From: Axinella damicornis
Taxonomy: Eukaryota; Porifera; Demospongiae; Axinellida; Axinellidae
Direction: 5' to 3'
Assembly: GCA_963931865.1 (NCBI GenBank)
Contig: OZ007507.1
Location: 9,500,689 to 9,564,688 of the forward strand
Length of the DNA: 64,000 nucleotides
Made by a program: the position numbers and the translations under genes. The notes under the pieces are model-generated. The model made no database searches and had not been told where the DNA came from. It was given only the letters and a program-made list of their open reading frames with translations. This document shows positions 1 to 64,000 of the stretch, in pieces. The first letter of the stretch is position 1. Every line of letters starts with the position of its first letter.

Positions 1-1400
1 CCAGCTTCTCACCGCCCAGTCCACAGCATCATAATTTTTGACAAGCTCACTTAGAAGTCGATCACCAGAATAATAATTCATTCTTGTTCAATCGCTATGA
101 TGGTGACTGTTCAATCGCTATGATGGTGACTGTGGTTTTTTTGACTGAGGGAGGTTGGTAGGCTTGATGATTTTTTCCCCTTTCTCCAACATTGTATTGC
201 CACACGATTCGGTATAGTGCGTAGTATCAGTATATAGGCGAATAGAGAACTTGATGCCAGCCCAGCAAGGCGAATAGAGAACCTGTACAGTATATGATGT
301 AGCCTTCCATGCATGCCATACGAACCATGCACAATAATATGAACACATAATTAATGTCTGCATGCATGCAGTTACATAGCTATATATAGCTTAACATGTT
401 TCCACTAGCCAGTGTAGCCGCAATTATGTACCTGCAGTATTTTTCCAAGATTTTTTTTGTTGTTCTTTAACGTTCACAGTTTATTTATGTGAGTCAAGAA
501 GAGTTGTAAGTCAGTGCTGTCAGGTCACTTAAATTAATGCCATGACATTGTGCTTTCTTTTTTAGAAACTGAGCTGCAAAGTTCACTATAAAACCGTATC
601 CCTTTTACCAAGTAACAATCTTATTCCCGAGCAAGTTAACATGCATGCATGATAGAAGTTATGTCAATTTGCTACAATCGCTAATCACTGAATAATTAAG
701 TCTGTATATAGTCCAAGGAAACAGATGGTGAAATATACACAGTGGAGGCTAACATTGATGATGATAAAATCAGCAACAATGACAGACTAGAGAGAAATGA
801 TGAGTCTTCTGGTGAGTGTTGTCATGACAGCACACAACGGACTCTTCGTTGTCTCTCTGAGTCGAGTCTGAGTCCGTCAGTTGAGCGTCTTCTTCCGCCT
901 GCTCTTGGCCTTCATCTGTTGTGTCACTGTCCTCGTCTGGAATGCCAACCTACCTGCATGTGTGGTGTGCTAGGGGAGGATACCGTAATTGCTTGTTATT
1001 AGGCACAAATGCGCCTAGAAGGCAATATGCGTCTATATGCAAGATGCGCTTAATGATATTGCTGAAATAGGAAGTGTGATTCATTCGAATTATAGCATTT
1101 CGTAGGACAAGACTTTAGCGCTTAACTCACTTATATATTAGTTTATCCAGAAACAGACCCAGCTTTGACCGGACAGCACTGTCTCCAACACCAAATGGAT
1201 TGGACTGCATAAGCTGCTCTTTAATCTGATTCAGCAGGCCTTCTATAGTGGTGAACCAACCTCAAAATGTTCCTGACTGTACTTCAAAGTCTAACTCAGG
1301 GATGCCAATGACAGCAGTCTCTGCCTGTAGGTGATAGAACAGAATAGCGTCACAGCACAAACTCTATGAACATGCAATAGCTAGGGAAATGGATTGCATT
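1..1400. other. Non-coding stretch with a 23-bp tandem duplication
   Basis: No supportable gene. A 23-bp unit beginning ttcaatcgctatgatgg is present twice head to tail at 87-109 and 110-132. A possible exon around 720-811 ends at a good donor (ctg|gtgagt) and reads acidic residues, but it has no recognisable domain and no partner exon, so it is not called. Confidence 0.5.
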
Positions 1401-1428
1401 GTGGGGCGAATGTGAGTGGGATTTAATG

Positions 1429-1670
1429 AAAACTCCCCTCCCCTCCCTCACTCCTTTCTCCCCTCCCAACCTCCTTTCCCTCCCTCCCTCCCATTCTCCT
1501 TTCCCTCCCTCCCTCCCTCCCTCCCTCCCTCCCTCCCATCCTCCTTTCCTTCCTCCCTCCCTCCCATCCTCCTTTCCTTCCTCCCTCCCTCCCTCCTCCC
1601 TCCCTCCCTCCCTCTCTCACATCATCCGTTCCCTCCCTCCCTCCCATCCTCGTTTCCCTCCCTTCCCAGC
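1429..1670. repeat. (CCCT)n polypyrimidine tract
   Basis: About 240 bp of imperfect CCCT/CCTT tetranucleotide repeat. Open frames through it on both strands are low-complexity artefacts (Pro/Ser on one strand, Gly/Arg on the other). It faces a purine-rich (GGGA)n tract of similar size 180 bp downstream. Confidence 0.9.
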
Positions 1671-1848
1671 TTCACCTCCCACCTCTGCTGTGGTGATTGA
1701 TGAAAGTACTCACACCCTCTCCATCACAGAGGAAGAAATGAGGAATCACGTCACTCCTTGTGAGCACAGGGTGTCTTGCTATCCGTTTGCTCCAGCACTC
1801 AAGCTTCTTGCGACTTTCTGGATGAAGTCTTCACCATAGCGACCTGGA

Positions 1849-2062
1849 CGGGAGGGAGGGAGGGAGGGAGGGAGGGAGGGAGGGAGGGAGGGAGGGAGGG
1901 AGGGAGGGAGGGAGGGAGGGAGGGAGGGAGGGAGGGAGGGAGGGAGGGGGGAGGGAGGGAGGGAGGAAGGGAGGGACGGAGGGAGGGAGGGAGGGATGGA
2001 GGGAGGGAAGGAGGGAGGGAAGGAGGGAGGGAGGGAGGGAGGGAGGGAGAGAGAGAGGGAGT
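1849..2062. repeat. (GGGA)n polypurine tract
   Basis: About 210 bp of near-perfect GGGA repeat. It is in the opposite strand orientation to the (CCCT)n tract at 1429-1670, so a single strand could fold into a long hairpin. Such tracts can also form G-quadruplex or triplex structures. Confidence 0.9.
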
Positions 2063-2825
2063 GAGATGAACAACAGGAAGAAGGGACGAGACAGAGCTTG
2101 CTATCTAAACTAGTAGCAGTCTCATCATCCTAACTAAACTTTGTGTAGGCTATCCGTACCTCCATATTGCCATACCATCTCTACTTGAAGTCCAGGCACG
2201 ACACTAGCAAGGGGTATGTGTACAATGTACAATATTACACTGTAGTTGTGCACTGGAATACAGTGTGTTTAGAGGTGCACCTGGCTATACATGTAGCATT
2301 TACAGGCACACCCACCATAGTACTGTTTGTCCGGGAGCGGAGGCACAGTTGAGAGTGAACTTCTCCTCCAGGCGCTAGTGCAGCCAGTCATAGTGCTTAT
2401 AGTGACGGCTGACAGGTTTCCCAGTGCTCTGTGGGGAAGACAAAATGCAATATCAGCGGTCAAAGGTCAATGCAAAGTGGGGATGGGCAATACTTTTGTC
2501 TATAACATTAACTGGTACTTTGAAGTACTCTTTCACCACAACAATAGACCGAGAGAGAATCTTCGTGAGTATGGGACACGGCTAGACACAAACTGATCTT
2601 GAACATTTATAAATTGTACATGTAGCACGTTTTGAAATAGGGATATGTGTGAGGTGTACGTGTGCCATGTGGGGGTAGGTGTGCGGTGTGTGAGTAGGGA
2701 TGGGATGTGTGTGGTGTGCAGGGATAGGAGTGCATTTGTGTGGGTATATAGAAGTGTGTGTGGGTTTCTATGCACTGCAGAACTGCACACAGAACTGCAT
2801 GCAGAGCCAACTGATTAACATCAAG

Positions 2826-3527
2826 TAGTCTCGGTCCCAGACCCAACCAACCCCAGCACGGATCGCTTTTAGTATCGCGCGCGGGGAAGGAAGGGTCTGG
2901 TAGATATAGTACACATTCCTAAGGTCTCATTACCGTTAATTGAGACTTGTTGAAATTATCAGGACGCATCAAAATTTCACACGTGGTCATCAAGAGTGAA
3001 GCCGCCTTTGAAGATATAGAGCTAGAGGCGGCAAGTAGTGTAGACATAGCCTCGTACACGATCGCTGTGCTTGGCTTGGTTTGGAAATGCCCTTTTTGCA
3101 GCAGCATTGCGAGTGACTCACGCAATCATCGGCATCTGGGCACTTCACCATCTGTGGATGCTGGGATCAGCGAGCTGTGTCAGTGTTGGAGGCAGCAAAG
3201 GAGAGATTCTACCTTCTGACCGCGTGTCCAAGGCGTGCTTCCAGAGCATGGAGATGCTGTTGAACTTGGAGAGTAGCGCTGGCAGTATTTTAAACATGCT
3301 GAAATCCAGAAGTTTTGACAACACCTTGTTATTGCATGCTGGCGATTCTGCACTTCCGGCATCAATATTGGTATACGTCATTGAGATAACTTGTTCTACG
3401 ATCTGATTGGATCCGCCCGGATTCTGGCGGAGTTTAAGGAATGTGGGCTATACCTACCAGACCGTGTTTCCGCGCGTTATACTGTAAGCGATACACGCGC
3501 TGGATAAACGGTCTGGGAATGAGACTA
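2826..3527. mobile_element. Foldback element, TAGYCTCGTTCCCAG family, long copy
   Basis: Terminal inverted repeats of about 110 bp. The left end reads TAGTCTCGGTCCCAGACCC and the right end, reversed, reads TAGTCTCATTCCCAGACC. Both arms then share the blocks GCGCG, GTCTGGTAG and CACATTCCT. The 9 bp before it (AACATCAAG) and after it (AACATCATG) match at 8 of 9 positions, as expected of a target duplication. The roughly 470-bp centre has open frames on both strands but no recognisable transposase. The 103-bp element at 45997 carries both of these arms and looks like an internal-deletion derivative. Confidence 0.7.
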
Positions 3528-4633
3528 AACATCATGTTGCTCCGACAATTCAAGCCTGTTCTAAAACAGCCAACATCACTCTAAAATCAGCAAGCAGAGA
3601 CACTAGCAGCCCGGGCTGTATCTCCACCCTTTCTGCCGGCACACAGCCAATCGATCTACCTCACAGACAACTCTGATGATGTAATTATGAGTCTCTAGTA
3701 GACTGTTGCTACATCAATGTGTTTGTGCTTATGTGGGCCTGGATCAAATTACTCCTAGCCTTCCAAAAATTGTTGGGACTCACTCTAAGAGAAGAGTGGG
3801 TTCACTTTACTCATGGTGAGGTGCTCTCGGCAGCCGGCTGCTCTTATAGTGAGCAAGTGTTTAGAGGGTTTCGTATGACGCCACGCATTCCACTCCCAGC
3901 CAGTATTGCAATACTTCCACTCAGTATTGTGATACTACGCAAGTATACACGACACTTCTCATAATATATACAAGCACCCAAATTGTAATTGACGTACATA
4001 GCATATGTAAGCACTAATTTTAAAAGTGCAAATGCCATGTGCTGCGCAAGCGCTGCCTTGGGGTCAAAGGTCATCATGCCACCACGGGGTCATATGCACG
4101 AGTACCCCCCCCCCCCCTTGCCAGTATACACATACCTGGATCCGATCCAGAGTAGTAGGGTCCAAGGCAAAGCGTTTGAGTTGCAGAGTCAGCAGGTATA
4201 CATGTAGAAACCTAATCCCTGCAATCAAGCAAGACATAATTTACATAGTATTACATCGGCCAAAGAATATCGCTATGAGCTGTCCATAAGGTCTAAACAT
4301 AATTACCAGAAACCAGATAATAATAGACCTTATTCGGCTAACGCAAATATTTCAGGAAATGGCTAACACTCTGACCTCTACTGCTGGCTGCTACTGGCTC
4401 TGAGTCAGAGTCTGAGGACTTCCGCAAATGTTCTTCAGAGGGATACAAGACCCTGAGCTACTTACCTGGGAACTGTATTCAGATGACATCATATCTGAGG
4501 ATGATGTGGGCTCGTTGGCTACTGTAAGCATTAGCGTAGCTCTGCCATTGCTGGTAGTCCATGTACATGTAGGTCCGTGGTTACTGAGTCTATCTCTGCT
4601 GTCCAAGTTCTACGAAATCCACTCAACTGCTAC

Positions 4634-4702
4634 CAAGAGCGCATGATGATATCATTGTTTTTTCACGGCATTAAAAAACAATGATGTCATCATGCGCTCT
4701 TG
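4634..4702. repeat. Near-perfect 69-bp hairpin
   Basis: Arms of about 28 bp (CAAGAGCGCATGATGATATC and its complement with one mismatch) flank a short loop. No open frame spans it. It could be a very small foldback element or a cruciform site. Confidence 0.8.
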
Positions 4703-5014
4703 CTGCTACTGTTGCACAATGGACAACACTTGTACTATAGTTAGTAGCGACACGTGTATCAGTAGTTAGGCACATGGCAGCACAGACTACGATCACAGCT
4801 TGTTCCTCAGCCATCACATAACCACTGGACAGTCATGTGACTACCATGTGACCTCTGTGTTAGGGGCATTCACTACCACAAGAGTGCAAACTACCATACC
4901 GTGACTAATTTAAAACGAGATGTGGCGGTTTGCTTGCAAGACTGATACAAGTGTTGGACACTAATGACTGATGGTTTAACAAGATTTGCTCGGTAGCTAG
5001 CTATAGCTCTGAGA

Positions 5015-5477
5015 TTAGCTGTTCCGGACTCTCTTGGCCTTCTTTGCAGTTGCCTTCTCAGTCAGCTTGACTGCGTTCTTGCCGCTCCTCAGACGATCAT
5101 TCTTGCGTATACCTTGTAATCCGACTTCTTGCTGTTTAGCCTCTCTTGCTGAAATCTCACACATGATCTTGTTTGTGTCTTCAGTTGTCTAGCACAGTAG
5201 GGTGCGGCCACATGCACATTACTAGTTCGTAAATCCGTCGCGCATGCGCTCCAGCTATGTGGACAGACAGACATATACGTACTCAGCACTCTGCCTCGGC
5301 GCTTCGGCGCCGAGACAATAAGTTATACATAGATAAGCCTCACATGGCTATTTTGATCACTCACAGCCAGCAGTGGATGTATTTGTCCAGGTCACGCAAT
5401 CCAGTGACATCATGCGCCCCATCAGAAACCACCAGGCCTGCTTGGCCACCAAAGCTCAAAATGGCCAGTGATTTCAT
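5015..5477 (-). CDS. Possible two-exon fragment, basic C-terminus, function unknown
   Basis: On the minus strand a clean frame from about 5148 down to a TAA at 5017-5015 encodes a Lys/Arg-rich tail containing KNDRLRSGKNAVKL and ending KRVRNS. About 210 bp upstream, 5361-5477 encodes a compact segment (SFGGQAGLVVSDGAHDV) that runs to a good donor (gct|gtgagt). The two could be joined if the acceptor is an AAG at about 5144; the better CAG acceptor at 5149 gives the wrong phase. The basic tail resembles nucleolar or ribosome-assembly proteins in composition only. I do not recognise the family, and no 5' exon or promoter was found. Confidence 0.3.
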
Positions 5478-5917
5478 GAGCTGTTGATTACTGAATGTGA
5501 GTGAATAGTATATGAAGTGAGTGTTGGGGAACCATCCTGCTGCATGGAATCATATGTACAAACACAATGATGACTAATAGTGTCAAAAGTGGCTAATCCT
5601 AGGGCTGTGCTATAATTTATTTTATCAGTTAAAGCACACCCAACTCTGACTGCCGCCTGGTAAGACCCCCTCCACCCAAATTCCCTCGGCAAGAGAACTG
5701 GAGGCAGTGGAAATAACCTGACACTACTAACCCGTGAACCAGGATAGAGTAGTGACGTTGTGTAATCCTCTTTTGTACATATACTCGCCATCAGGCATGA
5801 TCGACCACCAATTCCCCTTCTCCCCCAGGCCTGGGGCCTGGTTTTCTCTAATTGATAGGCAGTTTTTGGCAATTCTCAACAACATTGTTGCACATGTTGT
5901 AACATATTGTGTTGTAT

Positions 5918-5949
<32 letters not shown>
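5918..5949. repeat. Poly(G) tract, 32 nt
   Basis: Uninterrupted run of 32 G just upstream of the decayed PIN-like gene. It is one of at least five runs of 20 or more G or C in the window. Confidence 0.9.
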
Positions 5950-5950
<1 letters not shown>

Positions 5951-5964
5951 TGCAGCACAGAGAG

Positions 5965-7330
5965 GGTAACGTGAGTACCTTCTTCAAACATGAAAATCAC
6001 CCATACCCACCCTCTCTGTCTCACAGAGGGAAACTACGACAGGGAAAGAAGTCAGATCTGCTGGGTATTCTGGTGCAGAAGACACAAAAAGAGCCTCCCA
6101 TCTCATTTGATGTCAAAGTAATTGATGGTGCTGCTGTAGTCCACATGTTGTCCACCACCAACATCATTACTTTCGACAATTATGCCAGTGATGTTTTCAT
6201 TCCTCACATTATGAAGCACCTGGACACCTCTAAGCGAGTTGACGTTGTGTGGGACACTTACATCACCAGCAGCATAAAAGAGTCGACAAGGGAAAAGTGA
6301 GGCAAAGGCATATGAAGGAAGGTGGCCGGTCAAAACAAGATTCCAAAGAACTGGCCAGATTTCCTACGTGACCCTACAAACAAGCAAGAGCTGTTTACGT
6401 TCCTCTCCTGCAAGGTTGCTTTGATTGACTGCACAGATAGCAAGCAGATTTTCATTACATCAGGCATCACGGTGATTGGCAGAGGCACTAGCCATTGCAT
6501 GCAACCATGTGACCATGAAGAAGCGGATACCAGAATACTGATTCACCTTCTAGACGCCCTGGATAATGGCTCTACCACCTGTTTGGTACGGACTGTCGAT
6601 ACTGATGTTGTTGTCATTCTCATTGGCAAGTTTCGGCCCAAGTTTCACGCCTTCATAACCAACCACCCAGCTGCAGAGATACGGGTTGCCTTTGGAACTG
6701 GCAAGAACTTCACATCAATGCCATGTGCCATGCATGCCCTGGGCAAACACAATTCAATGGCACTTCCAATTTTTCACTGCTTCACAGGCTGTGACACCAC
6801 CTCAGCATTCTTTGGAAAGGGGAAGACAGCCTGGGAGGCTTGGAAGTCATACCCCGAGGTAACCGAAGCATTCGTCTACATGGCAACACATGCATACACT
6901 GCGTTGACCGAGGATTCCCAACACTTTCACCTTATTGAGCGCTTCACCGTCGTCCTCTACGACAAGACAAGCAATCTGCAATCTGTCAGTGAGGCACGGA
7001 GAGAGCTGTTCTGTCAGAAGAACAAGACAATGGAAAACATCCCACCAACGCAGGATGCCCTGTTGCAGCACTGTAGCCTACCAGGCTGGAATCTGGACGA
7101 GAAGTGAACTAGCCCAGCAGCAGACAGCCACTCCGGAAGCATGTGGTTGGACACTGGACTGAGACAACCAATCATGGCTTCCTGTATGGAGCACACTACC
7201 ATTAGCCTCTAAAGCCTGCAGTGAACGGGTGAAGTGTGAGTGGCTGTGGTAGAAGGTGTTCTTGCAAGAAGGAACAATGGAAATGTACAGAACATTGCAG
7301 TTGCAAGTGTGACAAATATCTTTAGCCATT
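5965..7330 (+). pseudogene. Decayed copy of a repetitive PIN-like/Cys-rich transposon-associated gene
   Basis: Three blocks in order look like one protein. 5975-6300 carries an N-terminal block (KHENHPYPPSL) and a segment rich in nuclease-fold-like motifs (VDVVWDTYITSSIK). 6322-7107 carries HEEADTRILIH, RTVDTDVVVILIG and FTGCDTTSAFFGKGK, motifs I recognise from a large uncharacterised family that is highly repeated in marine invertebrate genomes. 7180-7320 is a Cys-rich tail (CSCKKEQWKCTEHCSC) resembling CXC/tesmin repeats. Two in-frame TGA stops at 6298 and 6313 and frame changes near 7105 and 7230 break it. Both stops fall where arginine seems expected, so CGA to TGA decay is likely. No function is asserted. 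Confidence 0.65.
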
Positions 7331-7768
7331 AAAATTAATTTTATGCACCTATACCTATGTTCTTAGATCCACAACTTAATGCTACATATATGTACCCACT
7401 ATGATATAATTTATGGTTACAGGCCATATTTGTTATGTACAGTAAGAAGTTAATGGTAATTTTTGCCTTGTCAACATAGCATAAGTACAAATTGTCATGT
7501 TCCAACAACTAATTATAGTCATCCCATGGTAGCAGACTTTATGAGTGGTTAGGATACAGGAACACTTCTTTGAAATAAGCGTCAATTGCAAAAAGGTCAT
7601 TGTAGACCTTGCAGACACGAGGTTTTGCACTTGTACTCCATAGTGGGTATTGACTTGAACTTTCGCTCTCAGAGAGTTAAGCTTGACGTTGACAAGAACA
7701 AGACCTTTGAATCCTACCATTTTTTTTTGATTCCAGAATGGCTGGCCTTTGCCCACAGTTGAGTTCCC

Positions 7769-9110
7769 TCAAGGCTTTTGGGAGAGTTGGGGGAAAAAGC
7801 CATTGGGGATGCATTTGCACAGCAGTTTCACGATGCAAGCCACCTTCTGTGTTTCATCCATGTTAGGGAAAGAATCAAAATGAAACTCCAAGACCTTGGG
7901 ATTAGCGATGACTGCAGCAAGATTTTTCTGAAAGAAATTTTCGGTCAGCAGCAGGGACCTCACCTCTTTTGTGGGGTACGTAGTTGACAGCAAGTCAGAA
8001 GCTGAGTTTGACGATAAGCTGCTGCTTTTGGAGGACGAGTGGAATGCGCAGGAGATGGCTGCAACATCAACAGTGGAGTCTACTTTTCACGCATGGCTCA
8101 GTCGTTACCAGGCACCCACATGAAGCATGAAATGCTCAGACCAATACGGGAGAAAGTTGGGCTAGGTGACCCACCAGTGCCTTACATGAACAATCCCAAT
8201 GAATCAGCAAATGCTCATATCAGTCGACTACAAAAAGTCCGAGCTGAGTGTTTGTGTTTTTTTTTTTGCCAGAAGATGAGGGAGTTGGTTGACTCAAAAA
8301 CTTGCAAAATTGAGAGAGCTTTTACGATGGATAATGGCCCCTTTGTTGTTGACAGCTGACACCAAAGCAAGCACCATGCCCTTCAAAGACAAAGACGATG
8401 TTGACTTCTGAAAATGTGCAACCCCTCTCCGTGTCTTAGAAGGATGTTTGGAAGGATGTCGGACTGTCCAGTGAATTATTCAGCGGAATGTGGTCACCTG
8501 AAGTTGTTGCTAATGAGACAGCGATAGCAGATGCACCTGGCTTACCTGATTGCAAGATGGTGGCTAGCTACTCGAAAAGCTCATCCGGTCACAACCTTCA
8601 GAAATGGAAAAGTCACTTGTGATTGGTACCAAATCCCTCTGCGCTCATGTTCTTGCTATAGCCTCGACTGGTACAAAAGCACAAACCAGCATCCAAACAT
8701 GTGGGCATTGGCAAGATCATCTGGTGGTCCTAATTACCCAGGTGATAAAACTAATGCATCCAAACGTAAGAGATCGAGGGTAACTCGTCCGCCTGTGGAA
8801 ACACACCCTACTACGTACTTCGGCTGCGAGCCCTATGAGCTCACCAAATGTGAAGCGGTCCTCTTTACAGTGAAACCCATCTGCTTCATAGAGTGGGTGT
8901 CAGCCAGTTACAAACCTCAACTTCTCAACACAACTGCCTGTGTGGGACCATGTCTGGAATCAGCACTTTAGTGAACCCACATGGGTATTCAATGTACTCA
9001 CCATACAGTCCACATTCATGGTCCCATCCCACAGTGAACCTTCCACCATTGCTACCTGACACAGAACCCCACCGACTCCGAATCTGACACAGCAACCGAG
9101 TCGATCTGTC
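7769..9110 (+). pseudogene. MULE-type transposase remnant with SWIM zinc finger
   Basis: 7778-7960 encodes ELGEKAIGDAF and HLLCFIHVRERI, resembling the MULE transposase core (a 'D/GEKA..DAF' block followed by 'HLRCF.H'). 8039-8359 continues with EKVGLGDPPVPYMNN and NESANAHISR, typical of the region after the catalytic core. 8600-8690 encodes a SWIM-like finger (VTCDW, then after a frame change KSLCAHVLAIA), and a basic KRKRSR run follows. Frameshifts near 7775, 8000, 8360-8530 and 8640 make it non-functional. A degenerate repeat of about 60 bp (9080-9290, core ACACAGCAACCGAGTC) follows and may be the old Gln/Pro-rich C-terminus. It is the only MULE-like coding sequence in the window and could be related to the source of 9-bp-duplication elements. 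Confidence 0.6.
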
Positions 9111-9750
9111 AACATTGCCTTTGGGCCACCCACCATAACAAACAACCGAGTCGATCAACATTGCCTTTTGGCTACCCATCGACTTCATGCACAACACAGC
9201 AACCAAGTCCATCAACACTATCTTTGGCCAACCGAAAACTCTAATTTGCAACACAGCAACCGAGTCCATTGGCTATGTCGTTCGGCCACTCACCAACTCC
9301 ACATGTGATGCCTCAGCAGGGCTTATCAACTGATCATTTGGTCCATTCACCTTGAATAATCTCTATGTAGGTGTGATGCAAAGGTACGTACTATCTAGTC
9401 TCCAGGGGTGTTTCCTGATGACTTAATTGTGGCTAGAATGGAAGGTCGTGGGTTCAAATTTGCTCCTGACCATTCCATCAGAATTCCCAAATTACCTCAT
9501 CTTAGAATGGAGTGCCTCACTAGTACATGTACAGACCCTGCATTTACGCACATGATGTAAAGGGTAAGCTGTACCATGAGCCCATAACGAGAATATATGG
9601 GCTCCTGGCTGCGGCCAGAGCACAAACTGTTAATGTCTTCTACTATTGGCTTGAATGTTTGATTCGTCATGTTTGATTTGTCACTTGAGGTCCTGTTATC
9701 TTCAGCTACTTTGGGCTTGTATAAATACATTAAGATTTTAACCGTGTGTT

Positions 9751-10370
<620 letters not shown>

Positions 10371-11833
10371 GTTATGCTTGATTTGTGTCACTTCAGTTCT
10401 TCATGCTACCGACAACAGCGCAGGCCTAGCCTAGGAATATGTGTTACCTGTGATCACGTGACTAAGTGATTTGAATTTTGTGGTGCGCGTGTGAGCTAGG
10501 CCGAGGCACAAGCGCAATGGATATGAGCGAGCATGCAGGCTGAGGCTTGTACATGTAGCACATCCTCATAGCTGGCCACAGCCCTGCTATCTTAATTTTT
10601 AGTCCATATTTGCTAGTCCGTTTTCCGTTTCCCCTGGAGTGCGGACCAGCGTTACTAAGCTAAATTGTAGTTTTACTGTGCAATCGAGTAGACACTGTGT
10701 CCAGCGCATGGACAACCAGTCCGTTGTCTGGTCCGTTTTCCAGTCCATTCTGTGTTTTAGTCATGTCCCACTGGAGCCCAAGTCAGGCTCCTATTTCCCC
10801 ACACACCACAGCGAGCAGGTTTGGGGCCGCGGCATATTAATGGCTATTACTGCAGGTAATGTCTATAGTAGTTGCAGCATGAGTACGTTACATCATAGGC
10901 ATAGTAACTCATTAAGTTGTCTTATTCCCAGGATCAGACAGTACAGTGGAGAAGCCTGGGAACGAGGCTAATTGTTATAAAGACCAGGTCCATAGCATCC
11001 CTCCAAGGTGTAAGGAATGCAAATATGAGCACAGCAGCAGTACGTGGATGATATTAATTTTATCATTTTTATCTACGTATTGCACAGGCCTAGATAATCC
11101 CTCACCTTGGTGATATCACCATGGATCTGAATCACCCCAGGGATGGGGGCCATTAACTGCAATCCCACTGCAACATTTGCATTCTCTGTGGGCCTGCATC
11201 ACACAAGTAGAGGATGTGCATGCTCACAAGGTGTGTAAACAATAGGAGCAAAGTAGGCTCTCTAAAGTTAGTAACATGGGGAGGGGAAAAAAGAGGGTGG
11301 GGGTTGGGAACAAGGAGACAAGGGGAAGGTGGGGCGGCCTAGGGACAAGGGTTAGGACTGGAGACAAGGGTTAGGACTGGGGATAACAAGCCTAACATGT
11401 ACATGTAGCCTGTCACATGATGCTCACCTCAGTGTCTAGAGTCTTGCTCAGCAGCAACTCCAGCTCTCAAGGGCAGCAATCAAGTCAATCACACGTTGTA
11501 CTCCTGACAACTAGAGAAGAGAATTCAACTCACAATCTGGCTTGTTACACTTGACGACAGCACATAACGAAATGCATCAGAAAGATTTGATACTGCCTGG
11601 ACACACCTGCCAGGGTCAGCACACAAGTCAACCACACGTACTCCTGAAAACAAGAGAAGAGAATCATACTCCCAATCTGGCTTGTTACACTTGGACGACA
11701 TGCAGCACATAACCAAACGTATCAGAAAGTTTCCGTGTCTATAGATAACTGCCTGCCACACCTGATACACGTAGACAAATTCATTATGCATACATGTGAA
11801 GTAGCTAGATTGCTAGATTCTATGTACCGACAC
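10371..11833. other. No gene recognised; one decayed foldback end
   Basis: A right-hand terminus GCCTGGGAACGAGGCTA ends at 10970 and pairs weakly with TTATTCCCAGG at 10922, a decayed member of the foldback family. 11520-11590 and 11640-11720 are imperfect direct repeats (core CACAATCTGGCTTGTTACAC versus CCCAATCTGGCTTGTTACAC). No coding sequence is supported. Confidence 0.4.
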
Positions 11834-11928
11834 GATGCCACATTCTTCATCGACATGGGTAAGCTTATAGGCACTCCTTGGCAAGGAGTGCCTATTAGCT
11901 TACCCATGTTGATGAAGAATGTGGCATC
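11834..11928. repeat. 95-bp hairpin
   Basis: Arms of about 46 bp (GATGCCACATTCTTCATCGA on the left; its complement with a few mismatches on the right) meet around CACTCCTTGGCAAGGAGTG. The loop is only a few bases, so it folds almost end to end. Confidence 0.85.
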
Positions 11929-12134
11929 AAGTTGCTCTCTATGCTTCCCCCTTGGCTAGTCCAGGACGTGAACTTTGCCCTTTTCACGCCGCGGTTCCGA
12001 ACCGCATGGACTGTGATTTGTCATCATGTAGTTGAGCATGCTGCATGTGCTGCGCTGTCACCAGTCAAGCAGTAGCATCCAAAAGGTGATATGAAGAACG
12101 CTCATGTTACTGATGTGAGTAGTAGCTAGCATAG

Positions 12135-12269
12135 ATATGGGCAAGTGGAAAACGCGGATACGGTCGGACGCGGACACGGACGCGGACGCGGACGCGGACA
12201 CGGACCAAAACTCATTTTTCAGGCCTTTGCAGTGTAGGACAATGAGTTTTGGTTCGTGTCCGTGTCCGT

Positions 12270-12327
<58 letters not shown>

Positions 12328-12358
12328 GACCGTATCCGCCTTTTCCACTTGCCCCATA
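12135..12358. mobile_element. Foldback element built on (GCGGAC)n hexamers
   Basis: Inverted repeat of about 224 bp. The outer arms read TATGGGCAAGTGGAAAACGC at the left and its near complement at the right. Next come GGATACGGTCGGACGCGG blocks, then (GCGGAC)n in one arm against (GTCCGC)n in the other, and an inner arm CCAAAACTCATT around a loop of about 25 bp. The right hexamer tract is longer (about 12 units) than the left (about 7), as expected if slippage expanded one arm. Long frames on both strands (Arg-Pro, Arg-Gly, Asp-Ala runs) follow from the hexamer and are not called as genes. Confidence 0.75.
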
Positions 12359-12560
12359 GATATAGGTACAACAATAGCTTCGATAACTCATGAAAGTAAT
12401 TTTCACTTTATATGAGTTAGGCAAGTGGAGGTTTACACATGACCTGTGGACAGCATGTTGACAGGTCTGTATACATGTGCACATCCGTACACTATAGACC
12501 CACCTCAATCCCCTTGAAAATTCCTGATCAAGAGAAACTTGTGGGCATCCTAGCCTGTTG

Positions 12561-13180
12561 GCTTCCTGGTCCCCTAGTGTCACAGGCCAGACACTTTTCC
12601 TGTTTGGGGGTGTGGCCGGAAGCGTGGAGGGGAAAAACAGTCTGGTGTCTCTGTGCCATAGCCTGTTGCAATGTGGAATCATGGGTGCGTAAATGGTAAA
12701 AGTCATGTTGGATGCACGCTATAAATGGTAACAAAGCTATTAGTAAGTAGATCAGTGTTCGCGACGGCAAGAAAAAGAGCAATCACATTCATTCATTCAG
12801 CTTTGAAGGCAGCCCAATAGCAAATAGACTTACAGCTTCCAGCAGGCAGACTGACGATCACGTCATAGCCTTTGAAGTTGAGCCACTTCAGAGATCAGAG
12901 ATGGCTGTCTCGATTCGCTCGATAGTCTAGTCCACTCAACTATGTTGCATTTGCTAGCACACACTAAACCATAGCTTTCTTGATTGAAGTGGAGTACCAA
13001 CAGAAATTAAAATACTTTTGGCCGAGTCATGTGACAGCTACAATTTCATTGGATCTGCCTACATTCCTGCAGAGGCCATGGAATATGGCCCAGAGAGACC
13101 AGACCCTTTTTCCCCTCCGTGCTTATGGCCACACCTCCAAACAGGAAAATTAAAAGTGTCTGGCCTGCAACTTGGGGACT
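12561..13180. mobile_element. Inverted-repeat element with 100-bp arms
   Basis: The left arm (12561-12665, GGCCAGACACTTTTCCTG...) is the reverse complement of 13084-13180 at high identity. It is interrupted only by small indels, such as an extra AATTAA in the right arm. The interior (12803-13083) is a dispersed repeat that reappears at 53401-53817. No open frame is convincing. Confidence 0.65.
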
Positions 13181-13193
13181 ATACACTGGTCCC

Positions 13194-13593
13194 TAGCCTC
13201 GTACCCAGGCCCACATGCGGAACGCGGAAGTGGGCCTGGTGACACTTGGCAAAATTTCTGTATGTGCACAGTCAGCATAACTGCGTAAGCGATTACATTC
13301 CTTACTTGGATACATTCGAAATCACGCGGAAGGTAGTTGTTGGTGATGGCTAAGTAGAAAGTCCTTGCCAAGGAGCAACCAGAGGTGAGTCTTGAAGGCT
13401 AGAACAGCGGTTTTATCAAACGGCTACACTTTCCACTGAGATTAGAATGTAATTATTACGCAATAATTGGCAATGGACGAACGTGATTCGCCTACCCGAA
13501 ACCAAGACTGCTGAGCTCAGCACATACGGGAATTTTGCCAAGTGTCACCAGGCCCACTTCCGCGTTTCGCATGTGGGCCTGGGAACGAGGCTA
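13194..13593. mobile_element. Foldback element, TAGYCTCGTTCCCAG family, 400 bp, 9-bp duplication
   Basis: Left end TAGCCTCGTACCCAGGCCC, right end GGCCTGGGAACGAGGCTA. The arms pair for about 75 bp, each including an inner hairpin around GGAACGCGGAAGTGGGCC. The flanking 9-mers are identical (ACTGGTCCC before 13194 and after 13593). This is the best-preserved long copy of the family in the window. Its centre has no coding sequence. Confidence 0.85.
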
Positions 13594-14300
13594 ACTGGTC
13601 CCCATGCTAGTAGTATTGCTGAGAACAGCAATTGTACATCATGCAAGAATAAATTATACTTTAAGACTGTTTTGTCTTACGTTTCAGGGCTTTGGACAGC
13701 TGCTTTGGAGCTACAGGAACTACACAAGGATATAGTCTCGACCCAGACCCTAACCCGCCTTCTTCACACCACTCAAGGCATCCACATCTTACTCGAGCTC
13801 CCCTACAAATTCAGAGGGAACTCTTCTTCCTGTAACCGTCGGCAGGGCAACAAATATGTCTTTTTCTGCTAAGAGGATCACCTCTCTCTGTTCCCTCTTT
13901 AGGTTTGCCAATCCAACAGTCTTCACGGTGTGGTGACCGTGGCGTTTACATTCTTGTTCGAGTACAATTGTGCACTGCATTCGCCATCACTTGAGTGCGC
14001 ACTTCACACATCAGGTTTCCCTAATCAACACTCACAGCAGAATTCCAACTTCCAAGACACTTCTGGGCTAGGTTATTCCCCAGACCGTTCCTCAGGTTTG
14101 TGGTCCAGGCCAAAGGATACTGTTGACATTGAATTCCAAGACTCTGTAATGTACTCAGCAGCCAGAACTTGTTCCCTCTTGTGTGACCTGTGTTATCGAT
14201 CATGGACACACAACGGGACTCCTAGCAACCACAGGAAATGCCTGTAGCGTCACTCAGTGGGACGAAGGACACACCATGGACTCCTAGTAACCTAGGTGGA
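13594..14300. other. No gene recognised
   Basis: 13680-14250 has moderately long plus-strand frames with mixed composition but no domain I can identify and no consistent splice phase. A solitary TAGTCTCGACCCAGACCC at 13735 resembles one end of the foldback family without a clear partner. Confidence 0.3.
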
Positions 14301-14364
14301 TCAGAGTTCAATCATATGAATGCCAGACAGCTGTTGTGCCACCTGCAGGCTGAGGAGTAGAGGA

Positions 14365-14512
14365 GGAGGCTAGAGGGGGGAGGGGGGAGGAGAGGAAGGC
14401 GGCAGGGGGGGGGGGGGGGAGGTAGCATGGGGGAAGGAGAGGAGGGGGAAGAGGAGAGAGGAGGGGGGAGGTGGGTAGAAGGAGGGGAGAGGGAGGGGGA
14501 GGATAATTCCAT
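14365..14512. repeat. Purine-rich (GGGA/GGA)n tract with G15 run
   Basis: About 150 bp of G/A-rich sequence containing a run of 15 G near 14405-14419. The Pro/Leu frames on the opposite strand are low-complexity artefacts. Confidence 0.85.
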
Positions 14513-15315
14513 GACAACAACCTTGGTTTCTTCACCCATCCACAGAGGGTGACACGCTCTCCAACATCGCTACTCCTGAGCTCACCACAAGTGTGGGTCC
14601 GGTAAGTGAAGCTACTGGTCCTGCGGACAACTCACACAGAGAGAGGAGACATTATACAATGTGAATCTCTACATTTGTATATCCATCACCACAGAAGCTG
14701 ATAGCAAGAGCTGATTGCAGAACATGAGGACTTGACTGCAACCGACAGCCCAGGTCACAATTTTGCTATAAAAGGCCATTCCATATTACGTTACTTTCCT
14801 ATCCATTAGCTATTTTCTGAAAATTCCATGCAGGCTGTTCCATTGTCATGAATCTCTGATCAATATCTCAGAGAAATGACTTACTGCTTTTGGCAAGCCT
14901 GTTATCATATGTTATATGTCATGTGGTGAAGATTCAATTAAAGGGTAATTGTGATATTTTTGGCATGGCTAAACAGCATATCAAAATTTCTTGACAAATG
15001 GTCTTAGCTATGACGACGTCATCTATGGAAGCAACTCCCCCTTGTACTAGGCCTAGCACAAGAGTCTCGATTATTTTTGGCTGTGTCATTGTGTGATTGA
15101 ACTTTTGACCAATCAGAATTGCTAGTTAATTAACTACAAAGTCAGTGACAGTACTGTCGACTTCATGCTTCATGATATTTGTAGCTAGAAAACTAAACTC
15201 CTGATGTACCTACTCACGTTTGTTCTGCATCCGGATAACAGTGAGACCGCTTCGAGCCAATCTCATGCTCGGCACCGATGATGCATGCCATGCCGCCGGC
15301 ACTGGAATCACGTGA

Positions 15316-15381
15316 CTCTGCAGCCACAAATTCAGCCCCGCCCACCACTCTGCAGCCACAAATTCAGCTCCACCCACCACA
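15316..15381. repeat. 33-bp direct tandem duplication
   Basis: Two adjacent copies of a unit beginning CTCTGCAGCCACAAATTC and ending CCCACCA, with a few differences. Confidence 0.75.
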
Positions 15382-15604
15382 GGCTAAATGCGCTCTGTGC
15401 AGATATGCCGACCATCCTACTCAGTCATCGTACCTGGCTGCAGGCATCCACTCCTGCGGCTTCGAACTCCCTCGAGACATCCACGAACTGCATCCGCTCA
15501 AGCATGTACGTAGCTATGCCTAACCAGTGATTCGTACTACCAAACCGCCAGCTGTCTTGTGTACGTTGATCTACTGTATGCAATGGCAGATATAGCTATT
15601 TGTG

Positions 15605-17058
15605 TAAGTACTTCGTCCACGCCTTCCACGACCCTCCATGCAAGACTCCCACCGGAAAGGGTGCTTAGTGTACTTTCGTACCTGGACAGCTAGCGAGGAT
15701 GCGGTCCGCTGTCTGGCGGTGAGCAAGTCGTGGAGGGAAATTGTGGGTGCCCAAGACACCTACTGGACGAAAGCTTGCATTCAGCTTGGATTGCCGTATT
15801 ACCTCATCGAAGAACATGTTTTGTGCAAGAAGTGTTGCACCAGCTCAGTCACACCTTGTTCCTGCATGGCTGCCAGGAAACAGAGGCTCTACACATCTCA
15901 GAGCAGTGGAGTGTTCTCACGATTAGGGAGGAAGGGTGAATACCGGGACAATGTTGCCATAGCAATAACAAGACAGAGAGCGATACAATTGCTCAAGTTC
16001 GGAACCCTCCATATAGAACAGTGTCTATGGGCTGGGGATATGTTCTTGAAGTAGTGTACAGCAGTGGACCTCCCATTCCCACCTGCCGCTCATCCCATCA
16101 CTCACTAGCACTGTTGGGAAGGATCAAAGATAGAATGATTCACAAGATCTCCAGAAATTTACGCAAATTCTAATTGATAAAGTTTGTCCCAAATCACCAC
16201 TGCACTGTGACCATGTCAAGTTGTATTTTACCTGAGTACAGTAACAACGAAGACCCTATTATGCCTGCCCACCCACAGCAACATGCACCAGTACAGCATT
16301 CACTCATTCACCGCTTGCCTGCGCTTGGATTATGCCAAACACGATCATCCATGCAGTGGAATCTCATTCAACATGCTCACGATGTTCCTTGATGGCCAGG
16401 ACAACCACTGCAGCTAGAATCACTTCTTCCACCCACTCTAATGCCACACGGGACCTCGTGATCAGTTTTACTGCTTTTGACTCGACAGGAGAATTAGCAA
16501 ATGTGCACACAGAAAATATCCAAGTAGGTCTGTGTGTCTCCTCCATACACCCATACAAAGTTGCTTTGCAACATGATTGGGGAGTTTGTAGTTTCATCCA
16601 ATGGAGAACTTTTGGGAGTGCTGGGAGGAAAGTATCGGTTTCCTGTGTACTAGCTACAACAGAGCAGCCACACTCCATGTTTTGAATTTGGATTTACAAA
16701 GGTCAGCGAGTTGGAAATTAATCGGAGTCGTCCAACTTTGTATGCACTAGCTAGGGCATGTTTACTCGATTGTTGGATTCCATTCTCATATGATGTTGCG
16801 GCACTATCCACCCATACCGGGGCAAGCCTTTGGAAATACGTAAAGCCAATAAAGTATATAGAAGACTGCACTTCAGGCTACTGTTTTGTAAACATGCAAC
16901 CTGAGATCAAGTTCTTAGCAGTGATCAGAGAGGAGTGGCTAAGTAACGTTCACACTGTCAGTCCTCCACACATGCCATTCATGGTCTTCACAAACTTTGG
17001 TGACGTGACCCAGGGAAATCTGGCTGTTGATGGCCTCTCATTCCGGCCTTCCAAATGA
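15605..17058 (+). pseudogene. F-box-domain gene, frameshifted
   Basis: An N-terminal F-box is clear: LPPERVLSVLSYLDS ends near 15690, and one base out of frame follows SEDAVRCLAVSKSWREI, with the downstream Trp of the F-box motif (DTYWTKAC). The rest (to 16054, about 16332-16685 and 16711-17058) has no domain I recognise. A second break is at about 16683, where a TTTT run reads through to the next frame if one T is removed. The 16055-16330 link is also broken. F-box proteins recruit substrates to SCF ubiquitin ligases. The short disruptions may mean a young pseudogene or uncorrected homopolymer errors in a real single-exon gene. A start codon could not be fixed. Confidence 0.5.
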
Positions 17059-17323
17059 TAATCGGAAAAGTCATGCGAACCACACATTGCTCTAACAAAT
17101 GTTAGTAACATGTAGTTGTACAATACATGTTCGGTATTAAATTGAATGCTTTGCTGCATGCAGACACTTGCTATACCACATTTCTTGTAATATGCAAAGG
17201 TATCTTACTGGCTACATTCTTTGTGAGGGAACCGCACAAAATGCAAGTCACTCCATTAAGTTGCTATTAGCTCTGGTACTTAAATTTAGATCTGTAACAC
17301 AATCTGCTGTCACCATTAATAAC

Positions 17324-17557
17324 TGTAGTGCTGGTTAGTCAGACTTACACCAGTGGAGATTTCCAATTTTGAAAATACGTTTTGACCACACTTTGTTGGT
17401 CTTCAGGCAATTATACAGAAACAGCACATGCAGTGAGCTACCATACAAATTACGTCATTGTCTACCTAATAAAAGAAGACCAACAAAGAGTGGTCGAAAC
17501 GTTGCATTTCGAAATTGAAAATCTCCACTGGTTTAAGTCCGACTAACCAGCGCTACA
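17324..17557. mobile_element. MITE with 75-bp terminal inverted repeats
   Basis: Left arm GCTGGTTAGTCAGACTTAC...CCAGTGGAGATTTCC, right arm its complement ending GACTAACCAGCGCTACA. Inner blocks pair as well (ACTTTGTTGGTCTTC with GAAGACCAACAAAG). No coding capacity. Confidence 0.8.
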
Positions 17558-18317
17558 TTCGAAAAACGTCAGTACCAGTGACAGCACTGGTTGGTAACAG
17601 TGACATAACACAGCACTGGTTGGTTGTTTATTATGCTAGTATGGTTACCAGTACCTCTGCTACATTTGAATGTCCTATTCAAGTAGCTTCCTTGTGGGTA
17701 TTCAAGGGTTATGGTATGTCTCGCAATGTCATAACCAAATCAGAAGTAACAATAGGAGCTCGAGGCCACTGAACACTATGCACTGTTTCATCGGAGAAGC
17801 TCAGTGCTCAGAATTGGCATGTAGGTATGCGTGGCACATCTAGGGGTCTGGGGGAATGCCATCCAAGCTAAAAATTGCAATTTAATTATGTGCTTGTTCT
17901 CCAACCATGGCTTTTCGCAAGTTTGATCTGCATCCGTTTGAGGGAGGCTTTAATGTTTGGGTGGAAACCCTGCCATGCATGCATAACCTCATCACGATGT
18001 TTACCTTAACTCGGTTACATCAGTTCCAATTCAGTTACCAGAGGCTGCTTCTAATGCAGCTGATGTAAGCTTCAACCCGGATTATACTTCATCTGCAAGG
18101 CAAATGGGACTGGATAAACTATTGCACTGAGAAAGCAGTGGATCAGTACACTCTTCAGTCAGTTAGCTGTTCCTTGAACGGTGCTGAATGGTGCATGGTC
18201 TATGGTGAGAGATGCTAATATTCTATATGAGAGGGTATCCCAGAAATCAATTCTTCAAAGAGGAAGTTAGTCCGGCTATATAGAGTTCCTCATGATCGCT
18301 CTATGACAAATACACAC
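17558..18317. other. No gene recognised; possible gag-like start
   Basis: An ATG near 17909 opens MAFRKFDLHPFEGG, which resembles the first residues of some LTR-element gag proteins, but the frame closes quickly and nothing downstream supports it. Confidence 0.25.
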
Positions 18318-18697
18318 ACGTTTGCATACCAACCCACCCATCCACCTAGCCCTTCCCTACCCACTCGCCCACCCTACCCAAACTCCCCACCCACCCACAC
18401 TACGCCACCCCCACCCACCCATGCTACCCCACCCACCTAGGCTACCCCACCCACCCAGGCTACCCACCTACCCAGGCTACCCACCTACCCAGGCTCCCCA
18501 CCCACCCAGGCTACCTTACCCACCCAGGCTACCCCACCTACCTACCCAGGCCCCCCACCCACCCAGGCTACCCCACCCACCCAGGCTACCCCACCCACCC
18601 AGGCTACCCCACCCACCCAGGCTACCCCACCTACCCAGGCCCCCCACCCACCCAGGCTACCCCACCCACCCAGGCTACCCCACCCACCCAGGCTACC
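18318..18697. repeat. 20-bp minisatellite (CACCCACCCAGGCTACCC)n
   Basis: About 15 units of a 20-bp repeat, with the first third more degenerate (CCCACCCAC) and the last two thirds regular. An open frame runs through it but is Pro/His/Thr low-complexity and is not called. Confidence 0.9.
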
Positions 18698-19950
18698 TAG
18701 CTAAGTTAACTTACCGTATTAGGTAAGGTACTAAGGCTAACTTAGTTTAGGGCTAGGGCTTCGATTAGGCATGAAAATTTAGCCCTAACTCTAAACTAAA
18801 GCTTAGCTAACCCTAACCTGAGTGGCTCGGCACACTGATCGACTCCCTTTATATACCCCCAAGATGCGGGACTGCACGCGCAAGTGATACTGCAGAATCG
18901 TGTGCGCGCTTGCGGCGCGGATACCGTTCTGTAATTTGATTGGTTGACATTCGCGTTGGCGCTCAAATTTTGCCGCGAAATGCTGGCTTGGAAGTAGCAC
19001 GCGTAACCGGCTGCCAATGGTGAGCGTGCTTCTGTCTCTGTCGTTTTTCTTGGGTCTCCGATGGCGTTGGCCTCCTCAGGAAAGCTATCTTCCACTAGGG
19101 CTCCCTCTGTTATAATTATACTGTCGTTGTAGTTGACTGCGAATGATGTTCGGTAGACAAATAGGCTGGTGCCCAGCCGCTTGGAAGAAGGCTTGGCCAA
19201 CGGGGCGAGGTTTTGACAGGATATTGCTGTGACAGTTGCGCTTGAGACCTTTTAGTAGTCATATCAGTGTGGAGGGGGAGAAGGAAGGCAAGGAAGATGG
19301 AGGCAGATGCCAACGCTCCTATGCTTAGACTGGCTAGTTATAACTAATACGTAATGATCGATGTTCAGTTATGAATCTAGTCAGCATTGCCCCCCCCTCC
19401 CAAGTGTGAGAGCCGCCAGGCAGTGTGAAACCCTCAAAAAGCTAGGTGGAGCTCACAGTTTGATATATCTATAGGAGATCAGTGAGTAGCTATGGTATAC
19501 AAATGGAAGGTGTGCATGCACTAAAGACATGCATGGCCTGTCAATTAATTATGTGTTGCTGTAGAAATAAGAAATTGCTTAGCTATTCACTGTAGACCTT
19601 AAGGTTGACTGTAGCTAGCAACAACATGCAGCAGGCCAGTGTATATGTTGCTGAATTATGTGAATCACCAATAATGCATTCAGTACTACCCAACAGTATA
19701 CGCATCACATGGCACATTGAATAAGATTTCCTGGGATGATACTATCTCCCTGAGACATGTTTTGGGGGCATTGATATCTCAATTTGTGTACCCCCTACAC
19801 ATGTACACCTGAAATTTTACACGGTGTCTAAAATCATGAGTGCTATGCAATGACATTGAGTAATTGTACAACACAATATAAAAACATAATCGTAATCTGA
19901 ACTGACTGCCACCAAAAAATAATACTGCAGCTACCATTTATAAGTGCAGT
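18698..19950. other. Intergenic region with a GC-rich patch
   Basis: 18735-18825 holds an imperfect inverted repeat (GGCTAACTTAGTTTAGGGCT and partner). 18870-19060 is CpG-rich with an ATTGG box and TTTTGCCGCGAAA (E2F-like), suggesting an old promoter, but no gene start is supported on either strand. 19300-19950 holds nothing I recognise; the TRPA-like stop codon follows at 19954-19952. Confidence 0.3.
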
Positions 19951-19951
19951 T

Positions 19952-20077
19952 TCACTTTGTAGTCATCTGGGTGACAAGTTTCTCGAGTGTCTCCCGCAGA
20001 GAAGCAACCTCACCAGCCAGCTGTTCGGTCTGCTCCTCCATCTTCTTTGCTTGCTCCTCTGCCTGCTTTGCTTGCTC
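19952..20077 (-). CDS. TRPA-like exon 19: terminal exon and stop
   Basis: 126 nt. Continues the coiled coil (EQAKQAEEQAKKMEEQTEQL) and ends TQMTTK followed by TGA at 19954-19952. Confidence 0.8.
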   Translation of the reverse strand, partial: EQAKQAEEQAKKMEEQTEQLAGEVASLRETLEKLVTQMTTK

Positions 20078-23000
20078 CTGTAGTTAGTTGACAATAGAAA
20101 TTGTTGTTATTTATAGGTTTGCCGTACTAACAGTCGAACTGGTTATTGTATTGTCACGTAATGCATATCCATGGTAGTGCTATCATTACAGAGTATCAAC
20201 ATTTTCTTAGTACAATGTACATACCTTCTGACACTCAGAAAGGTGTCCAACTGTCTCTTGAAACTGCTCACTCTGTTCTTTCAGCTTGGTTTCTAACCGC
20301 TCACTCTGTTGAAGTAGCTTGGCTTCGAACTGCTGATGCTGCTTCTGTAGTTGCTTTTCTAAGGATTCCTGAATGAGATTTAGATTGGTTGACATTAAGC
20401 AATGTACTTTCGAGGATAGCAGAGCGGCAGAAGGCAGGGCAACATGTATAAGACTGGGATGATAATTATGTTATAACAACCCCAATACAGGCATCTGTTT
20501 CATATTTTATGCAAAAGGACAATCCTTACATCTATAATGCTTGCTTGTTACTTGTTGCACAATTTCTTCTACCAGTAGCTAGGTACACACTTGAGCAGAA
20601 ATTTACCCTCTACCAGGGAGCAGCGGAAGTCAGTCTTCATGGCTTCTTTAACTGATGCCAGTCTTCCATTTGGTGTACGGGCAAATTAAACTGAGGTATG
20701 TAATAAACTGACTAAAGAACCACTGACTCAGGCATCTGTGGTAGATGACAAACCCAGCTCTTCCCAAGCTCGTGATCTGGCATATCCATATAGCTTGTAC
20801 ATCTTTGTTCGCCCATATAATTATTAGCTTCATTCCCAGGTGCTCGGTATGGAGAGTAGAGATCTTCTCCCTGTACTGAGCGCCTGGGAACGAGGCCACA
20901 GGCATAATCATTGCATGAGATCTGCACAATAACAGTACCTACAAATTCATATCAGCTGATGTGCTTTGGAGCTCATAGCAGTTGCAGTCTCTTTGTTCAA
21001 TTGACTCATAACACAATGAGCTCTATTTAATGCACTGCTCCTCAGCATGACCATTATTATCTTGAGTGGTGAATACATTCGTAGCATACCATATTTCCAC
21101 GATCAAATGCCGCACTCGATTAGTGGCCGCCCTTGAATAATAGCCGCACCTCCAGAAGGACTGAACGAACTAAATGTCACCCTTGTTGCGGCTAGTATTT
21201 GAATGGTCGGCGATCGATCAAAGCGCTTTGTCTAGCCCCGTGACTTTCGCTGTGAGCATGAAGACAAGAGAACTGATTACTGGTCATATTCCCGAGAACT
21301 GTCTAAGCTTTGGCGTTTTCTGAGGTCGAGGCACGGGGGGCTAGCGACATGTGATGGGCGAAATCTTTCGTAATGGCTTGGGCGTTTCCTACCGTTTTGT
21401 CGGGATTATTATGATGGTACCGCACGGCCAGGACTGAAACAAAACTTCTTCTTTGTGCATACACGGTGCTCCAATCCGTTTCCATGCTTCCTTGTTAATG
21501 CTGAGTTTAATAAACACCGCCTTTGATTAGTGGCTGCCCTCGAATAGTAGCCGCAGTAAATCTCGCGATGAAATGAATAGTAGCCGCGGCGTTTGATCGC
21601 GGAAATACAGTATGCATGTAAATCTCAAAAATGGCATCCCAAACAAATCAGTTGAGAGAACGTGCTTAGAGTCTTGTACGCTCACTTTGACAGCTTATCA
21701 TGACATGTTGGTGTTTCGTATAGGTTGGAGGTAATTGTGGCAGCTGTAGCATTGAGCTCTAGCTTGAGGTAAATGAAATTGGCCATTGGAGAACATCTGG
21801 TTCGGTACATTCACAATGCATTTCAGGCCACTAAGAGTGCTGTCGGTCATGAAAGTGCTTGAAAGGTGACCGGTATGTTGTTATAAGATTACCGTGGTAT
21901 TGTCATACAGTCTGCCGACTCTATGTATACAAGAGTGTATAATAATAAAAAGAGAGTATCGAATTCGCTATAGGCTACGTTGAATGTATGCGGAAAGTAA
22001 CGTGACATCCAGTAGGGTGCACGTGATCCACACGGACTCGTCAACTATTGTACTCCCCAATATGGCCGAGTTTACTTGCTGCACGCACGCCTTGATCGTC
22101 GAGTCAAAGAGGCTAGCTAGCTGTGGTACGGTAGCCATGGCGTCTATGTCCGGTAAGATTGTGTTTTTGACGTTAGCACCATACCGGATGTCACGTTACT
22201 TTCCGCATACATTCAACGTTAGCCTATAGCGAGTTCGATACTTATTATTATACACTCTTGACGTATATTATATGCCCAATTACACTGTGTGTACCTTCCG
22301 ACACTCTGAAAGCTGTCTGACTGCCTCTTGAAACTGCTCACTGTGTTCCTTCAGCTGGTTTTTGAACTGCTCATTCTGTTCTTTCAGCTTGGCTTCTAGC
22401 TGCTCATTCCGTTCCTGCAGCTTGGCTTCCAACCGCTGATTCTGCTTCTGTAGCTGCTTTTCTAGGGATTCCTGAATGAGATTTGCAATGACACAGCTAA
22501 TATTCCTTTCTGATACACTTTGCCCTTCTAGTAAAGTAAAGAAGACATCCATATGCTGCAATGATTGTTCAGAGTTAGTTCCATACTCCTTGTTGCTAAC
22601 TTGGATCAAACATGACTACTGAAGTACCTACCGGAAGTGGTTTGATGGCATCCACGATTTTCACTCCAGAAGTGCTGTACTCATCCATGACCCACAACGT
22701 CGAATACCACTTGGCCAACTTTGTTTGAACCTGATAACTAGCAAATAAATCATACCACTGGGGAAGTAAGCTCCGTGGCACATTGGGATAATTTTCTTTA
22801 GAATCCTTTCTCACAAATCGATGGCGAATATCTAGAAACGCCAGCAGCTCCTCAAAATCCAAGATGAGGTCAATCTGAAAAGCAAGTACAAATACAATGA
22901 GCAAAATGGTGCACTATGATGTGGCAACTTATGGGTTTTAAACTTCGGATTGTCACAATGCTCACCTGTAATCTAATTCTGTTCTCTCTAGCAGTTTTCT

Positions 23001-26000
23001 GAAGACGATCAACATCGCCGACAGCCAGACCAGTCTACAATATCCAGCATAATAAGACATTCAAGTTTAAGTGTGTATATTGGTAACAATATAATTGATG
23101 AATGTGTAGATGAATAAGAAAGCAAAGTGGGTGAAATGGAATTCCCATTTCCACTCATTCTTCCTACTGTGGCCCTTCAAGCTTCAAGAGAGTCTCACTT
23201 CGAAACACAACACATACACACCAGATCGAGGAGAGGGTAAAGGTATGCAGGCAAAAACACCCAGGGCCAATGCTGCTGCTACATAGGCACTTCCCTCAGC
23301 CTTAAGATACCAAGGTACCAGAATCAAACATGAGGTTAATACGATTGAATTGCCAAATTTGAGTTTTGGCCAAATTTGATACCCACTATAATATAGTAGT
23401 ACGTACCTTACTGACTCTTACCTATAAATACACCGTTCGCGATAAGTGGACAGGCGTATAATTATGCTGTTCACACTCAAAGAGTTAAAGCTGTCTGCAA
23501 TAGTATGTTAGCCTCGTTCCCGGGCCACGCCCAGCTTTTCCTCACGCGAGCATGACATAATCGACAAATCACAAAATATTTTAGAACGAAAAAGCAAAGT
23601 TTCGCGAATTGTTCAACCAACTATGTACACATTCAATGCTTGGTGCTACGACAGTCGCCCCCCGCTAGTGAGATACATGTGGTAAGTTACCTCATACCTT
23701 TGCTCTTCTTGCTGTTCTGAGCCCCAGTTCGCCCACATTCAATCTACCACCTTTACGTCACACACGTGAGGAAACATACCAGGCCCTCCACATTCTTTCG
23801 TGGAACCGAAAGTGGTGCGCGGGCCTGGGAACGAGGCCAATAGTATAAGTAATGTGTTACCTTAACTTAAGTTCCCACTCATAGTTCATATAAGTGGGTG
23901 GCTACGTACATACGTAATCTGAGCTACACCTGAGGTGCCCACAACTCCATTCAAGTACTTCTAGTGTCGTGTATTCCATTAGGCTCCATCTACAATAAGT
24001 CCCATTACAAGAAAAACCTTGCAGTTGCATGTATTTACAGAAGATATGCCTACATCCAAGTTCAGTTATGGCAAGAGTACGCACATGTACCTGGTACAAC
24101 ATTATCTGCAGACATCTGATCATTCAGTTTTACATGTGGTTCCTTAGCACACAGCCATGGGATCCCATACAACTATACCTTTACTACACACCGTACTGGA
24201 CAGTAACTCACAAGAACAGTTGCAGATGATGCAACTCACCAGCAAGTTGCTCAGCAGCACTGGCATCAGGACCAGGAAGATGATCCAGAGAAGGAATGAT
24301 ACCGGTGGGAAGGCTATCTCATCCTCACCCTCCTGCTGGTGGTAGAGGTCATCATAATCCAGTTCTCCAGTGGTCATGGCCATCACCTTCACGATGGCTC
24401 GTCCAGGGTGGGAGAAGGCAGTACGCTGAAGAGGGATGGACACCAGTAGTTGTATCAGTTAGTTGTGTGAGTATATAGCTTCCTACAATACCAGAAATAC
24501 TGTTCTGTTCATCAGTCTAGGGATGTGACTCTAATAATTCAAACACTCAAACAATTCGAACACCCCTTTTCCAAGATTAAAGTTTTGTATTCCATTAAGT
24601 TTGAACACCCATGCAGGTTTGAAATTACTAGTCTATTAACAATGTAACATTCGAACAGTCACATGCACATTATGTACACATGCCAACAATAGTACTGCCA
24701 GAAAATGCAGAATGGATACATGCTGCAGTTAGAGTCGAGAGCAGTCCAGTTTAAATCTACAGGTCTCGATATCACACTCTGTGATCCCTCCGAGCAATCA
24801 GCCTTGGCTTCCCGGCATTGAACAGCGTCTCTATATCATAATATCAAGAGCCCATCATAATCGTATAAGGAAATTATCAAATTATCATGCACTTTACTAC
24901 TATCGTGCATCCCTACATCAGTCCTGGTACATGTACGTACGTACGTAGAACATGCATGCTCACGTATTATGCATGAATCTGCATGCTACTTCATGCTCGA
25001 CATAATTATATTGTGCACTTATTACTGTATGTATGCTGATAGTTCAGAACAACGATGTAACTGCCCAAGTTTCGATCTCAAGTTGTACCCCATTACATAC
25101 CACAACAGTTAACTTGGTACATGCATGTGACAACTAAGGGCCTCGTTCCCATGCCAACTCAGTCCAGCATTTGTTGCTTGGTGAGAAGGCCTGGGAAAGA
25201 AGCTAATTGGTTCAATAATATTGATATAGAATTTCAACTTTTCGGTATGCACATAAACTCAATCACATCATTTCACCGGTATATATTTCATACAACGGTC
25301 AAACATCAGAATTGTTTGCCACACCTCAGTCAACACAAGTTTTCTAATTTGCCCATCTCTGGAAAGTCAAAGGTTCAAATTACTGACCCATTCTCTGTAT
25401 TCAATAATTAACCCATACTAGTGCATACGTGGTTGACCACACAGAGATGCCTCGCGGGAAGCTTTGATATAATTTGGCAGTAGCAGAACATAATCACGAG
25501 TGACGGCGAGTCTCAGAGAATGGCGAATCGGAATGCCAACTTCATTCTGCCTGCCAAGTCTCTTTCTCTTGCATGCGGTCAGCCACTCTGACAGTCTCCC
25601 TCCTTGCCTCGTCAGTTCTCCCTCGATGTCGGTGCACTCTTCGCCTTGTCAATCGTCGTCTCCTGTCAGAAACCGATTCATGTATAGCACCTACGTAGCT
25701 AGTACCTAGCAGCGACGTCAACATCGACAAATCACAAACGTAAGATCACATGGTGCGGGTTGTATACACGCGCGTGCGGTGGGTCCAACGCGTAATTTAC
25801 GTGCGGGGCCACAATAATGCATTCCAATGCGTTACAGGACAAATATATATAAATTTATAGTCGCACTAGCCCAGATTCGACCTCCACACTGCACGATTAG
25901 TTGCCTCGCTTCCCGCTCGGCAACAATCCATAATAGAAAGCAACATCACAACTACTTGGCATTTCTAAGGTGCAAGTGGAGAGTGGGATATGAAAACTGA

Positions 26001-29000
26001 GAAAAAGAATTTCTCTACGAACTCAAGGAAACAATGAACACTGATTCCACAGTTAACGATCTTTCACTTACAATCTCATCTGGTTCAAACAATAGCATGT
26101 AAAATGCTAGAGCAAAGGCAATCACCAGCAACAGAGCCAGGAAGGCTATCTTCAGAAATGAGGTCAGGATGTTCACAAACATCAGAACATAGACTCCCGT
26201 CACTGGCCATTTCTGGAGAAAGGTTATCAGTCCGATCCATCCCAGAAATACAGCTACCACTCCAATTTGCCACTGCCATGTGTAAACACACAGACAGGGG
26301 GTGGCAAACACAAAGGTGAATATTATGGACAGTAGATACAGTGGAATCTCCAGCCAGTTGACCCAATCCAGCAGGTACTTTAGTGGGTGCCTGACGAATT
26401 GGAATATTTCTGCTGCCAGCCGCACCAATGCAGTCAAAATCGTAACTGCAGCACCAACGTAGAGGAATCGGTAATCATGAATTGATAAACCTAGACGGAA
26501 TGATCGCACTGAGTACGTAAATGCACAATCATGGTATTTCTGAAACTGGTATTTCTGTAATGGTCCCACCTTCACAATTCTCTGGTGCAGTCCCATTGAA
26601 CGATCCATTCAAAACATCAACACCTGCAAGATATGGAAAAAATGTAATCACAACAGCATTGCAATGGTCATAAGATGATTGTGCTAACATGTTCTCTCCA
26701 AAGGGCTGAGGACTACAAGACTGAATGCTGTCAGAAATGTCAGAAAGATGAGGTAGATGAAGAGATTCCCGAAGAAGATGTATCGGCCAAATCTGAACCA
26801 CTTGTATTCGAGGAGGCTGATCACCAGTGGGTGCTTCAAAAGGTTTGAGCAGCCATGCTTCCCCTGCAATTGAAAAGGGTAGAATCGATTTACAGCAAAT
26901 TAAGTAGAAGAAAGTATTCAATTAATACTTGGAGCTACATAATTTAGTTCAATCTTGCTACTCGTCAAATTGGACAAACTTCCAGCTTTTGCAAGCTGAA
27001 GGAAGCTTTTTGTAGTCAATCAAGCATAGGAATGTGGTATCACTCTGAGTGGAAGACGACTCTCAAGGTGGCCTTGACCTGAGCATTAGTCACTCGCAGT
27101 ATGTAAACTAGAGGTAAGGCCTCATAGAACTCGTCGCAGTGATCAGTCGTCCACTTGGCGAAATGATTATTTTCTGATTGTGTGTCTTCCATTGTGAGTA
27201 CCTGAGCTAGGTCAGACCGGGTGAAATGGTCAGAAGCAGTACAAGATAGCCACAGTTCACTGTATAGTGAGTTGTGAGTGTGTGAGTGTGCATTCTGCAT
27301 CTCAGAACCTACTGGTACTTATTCTTGCAAGAAGGCCTTGGTTTGTGGCGAAGCTAAAATCTACCCAACCTGTCTTAAAATCAACTTGTGGTCAGTAAAC
27401 AAAATTTGTAACTGCACATGCCTTACTCACAATCAGGTAGAGGGGGTGATTGTATTTTGTGAACTTCTTCGGATGCCAGGATTCAGCACTGCAGGAGAAC
27501 AGGATCACAATAACTAGCGAACTCTACTGTAATTCCTGTAACTTAATTGGTCAGGTGTATCTTACCTGTCAGGGGAGTGTTTGCTCCAGAAATCTTCAAG
27601 AAACTCGTAGTTGTAGTCAACCACAAAGGTGTCACTAGTAGCATGCACTTTATTTCTCCTGCGATCTTTCTTGCCTTCATTGGTGGTAACACATCTATTG
27701 AATGCCACCTCAGCAACATCTATGTGGAATAAATAGATACAGGAACATAATATACAGTGCTGTTGCCCAGGTACCAGTGGTATAGCCACAGCTTGGAAGC
27801 TACTGGGACCAAAGGGCCTATAGGGGTCTAGGGGAATGCCCTTGAAATTATGTGCCTTGAGGTGCATTCTGAGACACCTTTCTTGTGGTGCAGTAAATAT
27901 TCACAGCCCGAGTTTGGAAGCTACCAGGTCACCTAGACCTAATGGGCCAACACTCTATGGTGGGGTTGGGTCTGGTCTTACCAAAGTTGTTCTACGTAGG
28001 TGCATTTTGGAGCCTCCTGGGACATCTTGCTTGCAATTCCATGCAGTAACTTAGTCAGACTGAACGCGATAGTGCGAGGGTCTGGTCTGAAGCCTTCCCC
28101 AGTTTTGTACAAGAGGAATGTAGCACATCACGCTGGTTTGTGAATGAGATTACATTAAGTGAGTGAGATGCAACTTTGAGCCAAGGTGCGTGCGCCACAG
28201 TACATGACATCTGTAGCACTGAAGCGCTGTTAACCATGGCGACGGCCACTGAGACAACGAGAAAACCTCCACTTTATTGTATATGCTGTGGCAGTGACAT
28301 CTCCAACCGACCTGCGGACAGAAGGAGTCTACAGAGTGATGCAACTGAGCATAATATTATCCCAGTACGGAAATCATTGCTTTAACATGTAGTGAGTCAG
28401 GGAAAATCTGACATTGATATTAGAGAGTTTTAGATAAGCGTTTACGCTGAACGTTGACGTCATAAAATGTCACGTGATACTCAGCGACTTAAACGGCTAC
28501 GGTCAATTTGTAGCGTTCCGTACGTCTAGAGGCAGGTGTCACCGTTTGCATATTCCGGTGCGTTCTCTTGCTGTCCAGCGGATTTCGTTCAACCTTTTGT
28601 GAGTTTACATGTTTAGTTCGATACCTCTAGAGTATCTGAATACAAAGAACAAGTGAATTCTTGCGATGTTTCGGTGTCAAAAGTCTGCCACTTTGCTGAC
28701 AACATCCATATTGATTTTCTTAGGTTTCAGTCAGCTGATACCTGTCCCGCGATGCCTGTCCCGTGATGCCTGGCTTTCGTTGGGAGTTAAAGCAGGACAT
28801 AGCACTGGCTACCGAGGTCGTCTCCAAACGACCTCACAAGCCAGTAGACTGGAGTGATGTAGCAGAAGACCTAAATGCATCGTTTTCCACAGAAGACAAA
28901 CCTGTACAGCTCAAAGGGCGAGGGTGCAGGGAAAGGATGCATCTCCTTCTAAAAAAGTACAAAGACGACGACAAGAAAGCTTTGAAGCGGTGAGTTGTGT

Positions 29001-29290
29001 GTGTGCAGGTGTAGGTATGAGCGTACGACGTGTTCTGGTCTTTAATAAGAATGTGTGTATAATTTATACTGTCACACTTAAGTATGCATTATATCGTTTC
29101 CAATTGTGGTCATGTGCCTGGTTTCACTTAGCTATCAACCTGGCGGTGCCTTTATTCGATGTTTATTCGATGTGTGTGTGCCGTATACATACAAATGAAT
29201 GTTTCATACACACATACACCATCACACACACGCACACACACACCGTCACAAACACACACATACACACACACATGGCACACACACACACAA

Positions 29291-29324
<34 letters not shown>

Positions 29325-29806
29325 ACACACATGACACACACGCATACTCACACTGTACTAAGTGAGTAGTCTTATGAGTGATGTATGACAGCCAAGTTGC
29401 AGTTTAATGTTTGCAAAATTTACTATCTGCATAGATCTGGCACAGAGGAAGAGTTCACAGAGTTAAACCAATTGCTTGCAGACATCTGTGTTTACATACG
29501 GGACTTTGCTTCAGAGCAAGAACAGCAGAAGTGTGAGGCGAAGAAGAAAGGAGAGGATGATCGCAGAAAAAGAGAAGAAATGTGGCGAGCTGCTATGATG
29601 AGTATGTTCCAGTATCTGCATTTCAAGTACACAATATTGATATCACAATTTTATCGCCATGCAGGTAGGAGTTCTACACCAACTACATCCTCAGTAGACC
29701 TGGATGACGATGATCAAGCTGATGAAGATGCTAATGGGTCCTCCAGCAAGAAGATGAAGTTATCTAAAGGTAACCGTGCTTGTGGTTCGCTCCATGTATC
29801 TGGTGA

Positions 29807-29837
<31 letters not shown>

Positions 29838-32800
29838 TCCCTCCCTCCCTCCCTCCCTCCCTCCCATTTTATGTTTAGATAAAGAAGTAAAAAGAAGATT
29901 GTCAACAGCAGAGTTACTGCATGAGAAATTTAAAAACAAAGCGGCTATGAAAGAGAAAGAACTGGAGGTGAAAAAATGGAGCTGGAACTTCAACAAAAGA
30001 AATGGCGACTGGAGGAAGAAGAACGGAAGAAGAGACTGGAATTGGACACAGAGAAGATGAGGCTTGAAGCTGAAGAACGAAGAGCTATGATTGAGCTTTT
30101 GAAGAAGCTTACGTAAGGCTTGCTTACATACAAGCATAACCAAAGGTCACTTACCTCAGCGAGCGCAACACCAATCTCCACACTGCGATCATGGTCATTA
30201 GCTCTTTCTGTTTGAATGATTTCACTAGTGCATGTGGATGGAACACAGAAGGGCCCGTTATGATTGCATGATTATTATGATCACATCACCTCATGTCCAA
30301 ATCATATTATTATGCAAAAATTAATGTCATGATTGTATGAATGACAAAACTCCCTGATTGTTCAAGTAAGTCTCTAAACTGGGTGGTGACACATCGAAGA
30401 AAGTTGATGTTTGTGATCCATACAGGCAGGTATGGCAGTTTGTAAGTATAGTTCCGACTAAGTAATACTTCCCAACAGGCTGGAGCAAGACTTTAAGATT
30501 TTTTTTGCACTCCAGATAGGCAAACTGCTGAAGTATTTTTCCAAATGCCCACTCCACACTGACACGGACAGCACTCATCTTCTGGTTGAATTCTTGCTCT
30601 AGAGGTGTCAGATGTGCACCTCGAAAAGGTGATAGTATGTTTCTAGATAGTCCATATGCAGGGTCTCCATATAGCACATATGGTTGGCCATTCGGCTGGT
30701 TCAGCGGTCTCAATTTGTTCGGCAACCCACTAACAGAGAGCATGAAGGCATCGTGTCTCGATCCTGCCTTCCATTGGTCCGAACATGTGTGCTACTAAGC
30801 CATTGGGTGTGACAACAGACTGTAGGACAGTTAGAGAATGAAGTTAACCACAATCAATCCTAATTACACAAATGTACATACCTGAAACTTAATACAGTGA
30901 ACTCGTTTGTGACCACTGTACATTATTCTTTGGTTTACTATTGGTCTTGCGATGGGCCGGACTGTTCCATCGATAAACCCAAAGCACTGCTGCAGTGGTG
31001 CTCCTTTGGCATGCACTGCAGCAGGAAAGGATGCTGTATCCAGCCAAACAAGGTCTAGATCTCTCAACAGATGACCAAATCGGTCATACACATCATCAAT
31101 TACCTGGATTCGATTCAAATAACAAACAAATGAACATGTAGCATAATAATTATGTCAAGCAGGGCTAGCTCCCTTCATACCGTGGCAAAGATAAGGCTGA
31201 GTTCACACTCTGTGCGACCAAACAAGGGAACAAGGTCACAGAGTCTGTTTGGGTATGTTAGCCTTCGCAACATGATCATCAGTGCCTCCATACCCGTTGT
31301 AGTTGTACCCTGCTTGCAGACATACTTGTCAGGGAGGTGCAATGCAGCTGATAGGCGTGCCATATCATCTTTCGAGAATCTATAAAATGTACCTCAGTCA
31401 TCTTTACTGACAACACAAGTAATACACAAGACTGAACAGCAAGCACTAACCTGAACAGTTGTTCACACTCCAAATTGGTCAAATCTTCTAAATTTAGCCT
31501 AGGACCAAGGATACGCTTCGGTTTCTCATTCAAAGTCAGCAAGAGATCTTCCAAATCATCCTCGCTGCTGGATGCATCCGAACTGCTATCATGGTCACAC
31601 AGAAGCATTGTAACCATCTCCAGATCACGCCTAGAATACAGGATATCGTCGTCAAGAACGTTTACGAAGGAGTACAAGATGCAATCACGCAAATTCTATG
31701 CACTAACTTACTTCCTCTGATACGCCATTTTGTCCAACGTTTGCGCCGATCTAAAACTCACTTTTGCCGCTGATCGCCTACGGTCAACGTGGTCTGGTCA
31801 CGTGACCGTACAGCGTTCAACGTAAACGCTTATCTAAAACTCTCTATTGTCTTGTTTGCGGTGGTGGGGATCCAATTCAATGTGTATTGATGTGCACAAA
31901 GTGCTTTGGAGCATGTGATCGCTATAAAACACTCCAGACATTGTTAATGAATAACTTGAAAGCAGTTGTTGATGTCATAGTCAGTGACCACAATATTCAA
32001 CTCAAGTCCCAAAAGAGTTGGAAAGTAGAGCAACTACGTATACATGTGGTACATCTGCATCGCGGCTCCAACTCCAGCATGCAACCAGCTCAACTACGGT
32101 TTCACCTGACGTTGCAGTAAGTTTCACTGGCATCTGACAACTGTTCAACCTCAGCTAGTGTTGACAGCATAACTGAATGGGGATCTATTTCTCACTATAT
32201 AAGTATGTACATACGTACGTACGTACGTACATAAGAGAACATGTCACACTCAGGAATGTTGATATGAAAGTTGCGTGTTTCCTGCCAGCCTACTGAGTTT
32301 TATTTGCCCAATGGCTTGACGGTACGAGAAGTACAACCTGAGAGTTGGATCAGTGGACGAGCATGCAGTGCCTCCAAGGGCTTGCAGAGCTGGAGCAACT
32401 ACATATGGAGTCAAACAGTCAGCGCAGTCGACATCTGCTTACACTGCAACTCCACGATAGTCAGGTTCGCGTAGCCAGAGGTAGGGTACAAGCGAGCGGG
32501 GCCTTTAGGGCTTGCAGAGCTAGAGCAGCTACATGTGGAGTCGAACAGCAAATGTAATTGACATGTTTACACAGCTCCAACTCCAAATTCACACTAGCTA
32601 GATCGATCATACTCATAAGCATGTGGTTAGGTTATGCATGCAGTGTGTGCGCCGAGGCATGATCGATGCGCATACCAAACAAGCGGTATATACATATTCC
32701 TAGTTTCTAAGTCTGTGATGCTGCTATACAGATACACATTATCACTCCATACATACGTAGGTACACGTTGGGTATAAAATACATTCTCCCCATCGCAAAC

Positions 32801-35800
32801 ACCTCGGGAAAGCAGTGGCCCATAGGAGCAAGAAGACCGTTGCTATGGAGTGCATGAAGGATCCCAGTACTAGAAAGCACATTGTGAGGCTGATTGGAAA
32901 CGAGGTTCGTAAGGAGATACGCCTGATGGCTTTAGAAAATGCACAATCAGTTCTATGCAGCCAATCAACAGAAGAATTGAAGGAGTTCAAGTGGGACAGG
33001 CTCCATGCAGAGCTGTCCAACAAGGCACCAAACCTACGAAGTACGTACATATACTACTTGCTGAGACAAAAACATGAGTGCCTAGGCCTAACACTCATGT
33101 AGTGGTAGGCATGTGTGTAGCATTACTACTCAAACATCGCACAAAGATGAGCCTGCTGCAGAAGATCTTGTGGTTTATGCTGGCCATGCTTCAAAGCAGG
33201 TACGTTATTTATTGCTTCATGCTGTGATGTACAACTCTATTAACATTCTCATATGGTATACAAGTCTATGAGCGGCTGCATAAGTTGAACCTGACAACAT
33301 GACACTCAACCTTATTGAGTGTGGTAGACAAAATGGGTGCGAACCATGATGCAAGAGTCCGTGAATGGCGAGATCCTTTGGTGGCTAAACTCAAGAGCAC
33401 AAACCCAGCACAGGTCAGTGAATTGTTATGATGTCTGTGTGGTAACGTTTAGCCGGCATAATCATTAACCTTGCAGTCTGAGGAACATCAGAGATACCAG
33501 AACCTACATGAAGATGACGATTCCAGTTCATTGGATAAGACATACAGTAGCGGTCAAAATAAAGTTTACGTTCCGTGATCGTGCTACGATAGTTCTACGA
33601 TCGTTCTACGTTCCGTTCCGTTATTACGCAATCTTTCGTAAAACGGTTGCTGACTCAGCAATTATCGCCGTCGCGAGTAAGCGGCAAGGCTTTTCGACCT
33701 ATATCTCCAGTTACAAGTAAACTTCAGACAAGGGGCAAACGCCAGCGTATAGTCAATGCCTTCCAATAAGGCATATCTAAAAATCAGCCAAACCTTTCGA
33801 AGGATATGCAAGTTCCAACAACTTTCGCCTTGGTGGGCGGGGTTTCGGCAGCGATCGATCGCGTTGCCGCTGTATCTCCGGTTCTGCGATAGCTGCGGAC
33901 ATCGAACAAAGAACAGCAGGGAGAGAGATCCAGGGTCTAAAACATAACCCAGGTAGAACAGCGTCGGACATAGGCTGCATCCGCTGTAAGCGTTAAACGT
34001 TTTATTACGCTTGCGTACCGTAAAAACGGTGCGCATAAACGCTGACGTAATTGGGGCGAGCCTGAGCGAGCCCCACATAGACGAGTTTGCTGGGAATTTT
34101 CCATATATTTCTTTATATCTATATATATATATATATCTATCGTACGTCGTGCCGTAAATCACTTCCTGCTCGTATTTTGCGTGTCATTGCGTCATGCGTT
34201 AATTCAAACCACAAACGAACTCACCATTGCAACGTCAACGACTTCGACACGAACCATGAACGGTCTACCTCAACAAGGATGGAGACTATAGCGCACGGTG
34301 AGGGGCTAAAGCATTTCATGAAGACGGGGAGAGTGCTTCAAGCGATCTCATGTCCTGCATGCAGAGCACATCATGGTGTGCATTAGCTAGCTAGCTAGCA
34401 TGCATGCAGGCTTTAAGCTATAAACCATCACGGTGTGTTGGACTGCTGCTTCAGCTATTGCCAGAGGATGGGAACTTGACTGGCCTGCGCTCGGTAACAC
34501 TTAACTCACTGTGACATGCAGTCAAGACACAGATCTGGCATAAGCAGACAATGAGAAAGTCGCCTCCGGTGGCGACAACAAAGACTGAGAGCTCTCCTAG
34601 ACCTACCTACCAGACTGCTTCGGCTAACCTGATTCGCAGTTGCTGTGAAGTGCATGGGTGTACTTTTAGTGTCATAACTTCTGTGTCCTTAAGTCATGCT
34701 ATGCTCTCCATCACATTCGGATGACATGCACTGACAGTCATGCACATGCATCTGCTCCATGTAGGAACACATGCTCATGCAACTGCTCCATGCACATTCG
34801 ACAACTGTACTCGCTCAGGCTCGCCCCACAATGTACTGCATTCGTCTAGTAATAATTTAACACCGTTTTCTGAACCGTTTTCGTACCGTACGACGATCGT
34901 TGCACGATCGTTGTACGATTACAGAACGTAAACTTTATTTTGACCACAACTGTACTACTCTGACTCAGACTCCGGTGAATCCTTCCTGGGCGTTTCCCCT
35001 GCTACATGTACTTCAGAAGAGGAACAGTCTGTCAGGCTCAAGCGATGAAAGTGAGACAGGTGACACAACAGATTCAGACATTGACCCTCCTACAATCATT
35101 CAGCCACCCACAACGCACCTTAGGCAGCAAGATCCCGGATGTGATCACCAGACAACTACTCCTCAACAATCATCCACACAGTGTGTAAGAGAACCTTCCA
35201 GTCCTGGTCACACTATGTATCGGCTCTGTGGGGACAACCTTGACAAGACAATCAAGTTGCGGTACATGAGGTGTGACACACACAAAACTGAATCGATGCA
35301 CTTTTTTCAATCCTATGCTGTTGCAGATAAGATTGACTTCAGTGACTTGTCTGAGACAACCCCTCCATTACCAAGTGTGAGCCTACATCAGCGAATGTGC
35401 ACGGTCATCCCGGTAAGAACATACCGACAGATCTCCATATGGAGCACCTCAATAGACTGGCAAAAGGTGCAGTGAAAAATCTCAGTGCCAACAAGACTGA
35501 AAAGGCCATATCACGAGTTGGCAGGGCATTTGGAACTCTTGGTCCACTTCTCAACCATTTTGATGCCATTACACCAGTTTTCATGCACATTGTCGAGCCA
35601 GTACAAACAAAGACAGGAATATCATCATTGGTGAGCTTGTTTGGACAAACGTGTTCACTACAGTAACTTCCCACATCCACGAGACGTTCTTCATACATAC
35701 AAAGACGAGAAAAATTATTGCAATGGATGACAACCAGACTACATACATATCATGTGAATTAATTACTAAGGTTATGAACTCTGGACTCTGAACCCTGACT

Positions 35801-38800
35801 GTGGAACTTAGTCATGTGACATGCATCTTGCCATGCTGTTAGTGTAGACTCAGTATCTAGTCTGCTATTAGCTCACTGTTACTTATCTATTGACTCTATT
35901 GTTATATCTGCACTTGTTATTGTTCATCTGAAGATTGTTCGCATCCTTACATGGCGCTGCGAGCAGCTGCTCTCTAAGTAGAACCCATCATGGCATCATC
36001 CTATGTATTCCACACTAGCGATCTTCCTAAGCTGGACCTTGATACCGATAGAGGCACGGACTTTCAAGCATGGCACCAGCAGTGGCTGGCCTACCGCTCC
36101 TTATCGAGCCTCAGTGCTGAACCAGCAGCCAAACAAGTACAAGCCCTCCAACTCTGCTTTTCCAGGGAGACACTCAATGTCGTCGACAACCTTGGCCTGA
36201 CTACTGATGAAAGGAAAGATCAAGCCCTAATCATTGCAGCCTTGAAACGTCACGTCGAAGGCAGAGTCAATGAGACCATCGAGAGATGGAACCTTCGTCG
36301 ACGGACATGTACAGCAAGTTGGCAAGTCATTTGATGACTACCTGGTATCCCTTCGCGAGCTTGTGAAGACATGCAACTTTTGCAACAACGACTGCCTCCG
36401 AAAGGCTATCCGCGACCAGATCATCGAGGGTCTTCTCGACGGAGAAATCATCCAAGAATTGTTGCAGGTGAAAGACCTCACCCTTGACCAAGCCATAACC
36501 AAATGCCGTGGACTGGAAGCTGCCAAGAAATCCCGACAGGATATTCAAGGAACATCAGATTTCAACACATTTCAAACACATCCTCTGACTACCCGTTCAG
36601 GCACCTGCCCTGGATGTGGCAATCCCTTTCACGAAGGAGGGTGCAAGAAATGCCCTGCCTTCAACCAAACTTGCCGTAACTGCGGTAGGTCAGGGCACTT
36701 TGCCAGAGTTTGCTCAAGGAAACGCTCCACTGCAGGACAGTATCGCAAACCTGCCACACCTCATGCACATGCCCTCAGCATGAATGAGCTACCTGTTGTT
36801 CAGCTCTCTGAATTAGCCCACAGACCTACCACCCCAGCACCAACTGTGTATCCACCTGCCATGGACAAGCTTCCCTCGACATCTTACCAGACTCAGGGGC
36901 AGATATTAGTGCGGCAGGGCCCCAATTTGTCCAAGCACTTGGGGAGTACATGGATAACCTGGCCCCCTCCAACATCCGTCCCAGGGCTGTCAATGGCTCC
37001 ATCCTACACCCAGTCGGGAAGCTCCCACATGTTGCCTTCTGTGTCAATGGCAGAACAGTTCATGATGATGTCCACATCTATGACTCGATCACAAGCGCAC
37101 TGATCTCTTGGGCCACAGCAAAACAGCTCGGAATCCTACCGGAGCACTACCCTGAGCCAGCAACGCAGATTCATGCCATGCATACCGGTCATCACACTAG
37201 CAACCCCCTTCCAACCGCTGACCAGATTATGGAAGAATTTCCTTCAGTGTTCAATGGACAAGTTCGTACAATGCCAGGGGAGCAGTTCCACATCTCTTTG
37301 ACAAAGGATGCCCATGGACCCTTTCTGTGTGACTACCCCTCGTAGTATCCCCTTTGTATACCGTAAGAGAAGCCCTCTGTCGATTACTGGCCCCCCACCT
37401 AGCCTGCCACCCAGCCCCCCTGAACCACGTCGTTCTTCCCGTACTTCCCACAGACCCCTTCGGTTATCAGAGGATCCAACATGGCTCTTCAGCTCCTCTG
37501 TTGACACATCGGAGCTTGGTGGGGAGGTGTAAGGTTATGAACTCTGGACTCTGAACCCTGACTGTGGAACTTAGTCATGTGACATGCATCTTGCCATGAC
37601 ATGTTTCTCCCTCTCTTACCATTCCTATCAAACTTGGGATGGTAACAAACTGCCCCTTACCTGGCATGAAAGCGATTAGCTCCCTCATAAGGGTGGTATC
37701 TCCCAATGAACTCCTCATCATCTCCTTCCATTTGTCATGGCCCAGGAGGATTGCAGCAACATCCCTATCCAGAAATAGAAATGAAAGTCAGATGCCTGAC
37801 AGTCAAGGTGTTCTTGTGCTGCATGATTAGTCCCAGTGCAGTGTATTGTACATAGCTATATACCGTACGTATGTAGTAGTGTACTAAACATATTATTATG
37901 TAGTAGAGTAAGCCATTGATTATCGGACGACATGGATAATCGGATGCGTTAGCGCCGAGCGCGTATTTTACCGGAAGTGGGCGGGACCTTCAGTCAATAC
38001 TACAGACCCATCGCATTTTGAGTTAAAAGTTTGGTGATTCTCTGTTGCTTGGTTCTGGAACTACAGTCAACCAAAGCTCATTTTCGGACCAAGGTATGAT
38101 CGGACAAATTGATGTATTATCGTACGACGCTCCCCGTTTCTTCTCTGAAGGAACTTTCTCCGATATTTTCGGGAAGCCTCATGATCCCTCTGCTGCAGGC
38201 TCACTTTTTTGTCAACGTGGCTGATTCGAGCATTTGGGAGTATCACCGAATATCGACCAGGGTCTCCTGGTCTATAGCGGGGAGTGAAATTTAGCCGTAT
38301 TTTGGTGTAGGCACTCACAGGTAAACACTAGTGCTGCGATTCAGATGTCAGTAGAATGTGCTGGTCCTCTGCAACACAACGCGTGTCTATATGTTGCACC
38401 GTTCCTGAGATACAGCTGTTTCTTCCCATTTGTTCCTGTAAAAGCGGTCCACGATAGCAACGACAGTATTTCTGGAGAGTTCTTAGGCAAACGACTATAT
38501 CTCAGGAACGGTGCAACGTATAAACACGGGACTTGCACCGTTGTGTTGCAGAGGACCAGCACATTCTACTGATATCTGAATTGCAGCTCTAGAGTGTACC
38601 TGTGAGTGTCTACGCCAAAATACGGCAAAATTCCACTCCCCGCTATAGACCTGGAGACCCTAGTCGACATTCGGTGATACTCCCAAGTGCTCGAATCCGC
38701 CACGGTGACAAAAAGTGCGCCTGCAACAGAGGGATCATGAGGCTTCCCGAAAATGTAAAAATCTTGGAGAAAGTTCCTTCAGAGAAGAAGCGGGGAGCGT

Positions 38801-41800
38801 CGTACGATAATACATCAATTTGTCCGATCATACCTTGGTCTGAAAATGAGCTTTGGCTGGCTGTAGTTCCAGAACCAAGCTACAGAGAATCGCCAATCTT
38901 TCAACTCAAAGTGCGATGGGTCTGTAGTATTGACTGAAGGTCCCACCCACTTCCGGTAATATACACGCTCGGCGCTAACGCGTCCGATTATACATGTCGT
39001 CCGATAATCAATGGCTTACTCTAGTACTGATCTTACTTGTGTCTTGATCTAATGGCCTCGGAGAGGGAGTTACGACCACCGGCACCCTCAGCAGTTGGGT
39101 CCGCCCCTTTCTCCAATAAATATTTCACAGTCTCAGCATTTCCACCAAAACATGCCCAATGCAAAGGAGTTATCTACGGAACACAAGATAGAAGTAGGTA
39201 CAAGAAAATCATTCCTTGAAACTAGAGGTGCTCAGCAGAGCACATACCCCGTGCGCAACTTTGACTTGAATGCTATAGAGGCCTACCACCGATTATTCAT
39301 ATAGCATGCACGATGAGCTAGCTAGGCCATGATTAACAGCGATGTTAGCATGCAGAATGAGATACCGTAAGTTGTGGCAGTAATGTTAGAAATAGGGTGC
39401 GGTCAAGTTGTATAAATTAGAAGCAAGAATTTCATGCAGCCTCTCAATTAGATCTCTGGTCTGTGAGTTATGTATTTTCTGAATTCTGACACTTCTATCC
39501 TGAAATAAGCCTTCAACAAGGCCTTCACTGCTCAAACTGCTTGGACAGACAGACAGACAGACAGACTGACTGACACACAAACCGATCACTCAACCCCCTG
39601 CTGCGCACGGGGTAATTGCCACTAGTGAGAAACCCTAGCCTCATTTTCAGGACACTCCGACATATAATATATGTTCATAGTACGTACATCTTCCCTACAA
39701 CATTTTCGCTGTTGGGATCCAAAAAACGAGACTAAGATACCTGGAATACTAAATAACTGAGCATGCACTCTCACCATTATTAGTACACCAGTGACCAATG
39801 AAATTTTCTGTGTACATCATCAACCTTCACGTGACATCCAAAAGTCCAGTATACGTACTACCACTGACATGCATATTGCCATGAACATTTATAACTAGTG
39901 ATAACTGAATCATGATAGGAGTGAGTACACACTCATGTGTAGATATCTTAGCCTCGTCCCAAGGCCTCCGCCCAGATTTTATCTCGCAGCCGTGGAGATA
40001 AAATCTGGGCGGAGGCCTGGGAACGAGGCTATAGATACCTATGACATACTTGTACTGCACAATCATGAGATACATACACAGTGGTTGGATGTTACCTAAA
40101 CAGCAAAACTGTTGCTGTTGAAACGCAACAAAACAACAAAACAACTGAAACTGGAGACAGTAGATACTAGCATTTCCCTAAGCTGGGTATGCCCATGCAG
40201 CTCAGGTAGTACCAGTCCAGAATCCAGTTGTGTAAAGCTAAGTGTTTACTGCTTGCCATCATGTGTCTTGCCAGCTATCAGTAAGGGTAGCTACACTCCT
40301 ACAAAACAACAATACTGATACGGAGATATACTTACTCCATTGTCATCTTTGATGTTGACATCAGTTCCCTTGTTGCCGAGGTATCTCACTGTGATAAGAT
40401 TGCCACTCTCTGCTGCTACGTGCAAGGGTGTCCGCTGATGGTACGTAAGAAAGAAACAAAGCTTAAATTCACTGCCTCAATGCAGGACTAATTGGTACCA
40501 TGATTCCCGTGGGCATGAGCTCTTTTCAACTGTAACTATAGCATGTCACAATGGGTTTTAGTGGAGGCCAAATACACTGCTGATCGTATGTTTGGCCACC
40601 GCTTGTGGAATGGCTTGTGGGGCATAGTTCAGGGTTGCTGTCCAGCATCCATGGATGGCAACACCTTTGTCTCTATTCAACAGTTTGTCTGTGGCAGTGA
40701 GGCAGACACTTGTATGTATCTATTGCTTCTTTCAAGAGCACTGTGTTGTTGTTTGTCACCTAACCCTAAACAAAAGGTTCTGCCGTAGTACTTGCCATGA
40801 CTTTGGCCAGATTCCTCAGCAGGTTGTTTCATGCCAATACCAATTGTAACTACTGTCGTAAGCTTGTCTGCAACAAGGGAGGGCAACAGGGGTGAAATCT
40901 TTTTGGTTAACAATACAATTTGATTTTAGAGTGTTACTGCTTGCCATGCTGAATCTTGTAATGGTAATACAACAGCATTGCTACATAGTGTGGAGTCAGC
41001 AGTAGCCTCATTCACCTACCCCATCGTCATCTTTAATGTTGACATCAGCTCCCTGGTCACCTAGGTATTTGACAGCGTCAAAATTTCCCTTCCTAGCTGC
41101 CAAACACAGTGGAGTCCGCTGATGGAGAAAAAATAAAGATTAACAAAGACTACAATTAAGCTTGTAGTTGGTTGCAAAAAGGTATATTTCAGTTCAATGC
41201 TCAGAAAGCCCATGAGATACACCAAGTAGTCATTGTGTACTCCAAGGCACAAAAAATGGCTATGCTGTCAGCTTCTCCAGTTGTGAGTGCTGTAATAATT
41301 TCTTGTCTTCCCTTTGGCCGCCATTGTTAGCGATTGGCTGAGCGTGGTTGCCATGTGGCATGTGTGAACTAACTACAATACTCAGCTTGCCCTACGCAAC
41401 CGGGGTTGCAAAGGCTACCAGGAGTGTGGTTGCTCCTCGTTATCAGCAAAATTCAATTACTGCTATCAGTCTGAGCAATCAACTGTTCCTAACTCACCTA
41501 TGAGTTGGGGAATGGGTGCAGGGGGCCGAAAAGTCAACTTTCTACAGTATTTTGACCAGGGAACTGTGGAATGCCAATCATATATTCTAGGCTGGCCTTC
41601 AAACGCTTCAACAAATCAATAATGGTAACACTCCTCCCCAAAACAGCAATCACTTACCCCATGGTCATCTTTGATGTTGATATCAGCTCCCTTCGCAAGG
41701 AGGTATTTCACTGTGTCCTTGTTGCCTATGGAAGATGCCACGTGCAGTGGACTCCACTGATTGAGAGAAAGAAACTGGCGGAGAGATAGAAACAAAGGTA

Positions 41801-44142
41801 AACGGGTACCAAGAAAATGATTGCTGGAGCATTCCAGTTCTCAGCTATACGTACACCACACAACATCACAATATCAAGATTCTAATGTGTGTGCGCGTAA
41901 CAGAAGTGGGATGTTCTTGGGGTGGGACTAGACTATAGTGACACCCGACCTTCGTACTTCAATTTACTGAACCTTGAACTCCGCGCAGAATGTCGAGAAC
42001 ATTGGGCATGGGCTAGAATATTCCAGAATGGCTGGCGGATACAATTGGGGAGCAGCGGACGCAATCAGGGAGCTGCAGTTGAAGCGGATGCAAGTGGCGA
42101 GCAGCAGCTGAAGTGGACGCAATTGGGGAATTGGGGAACAGCAGCTGAAGTGGGGAGCAGCAGCTGAAGCGGACGCAATCAGGGAGCAGCAGCTCTGCAC
42201 AGAGAGCTGTCTAGTGCCAGATTACTCACGTAGGCGAACGAGGGGCAAGTAGCTGAGCGAGCGAAGCTACTTGTACATATGACATTTGAGATGTAAAAGA
42301 ACATGATTATTAGGCCACACTTTTATTATAAGAAGGAAATATACCAAACACATAGTTATTATTGCGCAAGGTGAGTGTTTTGGGGGAGATGACAGATGTC
42401 ATGAAAATTAGATTGTGCATTTACCAGCCACGGAACATGATTCCATCACCTCGTAGCCTCGAGGCCTCTTGATTACTGCCATAAGCCCAGCTGCTCTTGT
42501 AGGAGCAAACTGGGCAGTGAAAGAAGTGACTATATTGCTGCTAAACTCAGCAGGAAATGGAGAAGCCTAGACCTCTTTATGGGCATGGTAGCCTCTTACC
42601 GTTGCTGATACAACAACTGAAAGTTGGTTTCAAACTTGACTGGAGTTTGATTGTTGGGGTGAGCCTGAGTGAGACCTCACACTGCAGGCTGCTGAGTACA
42701 GTACGTGATACGCTGCTGTACATGAGCTGTCCAGCTGGCTGGAGGGGAACTAGGCTTTAGCGATGAAGGGAGAGGGGAAATCCAGGCTTCAGCGAGAGGG
42801 AGACTGTCAGACTGAGCTGCAGTGACAAGCTGAAATCTAATGAGCAGGAGGCAAGCATTGCCCATAGCCATGCCCTAGCTGAAAACTCTGCACTTACCAA
42901 CTGGTTCACAGACACATCAAGCACATCACGTTGGATTTGTTTGTACATATTCAATGTATACATAATTATATATACGCAAGTACGTAGTTCATATACATGT
43001 TGGGATTCCGGTACTTTGTGCAACATTCCTACTGCTTCTCAGTGCAGAACGTGTCTTACTCAAGCTTGCCCCACTGGCCATTCTCATCTGCCTGTGTGAC
43101 CTGCCACAACTGCGTAATTACGCAAAAAGAGACTCTGTATTCACATACGTACCTCATTCCAACCACCAATGTAGATGCGTGACTTGGTGTTGATATCTAG
43201 AGGTAGAACAAGATATTTTGCACTAAAAGAACTAGTTCAGGGTCACTAATACACATCACAGGGCTTCCAACACACTAAACCAAGTAGACCACGAACTGTC
43301 AACTTAACCAATTGTGCATTGGTGTTCACATCAAAAGCAATTTGCACTAAAAGAACTATTGCTTCAGACATGTCTATTCCCAGTCTGTGGGAACACGAGA
43401 ACACATTACTGTACATGCCTGTGCCTGTGCCAATGGACCATCTGCCTCCATATTGCTACGAAGGGCTTTCCTGGTGGTGCATACACACGTGGAGGACCAA
43501 TGAATGCGCTTTATGCAAAGTCAGAGTCTGGCTACATGGATGGTGAGCAGTATATATGCTGTGGTTTGAGAGGGTCTTCCTGAAATACGTACTGCTCTCC
43601 TGACAGGCCAATTATCCTCGTTCAGGATGGGCATAAATCACACATAAACTGGATCAAGAGAGCACGTCGAGAGGGTGTCATTCTTTTCAACCTAGTCACT
43701 CAACAAGAATCTTTTCAAGCCGCTTTTGGTAGTACTCTTAAGTCACTCACATTTGCTCATCAAGATTTCAAAGATGATTCCCACGTGTGTTCAGGGATCC
43801 ATGTGACAAGACTTGTACACCCTTCAGAATCAAGCAATCCTTTAGCGATGCTGGCATATGCCCTTTTGACCCCACCAAAATCAAAGTCGATATCCTTGGT
43901 CCTTCAGAGCACCACCAATAATTGGCCATAATAGGCGACCCTACGCTATGTAGCTTCTCAAAGTCATTGAGGATTACATCGAAAGCGTTTGTATCAAACG
44001 GACACACTCTGCTTGGTCATCAAAATATATAACAGGTCCACAATGGCCACATGACATTCATGAGTAGGAATTGACCCAATCAGTGGTTCAAGAGATCCAG
44101 AGATTATGTCAAAAGATTATGTCAAAAAAATTGTACCTAGGC

Positions 44143-44182
<40 letters not shown>

Positions 44183-46835
44183 CAGGCACCAACTATGGCC
44201 TTCCTGAAATGTCTGTGTGTACCAAAAGTGGACCCACTGTGGTGTATCAAACTAACATGTGAGGACGACCTCTATACAATGAGTGATATGTGTGCGTATA
44301 TAGAAACAATATTTGAGATGGATGTCATATCTTGATGCTAAAGAAGAGGCTGATTTGGTGGTGTATCTTGTGGAGTCATCTACCCTTGTGTACGTGAAAA
44401 TGAGACATGAAGCACGTAAAAGGTATTGTCGAGAAGTTCGTTATTGAGAGAGGTACTCTACATCTAAGTAGGAAGGGGAGAGCGAAGGAGCTGGATGATG
44501 TGGTTGTGAAGTTGAAGGGGCAACAGGTGGCTCAGAGTGAAAAGGAAAAGTGTCTGGGAGTGTGGATAGATGACTGTTTGAAGTGGAGAGATCACATAGT
44601 TGCTGTTCGACGGAAGTGTTTTGCTGGTCTGGCAAGGTTGAGAAGGCTGAGAAATACTCTGCCATTAACCACGAAAAGGAAGATATACCGTAGTTTCTCG
44701 AAAATACGCCCACCCTCGAAAATACGCCCACCCCCCTTTTTCGCGACAAGTTGTTGCAAAGGGTCATTCATTACTCGAAAGTACACCCACCCTATTAGGG
44801 CCTATTTTCGGGAGAGGGGTCCTCGAAAATACGCCCACCCCCCTCTTTGAGCAGATTCTAAATTCATCGCCCATGGGCGTATTTTCGAGAGACTACAGTA
44901 CAATGCCTTGGTGCTGCTGTATCTGGACCACTGTTGTGTGCTGTGGCAAGAATGCGGGAAGACATTAGAGCAGAGGGTTGAGAGAATTCAAAACTATGGA
45001 ATGCGACTGATATGTTCAAAGGCCCCAAGAATTCCTAGTGAAGAATTGAGAAGGAACCTGAAGCAGATGCCCTTAACTAAGCGCAGAGAGATGTTCAGGT
45101 TAACACTCGTGCAGCGATGCTTACATAAGCAGGCACCGACTTACCTGTCCGAATGCTTTGAGGCGAATGGAAATTATGGAGACAGAATTACATGGGGACA
45201 CAGAAATCTCCACCTCAAGCCAATTAAAACAGAACTTGCCTGAAAAGCTATGCACTTTCAAGGGGCATGCAGTTGGAACACCTCGGTGCCGGGATTAAAG
45301 ATATTGAGAGACTAAAGTCTTTAGGTGCCGCCTGAAGACTATCCGAACAATAATCAATTGGTGGAGCGAGTGGGGGCCGAGATTGGGTTGCAATTGAACA
45401 GTCAGAAATCCGAGACATCAAGGACTCCATTCTGCTCTCTCTCCCAGGGGCTCAGATGGTAGACCCAATGAAGGCCACTCTGTTGGGGTCTCCAATCGGT
45501 GATGTGTCCTCTATCTCTGACACCCTCAGCGACAAGACCGACCAACTGAGGTAGATGGGGAACAGGCTCCAACATCTGTCTGCTCATGATGCCATTCTGC
45601 TCCTGAAGGACTCTTTTGCTATTCCGAAACTGCTGTATTGCCTCCGAACCTCACCCTGTTTCCTGTCTCCCCGACTCCAGGAATATGACAACCTGCTCAA
45701 GAGCATTGTGAGTGGCATCACTAATGTCCACTTTTGATGAAGGAGAAGACCCTGCCTGGATGCAATCAACGCTCCCGGTCAACCTCAAGGCATCTTGCAC
45801 CGCTGACACCCTCTTGGAGAATGCAACTAACCCCAGAACTCGTACTCGTCTACTTGCATCCACTTCTGGGGAGTCTGGAGCATGGTTGAATGTCCTCCCG
45901 ATTTCATCGCTGGGCCTCCGCATGGACAATGATACCATCAGGGTAGCGGTTGGCCTCCGTCTGGGCGCCCCACTATGCAGACCTCACACATGTCAATAGT
46001 CTCGTTCTCAGACAATTTATCCAGCGCGTGTATCGCTTCCAGTATAATGCACGCGCGATACTAAAAGCGATCCGTGCTGGGGTTGGTTGGCCAAGACTAA
46101 CGTGTCATTATTGTGGTGCAGAGGTTGATGCTCAGGGAACACATGGACTCAGTGTTCGTCAGAGTGAGGGGCGTCATCATCACCATGCTTCTATGAATGA
46201 TATCATCCATCGGACATTGACCTCGGCTAAATTCCATCCCGCCTGGAACCATCTGGCCTCCACCGATCAGATGGGAAGCGCCCTGACGGAGTCACGATAG
46301 TCCCATGGAAGAATAGCCAACTTTTGGTGTGGGATGCTACCAGTCTGGACACCTTTGCCCCCTCATATACCTCGAGAGCCAACAGCGAGGCTGGAGCAGT
46401 GGCTGCCTTAGCGGAGGACAGGAAGAAGGCCAAGTACATTTGTCTGAAGCCTACCTACTGCTTCACTCCAATCATCATCGAGTCTTCAGGAATTTTTGGC
46501 CCACTGACATTGGAGTTTCTAAAAGACCTTGGTTTTTGACTCAAACAAGCCACCGGTAATGACAACTCCTACACCTACACGGTCCAGAGACTGCCTGTAG
46601 CAGTACAGAGGGGGAATGCTGTAGGGTCAGCATCCGCCTTGGACATCCTCCCATAGCTTTTATTTTGTTATTGTGTTTGTTTGTTTGTTTAGTTCTGTCC
46701 TTCTTTGTGTTGTTTTGCATCAATAGCTATAACAGCTAAGGTTCAGTTCTTCTTTTGTTTTTATATACAGTATGTCATTTCACTGTTATTTCTGTCACGT
46801 ACATGTGTGAGTTATTGTAGTTGTAGTTTGTATTG

Positions 46836-46879
<44 letters not shown>

Positions 46880-48855
46880 CATCTCGTGTCAGCGATGGTT
46901 GGTGGAAACGATTTCTTGAGAGGCATCTGGAACTCCACTTCGATGTGGGGATGCAATCGCTCAAGTTAGAATGAATGCCATCAACCAGAACAACCCCTGG
47001 ATCCAAAACCACACAAGGTTGTAGCTGTAAAGGGGCAGAGAAAGGTTCGCTACCGTACCTCGGGAAAAGAAGAATGTGATTGGTTGTAGTAATGCCATTG
47101 GACAAGCCCACCTCCCATTCAACGTCTTTGATGCAAAGCAACTGAATCTACTCTGGATACATGGAGAATTTGAAGGTTATGGCCTGAGAAAGAAGGGGTG
47201 GGCGGACCAACAGCTGTTTCAGGGGTGGCTGAAGGGAAATTTTGCAACCGACGCAGTCCAAGGGCATCCACTACTCCTGCTGGTCGATGGACACAGTTCT
47301 CACTACGACCCACTTCTCACTACGACCCACTTGAGACAATACATTTTGTAAAAGAGCACTCCATCAATATCTTTTGCCTCCCACTCCACACATCAAAAGA
47401 GGCACAGCCGTTGGATGCTATGTAGTTCTTTTGGCCTGCTAAAGCAGCATTGAAAACAGGTATGCTATGACTTTGAAATCCCCTGGCAAGGTCCTTACCA
47501 AATTCAATTTCTCTGACGCAGTGGCTTGGCTTAAGGCTACTACTCGCTTCCAAACCGCTGGAGTGGTATACCGTTCAATCTGTCTGCCATATCAGTTCCT
47601 GCTATTCCAGAGAGTGATTGGTGGTTCAAGGTTTATTGTAGCCATTTGCACTATGAGAAGAAACAGCAGTTCAGCTACATAAATGTAAATCAGAATTTCT
47701 GTGTTTGATCTCACCAATAATTGGCAAGTTAGAAGGCACATACGATGCTACGAATCCCCGAAACTAAATACCCATTTTGGGGGCAGGACAGTCTTGTAAA
47801 CGACAGATTGATCTTCAATCTAGATTTGGTAGAAGTTCCATCTCCGTATAACGATCAGTGAGCGAGCTATGTAGCGAGAAACAACTTTCGGCCGATAATT
47901 GCTACGTATGTGCACTTGTATGCTGCTTTCGTGTACATTACAACAGAGCAGAAAACACTTAGCAATCATAAGGGGAGGTCAACAGGGGAGTTGCCCTGAA
48001 TATTTGTGAAGCTGCATTTGGGACTGAGAGACTCTCTCTCTCCTCTTGATCTTTCCCTCCTGCTCTGGTTGGGGCTCGCTCAGAGGGAATATCCCTCATC
48101 ACTTGTGAAACCATGTGTGAGACTATGCATGGGGAGGCACTTGGTATGCATAGTCACGTGATTCCATTCCATGTCATCACCACAATGCCTCCCCTTAGCT
48201 GCAGTTCACTGAAGCGACCAGTGGAGCCCAAGTCTAAATTGCCCCCATTCAAGAAAACCTCCAACAGAAGATAAACACGACTCTTTGATCAGTGTTGAAT
48301 ATAAACTGTCAGCAAAACATTCTTCAACAACACAACGAACAAGAAACCATTCAGAAGTAACAGCCAAAACACCTTGATACACTCCCACCTCACGTCATGC
48401 TTTCCTTTGTTGTAAAGGTTGGTTTCACATATTTGAGCGTAACTGTAGACATTACAGCAAGGAGTTAAGTATACATGTAAGTGAAAATGTATCTGTAATG
48501 GACCGAGCGGTAAAGCTTGAGAATTGCAGCAGAAGAACAAATTACTGAATCTCTTGAATCTCCCAATCTCCTAGTTACAAAACAAGCACTACTTATGTAC
48601 GTACAGGGAACACACAAAGGCAAAGACAAAGACAACAATACACAAAAGAAGTTGCCCTGTGCACCAAGGGGCTCCCGCTCTCTCCAATGTCAATCAGCAT
48701 TTCTACTTTTAGCACTTCTACTTGATAGGCCAGTCCATCACAGTATCACTTTTTCACTCATTATCATGATCGCAAAGTACCACTTTAGCCATACAGCACT
48801 ATTGAGAATGCAAGATTAGAATACTGTTAAACCTGGGTCACCTTTGGCAAGCAAA

Positions 48856-48893
<38 letters not shown>

Positions 48894-51800
48894 ACCATGG
48901 ACTTCCGCCACAAGGATTTGCACTGAACCAATCAGATTGCGGAACGAAAACACGTGAACATTTGACTATTTTGTAGGTGTGTTTACTTTCCCATGCTAAC
49001 GCATAAATTATAGACTCAGAAATGAGTGTCAAGGACGAAGCACCCCCGGAAAAATGAAGGTAGATGACAGGTGTGCGAGACGGCCACTGGTCTTAGACGC
49101 TGTTCACTTCGGTTTGTTTGCAGGATCAGCTCGCTCATTGTCTGTCACCGCTTACGGGATCGACAGTTCGCAAGGTGAGTTGAGGAGGGCAGGGGCTAGA
49201 ACCTTCCAGAATGGCTGGGTCTGCAAGCAGACACAGTTGGGGAGCAGCAACTGATGGGGGACACAATCGAGGAGCAGCAGCTGAAGTAGACACCATCGGG
49301 GAGCAGCAGCTGAAGCAAACACAATTGGGAAGCAGCAGATGATGCGGACACAATTGGGGAGCAGCTGCTGAAACGAACGCAATCGGGGAGCAGCAACGCT
49401 TCATGTTGAGGCGGACACAATAGGCTCCTCTCTCCATGTTGGATCACTATCGTTCACAGATGTTTATGTGCAGGGCTGTCAGAAGCAGCTGCAGAGTGGT
49501 CAGGCCAGAGTAGCCTTGTTCCCAGGCTCTTGAGGAGATAAGGCCAGGGTTGGAGTACGTTGTGGCGTGAAGTGCCGCGCAACATTTTTAGCGCTCGTTT
49601 GCTAAGGGTTGTTGGGGGGGGAGAGAGAGTCTGGGGGCATGCCCCCCAGGAACATTTCTCCTTCTGAGCTGCTTTCTTAGGCCATTTCAGAGGTACGTAT
49701 GTACGCCTATGTAGCTAGCTGTTGAAAGATTTCAGTGCATCTGTAACTTACAGAACGATTGCTTTGGAAAGATCGTGGAATGTGAGGGCCGCTGATTCTG
49801 CTATGATGCTGTTGCACGAGGCACACATAATTATACCGTAATAAAAAAAAGGAACTTTTAAGCCCAGACCAGTTCCGACGGCTCTGATGTGCCAAAACTA
49901 ACCATGCTGGCGAAGTTGTGAGCGTTGTAATAGTTTTTGTCTTCCCTTTGGCTGCCATTATTGGTTACTCAATCTACATAACGGTCATAACGTCACAACG
50001 TGACATGAGTTTTAATTGGAATGAGCTGTAATACCTGGCTTGTGATACCTGCAAGTTGCACGGGCTACCAGTATAGCTGTTTCCACTTGACAACTCAAAA
50101 CCAATTCTATTTATATGTGTTAACGAACACTATGTAGATACTGCTGTTTATCTCCTTACCTACACCATTCTGGATCAGGTTATCCATCACTGGAATGGAC
50201 CCAGCCCATGCAGCATAGCACAGAGCTTTGTTCGCAGCTGGTCGTTCTCCCGTTGTGTTGTCATCCTGGAGAAGCCTCACCAGTTCTTCTAGGAGATGGT
50301 GGAAACTCTCAACATCATTAAGTCGAATGGATTTCTCCAGGTCCTCGAGCACCTGCTCCTAAAATAGCGTACATGATGTGGAGGAAGAAAAATCCTATCT
50401 GGATTATGTAAGCAAGTACGTATAGTACATTGTATAGTCTACAACTTATTGTACCATTCAGAGTGCCTGACATACCGTAGTGTCCCGCTAATACGCCCCC
50501 TTCAAAAATACGCCCTCCCCCTCTTTTTCGCCCAAGTTCCTGCACAGGGTAGTTTGACTCGTTATAACGCCCCCCTGGTGAGCGTCTTCTGGAATATCTA
50601 ACCTACACTTGCGCAACTTTGCAGATCGTCTCTCATGCAGATCGAGTAGTCACCATTGACGCCGACGGTACAAGGCACCTCGCTGCCACTCTTCTGCAGG
50701 AAATACTAGGAAATGTTCTGTGGTTCATGACCGACAGTATTGCTGTTCTTGAGGATGCCGGGCCACAGCGAAGAATGTTATGGCCCTCGAGTTGAAGTGG
50801 CAGCTCTTCTCGCCGATGTAGGGAGACTACGCATGATGACCACGAACAGTACTGGCGCGATCGTTTGTACTTTTGTAACTGTGAACATGCAGTGCCATAA
50901 ACTAGCAAAACTTTTTGAGGGGGCGTATAATCGAGACTAATTGCGTACTCGAAAATACGCCCCCTCCCCTCTTTGGGCTTCATGTAGTGTACAAAATAGG
51001 GGGCGTATTAACGGGACACCACGGTAATTATTGTACACACATTGTGGTGCGAATACTGGGGCCCAGATCCCATCCCAATACTGAGCTGGAGAATGAACTT
51101 TAACCGTTGTAACATGCCTGCGTACGTACTTTGAAAGAAAGATGCAGTGAATTATAGTACTGATACGTAGGTAAATTCTTGCTTCGTTTCGTTGTTATTT
51201 CGGCTATTCCATAACTATTTATAACATTGGCTCCACCTCTTCGTGACCTCAGAGTCCCAGGACACATACATTGTAATGCATTTGGAAACTTCATGCTTCG
51301 AGATGACCGCTAGGAAACAGTCTTTTCCCACAATTTATATACGTACTTCACAGACGTCGTGCCTATATTGTTTCGGTTGTTTTTTCTAGCAACATTTCCA
51401 GTCCACCAGTAAATTGGTGAAGCCTCTATAGCAGGCTTACACAAATTCACTTGTGCTGCTACACAGGTACAGGGTGAATATGTTTAACACAAGCACTTGC
51501 AGTGAGTCTGTGGAAACTACAAGGGCTTCAGGTTACCTTACAGTTCACTGCTGATTGGCCATGGTAGAAACTGGCCTCTTTATTCACTGGACTGGACTGG
51601 ATTGGACTGGACTGGACTGGACTGGACTGGACTCACCCAAAAATCTGTAAAATACCTTTTTCAGTGTACTACTATTTTCTGAATTCTGACACTTCTATTC
51701 TGAACTAAGCCTTCAACAAGGCCTTCATTGCTCAATCTGCTTCACTCTACCCCTGCTGCACACCCGCACATGGGGTAATAACCCCCCCCCCCCCCCCCCC

Positions 51801-51896
51801 CCCACTTCTCCCAAATTTTACTGGTGTATGTCCACTGGGTTCGGGATCGGCTACAGGAACATCGATCCACACTTCCTGCAGTTCAATATCTGCCAT
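19952..51896 (-). CDS. TRPA1-like cation channel, 19 exons, 892 aa (reconstructed)
   Basis: Calcium-permeable channel of the TRP superfamily, ankyrin (A) type, expected in the plasma membrane as a tetramer. I joined exons by GT/AG borders and phase: 51896-51822, 50358-50160, 43196-43153, 41756-41658, 41118-41020, 40434-40336, 39173-39037, 37764-37661, 27719-27566, 27488-27431, 26863-26689, 26623-26570, 26508-26072, 24425-24240, 23034-22966, 22874-22632, 22471-22295, 20368-20225, 20077-19952. They sum to 2679 nt, a whole number of codons. The start codon sits in gcggccATGG. Domains: ankyrin repeats about residues 70-245, linker 250-355, S1-S6 about 380-640, coiled-coil tail 745-892. Human TRPA1 has many more ankyrin repeats (about 14-18) and no comparable terminal coiled coil. 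Least certain are the borders of exons 11-13. Introns 2 and 8 are full of transposons. Confidence 0.85.
20225..20368 (-). CDS. TRPA-like exon 18: duplicated coiled coil
   Basis: 144 nt, phase 0/0. Starts ESLEKQLQKQHQQFEAKL and ends LSECQK, nearly the same as exon 17, with the same acceptor context (cattcag|GAATCC). A tandem exon duplication, which could also permit mutually exclusive splicing. Confidence 0.8.
20825..20898. mobile_element. Short foldback element, TAGYCTCGTTCCCAG family
   Basis: 74 bp, TAGCTTCATTCCCAGGTGCT paired with AGCGCCTGGGAACGAGGCCA across a short stem around GAGATCTTC. No clear flanking duplication, so probably old. Confidence 0.65.
21089..21610. mobile_element. MITE, CCRTA-terminus group, 522 bp
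   Basis: Terminal inverted repeats CCATATTTCCACGATCAAAT at the left and its near complement ending GGAAATACAG at the right, with TA on both sides. GTGGCCGCCC/GAATAGTAGCCGC motifs recur inside both arms. No coding capacity. TIR shape and TA target are consistent with the Tc1/mariner-pogo group. Confidence 0.65.
21931..22260. mobile_element. MITE with 80-bp inverted repeats
   Basis: The left arm AAGAGTGTATAATAATA...CGCTATAGGCTACG pairs with the right arm ending CTATAGCGAGTTCGATAC. Both arms include ATGCGGAAAGTAACGTGACA. It ends only about 35 bp from coiled-coil exon 17. Confidence 0.75.
22295..22471 (-). CDS. TRPA-like exon 17: coiled coil
   Basis: 177 nt, phase 0/0. Gln/Glu/Lys-rich heptads starting ESLEKQLQKQNQRLEAKL and ending LSECRK. 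About 11 residues longer than its duplicate, exon 18. Confidence 0.8.
22632..23034 (-). CDS. TRPA-like exons 15-16: TRP-like helix and C-terminal domain
   Basis: Exon 15 (23034-22966) reads TGLAVGDVDRLQKTARENRI, continuing S6 into the post-S6 helix typical of TRPA1 ('LVGLAVGDI'). Exon 16 (22874-22632) encodes 81 residues starting IDLILDFEELLAFLD. Both are phase 0/0. Confidence 0.85.
23509..23839. mobile_element. Foldback element, TAGYCTCGTTCCCAG family, 331 bp
   Basis: Left end TAGCCTCGTTCCCGGGCC, right end GGGCCTGGGAACGAGGCCA. The 9-mers on the two sides are ATAGTATGT and ATAGTATAA (7 of 9). Lies in a TRPA-like intron. Confidence 0.6.
24240..24425 (-). CDS. TRPA-like exon 14: pore and S6
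   Basis: 186 nt. Pore helix and filter region KVMAMTTGELDYDDLYH correspond to the TRPA1 'MxIGELDY' motif, whose acidic residues line the pore. S6 reads FLLWIIFLVLMPVLLSNLL. Donor CTG|gtgagt. Confidence 0.95.
24430..26071. other. TRPA-like intron 13, no gene
   Basis: Holds a short decayed foldback element at about 25138-25204 (GGCCTCGTTCCC ... GGCCTGGGAAAGAAGCTA) and an ACGT-rich microsatellite near 24935. 25500-25730 has Arg-rich open frames on the minus strand without a recognisable domain. Confidence 0.4.
26072..26508 (-). CDS. TRPA-like exon 13: S2-S5
   Basis: 437 nt carrying four membrane segments: S2 (YVGAAVTILTALVRLAAEIF), S3 (WLEIPLYLLSIIFTFVF), S4 (WQIGVVAVFLGWIGLITFLQ) and S5 (FLKIAFLALLLVIAFALAFY). 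WQWQIG and the S5 end AFALAFYMLL are strongly TRPA1-like. Acceptor actcag with an upstream intron of only 61 bp; donor gtaagt. Confidence 0.9.
26570..26863 (-). CDS. TRPA-like exons 11-12: S1 and extracellular loop
   Basis: Exon 11 (26863-26689) encodes LLKHPLVISLLEYKWFRFGR and then hydrophobic S1 (FFGNLFIYLIFLTFLTAFSL). Exon 12 (26623-26570) encodes DVLNGSFNGTAPENCE, with two N-glycosylation sequons (NGS, NGT), as expected for the S1-S2 extracellular loop. The donors here (gttagc, gtggga) are weak, so the exact borders are provisional, but this choice keeps phase throughout. Confidence 0.65.
27431..27488 (-). CDS. TRPA-like exon 10
   Basis: 58 nt, separated from exon 9 by a 77-bp intron. 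Encodes AESWHPKKFTKYNHPLYLI, the 'HPL' block just before the S1 region. Confidence 0.8.
27566..27719 (-). CDS. TRPA-like exon 9: pre-S1 linker
   Basis: 154 nt. Reads DVAEVAFNRCVTTNEGK and DTFVVDYNYEFLEDFW, the conserved 'Cys-Val-Thr ... Asn-Tyr-Glu-Phe-Leu' block of TRPA1-like channels. Acceptor ccacatag, donor gtaaga. It is joined to exon 8 across 9.9 kb. Confidence 0.85.
28766..30116 (+). CDS. Harbinger Myb/SANT-like DNA-binding protein (one frameshift)
   Basis: Exons 28766-28989, 29435-29601, 29675-29769 and from 29879, with good borders (CG|gtgagt, catag|A, a|gtatgt, gcag|GT, g|gtaacc, tttag|AT). The N-terminal domain MPGFRWELKQDIALATEV with LKGRGCRERMHLLLKKYK is the trihelix/SANT-like fold that in this superfamily partners the transposase and binds the element ends. 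An acidic/Ser linker and a long Glu/Lys coiled coil follow. In the last exon the coiled coil continues only if one A is added to the AAAAAA run at about 29970-29975; it then reaches TAA at 30114-30116. As given, the frame closes at about 30060. Confidence 0.75.
29200..29345. repeat. (CA)n microsatellite
   Basis: Imperfect CA/TACA repeats inside the first intron of the Harbinger Myb-like gene. A (CT)n(CCCT)n tract occupies the third intron at 29808-29866. Confidence 0.9.
30327..31728 (-). CDS. Harbinger DDE transposase (one frameshift)
   Basis: Five exons: 31728-31712 (MAYQRK start), 31630-31451, 31379-31181, 31103-30882 and 30819-30327. The catalytic triad is visible: first Asp in CFGFIDGTVRPI, second in YGDPAYG, Glu in VSVEWAFG. 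The N-terminal part has the usual acidic leader and a helix-turn-helix-like region (FSKDDMARLSAALHLP, YPNRLCDLVPLFGR). In exon 5 one extra base near 30755, between the first and second Asp, breaks the frame. Cuts and joins element ends in the nucleus, with the Myb-like partner. Confidence 0.85.
32200..32235. repeat. (ACGT)n microsatellite
   Basis: GTACATACGTACGTACGTAC type repeat, self-complementary. Confidence 0.85.
33545..34952. mobile_element. Tc1/mariner-like non-autonomous element, 1.4 kb
   Basis: Termini CAGTAGCGGTCAAAATAAAG and, reversed from the right end, CAGTTGTGGTCAAAATAAAG, flanked by TA on both sides. CAGT plus GGTCAAAATAAAGTTTACG is the classic Tc1-type end. Arms continue with (C)TACGATCGTTCTACG-like blocks. 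The centre has no transposase; it is rich in short palindromes. It splits the DUF6589-type gene after a SSSLDKT reading. Confidence 0.75.
35767..37598 (+). mobile_element. Ty3-like LTR retrotransposon, truncated
   Basis: A 69-bp sequence starting TAAGGTTATGAACTCTGG is identical at 35767-35835 and 37530-37598, marking the two terminal repeats. The 5' copy extends to about 35950, the 3' copy is cut off after 69 bp. TGGCGCTGCGAGCAGC just after the 5' repeat is a candidate tRNA primer site, and GGTGGGGAGGTG just before the 3' repeat is a polypurine tract. Between them lie gag, a protease-like region and only the very start of a pol-like region; most of reverse transcriptase, RNase H and integrase are missing. 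Confidence 0.8.
35990..37345 (+). pseudogene. gag and partial pol of the LTR element
   Basis: Gag opens MASSYVFHTSDLPKLD with FQAWHQQWLAYRSLSSL. A frame change near 36300 continues into SFDDYLVSLRELVKTC. Two Cys/His knuckles follow (CPGCGNPFHEGGCKKC and CRNCGRSGHFARVC). Another frame change near 36890 leads to a region around the expected aspartic protease (DILPDSGADI-like bases are out of frame) and then to VFNGQVRTMPGEQFHI, the segment that precedes reverse transcriptase in Ty3-type polyproteins. The frame closes soon after. Non-functional remnant. Confidence 0.7.
37661..37764 (-). CDS. TRPA-like exon 8: linker before the membrane domain
   Basis: 104 nt. Reads DVAAILLGHDKWKEMMR and LMRELIAFMP, matching the region after the ankyrin array in TRPA1-like proteins ('...RWKEALR...LR.LI..MPDVAE'). 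The final codon is split: G here plus AT in exon 9 gives the Asp of MPDVAEV. It lies 62 bp downstream of the LTR element's terminal repeat. Confidence 0.85.
37906..39021. mobile_element. 1.1-kb palindromic (foldback) transposon
   Basis: Two arms of about 500 bp, mirror images at high identity, meet near 38440-38470. Ends read GAGTAAGCCATTGATTATCG and its complement; TAGTA is present on both outer sides (37901-37905 and 39022-39026). The GATTATCGGAC end resembles Tigger/pogo-type ends. The arms themselves contain no transposase. The right edge is 15 bp from the donor of TRPA-like exon 7. Confidence 0.85.
39037..39173 (-). CDS. TRPA-like exon 7: last ankyrin repeat
   Basis: 137 nt, phase 0 to 2. 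Reads ITPLHWACFGGNAETVKYLL, then EKGADPTAEG and NSLSEAI. The donor (CACAA|gtaaga) is only 15 bp from the edge of a 1.1-kb palindromic transposon at 37906-39021. Confidence 0.9.
39470..39612. repeat. Dispersed repeat, copy 1
   Basis: TTTTCTGAATTCTGACACTT ... CCTTCAACAAGGCCTTCA with CCCTGCTGCGCAC; a second copy lies at 51673-51780. A (GACA)n run is embedded here. The reverse strand reads an open frame (LFQDRSVRIQKIHNSQTRDL) that could be an old transposon C-terminus. Confidence 0.6.
39949..40031. mobile_element. 83-bp foldback element, TAGYCTCGTTCCCAG family
   Basis: TAGCCTCGTCCCAAGGCCTC and its complement form an almost perfect 38-bp stem with a short loop (CGCAGCCGTGG). Flanking 9-mers TAGATATCT and TAGATACCT differ at one base. 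Confidence 0.85.
40336..40434 (-). CDS. TRPA-like exon 6: one ankyrin repeat
   Basis: Exactly 99 nt, phase 0/0: RTPLHVAAESGNLITVRYLG, then NKGTDVNIKDDNG. Acceptor ccatcag, donor gtaagt. Confidence 0.9.
41020..41118 (-). CDS. TRPA-like exon 5: one ankyrin repeat
   Basis: Exactly 99 nt, phase 0/0: RTPLCLAARKGNFDAVKYLG, then DQGADVNIKDDDG. Acceptor ccatcag, donor gtaggt. Confidence 0.9.
41658..41756 (-). CDS. TRPA-like exon 4: one ankyrin repeat
   Basis: Exactly 99 nt, phase 0 at both ends, one 33-residue repeat: WSPLHVASSIGNKDTVKYLL, then AKGADINIKDDHG. Acceptor caatcag, donor gtaagt. Confidence 0.9.
41895..42275. mobile_element. Composite minisatellite-bearing element, copy 2
   Basis: Same left flank (ACAGAAGTGGGATGTTC), repeat array (GCGGACGCAATCAGGGAGCA) and right flank (CTCACGTAGGCGAACGAGG) as 9897-10370. 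It has extra sequence (CTAGAATATTCCAGAATGGC) shared with the third copy. Confidence 0.75.
42276..43152. other. TRPA-like intron, no gene
   Basis: No recognised feature; the 42540-42760 frames have no domain. Confidence 0.4.
43153..43196 (-). CDS. TRPA-like exon 3: 44-nt micro-exon
   Basis: Only 44 nt, with acceptor tctag|AT and donor GAG|gtacgt. Reads DINTKSRIYIGGWNE and bridges ankyrin repeats 1 and 2 in phase on both sides. Confidence 0.75.
43330..44040 (+). pseudogene. pogo-like (DDE_1) transposase remnant 1
   Basis: A frame near 43470-43555 reads AYTRGGPMNALYAKSESGYM, the pogo/CENP-B-type catalytic-domain block before the second Asp. 43615-43700 reads ILVQDGHKSHINWIKRARRE, with the DGHxSH motif holding the second catalytic Asp. 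Frame changes separate the blocks and the rest has decayed. Lies in TRPA-like intron 2. Confidence 0.6.
44145..44179. repeat. Poly(G) tract, 35 nt
   Basis: Uninterrupted G run after GGCCC. Confidence 0.9.
44407..45243 (+). pseudogene. LINE reverse transcriptase C-terminal fragment, interrupted by a MITE
   Basis: Reads KCLGVWIDDCLKWRDHI (LGV.ID..L.W..HI, palm/thumb region), FAGLARLRRLRNTL, then after the insertion LVLLYLDHCCVLWQECG and LEQRVERIQNYGMRLIC, the usual tail of CR1/Jockey-type reverse transcriptases. Both halves are in the same frame because the 211-bp insert plus its 2-bp duplication add 213 nt. The 5' part is missing, as usual for LINE copies. Confidence 0.75.
44688..44898. mobile_element. 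MITE, CCGTAG terminus, 211 bp
   Basis: CCGTAGTTTCTCGAAAATAC at the left, complement ending GAGAGACTACAG at the right, TA on both sides. Contains three direct copies of TCGAAAATACGCCCACCC. Inserted precisely in the LINE reading frame, which proves it is mobile. Confidence 0.85.
45330..46650 (+). pseudogene. Second LINE-type remnant: reverse transcriptase tail and C-terminal domain
   Basis: Reads LLGSPIGDVSSISDTLSDKT, then HDAILLLKDSFAIPKLLYCL and TSPCFLSPRLQEYDNLL (thumb region), ESGAWLNVLPISSLGLRMD, CHYCGAEVDAQGTHGLSV (Cys/His motif) and GVTIVPW...LLVWDATSLDTFAP-type residues in shifted frames. The last block looks like a restriction-endonuclease-type domain (PDGV...VWD) but this is tentative. 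It has an in-frame TAG at 45553, several frameshifts and a 103-bp foldback insert at 45997. Confidence 0.65.
45997..46099. mobile_element. 103-bp foldback element inside the LINE remnant
   Basis: TAGTCTCGTTCTCAGAC ... GGTTGGTTGGCCAAGACTA. Its left half matches the right arm of the 702-bp element at 2826 (ATCCAGCGCGTGTATCGCTT) and its right half matches that element's left arm (GCGATCCGTGCTGGGGTTGG). It separates the conserved RPHTC and CHYCGAEVD blocks. Flanks ACATGTCA and ACGTGTCA differ at one base. Confidence 0.8.
46847..46879. repeat. (ATCT)n microsatellite
   Basis: About eight TATC units between the LINE and pogo remnants. Confidence 0.9.
46885..47690 (+). pseudogene. pogo-like (DDE_1) transposase remnant 2
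   Basis: RVSDGWWKRFLERHLEL is the end of a CENP-B-type DNA-binding domain. FDAKQLNLLWIHGEFEGYGL and KKGWADQQLFQGWLKGNF belong to the catalytic domain, LLLLVDGHSSHYDP holds the second Asp, and LPLHTSKEAQPLDAM matches the 'PPHTTHxxQPLD' signature. Several frame changes and an internal 13-bp duplication (CACTACGACCCAC at 47298) disable it. Confidence 0.75.
47691..48858. other. TRPA-like intron 2, no gene
   Basis: A short inverted pair GGGGAGGCA/TGCCTCCCC lies at 48130-48196. No coding sequence recognised. Confidence 0.4.
48859..48899. repeat. Poly(G) tract, 41 nt
   Basis: Uninterrupted run of 41 G in TRPA-like intron 2. Confidence 0.9.
49170..49430. mobile_element. Composite minisatellite-bearing element, copy 3 (partial)
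   Basis: Begins GGGCTAGAACCTTCCAGAAT and continues with about nine degenerate units of CAATTGGGGAGCAGCAGCTG. The right-hand flank seen in the other two copies is absent. Confidence 0.65.
50160..50358 (-). CDS. TRPA-like exon 2: first ankyrin-like repeat
   Basis: Acceptor ttttag|GAG and donor GTAG|gtaagg. Encodes a helical segment (LEKSIRLNDVESFHHLLEEL) and an ankyrin-like repeat (ALCYAAWAGSIPVMDNLIQ). The last codon is split and completed in exon 3, giving NGVDIN, the usual end of an ankyrin repeat, which strongly supports the junction across the 7-kb intron 2. Confidence 0.8.
50475..51024. mobile_element. MITE, CCGTAG terminus, 550 bp
   Basis: CCGTAGTGTCCCGCTAATAC at the left; the right end, reversed, is CCGTGGTGTCCCGTTAATAC. 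TA on both sides. Sub-terminal TACGCCCCCTCC blocks in both arms. Lies in TRPA-like intron 1. Confidence 0.8.
51586..51636. repeat. (GGACT)n microsatellite
   Basis: About ten pentamer units. Confidence 0.95.
51673..51780. repeat. Dispersed repeat, copy 2
   Basis: Matches 39470-39612 through TTTTCTGAATTCTGACACTT and GCCTTCAACAAGGCCTTCA. Confidence 0.65.
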
Positions 51897-52003
51897 GGCC
51901 GCGGTCCAATATATGTAGCGTCAGCTGCGGTGGTCAATCAATCACATTCAGTCCTAGAGAATGGTAGAACATAATTATTACAGCAGGAATCCCTTTACCC
52001 CCC

Positions 52004-52047
<44 letters not shown>
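51782..52047. repeat. Two poly(C) tracts flanking TRPA-like exon 1
   Basis: 22 C at 51782-51803 (in intron 1) and 43 C at 52005-52047 (upstream of the start codon). On the TRPA-like strand these are G runs either side of exon 1. Confidence 0.85.
51822..51896 (-). CDS. TRPA-like exon 1: start codon and acidic N-terminus
   Basis: Encodes 25 residues starting MADIELQEVWIDVPV. The ATG (51896-51894) is preceded by gcggcc and followed by G, a strong Kozak context. The exon ends CCA|gtaaaa, a weak donor but the only one that gives the phase-0 join to exon 2. A 22-nt poly(C) run lies about 20 bp into the intron. Confidence 0.65.
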
Positions 52048-52050
<3 letters not shown>

Positions 52051-52419
52051 CCTCCCCGGTGCACCAGGCAAACCAGTGCACCAGGTGATCTACATGTATG
52101 CCTGCAGTGTTTTCCGTGCTGTAAATAGCAGCAACGCTGGCCATGCCATTCGTGACCCGTAATCCATGCACCATTCAGGATGTGCTGGTCTTCTGACACA
52201 ATTACCCAAATCATGCCAGGTATGCCCGTTGGGGATGAATCCCGGGATTCGAGTGTGGGTTATGAACTCTCAAGTTCAGATCACCGAGCTCGGAACCCTA
52301 ATTGATCTTGCTACCAGCCCTTTTGTTTGGATTGAAGGCAAGAGAAGGACGCAGAGTGGCTCACACAACATTGCAAGGCAGAAGTTTGCATCCACTGTCC
52401 GTCCAATTGACCAGATCGT

Positions 52420-53432
52420 AGTGCTGTGAGAAATACAATCCAAATCATGCAGCGAGCCTTCTTGAACAACTTTCCGTCCTCCCTTCTCACGCTAGCAGCC
52501 CACATGCTTAATCTGCACTATGAGACTGTTGCCAGTGGTAGCTGCTGTTCCAATTGCCATATTGTATGTGGATGTGCAGTGCGGAAAGTCGACAGCCTCA
52601 AGGGTATGCCTGTCACTGACGGGCACTCAGGAGTCTCATTTTCTGGGGGGCTGTCCAGATGTCACCTTTATTCGGGCAACTACACAGACAACTCTCGGCT
52701 TGGTACTTGACGACCCTTCCAGTCATACCGCAATCTCGGAAAAGATTATGCTTCTGTTTGAAGGCAAGACCATTGAGCAGAATACTGTGGCACTTCGTCC
52801 GAGGACATCCTTCATGGCCTTGTTTTCGCAATCTGGCCAAGCATCATAGGTAAGTTAGTCACTATTAAGTTAAACTTATGCTCCATATCAGAACCTAACA
52901 CTCATGAATTTGTATACACATCACTTTAATTAATCAGAGGCTTCCCTTTCCCATTTCCATTGAGGTTCTCAGAAATTCCCAGGAACTGATAAGCCTCCAT
53001 GGAAGCTTGGGAACATTTATGGCTACCATGCAAATTCAAATTGCATATAGAATGTGTGTGCTGCAGTATAACTGCATGGCAGCAGTAAATTCTTTGACGT
53101 AACTTTCAACGTGCGTTGTTAATAGTAATTGGTAATCCTAAACGTGTAGGGCAATGGTACGGGTTGTCCTACTACCCTTCCATACCACTCCACCGAATAT
53201 TCAACTGGATGGCACTGAGCGTGACGAAGTTGACCAGCAATTAAAAGATGCCATGTCCAAACCCAGTGCAGCTACAGAGCTCAGCTTGAAGAGTGTGTGT
53301 GGGCGCATTTCCAAGATGATATTGTGCCCGATATCCGAGCATACCAAACTTCAAAGGACTTGGAACAGACAACAAGTAAAAGAGCAATCACATAAAGTGT
53401 TGAAGGCAGTGGGAGCATCCAGTAACAGATAG
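52420..53432 (+). pseudogene. P-loop NTPase-like gene fragment
   Basis: 52480-52540 reads LLTLAAHMLNLHYETVASGS; one frame away 52545-52845 reads VQCGKSTASRVCLSLTGTQE (Walker A GKST), DVTFIRATTQTTLGLVLDDP (Walker B-like hydrophobic-DD) and EGKTIEQNTVALRPRTSFMA. After a good donor (ATAG|gtaagt at about 52849), 53154-53432 continues with VLLPFHTTPPNIQL and VDQQLKDAMSKPSAATEL. This looks like an NTPase of the kind fused to mobile or primase-like proteins, but I do not recognise the family. The frame change at about 52540 and in-frame stops upstream suggest decay. Confidence 0.45.
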
Positions 53433-53457
53433 AGTTACTGCTTCCAGTAGGCAGACT

Positions 53458-53532
53458 TAGTGTCGCGTGGCATAGACCCTTCCTACGACGCCCACTAATA
53501 GTCGCAGGAAGGGTCTGGGCCACGCGAGACTA
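53458..53532. mobile_element. 75-bp foldback element with 9-bp duplication
   Basis: TAGTGTCGCGTGGCATAGAC paired with GGGTCTGGGCCACGCGAGACTA. The flanking 9-mers are identical (AGGCAGACT). Confidence 0.85.
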
Positions 53533-53672
53533 AGGCAGACTAAAAATCATGTCATTGACCTTCAAGTTAAGCCGCTTCAGAGATCAGAGGTGGCTGTCTC
53601 GATTAGCTAGGTTGTCTAGTCCGCACACCAAAGTTGCTTGTGCGCACTAAACCGTAGCTTTTTTGATTGAAG

Positions 53673-53717
53673 TAGTCTCGTTCCCAGACCCTGAACGCGC
53701 ACGCGTTCAGGGGACTA
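53673..53717. mobile_element. 45-bp foldback element with target duplication
   Basis: TAGTCTCGTTCCCAGACC and a CTGAACGCG/CGCGTTCAG stem ending GGGGACTA. GATTGAAG is duplicated on both sides but present once at the matching point of the other repeat copy (about 12986). Confidence 0.85.
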
Positions 53718-53817
53718 GATTGAAGTGGAATACTGACAGAAATTAAATACTTTGGCCGACTCATGTGACAGCTACGATTTCATTGGATCTGCCTACATTC
53801 CTGCAGAGGCCACGGAA

Positions 53818-53859
53818 TAGTCTTGTGCCCAGACCCTAACCCCGGGCCCTGCGAGACTA
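53818..53859. mobile_element. 42-bp foldback-like sequence
   Basis: TAGTCTTGTGCCCAGACCC ... CCTGCGAGACTA at the end of the dispersed repeat, without a clear flanking duplication. Confidence 0.5.
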
Positions 53860-53924
53860 TGCCTTACCTATTTCGCTAGCCCGCCAGCAGTGCAGTTGCC
53901 GTGCAAAGCAACGTGCCTACGTAT

Positions 53925-54062
53925 GTGTGCTGGTGACCCAGTGCACCAGGTGACCCGGTGCACCAGGTGATGCAGTGCACCAGGTGATCCGTTCACCAGG
54001 TGAACCGGTTCACCTATACAGGTGACCCGGTGCACCAGAGTCAGGGTGCCCCAGTGAACCAT
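53925..54062. repeat. 17-bp minisatellite (GTGCACCAGGTGACCCG)n
   Basis: About seven degenerate units. Two related units occur at 52060-52090 near TRPA-like exon 1. Confidence 0.85.
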
Positions 54063-54127
54063 GCACCATTAAAGTTGTTCCACTACTTTCACAGCCTACC
54101 CGTTGCAGTTACGTCACATTTTCCGTG

Positions 54128-54215
54128 GAATTTCCGTATACTATCCGGAAGCCGCCATCTTGGTGAACCGAAATACATTGGCTTTATATGCAGCATCGAT
54201 CAAAACATGTCCTGC
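54128..54215 (+). promoter_or_regulatory. Candidate promoter with ETS- and YY1-like sites
   Basis: TATCCGGAAGCCGCCATCTT contains CCGGAAG (ETS) immediately followed by GCCGCCATCTTGG (YY1), a pairing common in housekeeping promoters of animals. About 55 bp downstream ATGTCCTGCGTCACTG meets gtaagc, a possible first coding exon of only 16 nt. No second exon was found, so the gene is hypothetical. Confidence 0.3.
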
Positions 54216-54239
54216 GTCACTGGTAAGCGTTTATATAGC

Positions 54240-55230
54240 TTTAGACCATACATGAATAATTAATGAGCTTTTTCCTTTGAAGTTTGCCGGTTAGTTCAGG
54301 GCATTTAAGTAGGTTAGTCACCCACTTGCGCTTTGAAGTCGCCGGTTAGTTCAGGGTCAAGCGTGTTCTGGAGAGACGCAGTCCATTGGCATGGCGTGAA
54401 TAATAATTAGGCTAACCTCTCGAAGCGAGCGCTGCACAGTGCAGCATGCAACTCAGGGGCACATTTGGGCAGGTATTACAAAGCCATATCCATGGCCTGG
54501 CATAAGTATTTTCATAAAGAACCGTCAAACCCATAATCAATTGTGTAGCTGCAAACTGTGTGGCGTGGCTTAATTATGGTCAAAAGGTCAAGAGCCATTT
54601 TGCAGTGCGGTCAAGCGGTCAAGAACCATTTTGTAGTGCGGTAAAGCGGTCAAGCCGCAAAAACGACGGTCAAGATTTCTTGACCCCGGTCGCAGCTCTG
54701 ACTGTGGCATCAATGGGAGTGTCACCCCCTTGACATACGTGGTTTCTATCATCAAAGTAGTGCTAAAAGTGCAGCAAGTAATAACAGCTGGGCCTAGCAA
54801 TTTTGCTTTCTACCGAGGGCTGATTACAAACCTGAATCGGACATGCTTACAGAGAATTTGGCTTCCTCTCATTGCCATTCTGGCTCAGGTTGGTGGCAGA
54901 TTCAATTCACCTGTAGTCTGCGAGTTTACCTACATACTAGTGTATAATTATGTGCTCGTGAATTGTCCACAAAAGGTCTAATGCGAGAAGAAGCCAGCAC
55001 TTGACCTTTTCCAGGATACCATTACTGTCCCACGATGCAAACACCTTTAGTGGTTTAAACCATGAAGGTTACGATGAGACAGTTACACGTTTTTGCAGAC
55101 TGATTGGCAACCTGAGAGGAATTATTACTCATTGGACTACGTACTACAACAGTTCACATACCTGAGGGAACAATAAATACCCAGTAGAGCACGACCTTTT
55201 CACCCATGGTTCTCGGATTTCGGTCTATGC
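54240..55230. other. No gene recognised
   Basis: Contains three near copies of GCGGTCAAGCGGTCAAGA (54600-54670). A frame at 54730-54981 has no identifiable domain. Confidence 0.35.
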
Positions 55231-55265
55231 TAGTCTCGTTCCCAGACAGTACTGGGAACGAGACT
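55231..55265. repeat. 35-bp palindrome related to the foldback ends
   Basis: TAGTCTCGTTCCCAGACAGT followed by its near-perfect complement; essentially two family termini joined head to head with no interior and no clear flanking duplication. Confidence 0.7.
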
Positions 55266-55473
55266 TGGTTGACATTGTCTGAAGCATAGTATACGGACTT
55301 CGACGGGCGCGTTACCGGTAGGGATTTACCGCAAACGTACTAATGACAATATTACAGTGAAACAGCGCCTGCTGTTGGGCTCAATACTTTATGTTCCTTA
55401 AAAAGTGTTCAAAGAAAAGTTGCTGTATGCTTCATGAGCGCCCATCAAGCATTTCACTGTCACAAGGTTAAAT

Positions 55474-55493
55474 CCCCCCCCCCCCCCCCCCCC
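55474..55493. repeat. Poly(C) tract, 20 nt
   Basis: Uninterrupted C run. Confidence 0.9.
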
Positions 55494-55599
55494 ATCCCTA
55501 ATGGGTGTGCCAAAGGAACACAGTTTGTCTGGTCTGCAGTGATAGTCCAGCCTTCATTAATCAAAGGTCACAATTAGAATACCCCATGCTTGCTAGCTA

Positions 55600-55638
55600 T
55601 AGTCTCATGGGGCCAGACCCACTGGCCCCGCGAGACTA
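55600..55638. mobile_element. 39-bp foldback element with perfect 9-bp duplication
   Basis: TAGTCTCATGGGGCCAGACC followed by CACTGGCCCCGCGAGACTA. Identical 9-mers TGCTAGCTA flank it (55591-55599 and 55639-55647). The smallest insert of the family seen here. Confidence 0.8.
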
Positions 55639-55639
55639 T

Positions 55640-57683
55640 GCTAGCTACTAGTCCAGTGGCTGAACTTAGCTAGTATTACTCAGTGAGTTTGAGGGGGGTT
55701 GAAGTTATATCACTTAGCTACTACAAAATAGAGAAAGAGCTCGCGAGTGTGAATTCTTGACAAAATAATCTCTTCCAGGCAGGCTTGCACTGGGCCCCAC
55801 TCAGGAATTGTTTGCCACTGCTGTGGTCATGGAGGAATTGTCTGTCGGAGGACACCGTGGTAGCTAGGCGGCCCGCTCTTCCCAGTGGAAAGAAACAGCC
55901 GTCCCCAGCTAGCTTAGGAGAAGCCATCCAGCTGATAGCCCATAGCTAATTGTAAGCATTGGAGGCCAATGCCAGAGGCCGGGATTGCATTCCAAAGTTC
56001 ATGATCAGCTAATGCATTTCATGTGGCAAGTAGCTAAGTTTGTTGGTGCAATATATGGCAAGGGTGCATTCATGAGTCTCTGCATGGGCAGCTTAAGAAG
56101 TGCACAAGCTAGGTACTTCAACGAAGATTGTGCTATGGAAATGCAGTGCCGACAAAAAGTAACCGATTCTGAAGTTAGTATAGTCAATTCCTCCTGGGAA
56201 GTCACCAAGCAATCAAATTACATTTACGTATAGTGCATAGGGAAGGCATTGTTCAGTTCAGATAGCTATACTAGCTGTGATAGTTAAAACTTAAAAGTGC
56301 AGTGCATGCTAAAGATATATAGCTAGCTATAGCTCACCAAAACTTCCTCCACAAACAAACATACATGTAGTTAGACATGATAACATGTCAGTATAACTAA
56401 ATGCAGGTCACACGCCTAGAGATTTCTTCTTCCCAATGTCAGAGCCACCTGCAGCTGTGCTCACTAAATCCAGAAATGTTCTGCATTCTGATTGGGCGAT
56501 ATATCAAGCAAACGGCTGGAAATTAGAAATTCTCAGTGGTGCACGACAAGTCATCAATAGAAACTTTCTGCTGTTTGGGCATGTGACTGGTTAAAGGGCT
56601 GCTGCCTCTTCATCCCTGATTGTGGATTTCCTCATCACTAGCTCTCCTGTCGCTTCTTGTTCATCCATTGTTCGTTAACTACTTGAATGGGAAATTAGTG
56701 ACGCCAATGCAGACCTCCATCTTCACAACGCCTTCCTCCAGCATGCCTGTATTTTATTCTCACTGAGTTCTCTCGCTCCCTTCCTCTGCCAGCTGCAACG
56801 CCCAAGACTTCACTGGAAATTTCCGCCTTCCCAGTGCCCACCAGCATGCAAACGGGATGCTTTGAGTGAGCTGTACTTGGGAGGACAGGCCCTTTTGCTG
56901 ATGGAAGATGTTTCCCCTCCTCAAACCGTCTGACCTCTGCAGCTCTCTTCAAGCCTGTACGATGTGGAATCACCTTGTCTTCTCTGGTGCTCAGTTTCTG
57001 GTCAAAGTCAGCAACTATCACAGGCACTGCAAAGAGAATGCTGTAAACCTGTGCAGAATTGAAGAACCAATGGAGAACACAGTGGCCCCCAGGAAGAGGA
57101 GATCTCTTGCTGACTTCACCCCCAACACCCGGTCACAGGCTGCAAAATGAGCACCCCAACCTCATTCAATGACATGCACTAGCTTGAGAGGGAGAACACC
57201 AGGACACTCACAGTGAACCCCACCCAGCTCAGCCCCTCCTATCACCAAAATGGAAGTCTTGACACGTTTGGTCAGCCAGAATCAGTGCTGAAGGAACAGT
57301 CTGACAGGACAAATAGCCAGCTAGCTATAATTCATCTGCCAACACTCCTTGGTATGTTAATTACTACAGTCATAGCAGTACGCATGTCAGACCAAAGCGT
57401 TTGCTGGCTACTCAATGGAAATAGCACATCCGGAAGATTGAATGTTAATTGATTCCATCCTCATTTTGCTGTTATTAGCTATCAATGCATCATTATTGTA
57501 TGGCCAGTTTTCTACAGCAATTCTTGGTACTATGCAGTTATTTTACAATCATAGAAACTGACTCAACTCGACTTATTCTTATTCAGTAGCTAGTTTCCGA
57601 GACTAAAATAAAATTAATGGTCCATCTGGCCTGATGGACAGCTGTATGTGCAGAGGTCTGAATACTCGGACTCTCAGTCCACC
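55640..57683. other. No gene recognised
   Basis: 56900-57150 has a Lys/Arg-containing plus-strand frame ending RRSLADFTPNTRSQAAK without a known domain. Otherwise no feature beyond scattered short repeats. Confidence 0.35.
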
Positions 57684-57750
57684 TCCGCTCGCGATGACTG
57701 CGTCCGCTCGCGATGACTGCGTTCGCTCGCGATGACTGCGTCCGCTCGCG
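57684..57750. repeat. 19-bp tandem repeat upstream of the TRAF gene
   Basis: Three full units and one partial unit of TCCGCTCGCGATGACTGCG, about 190 bp before the TRAF start codon. CpG-rich; TCGCGA and TGAC elements recur in each unit, so it could act as an array of binding sites. Confidence 0.85.
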
Positions 57751-57940
57751 GAGTCTACAGTACTACTAGGAGAACAAACTCTCGCGTTACCAGCCTAACC
57801 CCGCCCACCTAACGCCCCATGTACTTCCTTCCACTCTTAAAAATCATAAAAAATAATCTAAGCATTCTTGAGCTTTGCACTTCGACCTCAACGAATGAGT
57901 AGCACTGGACTCGTAGCCTGCAAAACGCGTAAACACGAAC

Positions 57941-59278
57941 ATGGCAGCATCTGCCAAGAGAGCTAGAACTGGCGTTAAGAGTCCGAAGACGGTTAGGGGC
58001 AGGATTTCTTCCACCGGTGGCTACAGCTGCGAGTTTGTGGACTCCGCCCCGGAGGATTTCCACTGCGATATCTGCGCGCACGTAGCGCGCGAGCCCCACT
58101 TGTCGGTGTGTTGTGGCAAGCACTACTGCCAAGGCTGTATTGCACAGACTCTGCGCGATGGCTGTCCGTGCCCCTCTTGTGGAGAGGATCATTGCAACGC
58201 GGTTCTGGACAGGAACTACAAGAGGAAAATTATGGTTCTCCAGGTTCACTGTAACCTGAAGGATCAAGGGTGCAAGTGGGTGGGGAAGTTGGAGGACCTC
58301 GAATCCCATCTCGAGGATGATTGCCAGTACGTAAACGTCCAGTGCCCGCAGAAATGTGGTGAAATGGTCCTGAAGAAGCAACTTCAAGATCACAAAGTCA
58401 AGCTGTGTCTGAATCGCAAGTACACCTGCATGTATTGTGGTCTCTTGGCCACATACTCTGTTATCCACGGCAAGCATGAGGCGGAGTGTTCCTGTTACCC
58501 TGTACTGTGTCCCAATGAGTGCTCAAGTAGCAAACTGAAACGTCTCGATCTGGAAGAACACTTGAAGCAATGCTCTTTGCAGCCCATGTCATGTGAGTTT
58601 GCCAGTGTGGGCTGTGATGGCCGCTTTTCGCGAAATGATCTTGAGAAGCACATGGAGCTCAGTGTGCAGAGCCATCTCCTCCTACTGCTTGTTTCCACTC
58701 AGAAGGAGCTGAAGGAGAGAGACGACAGGATTGAAGAGCTGAAGGCCAAGATTGGTCACCTCCATGAACTGGTCGAAGTGAAGGACAAGAGAATCGAAGT
58801 ACTAAAGGAGAAGATCCACCTTGAGCATGATCGCTTCCCACCATACCAATTCTATCTCAACCATTTCAGCAGCCGCAAAGCAAAGAATGAAGAATGGCTT
58901 GGCCCACCTATTTACACAGGCCCCCGGGGATACAAATTCAGCCTAAAAGTGTGGCCAAATGGAGTGTGGTCAGCACAGGGAAAAGACCTGTCTGTGTTCC
59001 TGCTGAAGGTGAGAGGAGAGTTTGACGATGAACTGAAGTGGCCAGTGAAGTGTACCATCACCCTCCAACTTCTCAACCAGCATCATGATCGAGACCATGT
59101 TAGTGTGACCAGGGAATTTGAGTGGAACCGGCCGACAGAGGACAAACAGTTCGTATCCTGGTTTACACACACAGTTGGGTTTATCACACATCGCGAATTG
59201 GAGTGCCCACACAAGGAAATCCAGTTCCTGAAGAATGACCGGGTGCAGTTCAGGATTCGCGCAGTGGGATTGCATTGA
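57941..59278 (+). CDS. TRAF-family protein, intronless, 445 aa
   Basis: Adaptor and probable E3 ubiquitin ligase of TNF/Toll-type signalling, cytoplasmic. Order of domains: RING-like finger residues 42-80 (CDIC ... CCGKHYCQGC ... CPSC), TRAF-type zinc fingers about 100-235 (GCKWVGKLEDLESHLEDDC, repeated with KCGEMVLKKQLQDH), a coiled coil about 255-295 (KERDDRIEELKAKIGHLHEL) and a C-terminal MATH/TRAF-C domain about 310-445 (GPRGYKFSLKVWPNG, GEFDDELKWPV, TLQLLNQ). Start chosen at the first ATG, in the context cgaacATGG. No intron or frameshift, unlike nearly all other coding sequence here. In the RING, the usual Cys-x-His-x2-Cys reads Cys-Gly-Lys-His-Tyr-Cys, moving the histidine by one residue. 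Closest in layout to TRAF4/TRAF6-type proteins, but the subtype cannot be fixed by eye. Confidence 0.95.
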   Translation: MAASAKRARTGVKSPKTVRGRISSTGGYSCEFVDSAPEDFHCDICAHVAREPHLSVCCGKHYCQGCIAQTLRDGCPCPSCGEDHCNAVLDRNYKRKIMVLQVHCNLKDQGCKWVGKLEDLESHLEDDCQYVNVQCPQKCGEMVLKKQLQDHKVKLCLNRKYTCMYCGLLATYSVIHGKHEAECSCYPVLCPNECSSSKLKRLDLEEHLKQCSLQPMSCEFASVGCDGRFSRNDLEKHMELSVQSHLLLLLVSTQKELKERDDRIEELKAKIGHLHELVEVKDKRIEVLKEKIHLEHDRFPPYQFYLNHFSSRKAKNEEWLGPPIYTGPRGYKFSLKVWPNGVWSAQGKDLSVFLLKVRGEFDDELKWPVKCTITLQLLNQHHDRDHVSVTREFEWNRPTEDKQFVSWFTHTVGFITHRELECPHKEIQFLKNDRVQFRIRAVGLH

Positions 59279-59760
59279 CCTTGAGATTTCACTATACACT
59301 TTTGTGTCATACACACTGACCACTTGCACTCTTCACTTCCACTCATACCCATGTAAGAAACTGTAGGTTGTTTATTTGTTTGATTTATGTGTGCAATTAT
59401 TTCACAGGACTCATGACGACCATGCATACCATTTCCCTTAGTCGCTTATATCACCATGTACCCTTGCACTCCCATGCAAGCCCCTTCATCTATCATCTGA
59501 GGGATAAGCCTTGACACAATTTTGTGCCCATTTTTCCCCTTGTGCTCATCATTCATGCCTTCATTCTTTCAATTTGAAAGTTGTTGATGCAAGTGTAAAA
59601 TCATGGAAACAATGTTTTTCAGTATGGCTGATATGATTAAGGTGGCCTGCTACATGATGGGGGCATTATGTGTACTGCAACCATTTTATTGATACTTTGC
59701 CTGGAAATGATCGAGGCTCTGCGAACAGGAAGCTATGACCTTAGGTTAATTACTGAGTGG

Positions 59761-59832
59761 GTGGCTGGTGGCCAAGTGGTTAAACCACTCTACTTCTAAT
59801 CACAAGGTTGCTGCATGGTTCAAGTCATGCCC
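59761..59832 (+). repeat. tRNA-like sequence, possible SINE head
   Basis: TGGCCAAGTGG at 59769-59779 matches an RNA polymerase III A box and GGTTCAAGTC at 59817-59826 a B box, about 38 bp apart. CTTCTAA sits where an anticodon loop would be (UCU, Arg), but the stems pair poorly, so a tRNA-derived SINE or decayed tRNA is more likely than a functional gene. Confidence 0.4.
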
Positions 59833-59869
59833 TTTCTTTCGGAATCAATATACATGTAGATGTATTTTT

Positions 59870-59875
59870 AATAAA
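59870..59875 (+). terminator. Candidate polyadenylation signal
   Basis: AATAAA about 590 bp after the TRAF stop codon. Canonical hexamer only; cleavage site unknown. Confidence 0.35.
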
Positions 59876-60338
59876 CGGTGCTTCCACCTGAAACAGTTTA
59901 CACCGCATCCTTGGGAGGGGATGTAGCTAAAGCTGTTAGAGCCCATGTTAGTATTAATTATCATTCAGTAACTTTGCTATTCCTGGTCACCTGTACATGT
60001 ACTGGACAACACCATGTCGTGTACAGGATGTAATATGAGGCTTCACCATGCACAGCACCCCGTGCATGTATTTGGAAACTCCACAGGAGGTTAACTGGGG
60101 CTTTGATGTAGTTGAGCACCTAGGGCCTCGAGCATGAACATGCCAGTTTGCTTTGCGATGTCACTCCATGCACTTTGTAATAACTTCAAACTACATCCTG
60201 GATACGGTTTGGACTAACTGATACAAAAACTTAGTCGATAAAAATAATGGGTGGTAGTCTACAACACCTAATAAGATACTAAAACAACTATTATCATACA
60301 CGAACTGCATGCAGGTTCTACTGTTCAGAAGCACTCTC

Positions 60339-62721
60339 TCAAGGCTTTGTGGCGTATGGATTCTCAAACATGACCTGCAAGTTATAAGGATCCAAGTTTA
60401 GTGCGCCACTGTCATCCTCAGCTGCGGGTGGGGTCTTAGTGTCAAGTGCACTGGGACCCAGGCCAGCTTGTGTGTATGGAAAAGAGAAACACATTGTCAC
60501 ACTATATCAATTAACCATACATTATACAGGCAATGTCACACTTTCCTTATAACCTAGGCACTTGTTTCTGCTACAATTTGGCAATATTGGGAGCACAGCA
60601 ACAGGCTCAATTTCACTTGTAATCCAGTACATCCACAGTTGAAGTGAACAACTGGTGACAAGAATTTTTGCTGCCTATAATTACATGTGGCTCGGGGAAA
60701 GGTAAAATTAAAGAATTATGCTTGGTGAACAGGTGTGACTGTGTATAAGCAGTTAAAAAGTTGCTACATTCATTTACTCTTGCTATTATACTTTGTTTGG
60801 CTGCATTTCCTGTTTCTCAAACTAAGCTTATGGGATGGTAGAAGCTACTTTGGATGGTAGCAGCAAGCTAATACATTTTGGATGGTAGCAGCTAGCTAAT
60901 ATAATGGTTTGCTATTCAGCCCATTCCCATTGAACATATAGGCAAAAGCTGTTGCAACACAATCGAGGATTGAAAGAGGTACCAGTCATCTTTTGTTCAT
61001 ATAGCTGGAACAACGAAAATGAACTGTCTGTAAAGCTCTGCCCATGGCTATGACATGAGGTAGGTGGTGTGATGACAAGCAACACAGGAACAACTACCTG
61101 TAAATACGGGACAAGAACGGCAGTACAGCCATCATCATAGTTGCTCCGTGATTGCACTGTCTGCTCGCCCGTTCGAGTCCGTAGTGAGACTACTTCACTT
61201 TTGGAATATTCCTGCACAGACCACACCTACGGGCACACCTCTACACCGGAGAATTGCTGAGAAGGCCGAATACGAATATTCAAGTTGTGTCTCCACGGAC
61301 TCGAACATATCTACAGGCTGTTTTCCTGTGCAATGTGCATACTTGCTGGCAATTTATTGTTTACCAACCTAATTACTGACATAGTTTACTTGACTTACCA
61401 TCCTTCTCAATCCCACTTTCATCATAGAGAGGGTTTGTGAATTGCGGATTTCGTGAGAGGGTGTTTGATGCTGACACTCTCCCACCCACATCTTTCACCA
61501 GCTGTGTTGTCGATCCCGAGTAGATGGAGTCGTCAAGTGAGTACTCAGGCACGGGGGATCCCATACGATCATACACTGCATGGAATAATTGAGAAACACA
61601 CAAATTATGTGCAGCCCCAGAAAGAAAGTGAACAAGTTGCATATCTCAGTCTTGCAAGTCATGCTGTTAATATCTCTGAACTTCTGGAAAATAAAAAGGG
61701 CCAAAAGCACTAGTTATACAGTTACTTCTGCAACTATGCTGGATGCATCTGAGCAATCCAGCCACACAAACTGCATCCTCTGATTCAAATGCTGACATTC
61801 ATGCGAGTATTGATGCGAGTATTGGTGTTGTGACTACCAACTACCAACTGACTAACCAGCAATATTAATACTCACATGAACTTTTTATGTTAGTACTCCT
61901 CCTCCTGGATTTGATGACGATTATGACCACCACAAGCAAGAGAATGATCACAATCCCTATCACAGCAACAACAGCCACTACACCACTGAAAATGCCTGCA
62001 CTGATCTGGATCCCTGTACAAAGAAAATCATCACATCATACATACTCAATGTGGGACCTCTCAAAGTTTGTTTCTTCACACTAGCTAGATCGATCATACT
62101 CGTAAGCACGTGGTTAGGTTACGCATGCAGCATACGTTATAAAGTAATGGCTGTGGGTAGCTACCAATGCCAATTCAGGTTATGACTTAGCTGCAGTGTG
62201 TGTAAGACAAGGATCTACTACGTCGACGCGGAGGTTATGCGATTTATCCTCTGAGGGAAAGTTTGGCCGAGGTGAAGCCGAGGCTAAAATTTCCCAAGGA
62301 GGATAAACCGCATAACCTCCGAGTCGATGTAGTAGATCCGGCTTCTACCACAGACACAACCTCCAAATGAAGTTAGTAGCTGAATCCGGCTGCTAGACAA
62401 CTACAACTCTCTGATTCTCAGCACAGCGTGGCGATCCTTTGATGTACCGTGGACGATAAATCGGTTATACTCCGCTATGACGTCATAGCAGAGGATAACC
62501 GATTTATCCTCCATGGTATATCTAAGGAACGCCCACGCACTGTGGTAGAAAACAAGTTTGAATGTTCCTGTAATGTAGTCAAAGTTGATAATCTCACCTC
62601 CAGCCTGTTCCCCAGTCTGTGCTTGGCAATTGGTACCACATTCACTTATGCTGATAGAGATATCACAGTCTGTTCCTGTCCATCCAGCTTCACAGACACA
62701 CTGGTACGAGTTAACCATATC
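60339..62721 (-). CDS. EGF-domain single-pass membrane protein, 3' half
   Basis: Four exons join in phase: 62721-62598, 62013-61876, 61575-61399 and 60466-60339 (567 nt including TGA at 60341-60339). Exon 1 of this set holds the end of an EGF-like module (NSYQCVCEAGWTGTDCD) and further Cys. The next holds one transmembrane helix (GVVAVVAVIGIVIILLLVVV) with a basic stop-transfer run (KSRRRS). The cytoplasmic tail has FTNPLYDE and, near its end, VMFENPYATKP, NPxY-like motifs that could bind PTB/SH2 adaptors or endocytic adaptors. The start and most extracellular modules lie upstream, not recognised here or outside the window. Convergent with the TRAF gene. Confidence 0.75.
62084..62132. repeat. 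50-bp dispersed repeat, also at 32596-32645
   Basis: CTAGATCGATCATACTCGTA and AGCACGTGGTTAGGTTACGC match 32596-32645 with a few differences. Confidence 0.7.
62210..62342. mobile_element. 130-bp foldback element in the EGF-protein intron
   Basis: GGATCTACTACGTCGACGCG/GAGGTTATGCG pairs with CGCATAACCTCC/GAGTCGATGTAGTAGATCC, with an inner GCCGAGG/CCGAGGC stem. A second, smaller hairpin (GATAAATCGGTTAT ... ATAACCGATTTATC) follows at 62455-62513. Confidence 0.75.
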
Positions 62722-62814
62722 CTGGAAGATTACATGCAGATGCACATTGCAAATAATTCTTAGGAACAATTAACAAATACATACAGCAAAACAGCAAACC
62801 AGCATTACCTGAAT

Positions 62815-62955
62815 TATCCACATCACCATTGTTACTCACATTACCACTGGTAATGTGAGTAACACTGGTAATTAATGCCAACCCACATTACCAGTATACA
62901 TAAACAGCATTACACACATTACCAGCGTTACCCACATTACCAGTGTTACCCACAT
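62815..62955. repeat. (CCACATTACCAGTGTTAC)n minisatellite
   Basis: About six degenerate units of 17-18 bp, two of them inverted (GGTAATGTGAGTAACACTGG). Confidence 0.75.
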
Positions 62956-62989
62956 TATGAGGGCATACCCGAATCTATGGAACATGAAA

Positions 62990-63068
62990 AGGAATGGAAT
63001 GAAACGGAATGAAACGGAATGAAATGGAAATATTATTGAAATGGAATGAAATGAATGGAATGAAAAAT
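62990..63068. repeat. (GGAATGAAAY)n satellite-like repeat
   Basis: About eight degenerate decamers built from GGAAT and GAAAT pentamers. Confidence 0.85.
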
Positions 63069-64000
63069 AGTAGCTGGACTATGCACGCACGTAAATTATA
63101 AGTACAGATAGCTAGCTGTAGCAAAGTTACGGAGCTACATGTAACTGTGCTCTTCCTTTCAAAGGTAAGACTGTGGTGTGAGCACGTGCCTCGAAAGAAT
63201 GTCCAGTGGTGTGATTGTCTTTGGGAACATGCCATCGCAGCCTGCCTGCTAAGCAAGTTGGGACAAGTACAGGAGCTGTGAGAGAGCACTTTAATATTCG
63301 ACTTGCTGAAGACAAACTCCTAACTCTTAAGCGAACTTAGCTACCCAATAGTGAGGCAGCGTGGTTCAGCCACCACGTATGGTGCAAAAGAACATGACAT
63401 TGTATTGGTGAGCAAAGAAACTACGTACCATGTACTTCCATTTCATGTTCCATAAATTCAACCTACACTACCAGAACATTACGTATCACATTACCATGCA
63501 GATTGTACTGCAAGAGATTATTGCCCCAACCGTAATCGAGACTCAAACACTGTAAGCAGTAACACAGCTGTTATCGATATAGAGACTCAGTTTCTCATTC
63601 GATTTCAATGCAACACAGGCCCACTGACCAAATTTCCTATTCCTAATTGTCAATGAGTGACATTGAATACTAGTATGCTTCATTCCTAAGTGATAGAGGG
63701 GTCTAGCTAGATTAGTTTGTACACATACAAGTGATGCATCCAAATGAAATCGTAGATCAACAGTGAGCTCAGAGCACTTTGCAAGAATATTTTGCAGTTG
63801 TGAAAAAGTGATGGGCTGGTGCACTACTGCCTGTATAATGTTGCTACTCCACGCAAGAACATTGCGAGTGATTCAGACAGTATTGAGCAAAAAGAAGAAA
63901 GAAAAAGAACGCAAGTAGCTAGCTGGGTGGAGCAAAATCCATCCATATATTTACGCTATCAAAGTTCTGTTGGTACTTTGCACTTTAAATTTAACACACT
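63069..64000. other. No gene firmly recognised
   Basis: A minus-strand frame at 63543-63824 (SELTVDLRFHLDASLVC, KFGQWACVALKSNEKLSLYI) has protein-like composition and lies where upstream exons of the EGF protein would be. Its borders are unclear and no domain could be named. Confidence 0.3.

Follow-up and report, generated by a model that had tools for sequence, protein, structure and literature searches.

We asked whether a palindrome of only 39 bp, flanked by a perfect 9-bp direct repeat in the genome of the sponge Axinella damicornis, could have reached its site as a mobile element in its own right. The element (TAGTCTCATGGGGCCAGACCCACTGGCCCCGCGAGACTA, positions 55600-55638) and the two copies of its target site duplication (TSD) TGCTAGCTA (55591-55599 and 55639-55647) were read directly from the letters of the window, that is, the whole stretch of 64,000 nucleotides analysed, which corresponds to C3:9500689-9564688 of an assembly of 226.5 Mb in 120 contigs; neither this unit nor the others described below carry a strand assignment. 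The initial annotation had described the insert, with its exact flanking duplication, as little more than two termini, and both points were borne out, the shortest units found in this work being confirmed as little beyond their two ends. The sponge genome contains thousands of such tiny transposon-like hairpins, with 33- and 39-bp forms present at several places.

Within the window the end motif TAGYCTCGTTCCCAG was found 24 times at ≤ 3 mismatches against an expected 1.87. At least seven elements had been named as sharing this end, and all those listed are in place. The identical 9-mers reported on either side of the 400-bp element at 13194-13593 (ACTGGTCCC) and the 75-bp element at 53458-53532 (AGGCAGACT) were confirmed, as was the difference of one base between the TSD copies of the 702-bp element at 2826-3527 (AACATCAAG/AACATCATG), the ends of which are similar to those of 106-111 bp units elsewhere, and of the 83-bp hairpin at 39949-40031 (TAGATATCT/TAGATACCT). 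The remaining two are less complete, as the TSD of the 103-bp element at 45997-46099 has two mismatches (ACATGTCAA/ACGTGTCAT) and the unit of about 45 bp at 53673-53717 has an intact left end and a truncated right end; here the 8-bp direct repeat GATTGAAG directly adjoins each end by eye, while an in-register 9-mer duplication was not found. Among six further copies regarded as decayed, a TSD could be recognised at the 331-bp copy at 23509-23839 alone (ATAGTATGT/ATAGTATAA, 2 mismatches); the copies of 54 bp (10917-10970), 74 bp (20825-20898), 68 bp (25138-25205) and 42 bp (53818-53859), and a 36-bp palindrome in which the terminal base on the right is changed (55231-55266), have no recognisable TSD, with 5-6 mismatches at best. 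TAGYCTCG is indeed common to the units, but bases 9-13 are variable (TTCCC, GTACC, GAACC, TGCCC, CGGGG and others), and TTCCC, which had been included in the shared end, is absent from the 39-bp and 75-bp units. The gene content of the window is of animal type and includes a TRAF/MATH ORF; an ion-channel domain is matched weakly, below the cut-off of that family. The window also holds a 263-amino-acid open frame at 6316-7107 on the forward strand, with a GCDTTSAFFGKGK stretch and no Pfam match, and 29-bp minisatellite units, alike by eye, in four arrays including those at 10036-10291, 42054-42126 and 49225-49395.

Matching 9-bp flanks proved to be in large excess around these ends, as anticipated by the initial annotation, when the check was run on a sample of 264 kb comprising the window and 20 stretches of 10 kb taken in 1-Mb steps on C1 and C2. 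TAGYCTCR ends (≤ 1 mismatch) facing each other at a distance of 28-800 bp formed 445 pairs, 16 of which had exactly matching 9-bp flanks (mean 0.22 and maximum 2 in 1,000 permutations). At ≤ 1 mismatch the number was 27 (mean 0.37 and maximum 3 in 1,000 permutations), although these are partly non-independent, L045 representing three copies that share one TSD and two rows covering composites. For the same 445 pairs a duplication length of 8 bp gave a single match and lengths of 10-13 bp gave none. In this sample pairs of ends in the wrong orientation yielded no exact 9-bp match, and 40 scrambled motifs yielded none among 14,658 pooled pairs, with four matches at one mismatch. A target duplication of fixed length, 9 bp in this sample, is shared with MITEs and falls within the 8-10 bp range given for Mutator-like elements (MULEs) (PMC3169594, excerpt). 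Chance as the origin of motif and duplications is ruled out by the count of the motif in the window together with the exact flank matches, and an assembly artefact as the main cause is ruled out by the thousands of units and the many different duplication sequences in the sample.

A motif-free scan of the same 264 kb, for units of 20-130 bp with inverted ends and an exact direct repeat outside them, returned 26 rows at a repeat length of 9 bp, of which 15 came from one tandem repeat (L032) and 11 were of the TAGYCTC type, two of them copies in L045 that share a single TSD. At 6, 7, 8, 10 and 11 bp it returned 8, 27, 1, 1 and 2 rows. The 27 rows with exact 7-bp direct repeats (window and L031-L050) include none of the TAGYCTC type.

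Genome-wide, exact 8-bp inverted termini bound 4,456 units of 24-54 bp, although this count takes in tandem arrays with a period of the unit plus 9 bp and at least one poly-C accident. They comprise 1,284 T-type units (TAGTCTCG-N8-38-CGAGACTA; reversed control, 1) and 3,172 C-type units (TAGCCTCG-N8-38-CGAGGCTA; reversed control, 0), and with their terminal inverted repeats (TIRs), noncoding size and high copy number they resemble MITEs. Per bp of length, C-type units number 152 at 34-44 bp, 75 at 24-33 plus 45-54 bp and 3 at 16-23 bp (1,677 units in the first of these classes and 26 in the last), so that the lower size limit is in the mid twenties and a broad maximum at 34-44 bp holds more than half of the counted short units; this spectrum describes all units, not only those proven mobile. 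Of the C-type units listed at 34-44 bp, 12 of 50 are exactly 35 bp long, and the 50 listed T-type units become more frequent towards 50-54 bp (17/50), the places listed, about 100 at most per search, being mostly from C1. Arrays of unit plus 9 bp were observed with a 58-bp period at C1:1337821 and with ends every 48-49 bp at C1:9264478.

The constant part of the listed T-type units is TAGTCTCG, mostly followed by CCAG a few bases further in. Bases 9-13 differ between lineages while the two arms within a unit agree, with identity in 22 of 47 T-type units listed, against a mean of 6.3 and a maximum of 15 after shuffling. In most ends base 4 can pair with the base in CCAG-R-C (C-G 53, T-A 26, T-G 15, non-pairing 13 and C-A 0 at 107 ends). 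A looser count of the same two bases at about 143 ends gave C-G 76, T-G 22, T-A 20, C-A 3 and others 22, and because of these three C-A ends, and of further C-A ends elsewhere, many of them in one array, we take the pairing as a hint only; the pattern may reflect subfamily history. Among 52 duplicated units of ≤ 150 bp, 48 fold better than their interior-shuffled versions (z below -2; median z -6.2), and a median of 79 % of bases are paired, so that, as in foldback elements, inverted repeats make up most of the unit. Four do not pass z -2, among them a 33-bp unit (z 0.1) and a 58-bp unit (z 1.5), which suggests that a perfect hairpin is dispensable and that recognition of the ends weighs more than hairpin shape.

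We fetched the flanks of 20 regions, which hold 21 units out of the 50 T-type ones listed; the choice was non-random and favoured the shortest units and those whose stems are shared. Nine of the 21 are flanked by an exact 9-bp duplication in register (29, 33, 37, 37, 40, 40, 46, 51 and 51 bp, the two 51-bp units having one 9-mer in common), two by a duplication with one mismatch (33 and 54 bp), and one of 24 bp by an exact duplication once one extra base is allowed. In the other nine the duplication is poor or absent, three of them representing one 26-bp unit within a larger repeat and two representing one old insertion. With exact duplications at 33, 29 and 24 bp, at most 16, 14 and 12 bp are available per end, and the approximately 18 bp thought to be needed by a transposase was an overestimate.

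The clearest indications that short forms move as such come from individual units found at more than one site. The 33-bp unit TAGCCTCGAACCCAGGCGCGGRGTTCGAGGCTA has 17 copies in the genome at ≤ 3 mismatches (control, 0), six on one common flank and three on another, leaving 10 contexts. In eight of the 10 the unit has its own 9-bp TSD with ≤ 1 mismatch (permuted flanks, 0 in 2,000 trials), in register in three and with 1-2 extra bases needed at the right end in five; of the two contexts in which a 9-bp TSD is missing, L145 shows nothing clear and L153 an 8-bp repeat by eye. The context shared by six copies also exists as an empty, joined site at 7 places, 5 of them without mismatch over 31 bp (control, 0), and the earlier expectation that short copies would be absent at paralogous sites thus holds for one 33-bp unit, although a single insertion may be the ancestor of all six filled copies. 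Genome searches for the empty site of the second 33-bp context and for that of the focal 39-bp unit each gave 0 matches. The 39-bp form is present three times in the genome, at the focal site, at C3:9636335, 80 kb away with the same flanks, and at C2:7016033, on a different contig and with a different TSD (GCCCGTACC/GCTCGTACC). With the same interior at independent sites and with duplications of their own, these 33- and 39-bp forms demonstrate spread as short units.

Longer units of the family indicate how such forms arise. For one subfamily, with its ends extended to 33 bp, we found 228 and 232 matches at ≤ 2 mismatches, and from the 100 exact ends listed of these 460, on C1-C5, 32 facing pairs were recognised by eye, 15 of them at 86-115 bp and 14 at 590-637 bp, with one each at 179, 1306 and 8663 bp. 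One unit of 112 bp forms an almost perfect hairpin, and the units of approximately 110 bp look like two long terminal repeats joined with the middle gone. L066 and L068 are the same insertion on common flanks, with lengths of 31 and 27 bp and the change at the hairpin tip; some short units, then, shrank in place after insertion. The focal 39-bp element probably derives from a family of 51-54 bp hairpins, having lost 12-15 bp from the tip, the probable parent being present at two sites, C1:3820825 and C1:10923528, with different duplications. In the pathway we propose, longer parents of about 630 bp would lose their middle to give TIR-TIR hairpins of about 110 bp, the tips of which would then be trimmed, partly after insertion, to about 50 and on to 33-39 bp. 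The trimmed copies, down to at least 33 bp, would still serve as substrates of the transposase, so that re-transposition would be possible at the steps tested.

It could instead be argued that shrinkage in place is the only process, with MITEs of 100-700 bp inserting and their arms losing the middle by replication slippage or hairpin nicking to leave immobile ultra-short units. The L066/L068 pair, the individual tips seen by eye in most listed short units and the continuous length spectrum are all in keeping with this, but the 33-bp form has the same asymmetric tip in its 10 contexts, eight with a duplication of their own, the 39-bp form sits on two contigs and its duplication differs between them, and filled and empty sites of a 33-bp unit contrast cleanly, even if the six filled copies may be one insertion. 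The recurrence of exactly 35 bp among the listed 34-44 bp units, with three of the four units compared differing from each other by transitions only, also speaks against it, and we regard shrinkage alone as a poor candidate. Passive spread, in which copies are carried within larger repeats or segmental duplications and the short unit itself does not move, would account for the six and the three 33-bp copies on common flanks, for 26-bp copies on common flanks (L051, L054 and L065) and for the same-flank copy 80 kb from the focal site. Once common flanks are collapsed, however, the 33-bp unit is left with 10 contexts, eight of them with TSDs that differ, and at 7 places one of its contexts is present without the unit; these independent contexts and empty sites refute passive spread as the sole explanation for the 33-bp unit, and as a general account we consider it very improbable.

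Re-insertion of hairpins by another route had also been put forward, the unit moving as a folded single strand or an extruded cruciform with the complementarity of its arms as the signal, in the manner of bacterial REP sequences, IS200/IS605 ends or mitochondrial hairpin elements. The gain in folding of the 48 units, the identity of the arms at bases 9-13 and the mostly pairable base 4 fit this route, which overlaps with the cruciform variant of synapsis considered below. Arm identity, however, is expected from any TIR-TIR fusion, the base-4 pattern weakens in the looser count, where C-A ends exist, and the four duplicated units that fold no better than shuffled ones do not conform. A duplication of 9 bp is characteristic of staggered double cutting with transfer of both strands and not of known single-strand routes; single-strand elements of the IS200/IS605 or REP type are not known to make a target duplication, whereas one of 9 bp is present here. 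The route keeps a minor share of our confidence and is, in our judgement, unlikely.

We consider it highly probable that the units are extreme, TIR-only MITEs, trimmed at their tips, and that a DDE transposase cutting with a 9-bp stagger and recognising about 13 bp per end moves them in trans. A fixed-length target duplication together with TIRs is a sign of a DDE transposase with a matching stagger, and it is this combination that points to such an enzyme here; MULEs make duplications of this kind. The transposase would be made elsewhere in the genome, would bind TAGYCTCG and the nearby CC(C)AG, and would cut the target with a 9-bp stagger. Mutator is the likeliest superfamily and our leading guess. 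The link to it made by the initial annotation agrees with the 9-bp duplication and with 51 matches to the MULE domain in the genome, 50 of which are free of stops where they match and many of which lie in long open frames, but no transposase could be tied to TAGYCTCG ends: on C1-C5, 1 of 23 MULE matches lies within 5 kb of such an end (by eye, against the 100 listed of 460 ends), and among pairs of these ends with exact TSDs at ≤ 12 kb in 51 loci no transposase-bearing element was found. The largest match in that search is a 4254-bp unit in L042 with an exact TSD and no frame over 115 amino acids; the 8663-bp pair of ends (C1:18145094-18153756) is outside the 51 loci. The window itself contains a fragment of a DDE_Tnp_4 endonuclease domain on the reverse strand at 30327-30791, which we take to be of Harbinger type.

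Non-autonomous units with TIRs, MITE-like members and mostly 9-bp target duplications are also known as Tm1 in root-knot nematodes, where the MITE-like members average 431 bp and the TIRs are composite and contain tandem repeats (PMC3169594, excerpt). Tm1 differs in having other end motifs (PMC3169594, excerpt), whereas the sponge units occur by the thousands at 24-54 bp, barely more than their ends, and without a linked transposase. An earlier description of the TAGYCTCG family was not found among the papers listed from the open-licence PMC literature.

The size of the units invites comparison with the IESs of Paramecium. IESs of this type are bounded by a TA dinucleotide instead of a longer duplication and are excised during development by a domesticated piggyBac transposase; the sponge units, though they start and end with TA, have 9-bp duplications outside them. 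The likeness is that of transposon remnants with a sharp lower size limit, IESs being decayed transposons down to about 26 bp, a minimum that their authors relate to two 13-bp ends (PMC3464196, excerpt). IESs are unique-copy sequences excised in development; their sizes have a periodicity of about 10 bp, and the peak that lies between 26-30 and 44-46 bp is almost empty, such gaps being explained by looping, and the smallest end spacing in vivo given there for bacterial cut-and-paste transposons is 64-70 bp (PMC3464196, excerpt). In contrast, the 33- and 39-bp sponge forms are multi-site, and the densest class measured is that of 34-44 bp, which rules out an empty size class of the Paramecium kind.

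Cut-and-paste transposition is thought to need DNA between the ends, and the 33-bp unit at eight sites together with the peak at 34-44 bp indicates that the 64-70 bp limit does not fit here. A straight duplex of 33-44 bp is far too short to loop, so the ends are most likely joined without a loop in cis. As the size range of the IES gap holds more than half of the C-type short units as well as the multi-site 33- and 39-bp forms, such synapsis is the option we favour, with our confidence about evenly divided. The transposase subunits could be in contact along the short duplex, an end could pair in trans with the end of another copy, or the palindrome could be extruded as a cruciform. There is perhaps an even chance that the units of 33-39 bp are the shortest duplication-making DNA transposons known, with ends paired without looping and a floor set by two abutting sites of 12-13 bp and not by the stiffness of DNA. 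The mobile 33- and 39-bp forms are shorter than was thought possible for cut-and-paste transposons, and the system offers a direct test of synapsis without looping, along with a natural series of sizes that starts near 630 bp and reaches 33 bp or less. Repeat finders with larger size floors would presumably miss such elements.

Short mobile palindromes are also known as repetitive hairpin-forming elements in sponge mitochondria (PMC2800124, excerpt) and as GC clusters in yeast mitochondria, of which GC42 is 42 bp long (PMC4478555, excerpt). Both are mitochondrial, whereas the units described here are on contigs of 10-23 Mb, and the yeast clusters are flanked by AG or ACT repeats instead of 9-bp duplications (PMC4478555, excerpt).

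A scan of viral and prokaryote contigs for the end motif returned 2 and 70 loci; inspected by eye, most of these are single sites or belong to a look-alike from cyanobacteria. This look-alike, the hairpin CGTTCCCAGGC..GCCTGGGAACG of Microseira, Hormoscilla and Oscillatoria, resembles the inner half of the arm in sequence and differs in that the CGAGGCTA terminus is absent; we take the likeness to be a probable coincidence. Among the 72 loci (L071-L142) only L073 has a TAGYCTCG unit with a 9-bp TSD, of 147 bp with the exact duplication GTATGCACC (L073:5862-6008, LWTN01000165.1). The record of this contig assigns it to a Cycloclasticus symbiont from a poecilosclerid sponge, and since its frames are animal-like by eye it is most likely host DNA in a symbiont MAG record. 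L109, deposited under Nitrosopumilus HM_N, has one end only, with helitron-like and retroelement-like frames by eye, and together with L073 it suggests that the family is common to several sponges. Microseira wollei loci including L079, L085, L091, L112, L114, L122 and L133 contain a repeated hairpin CGTTCCCAGGCTCCTGCCTGGGAACG that is like the inner arm, without the terminus or a 9-bp duplication.

Units of the family were also observed within or next to one another. At L042:4336-8706 a 117-bp hairpin (TSD GGAATAGCC) holds in its arm the 4254-bp element of the same kind, with TSD AAGCTGGGC and inverted ends of about 60 bp by eye, so that the family is nested in itself. At L070:41-151 two 51-bp units that differ from each other are arranged in tandem, with three copies of the 9-mer CCCTCTACC between and around them, the second unit having probably taken the duplication of the first as its target.
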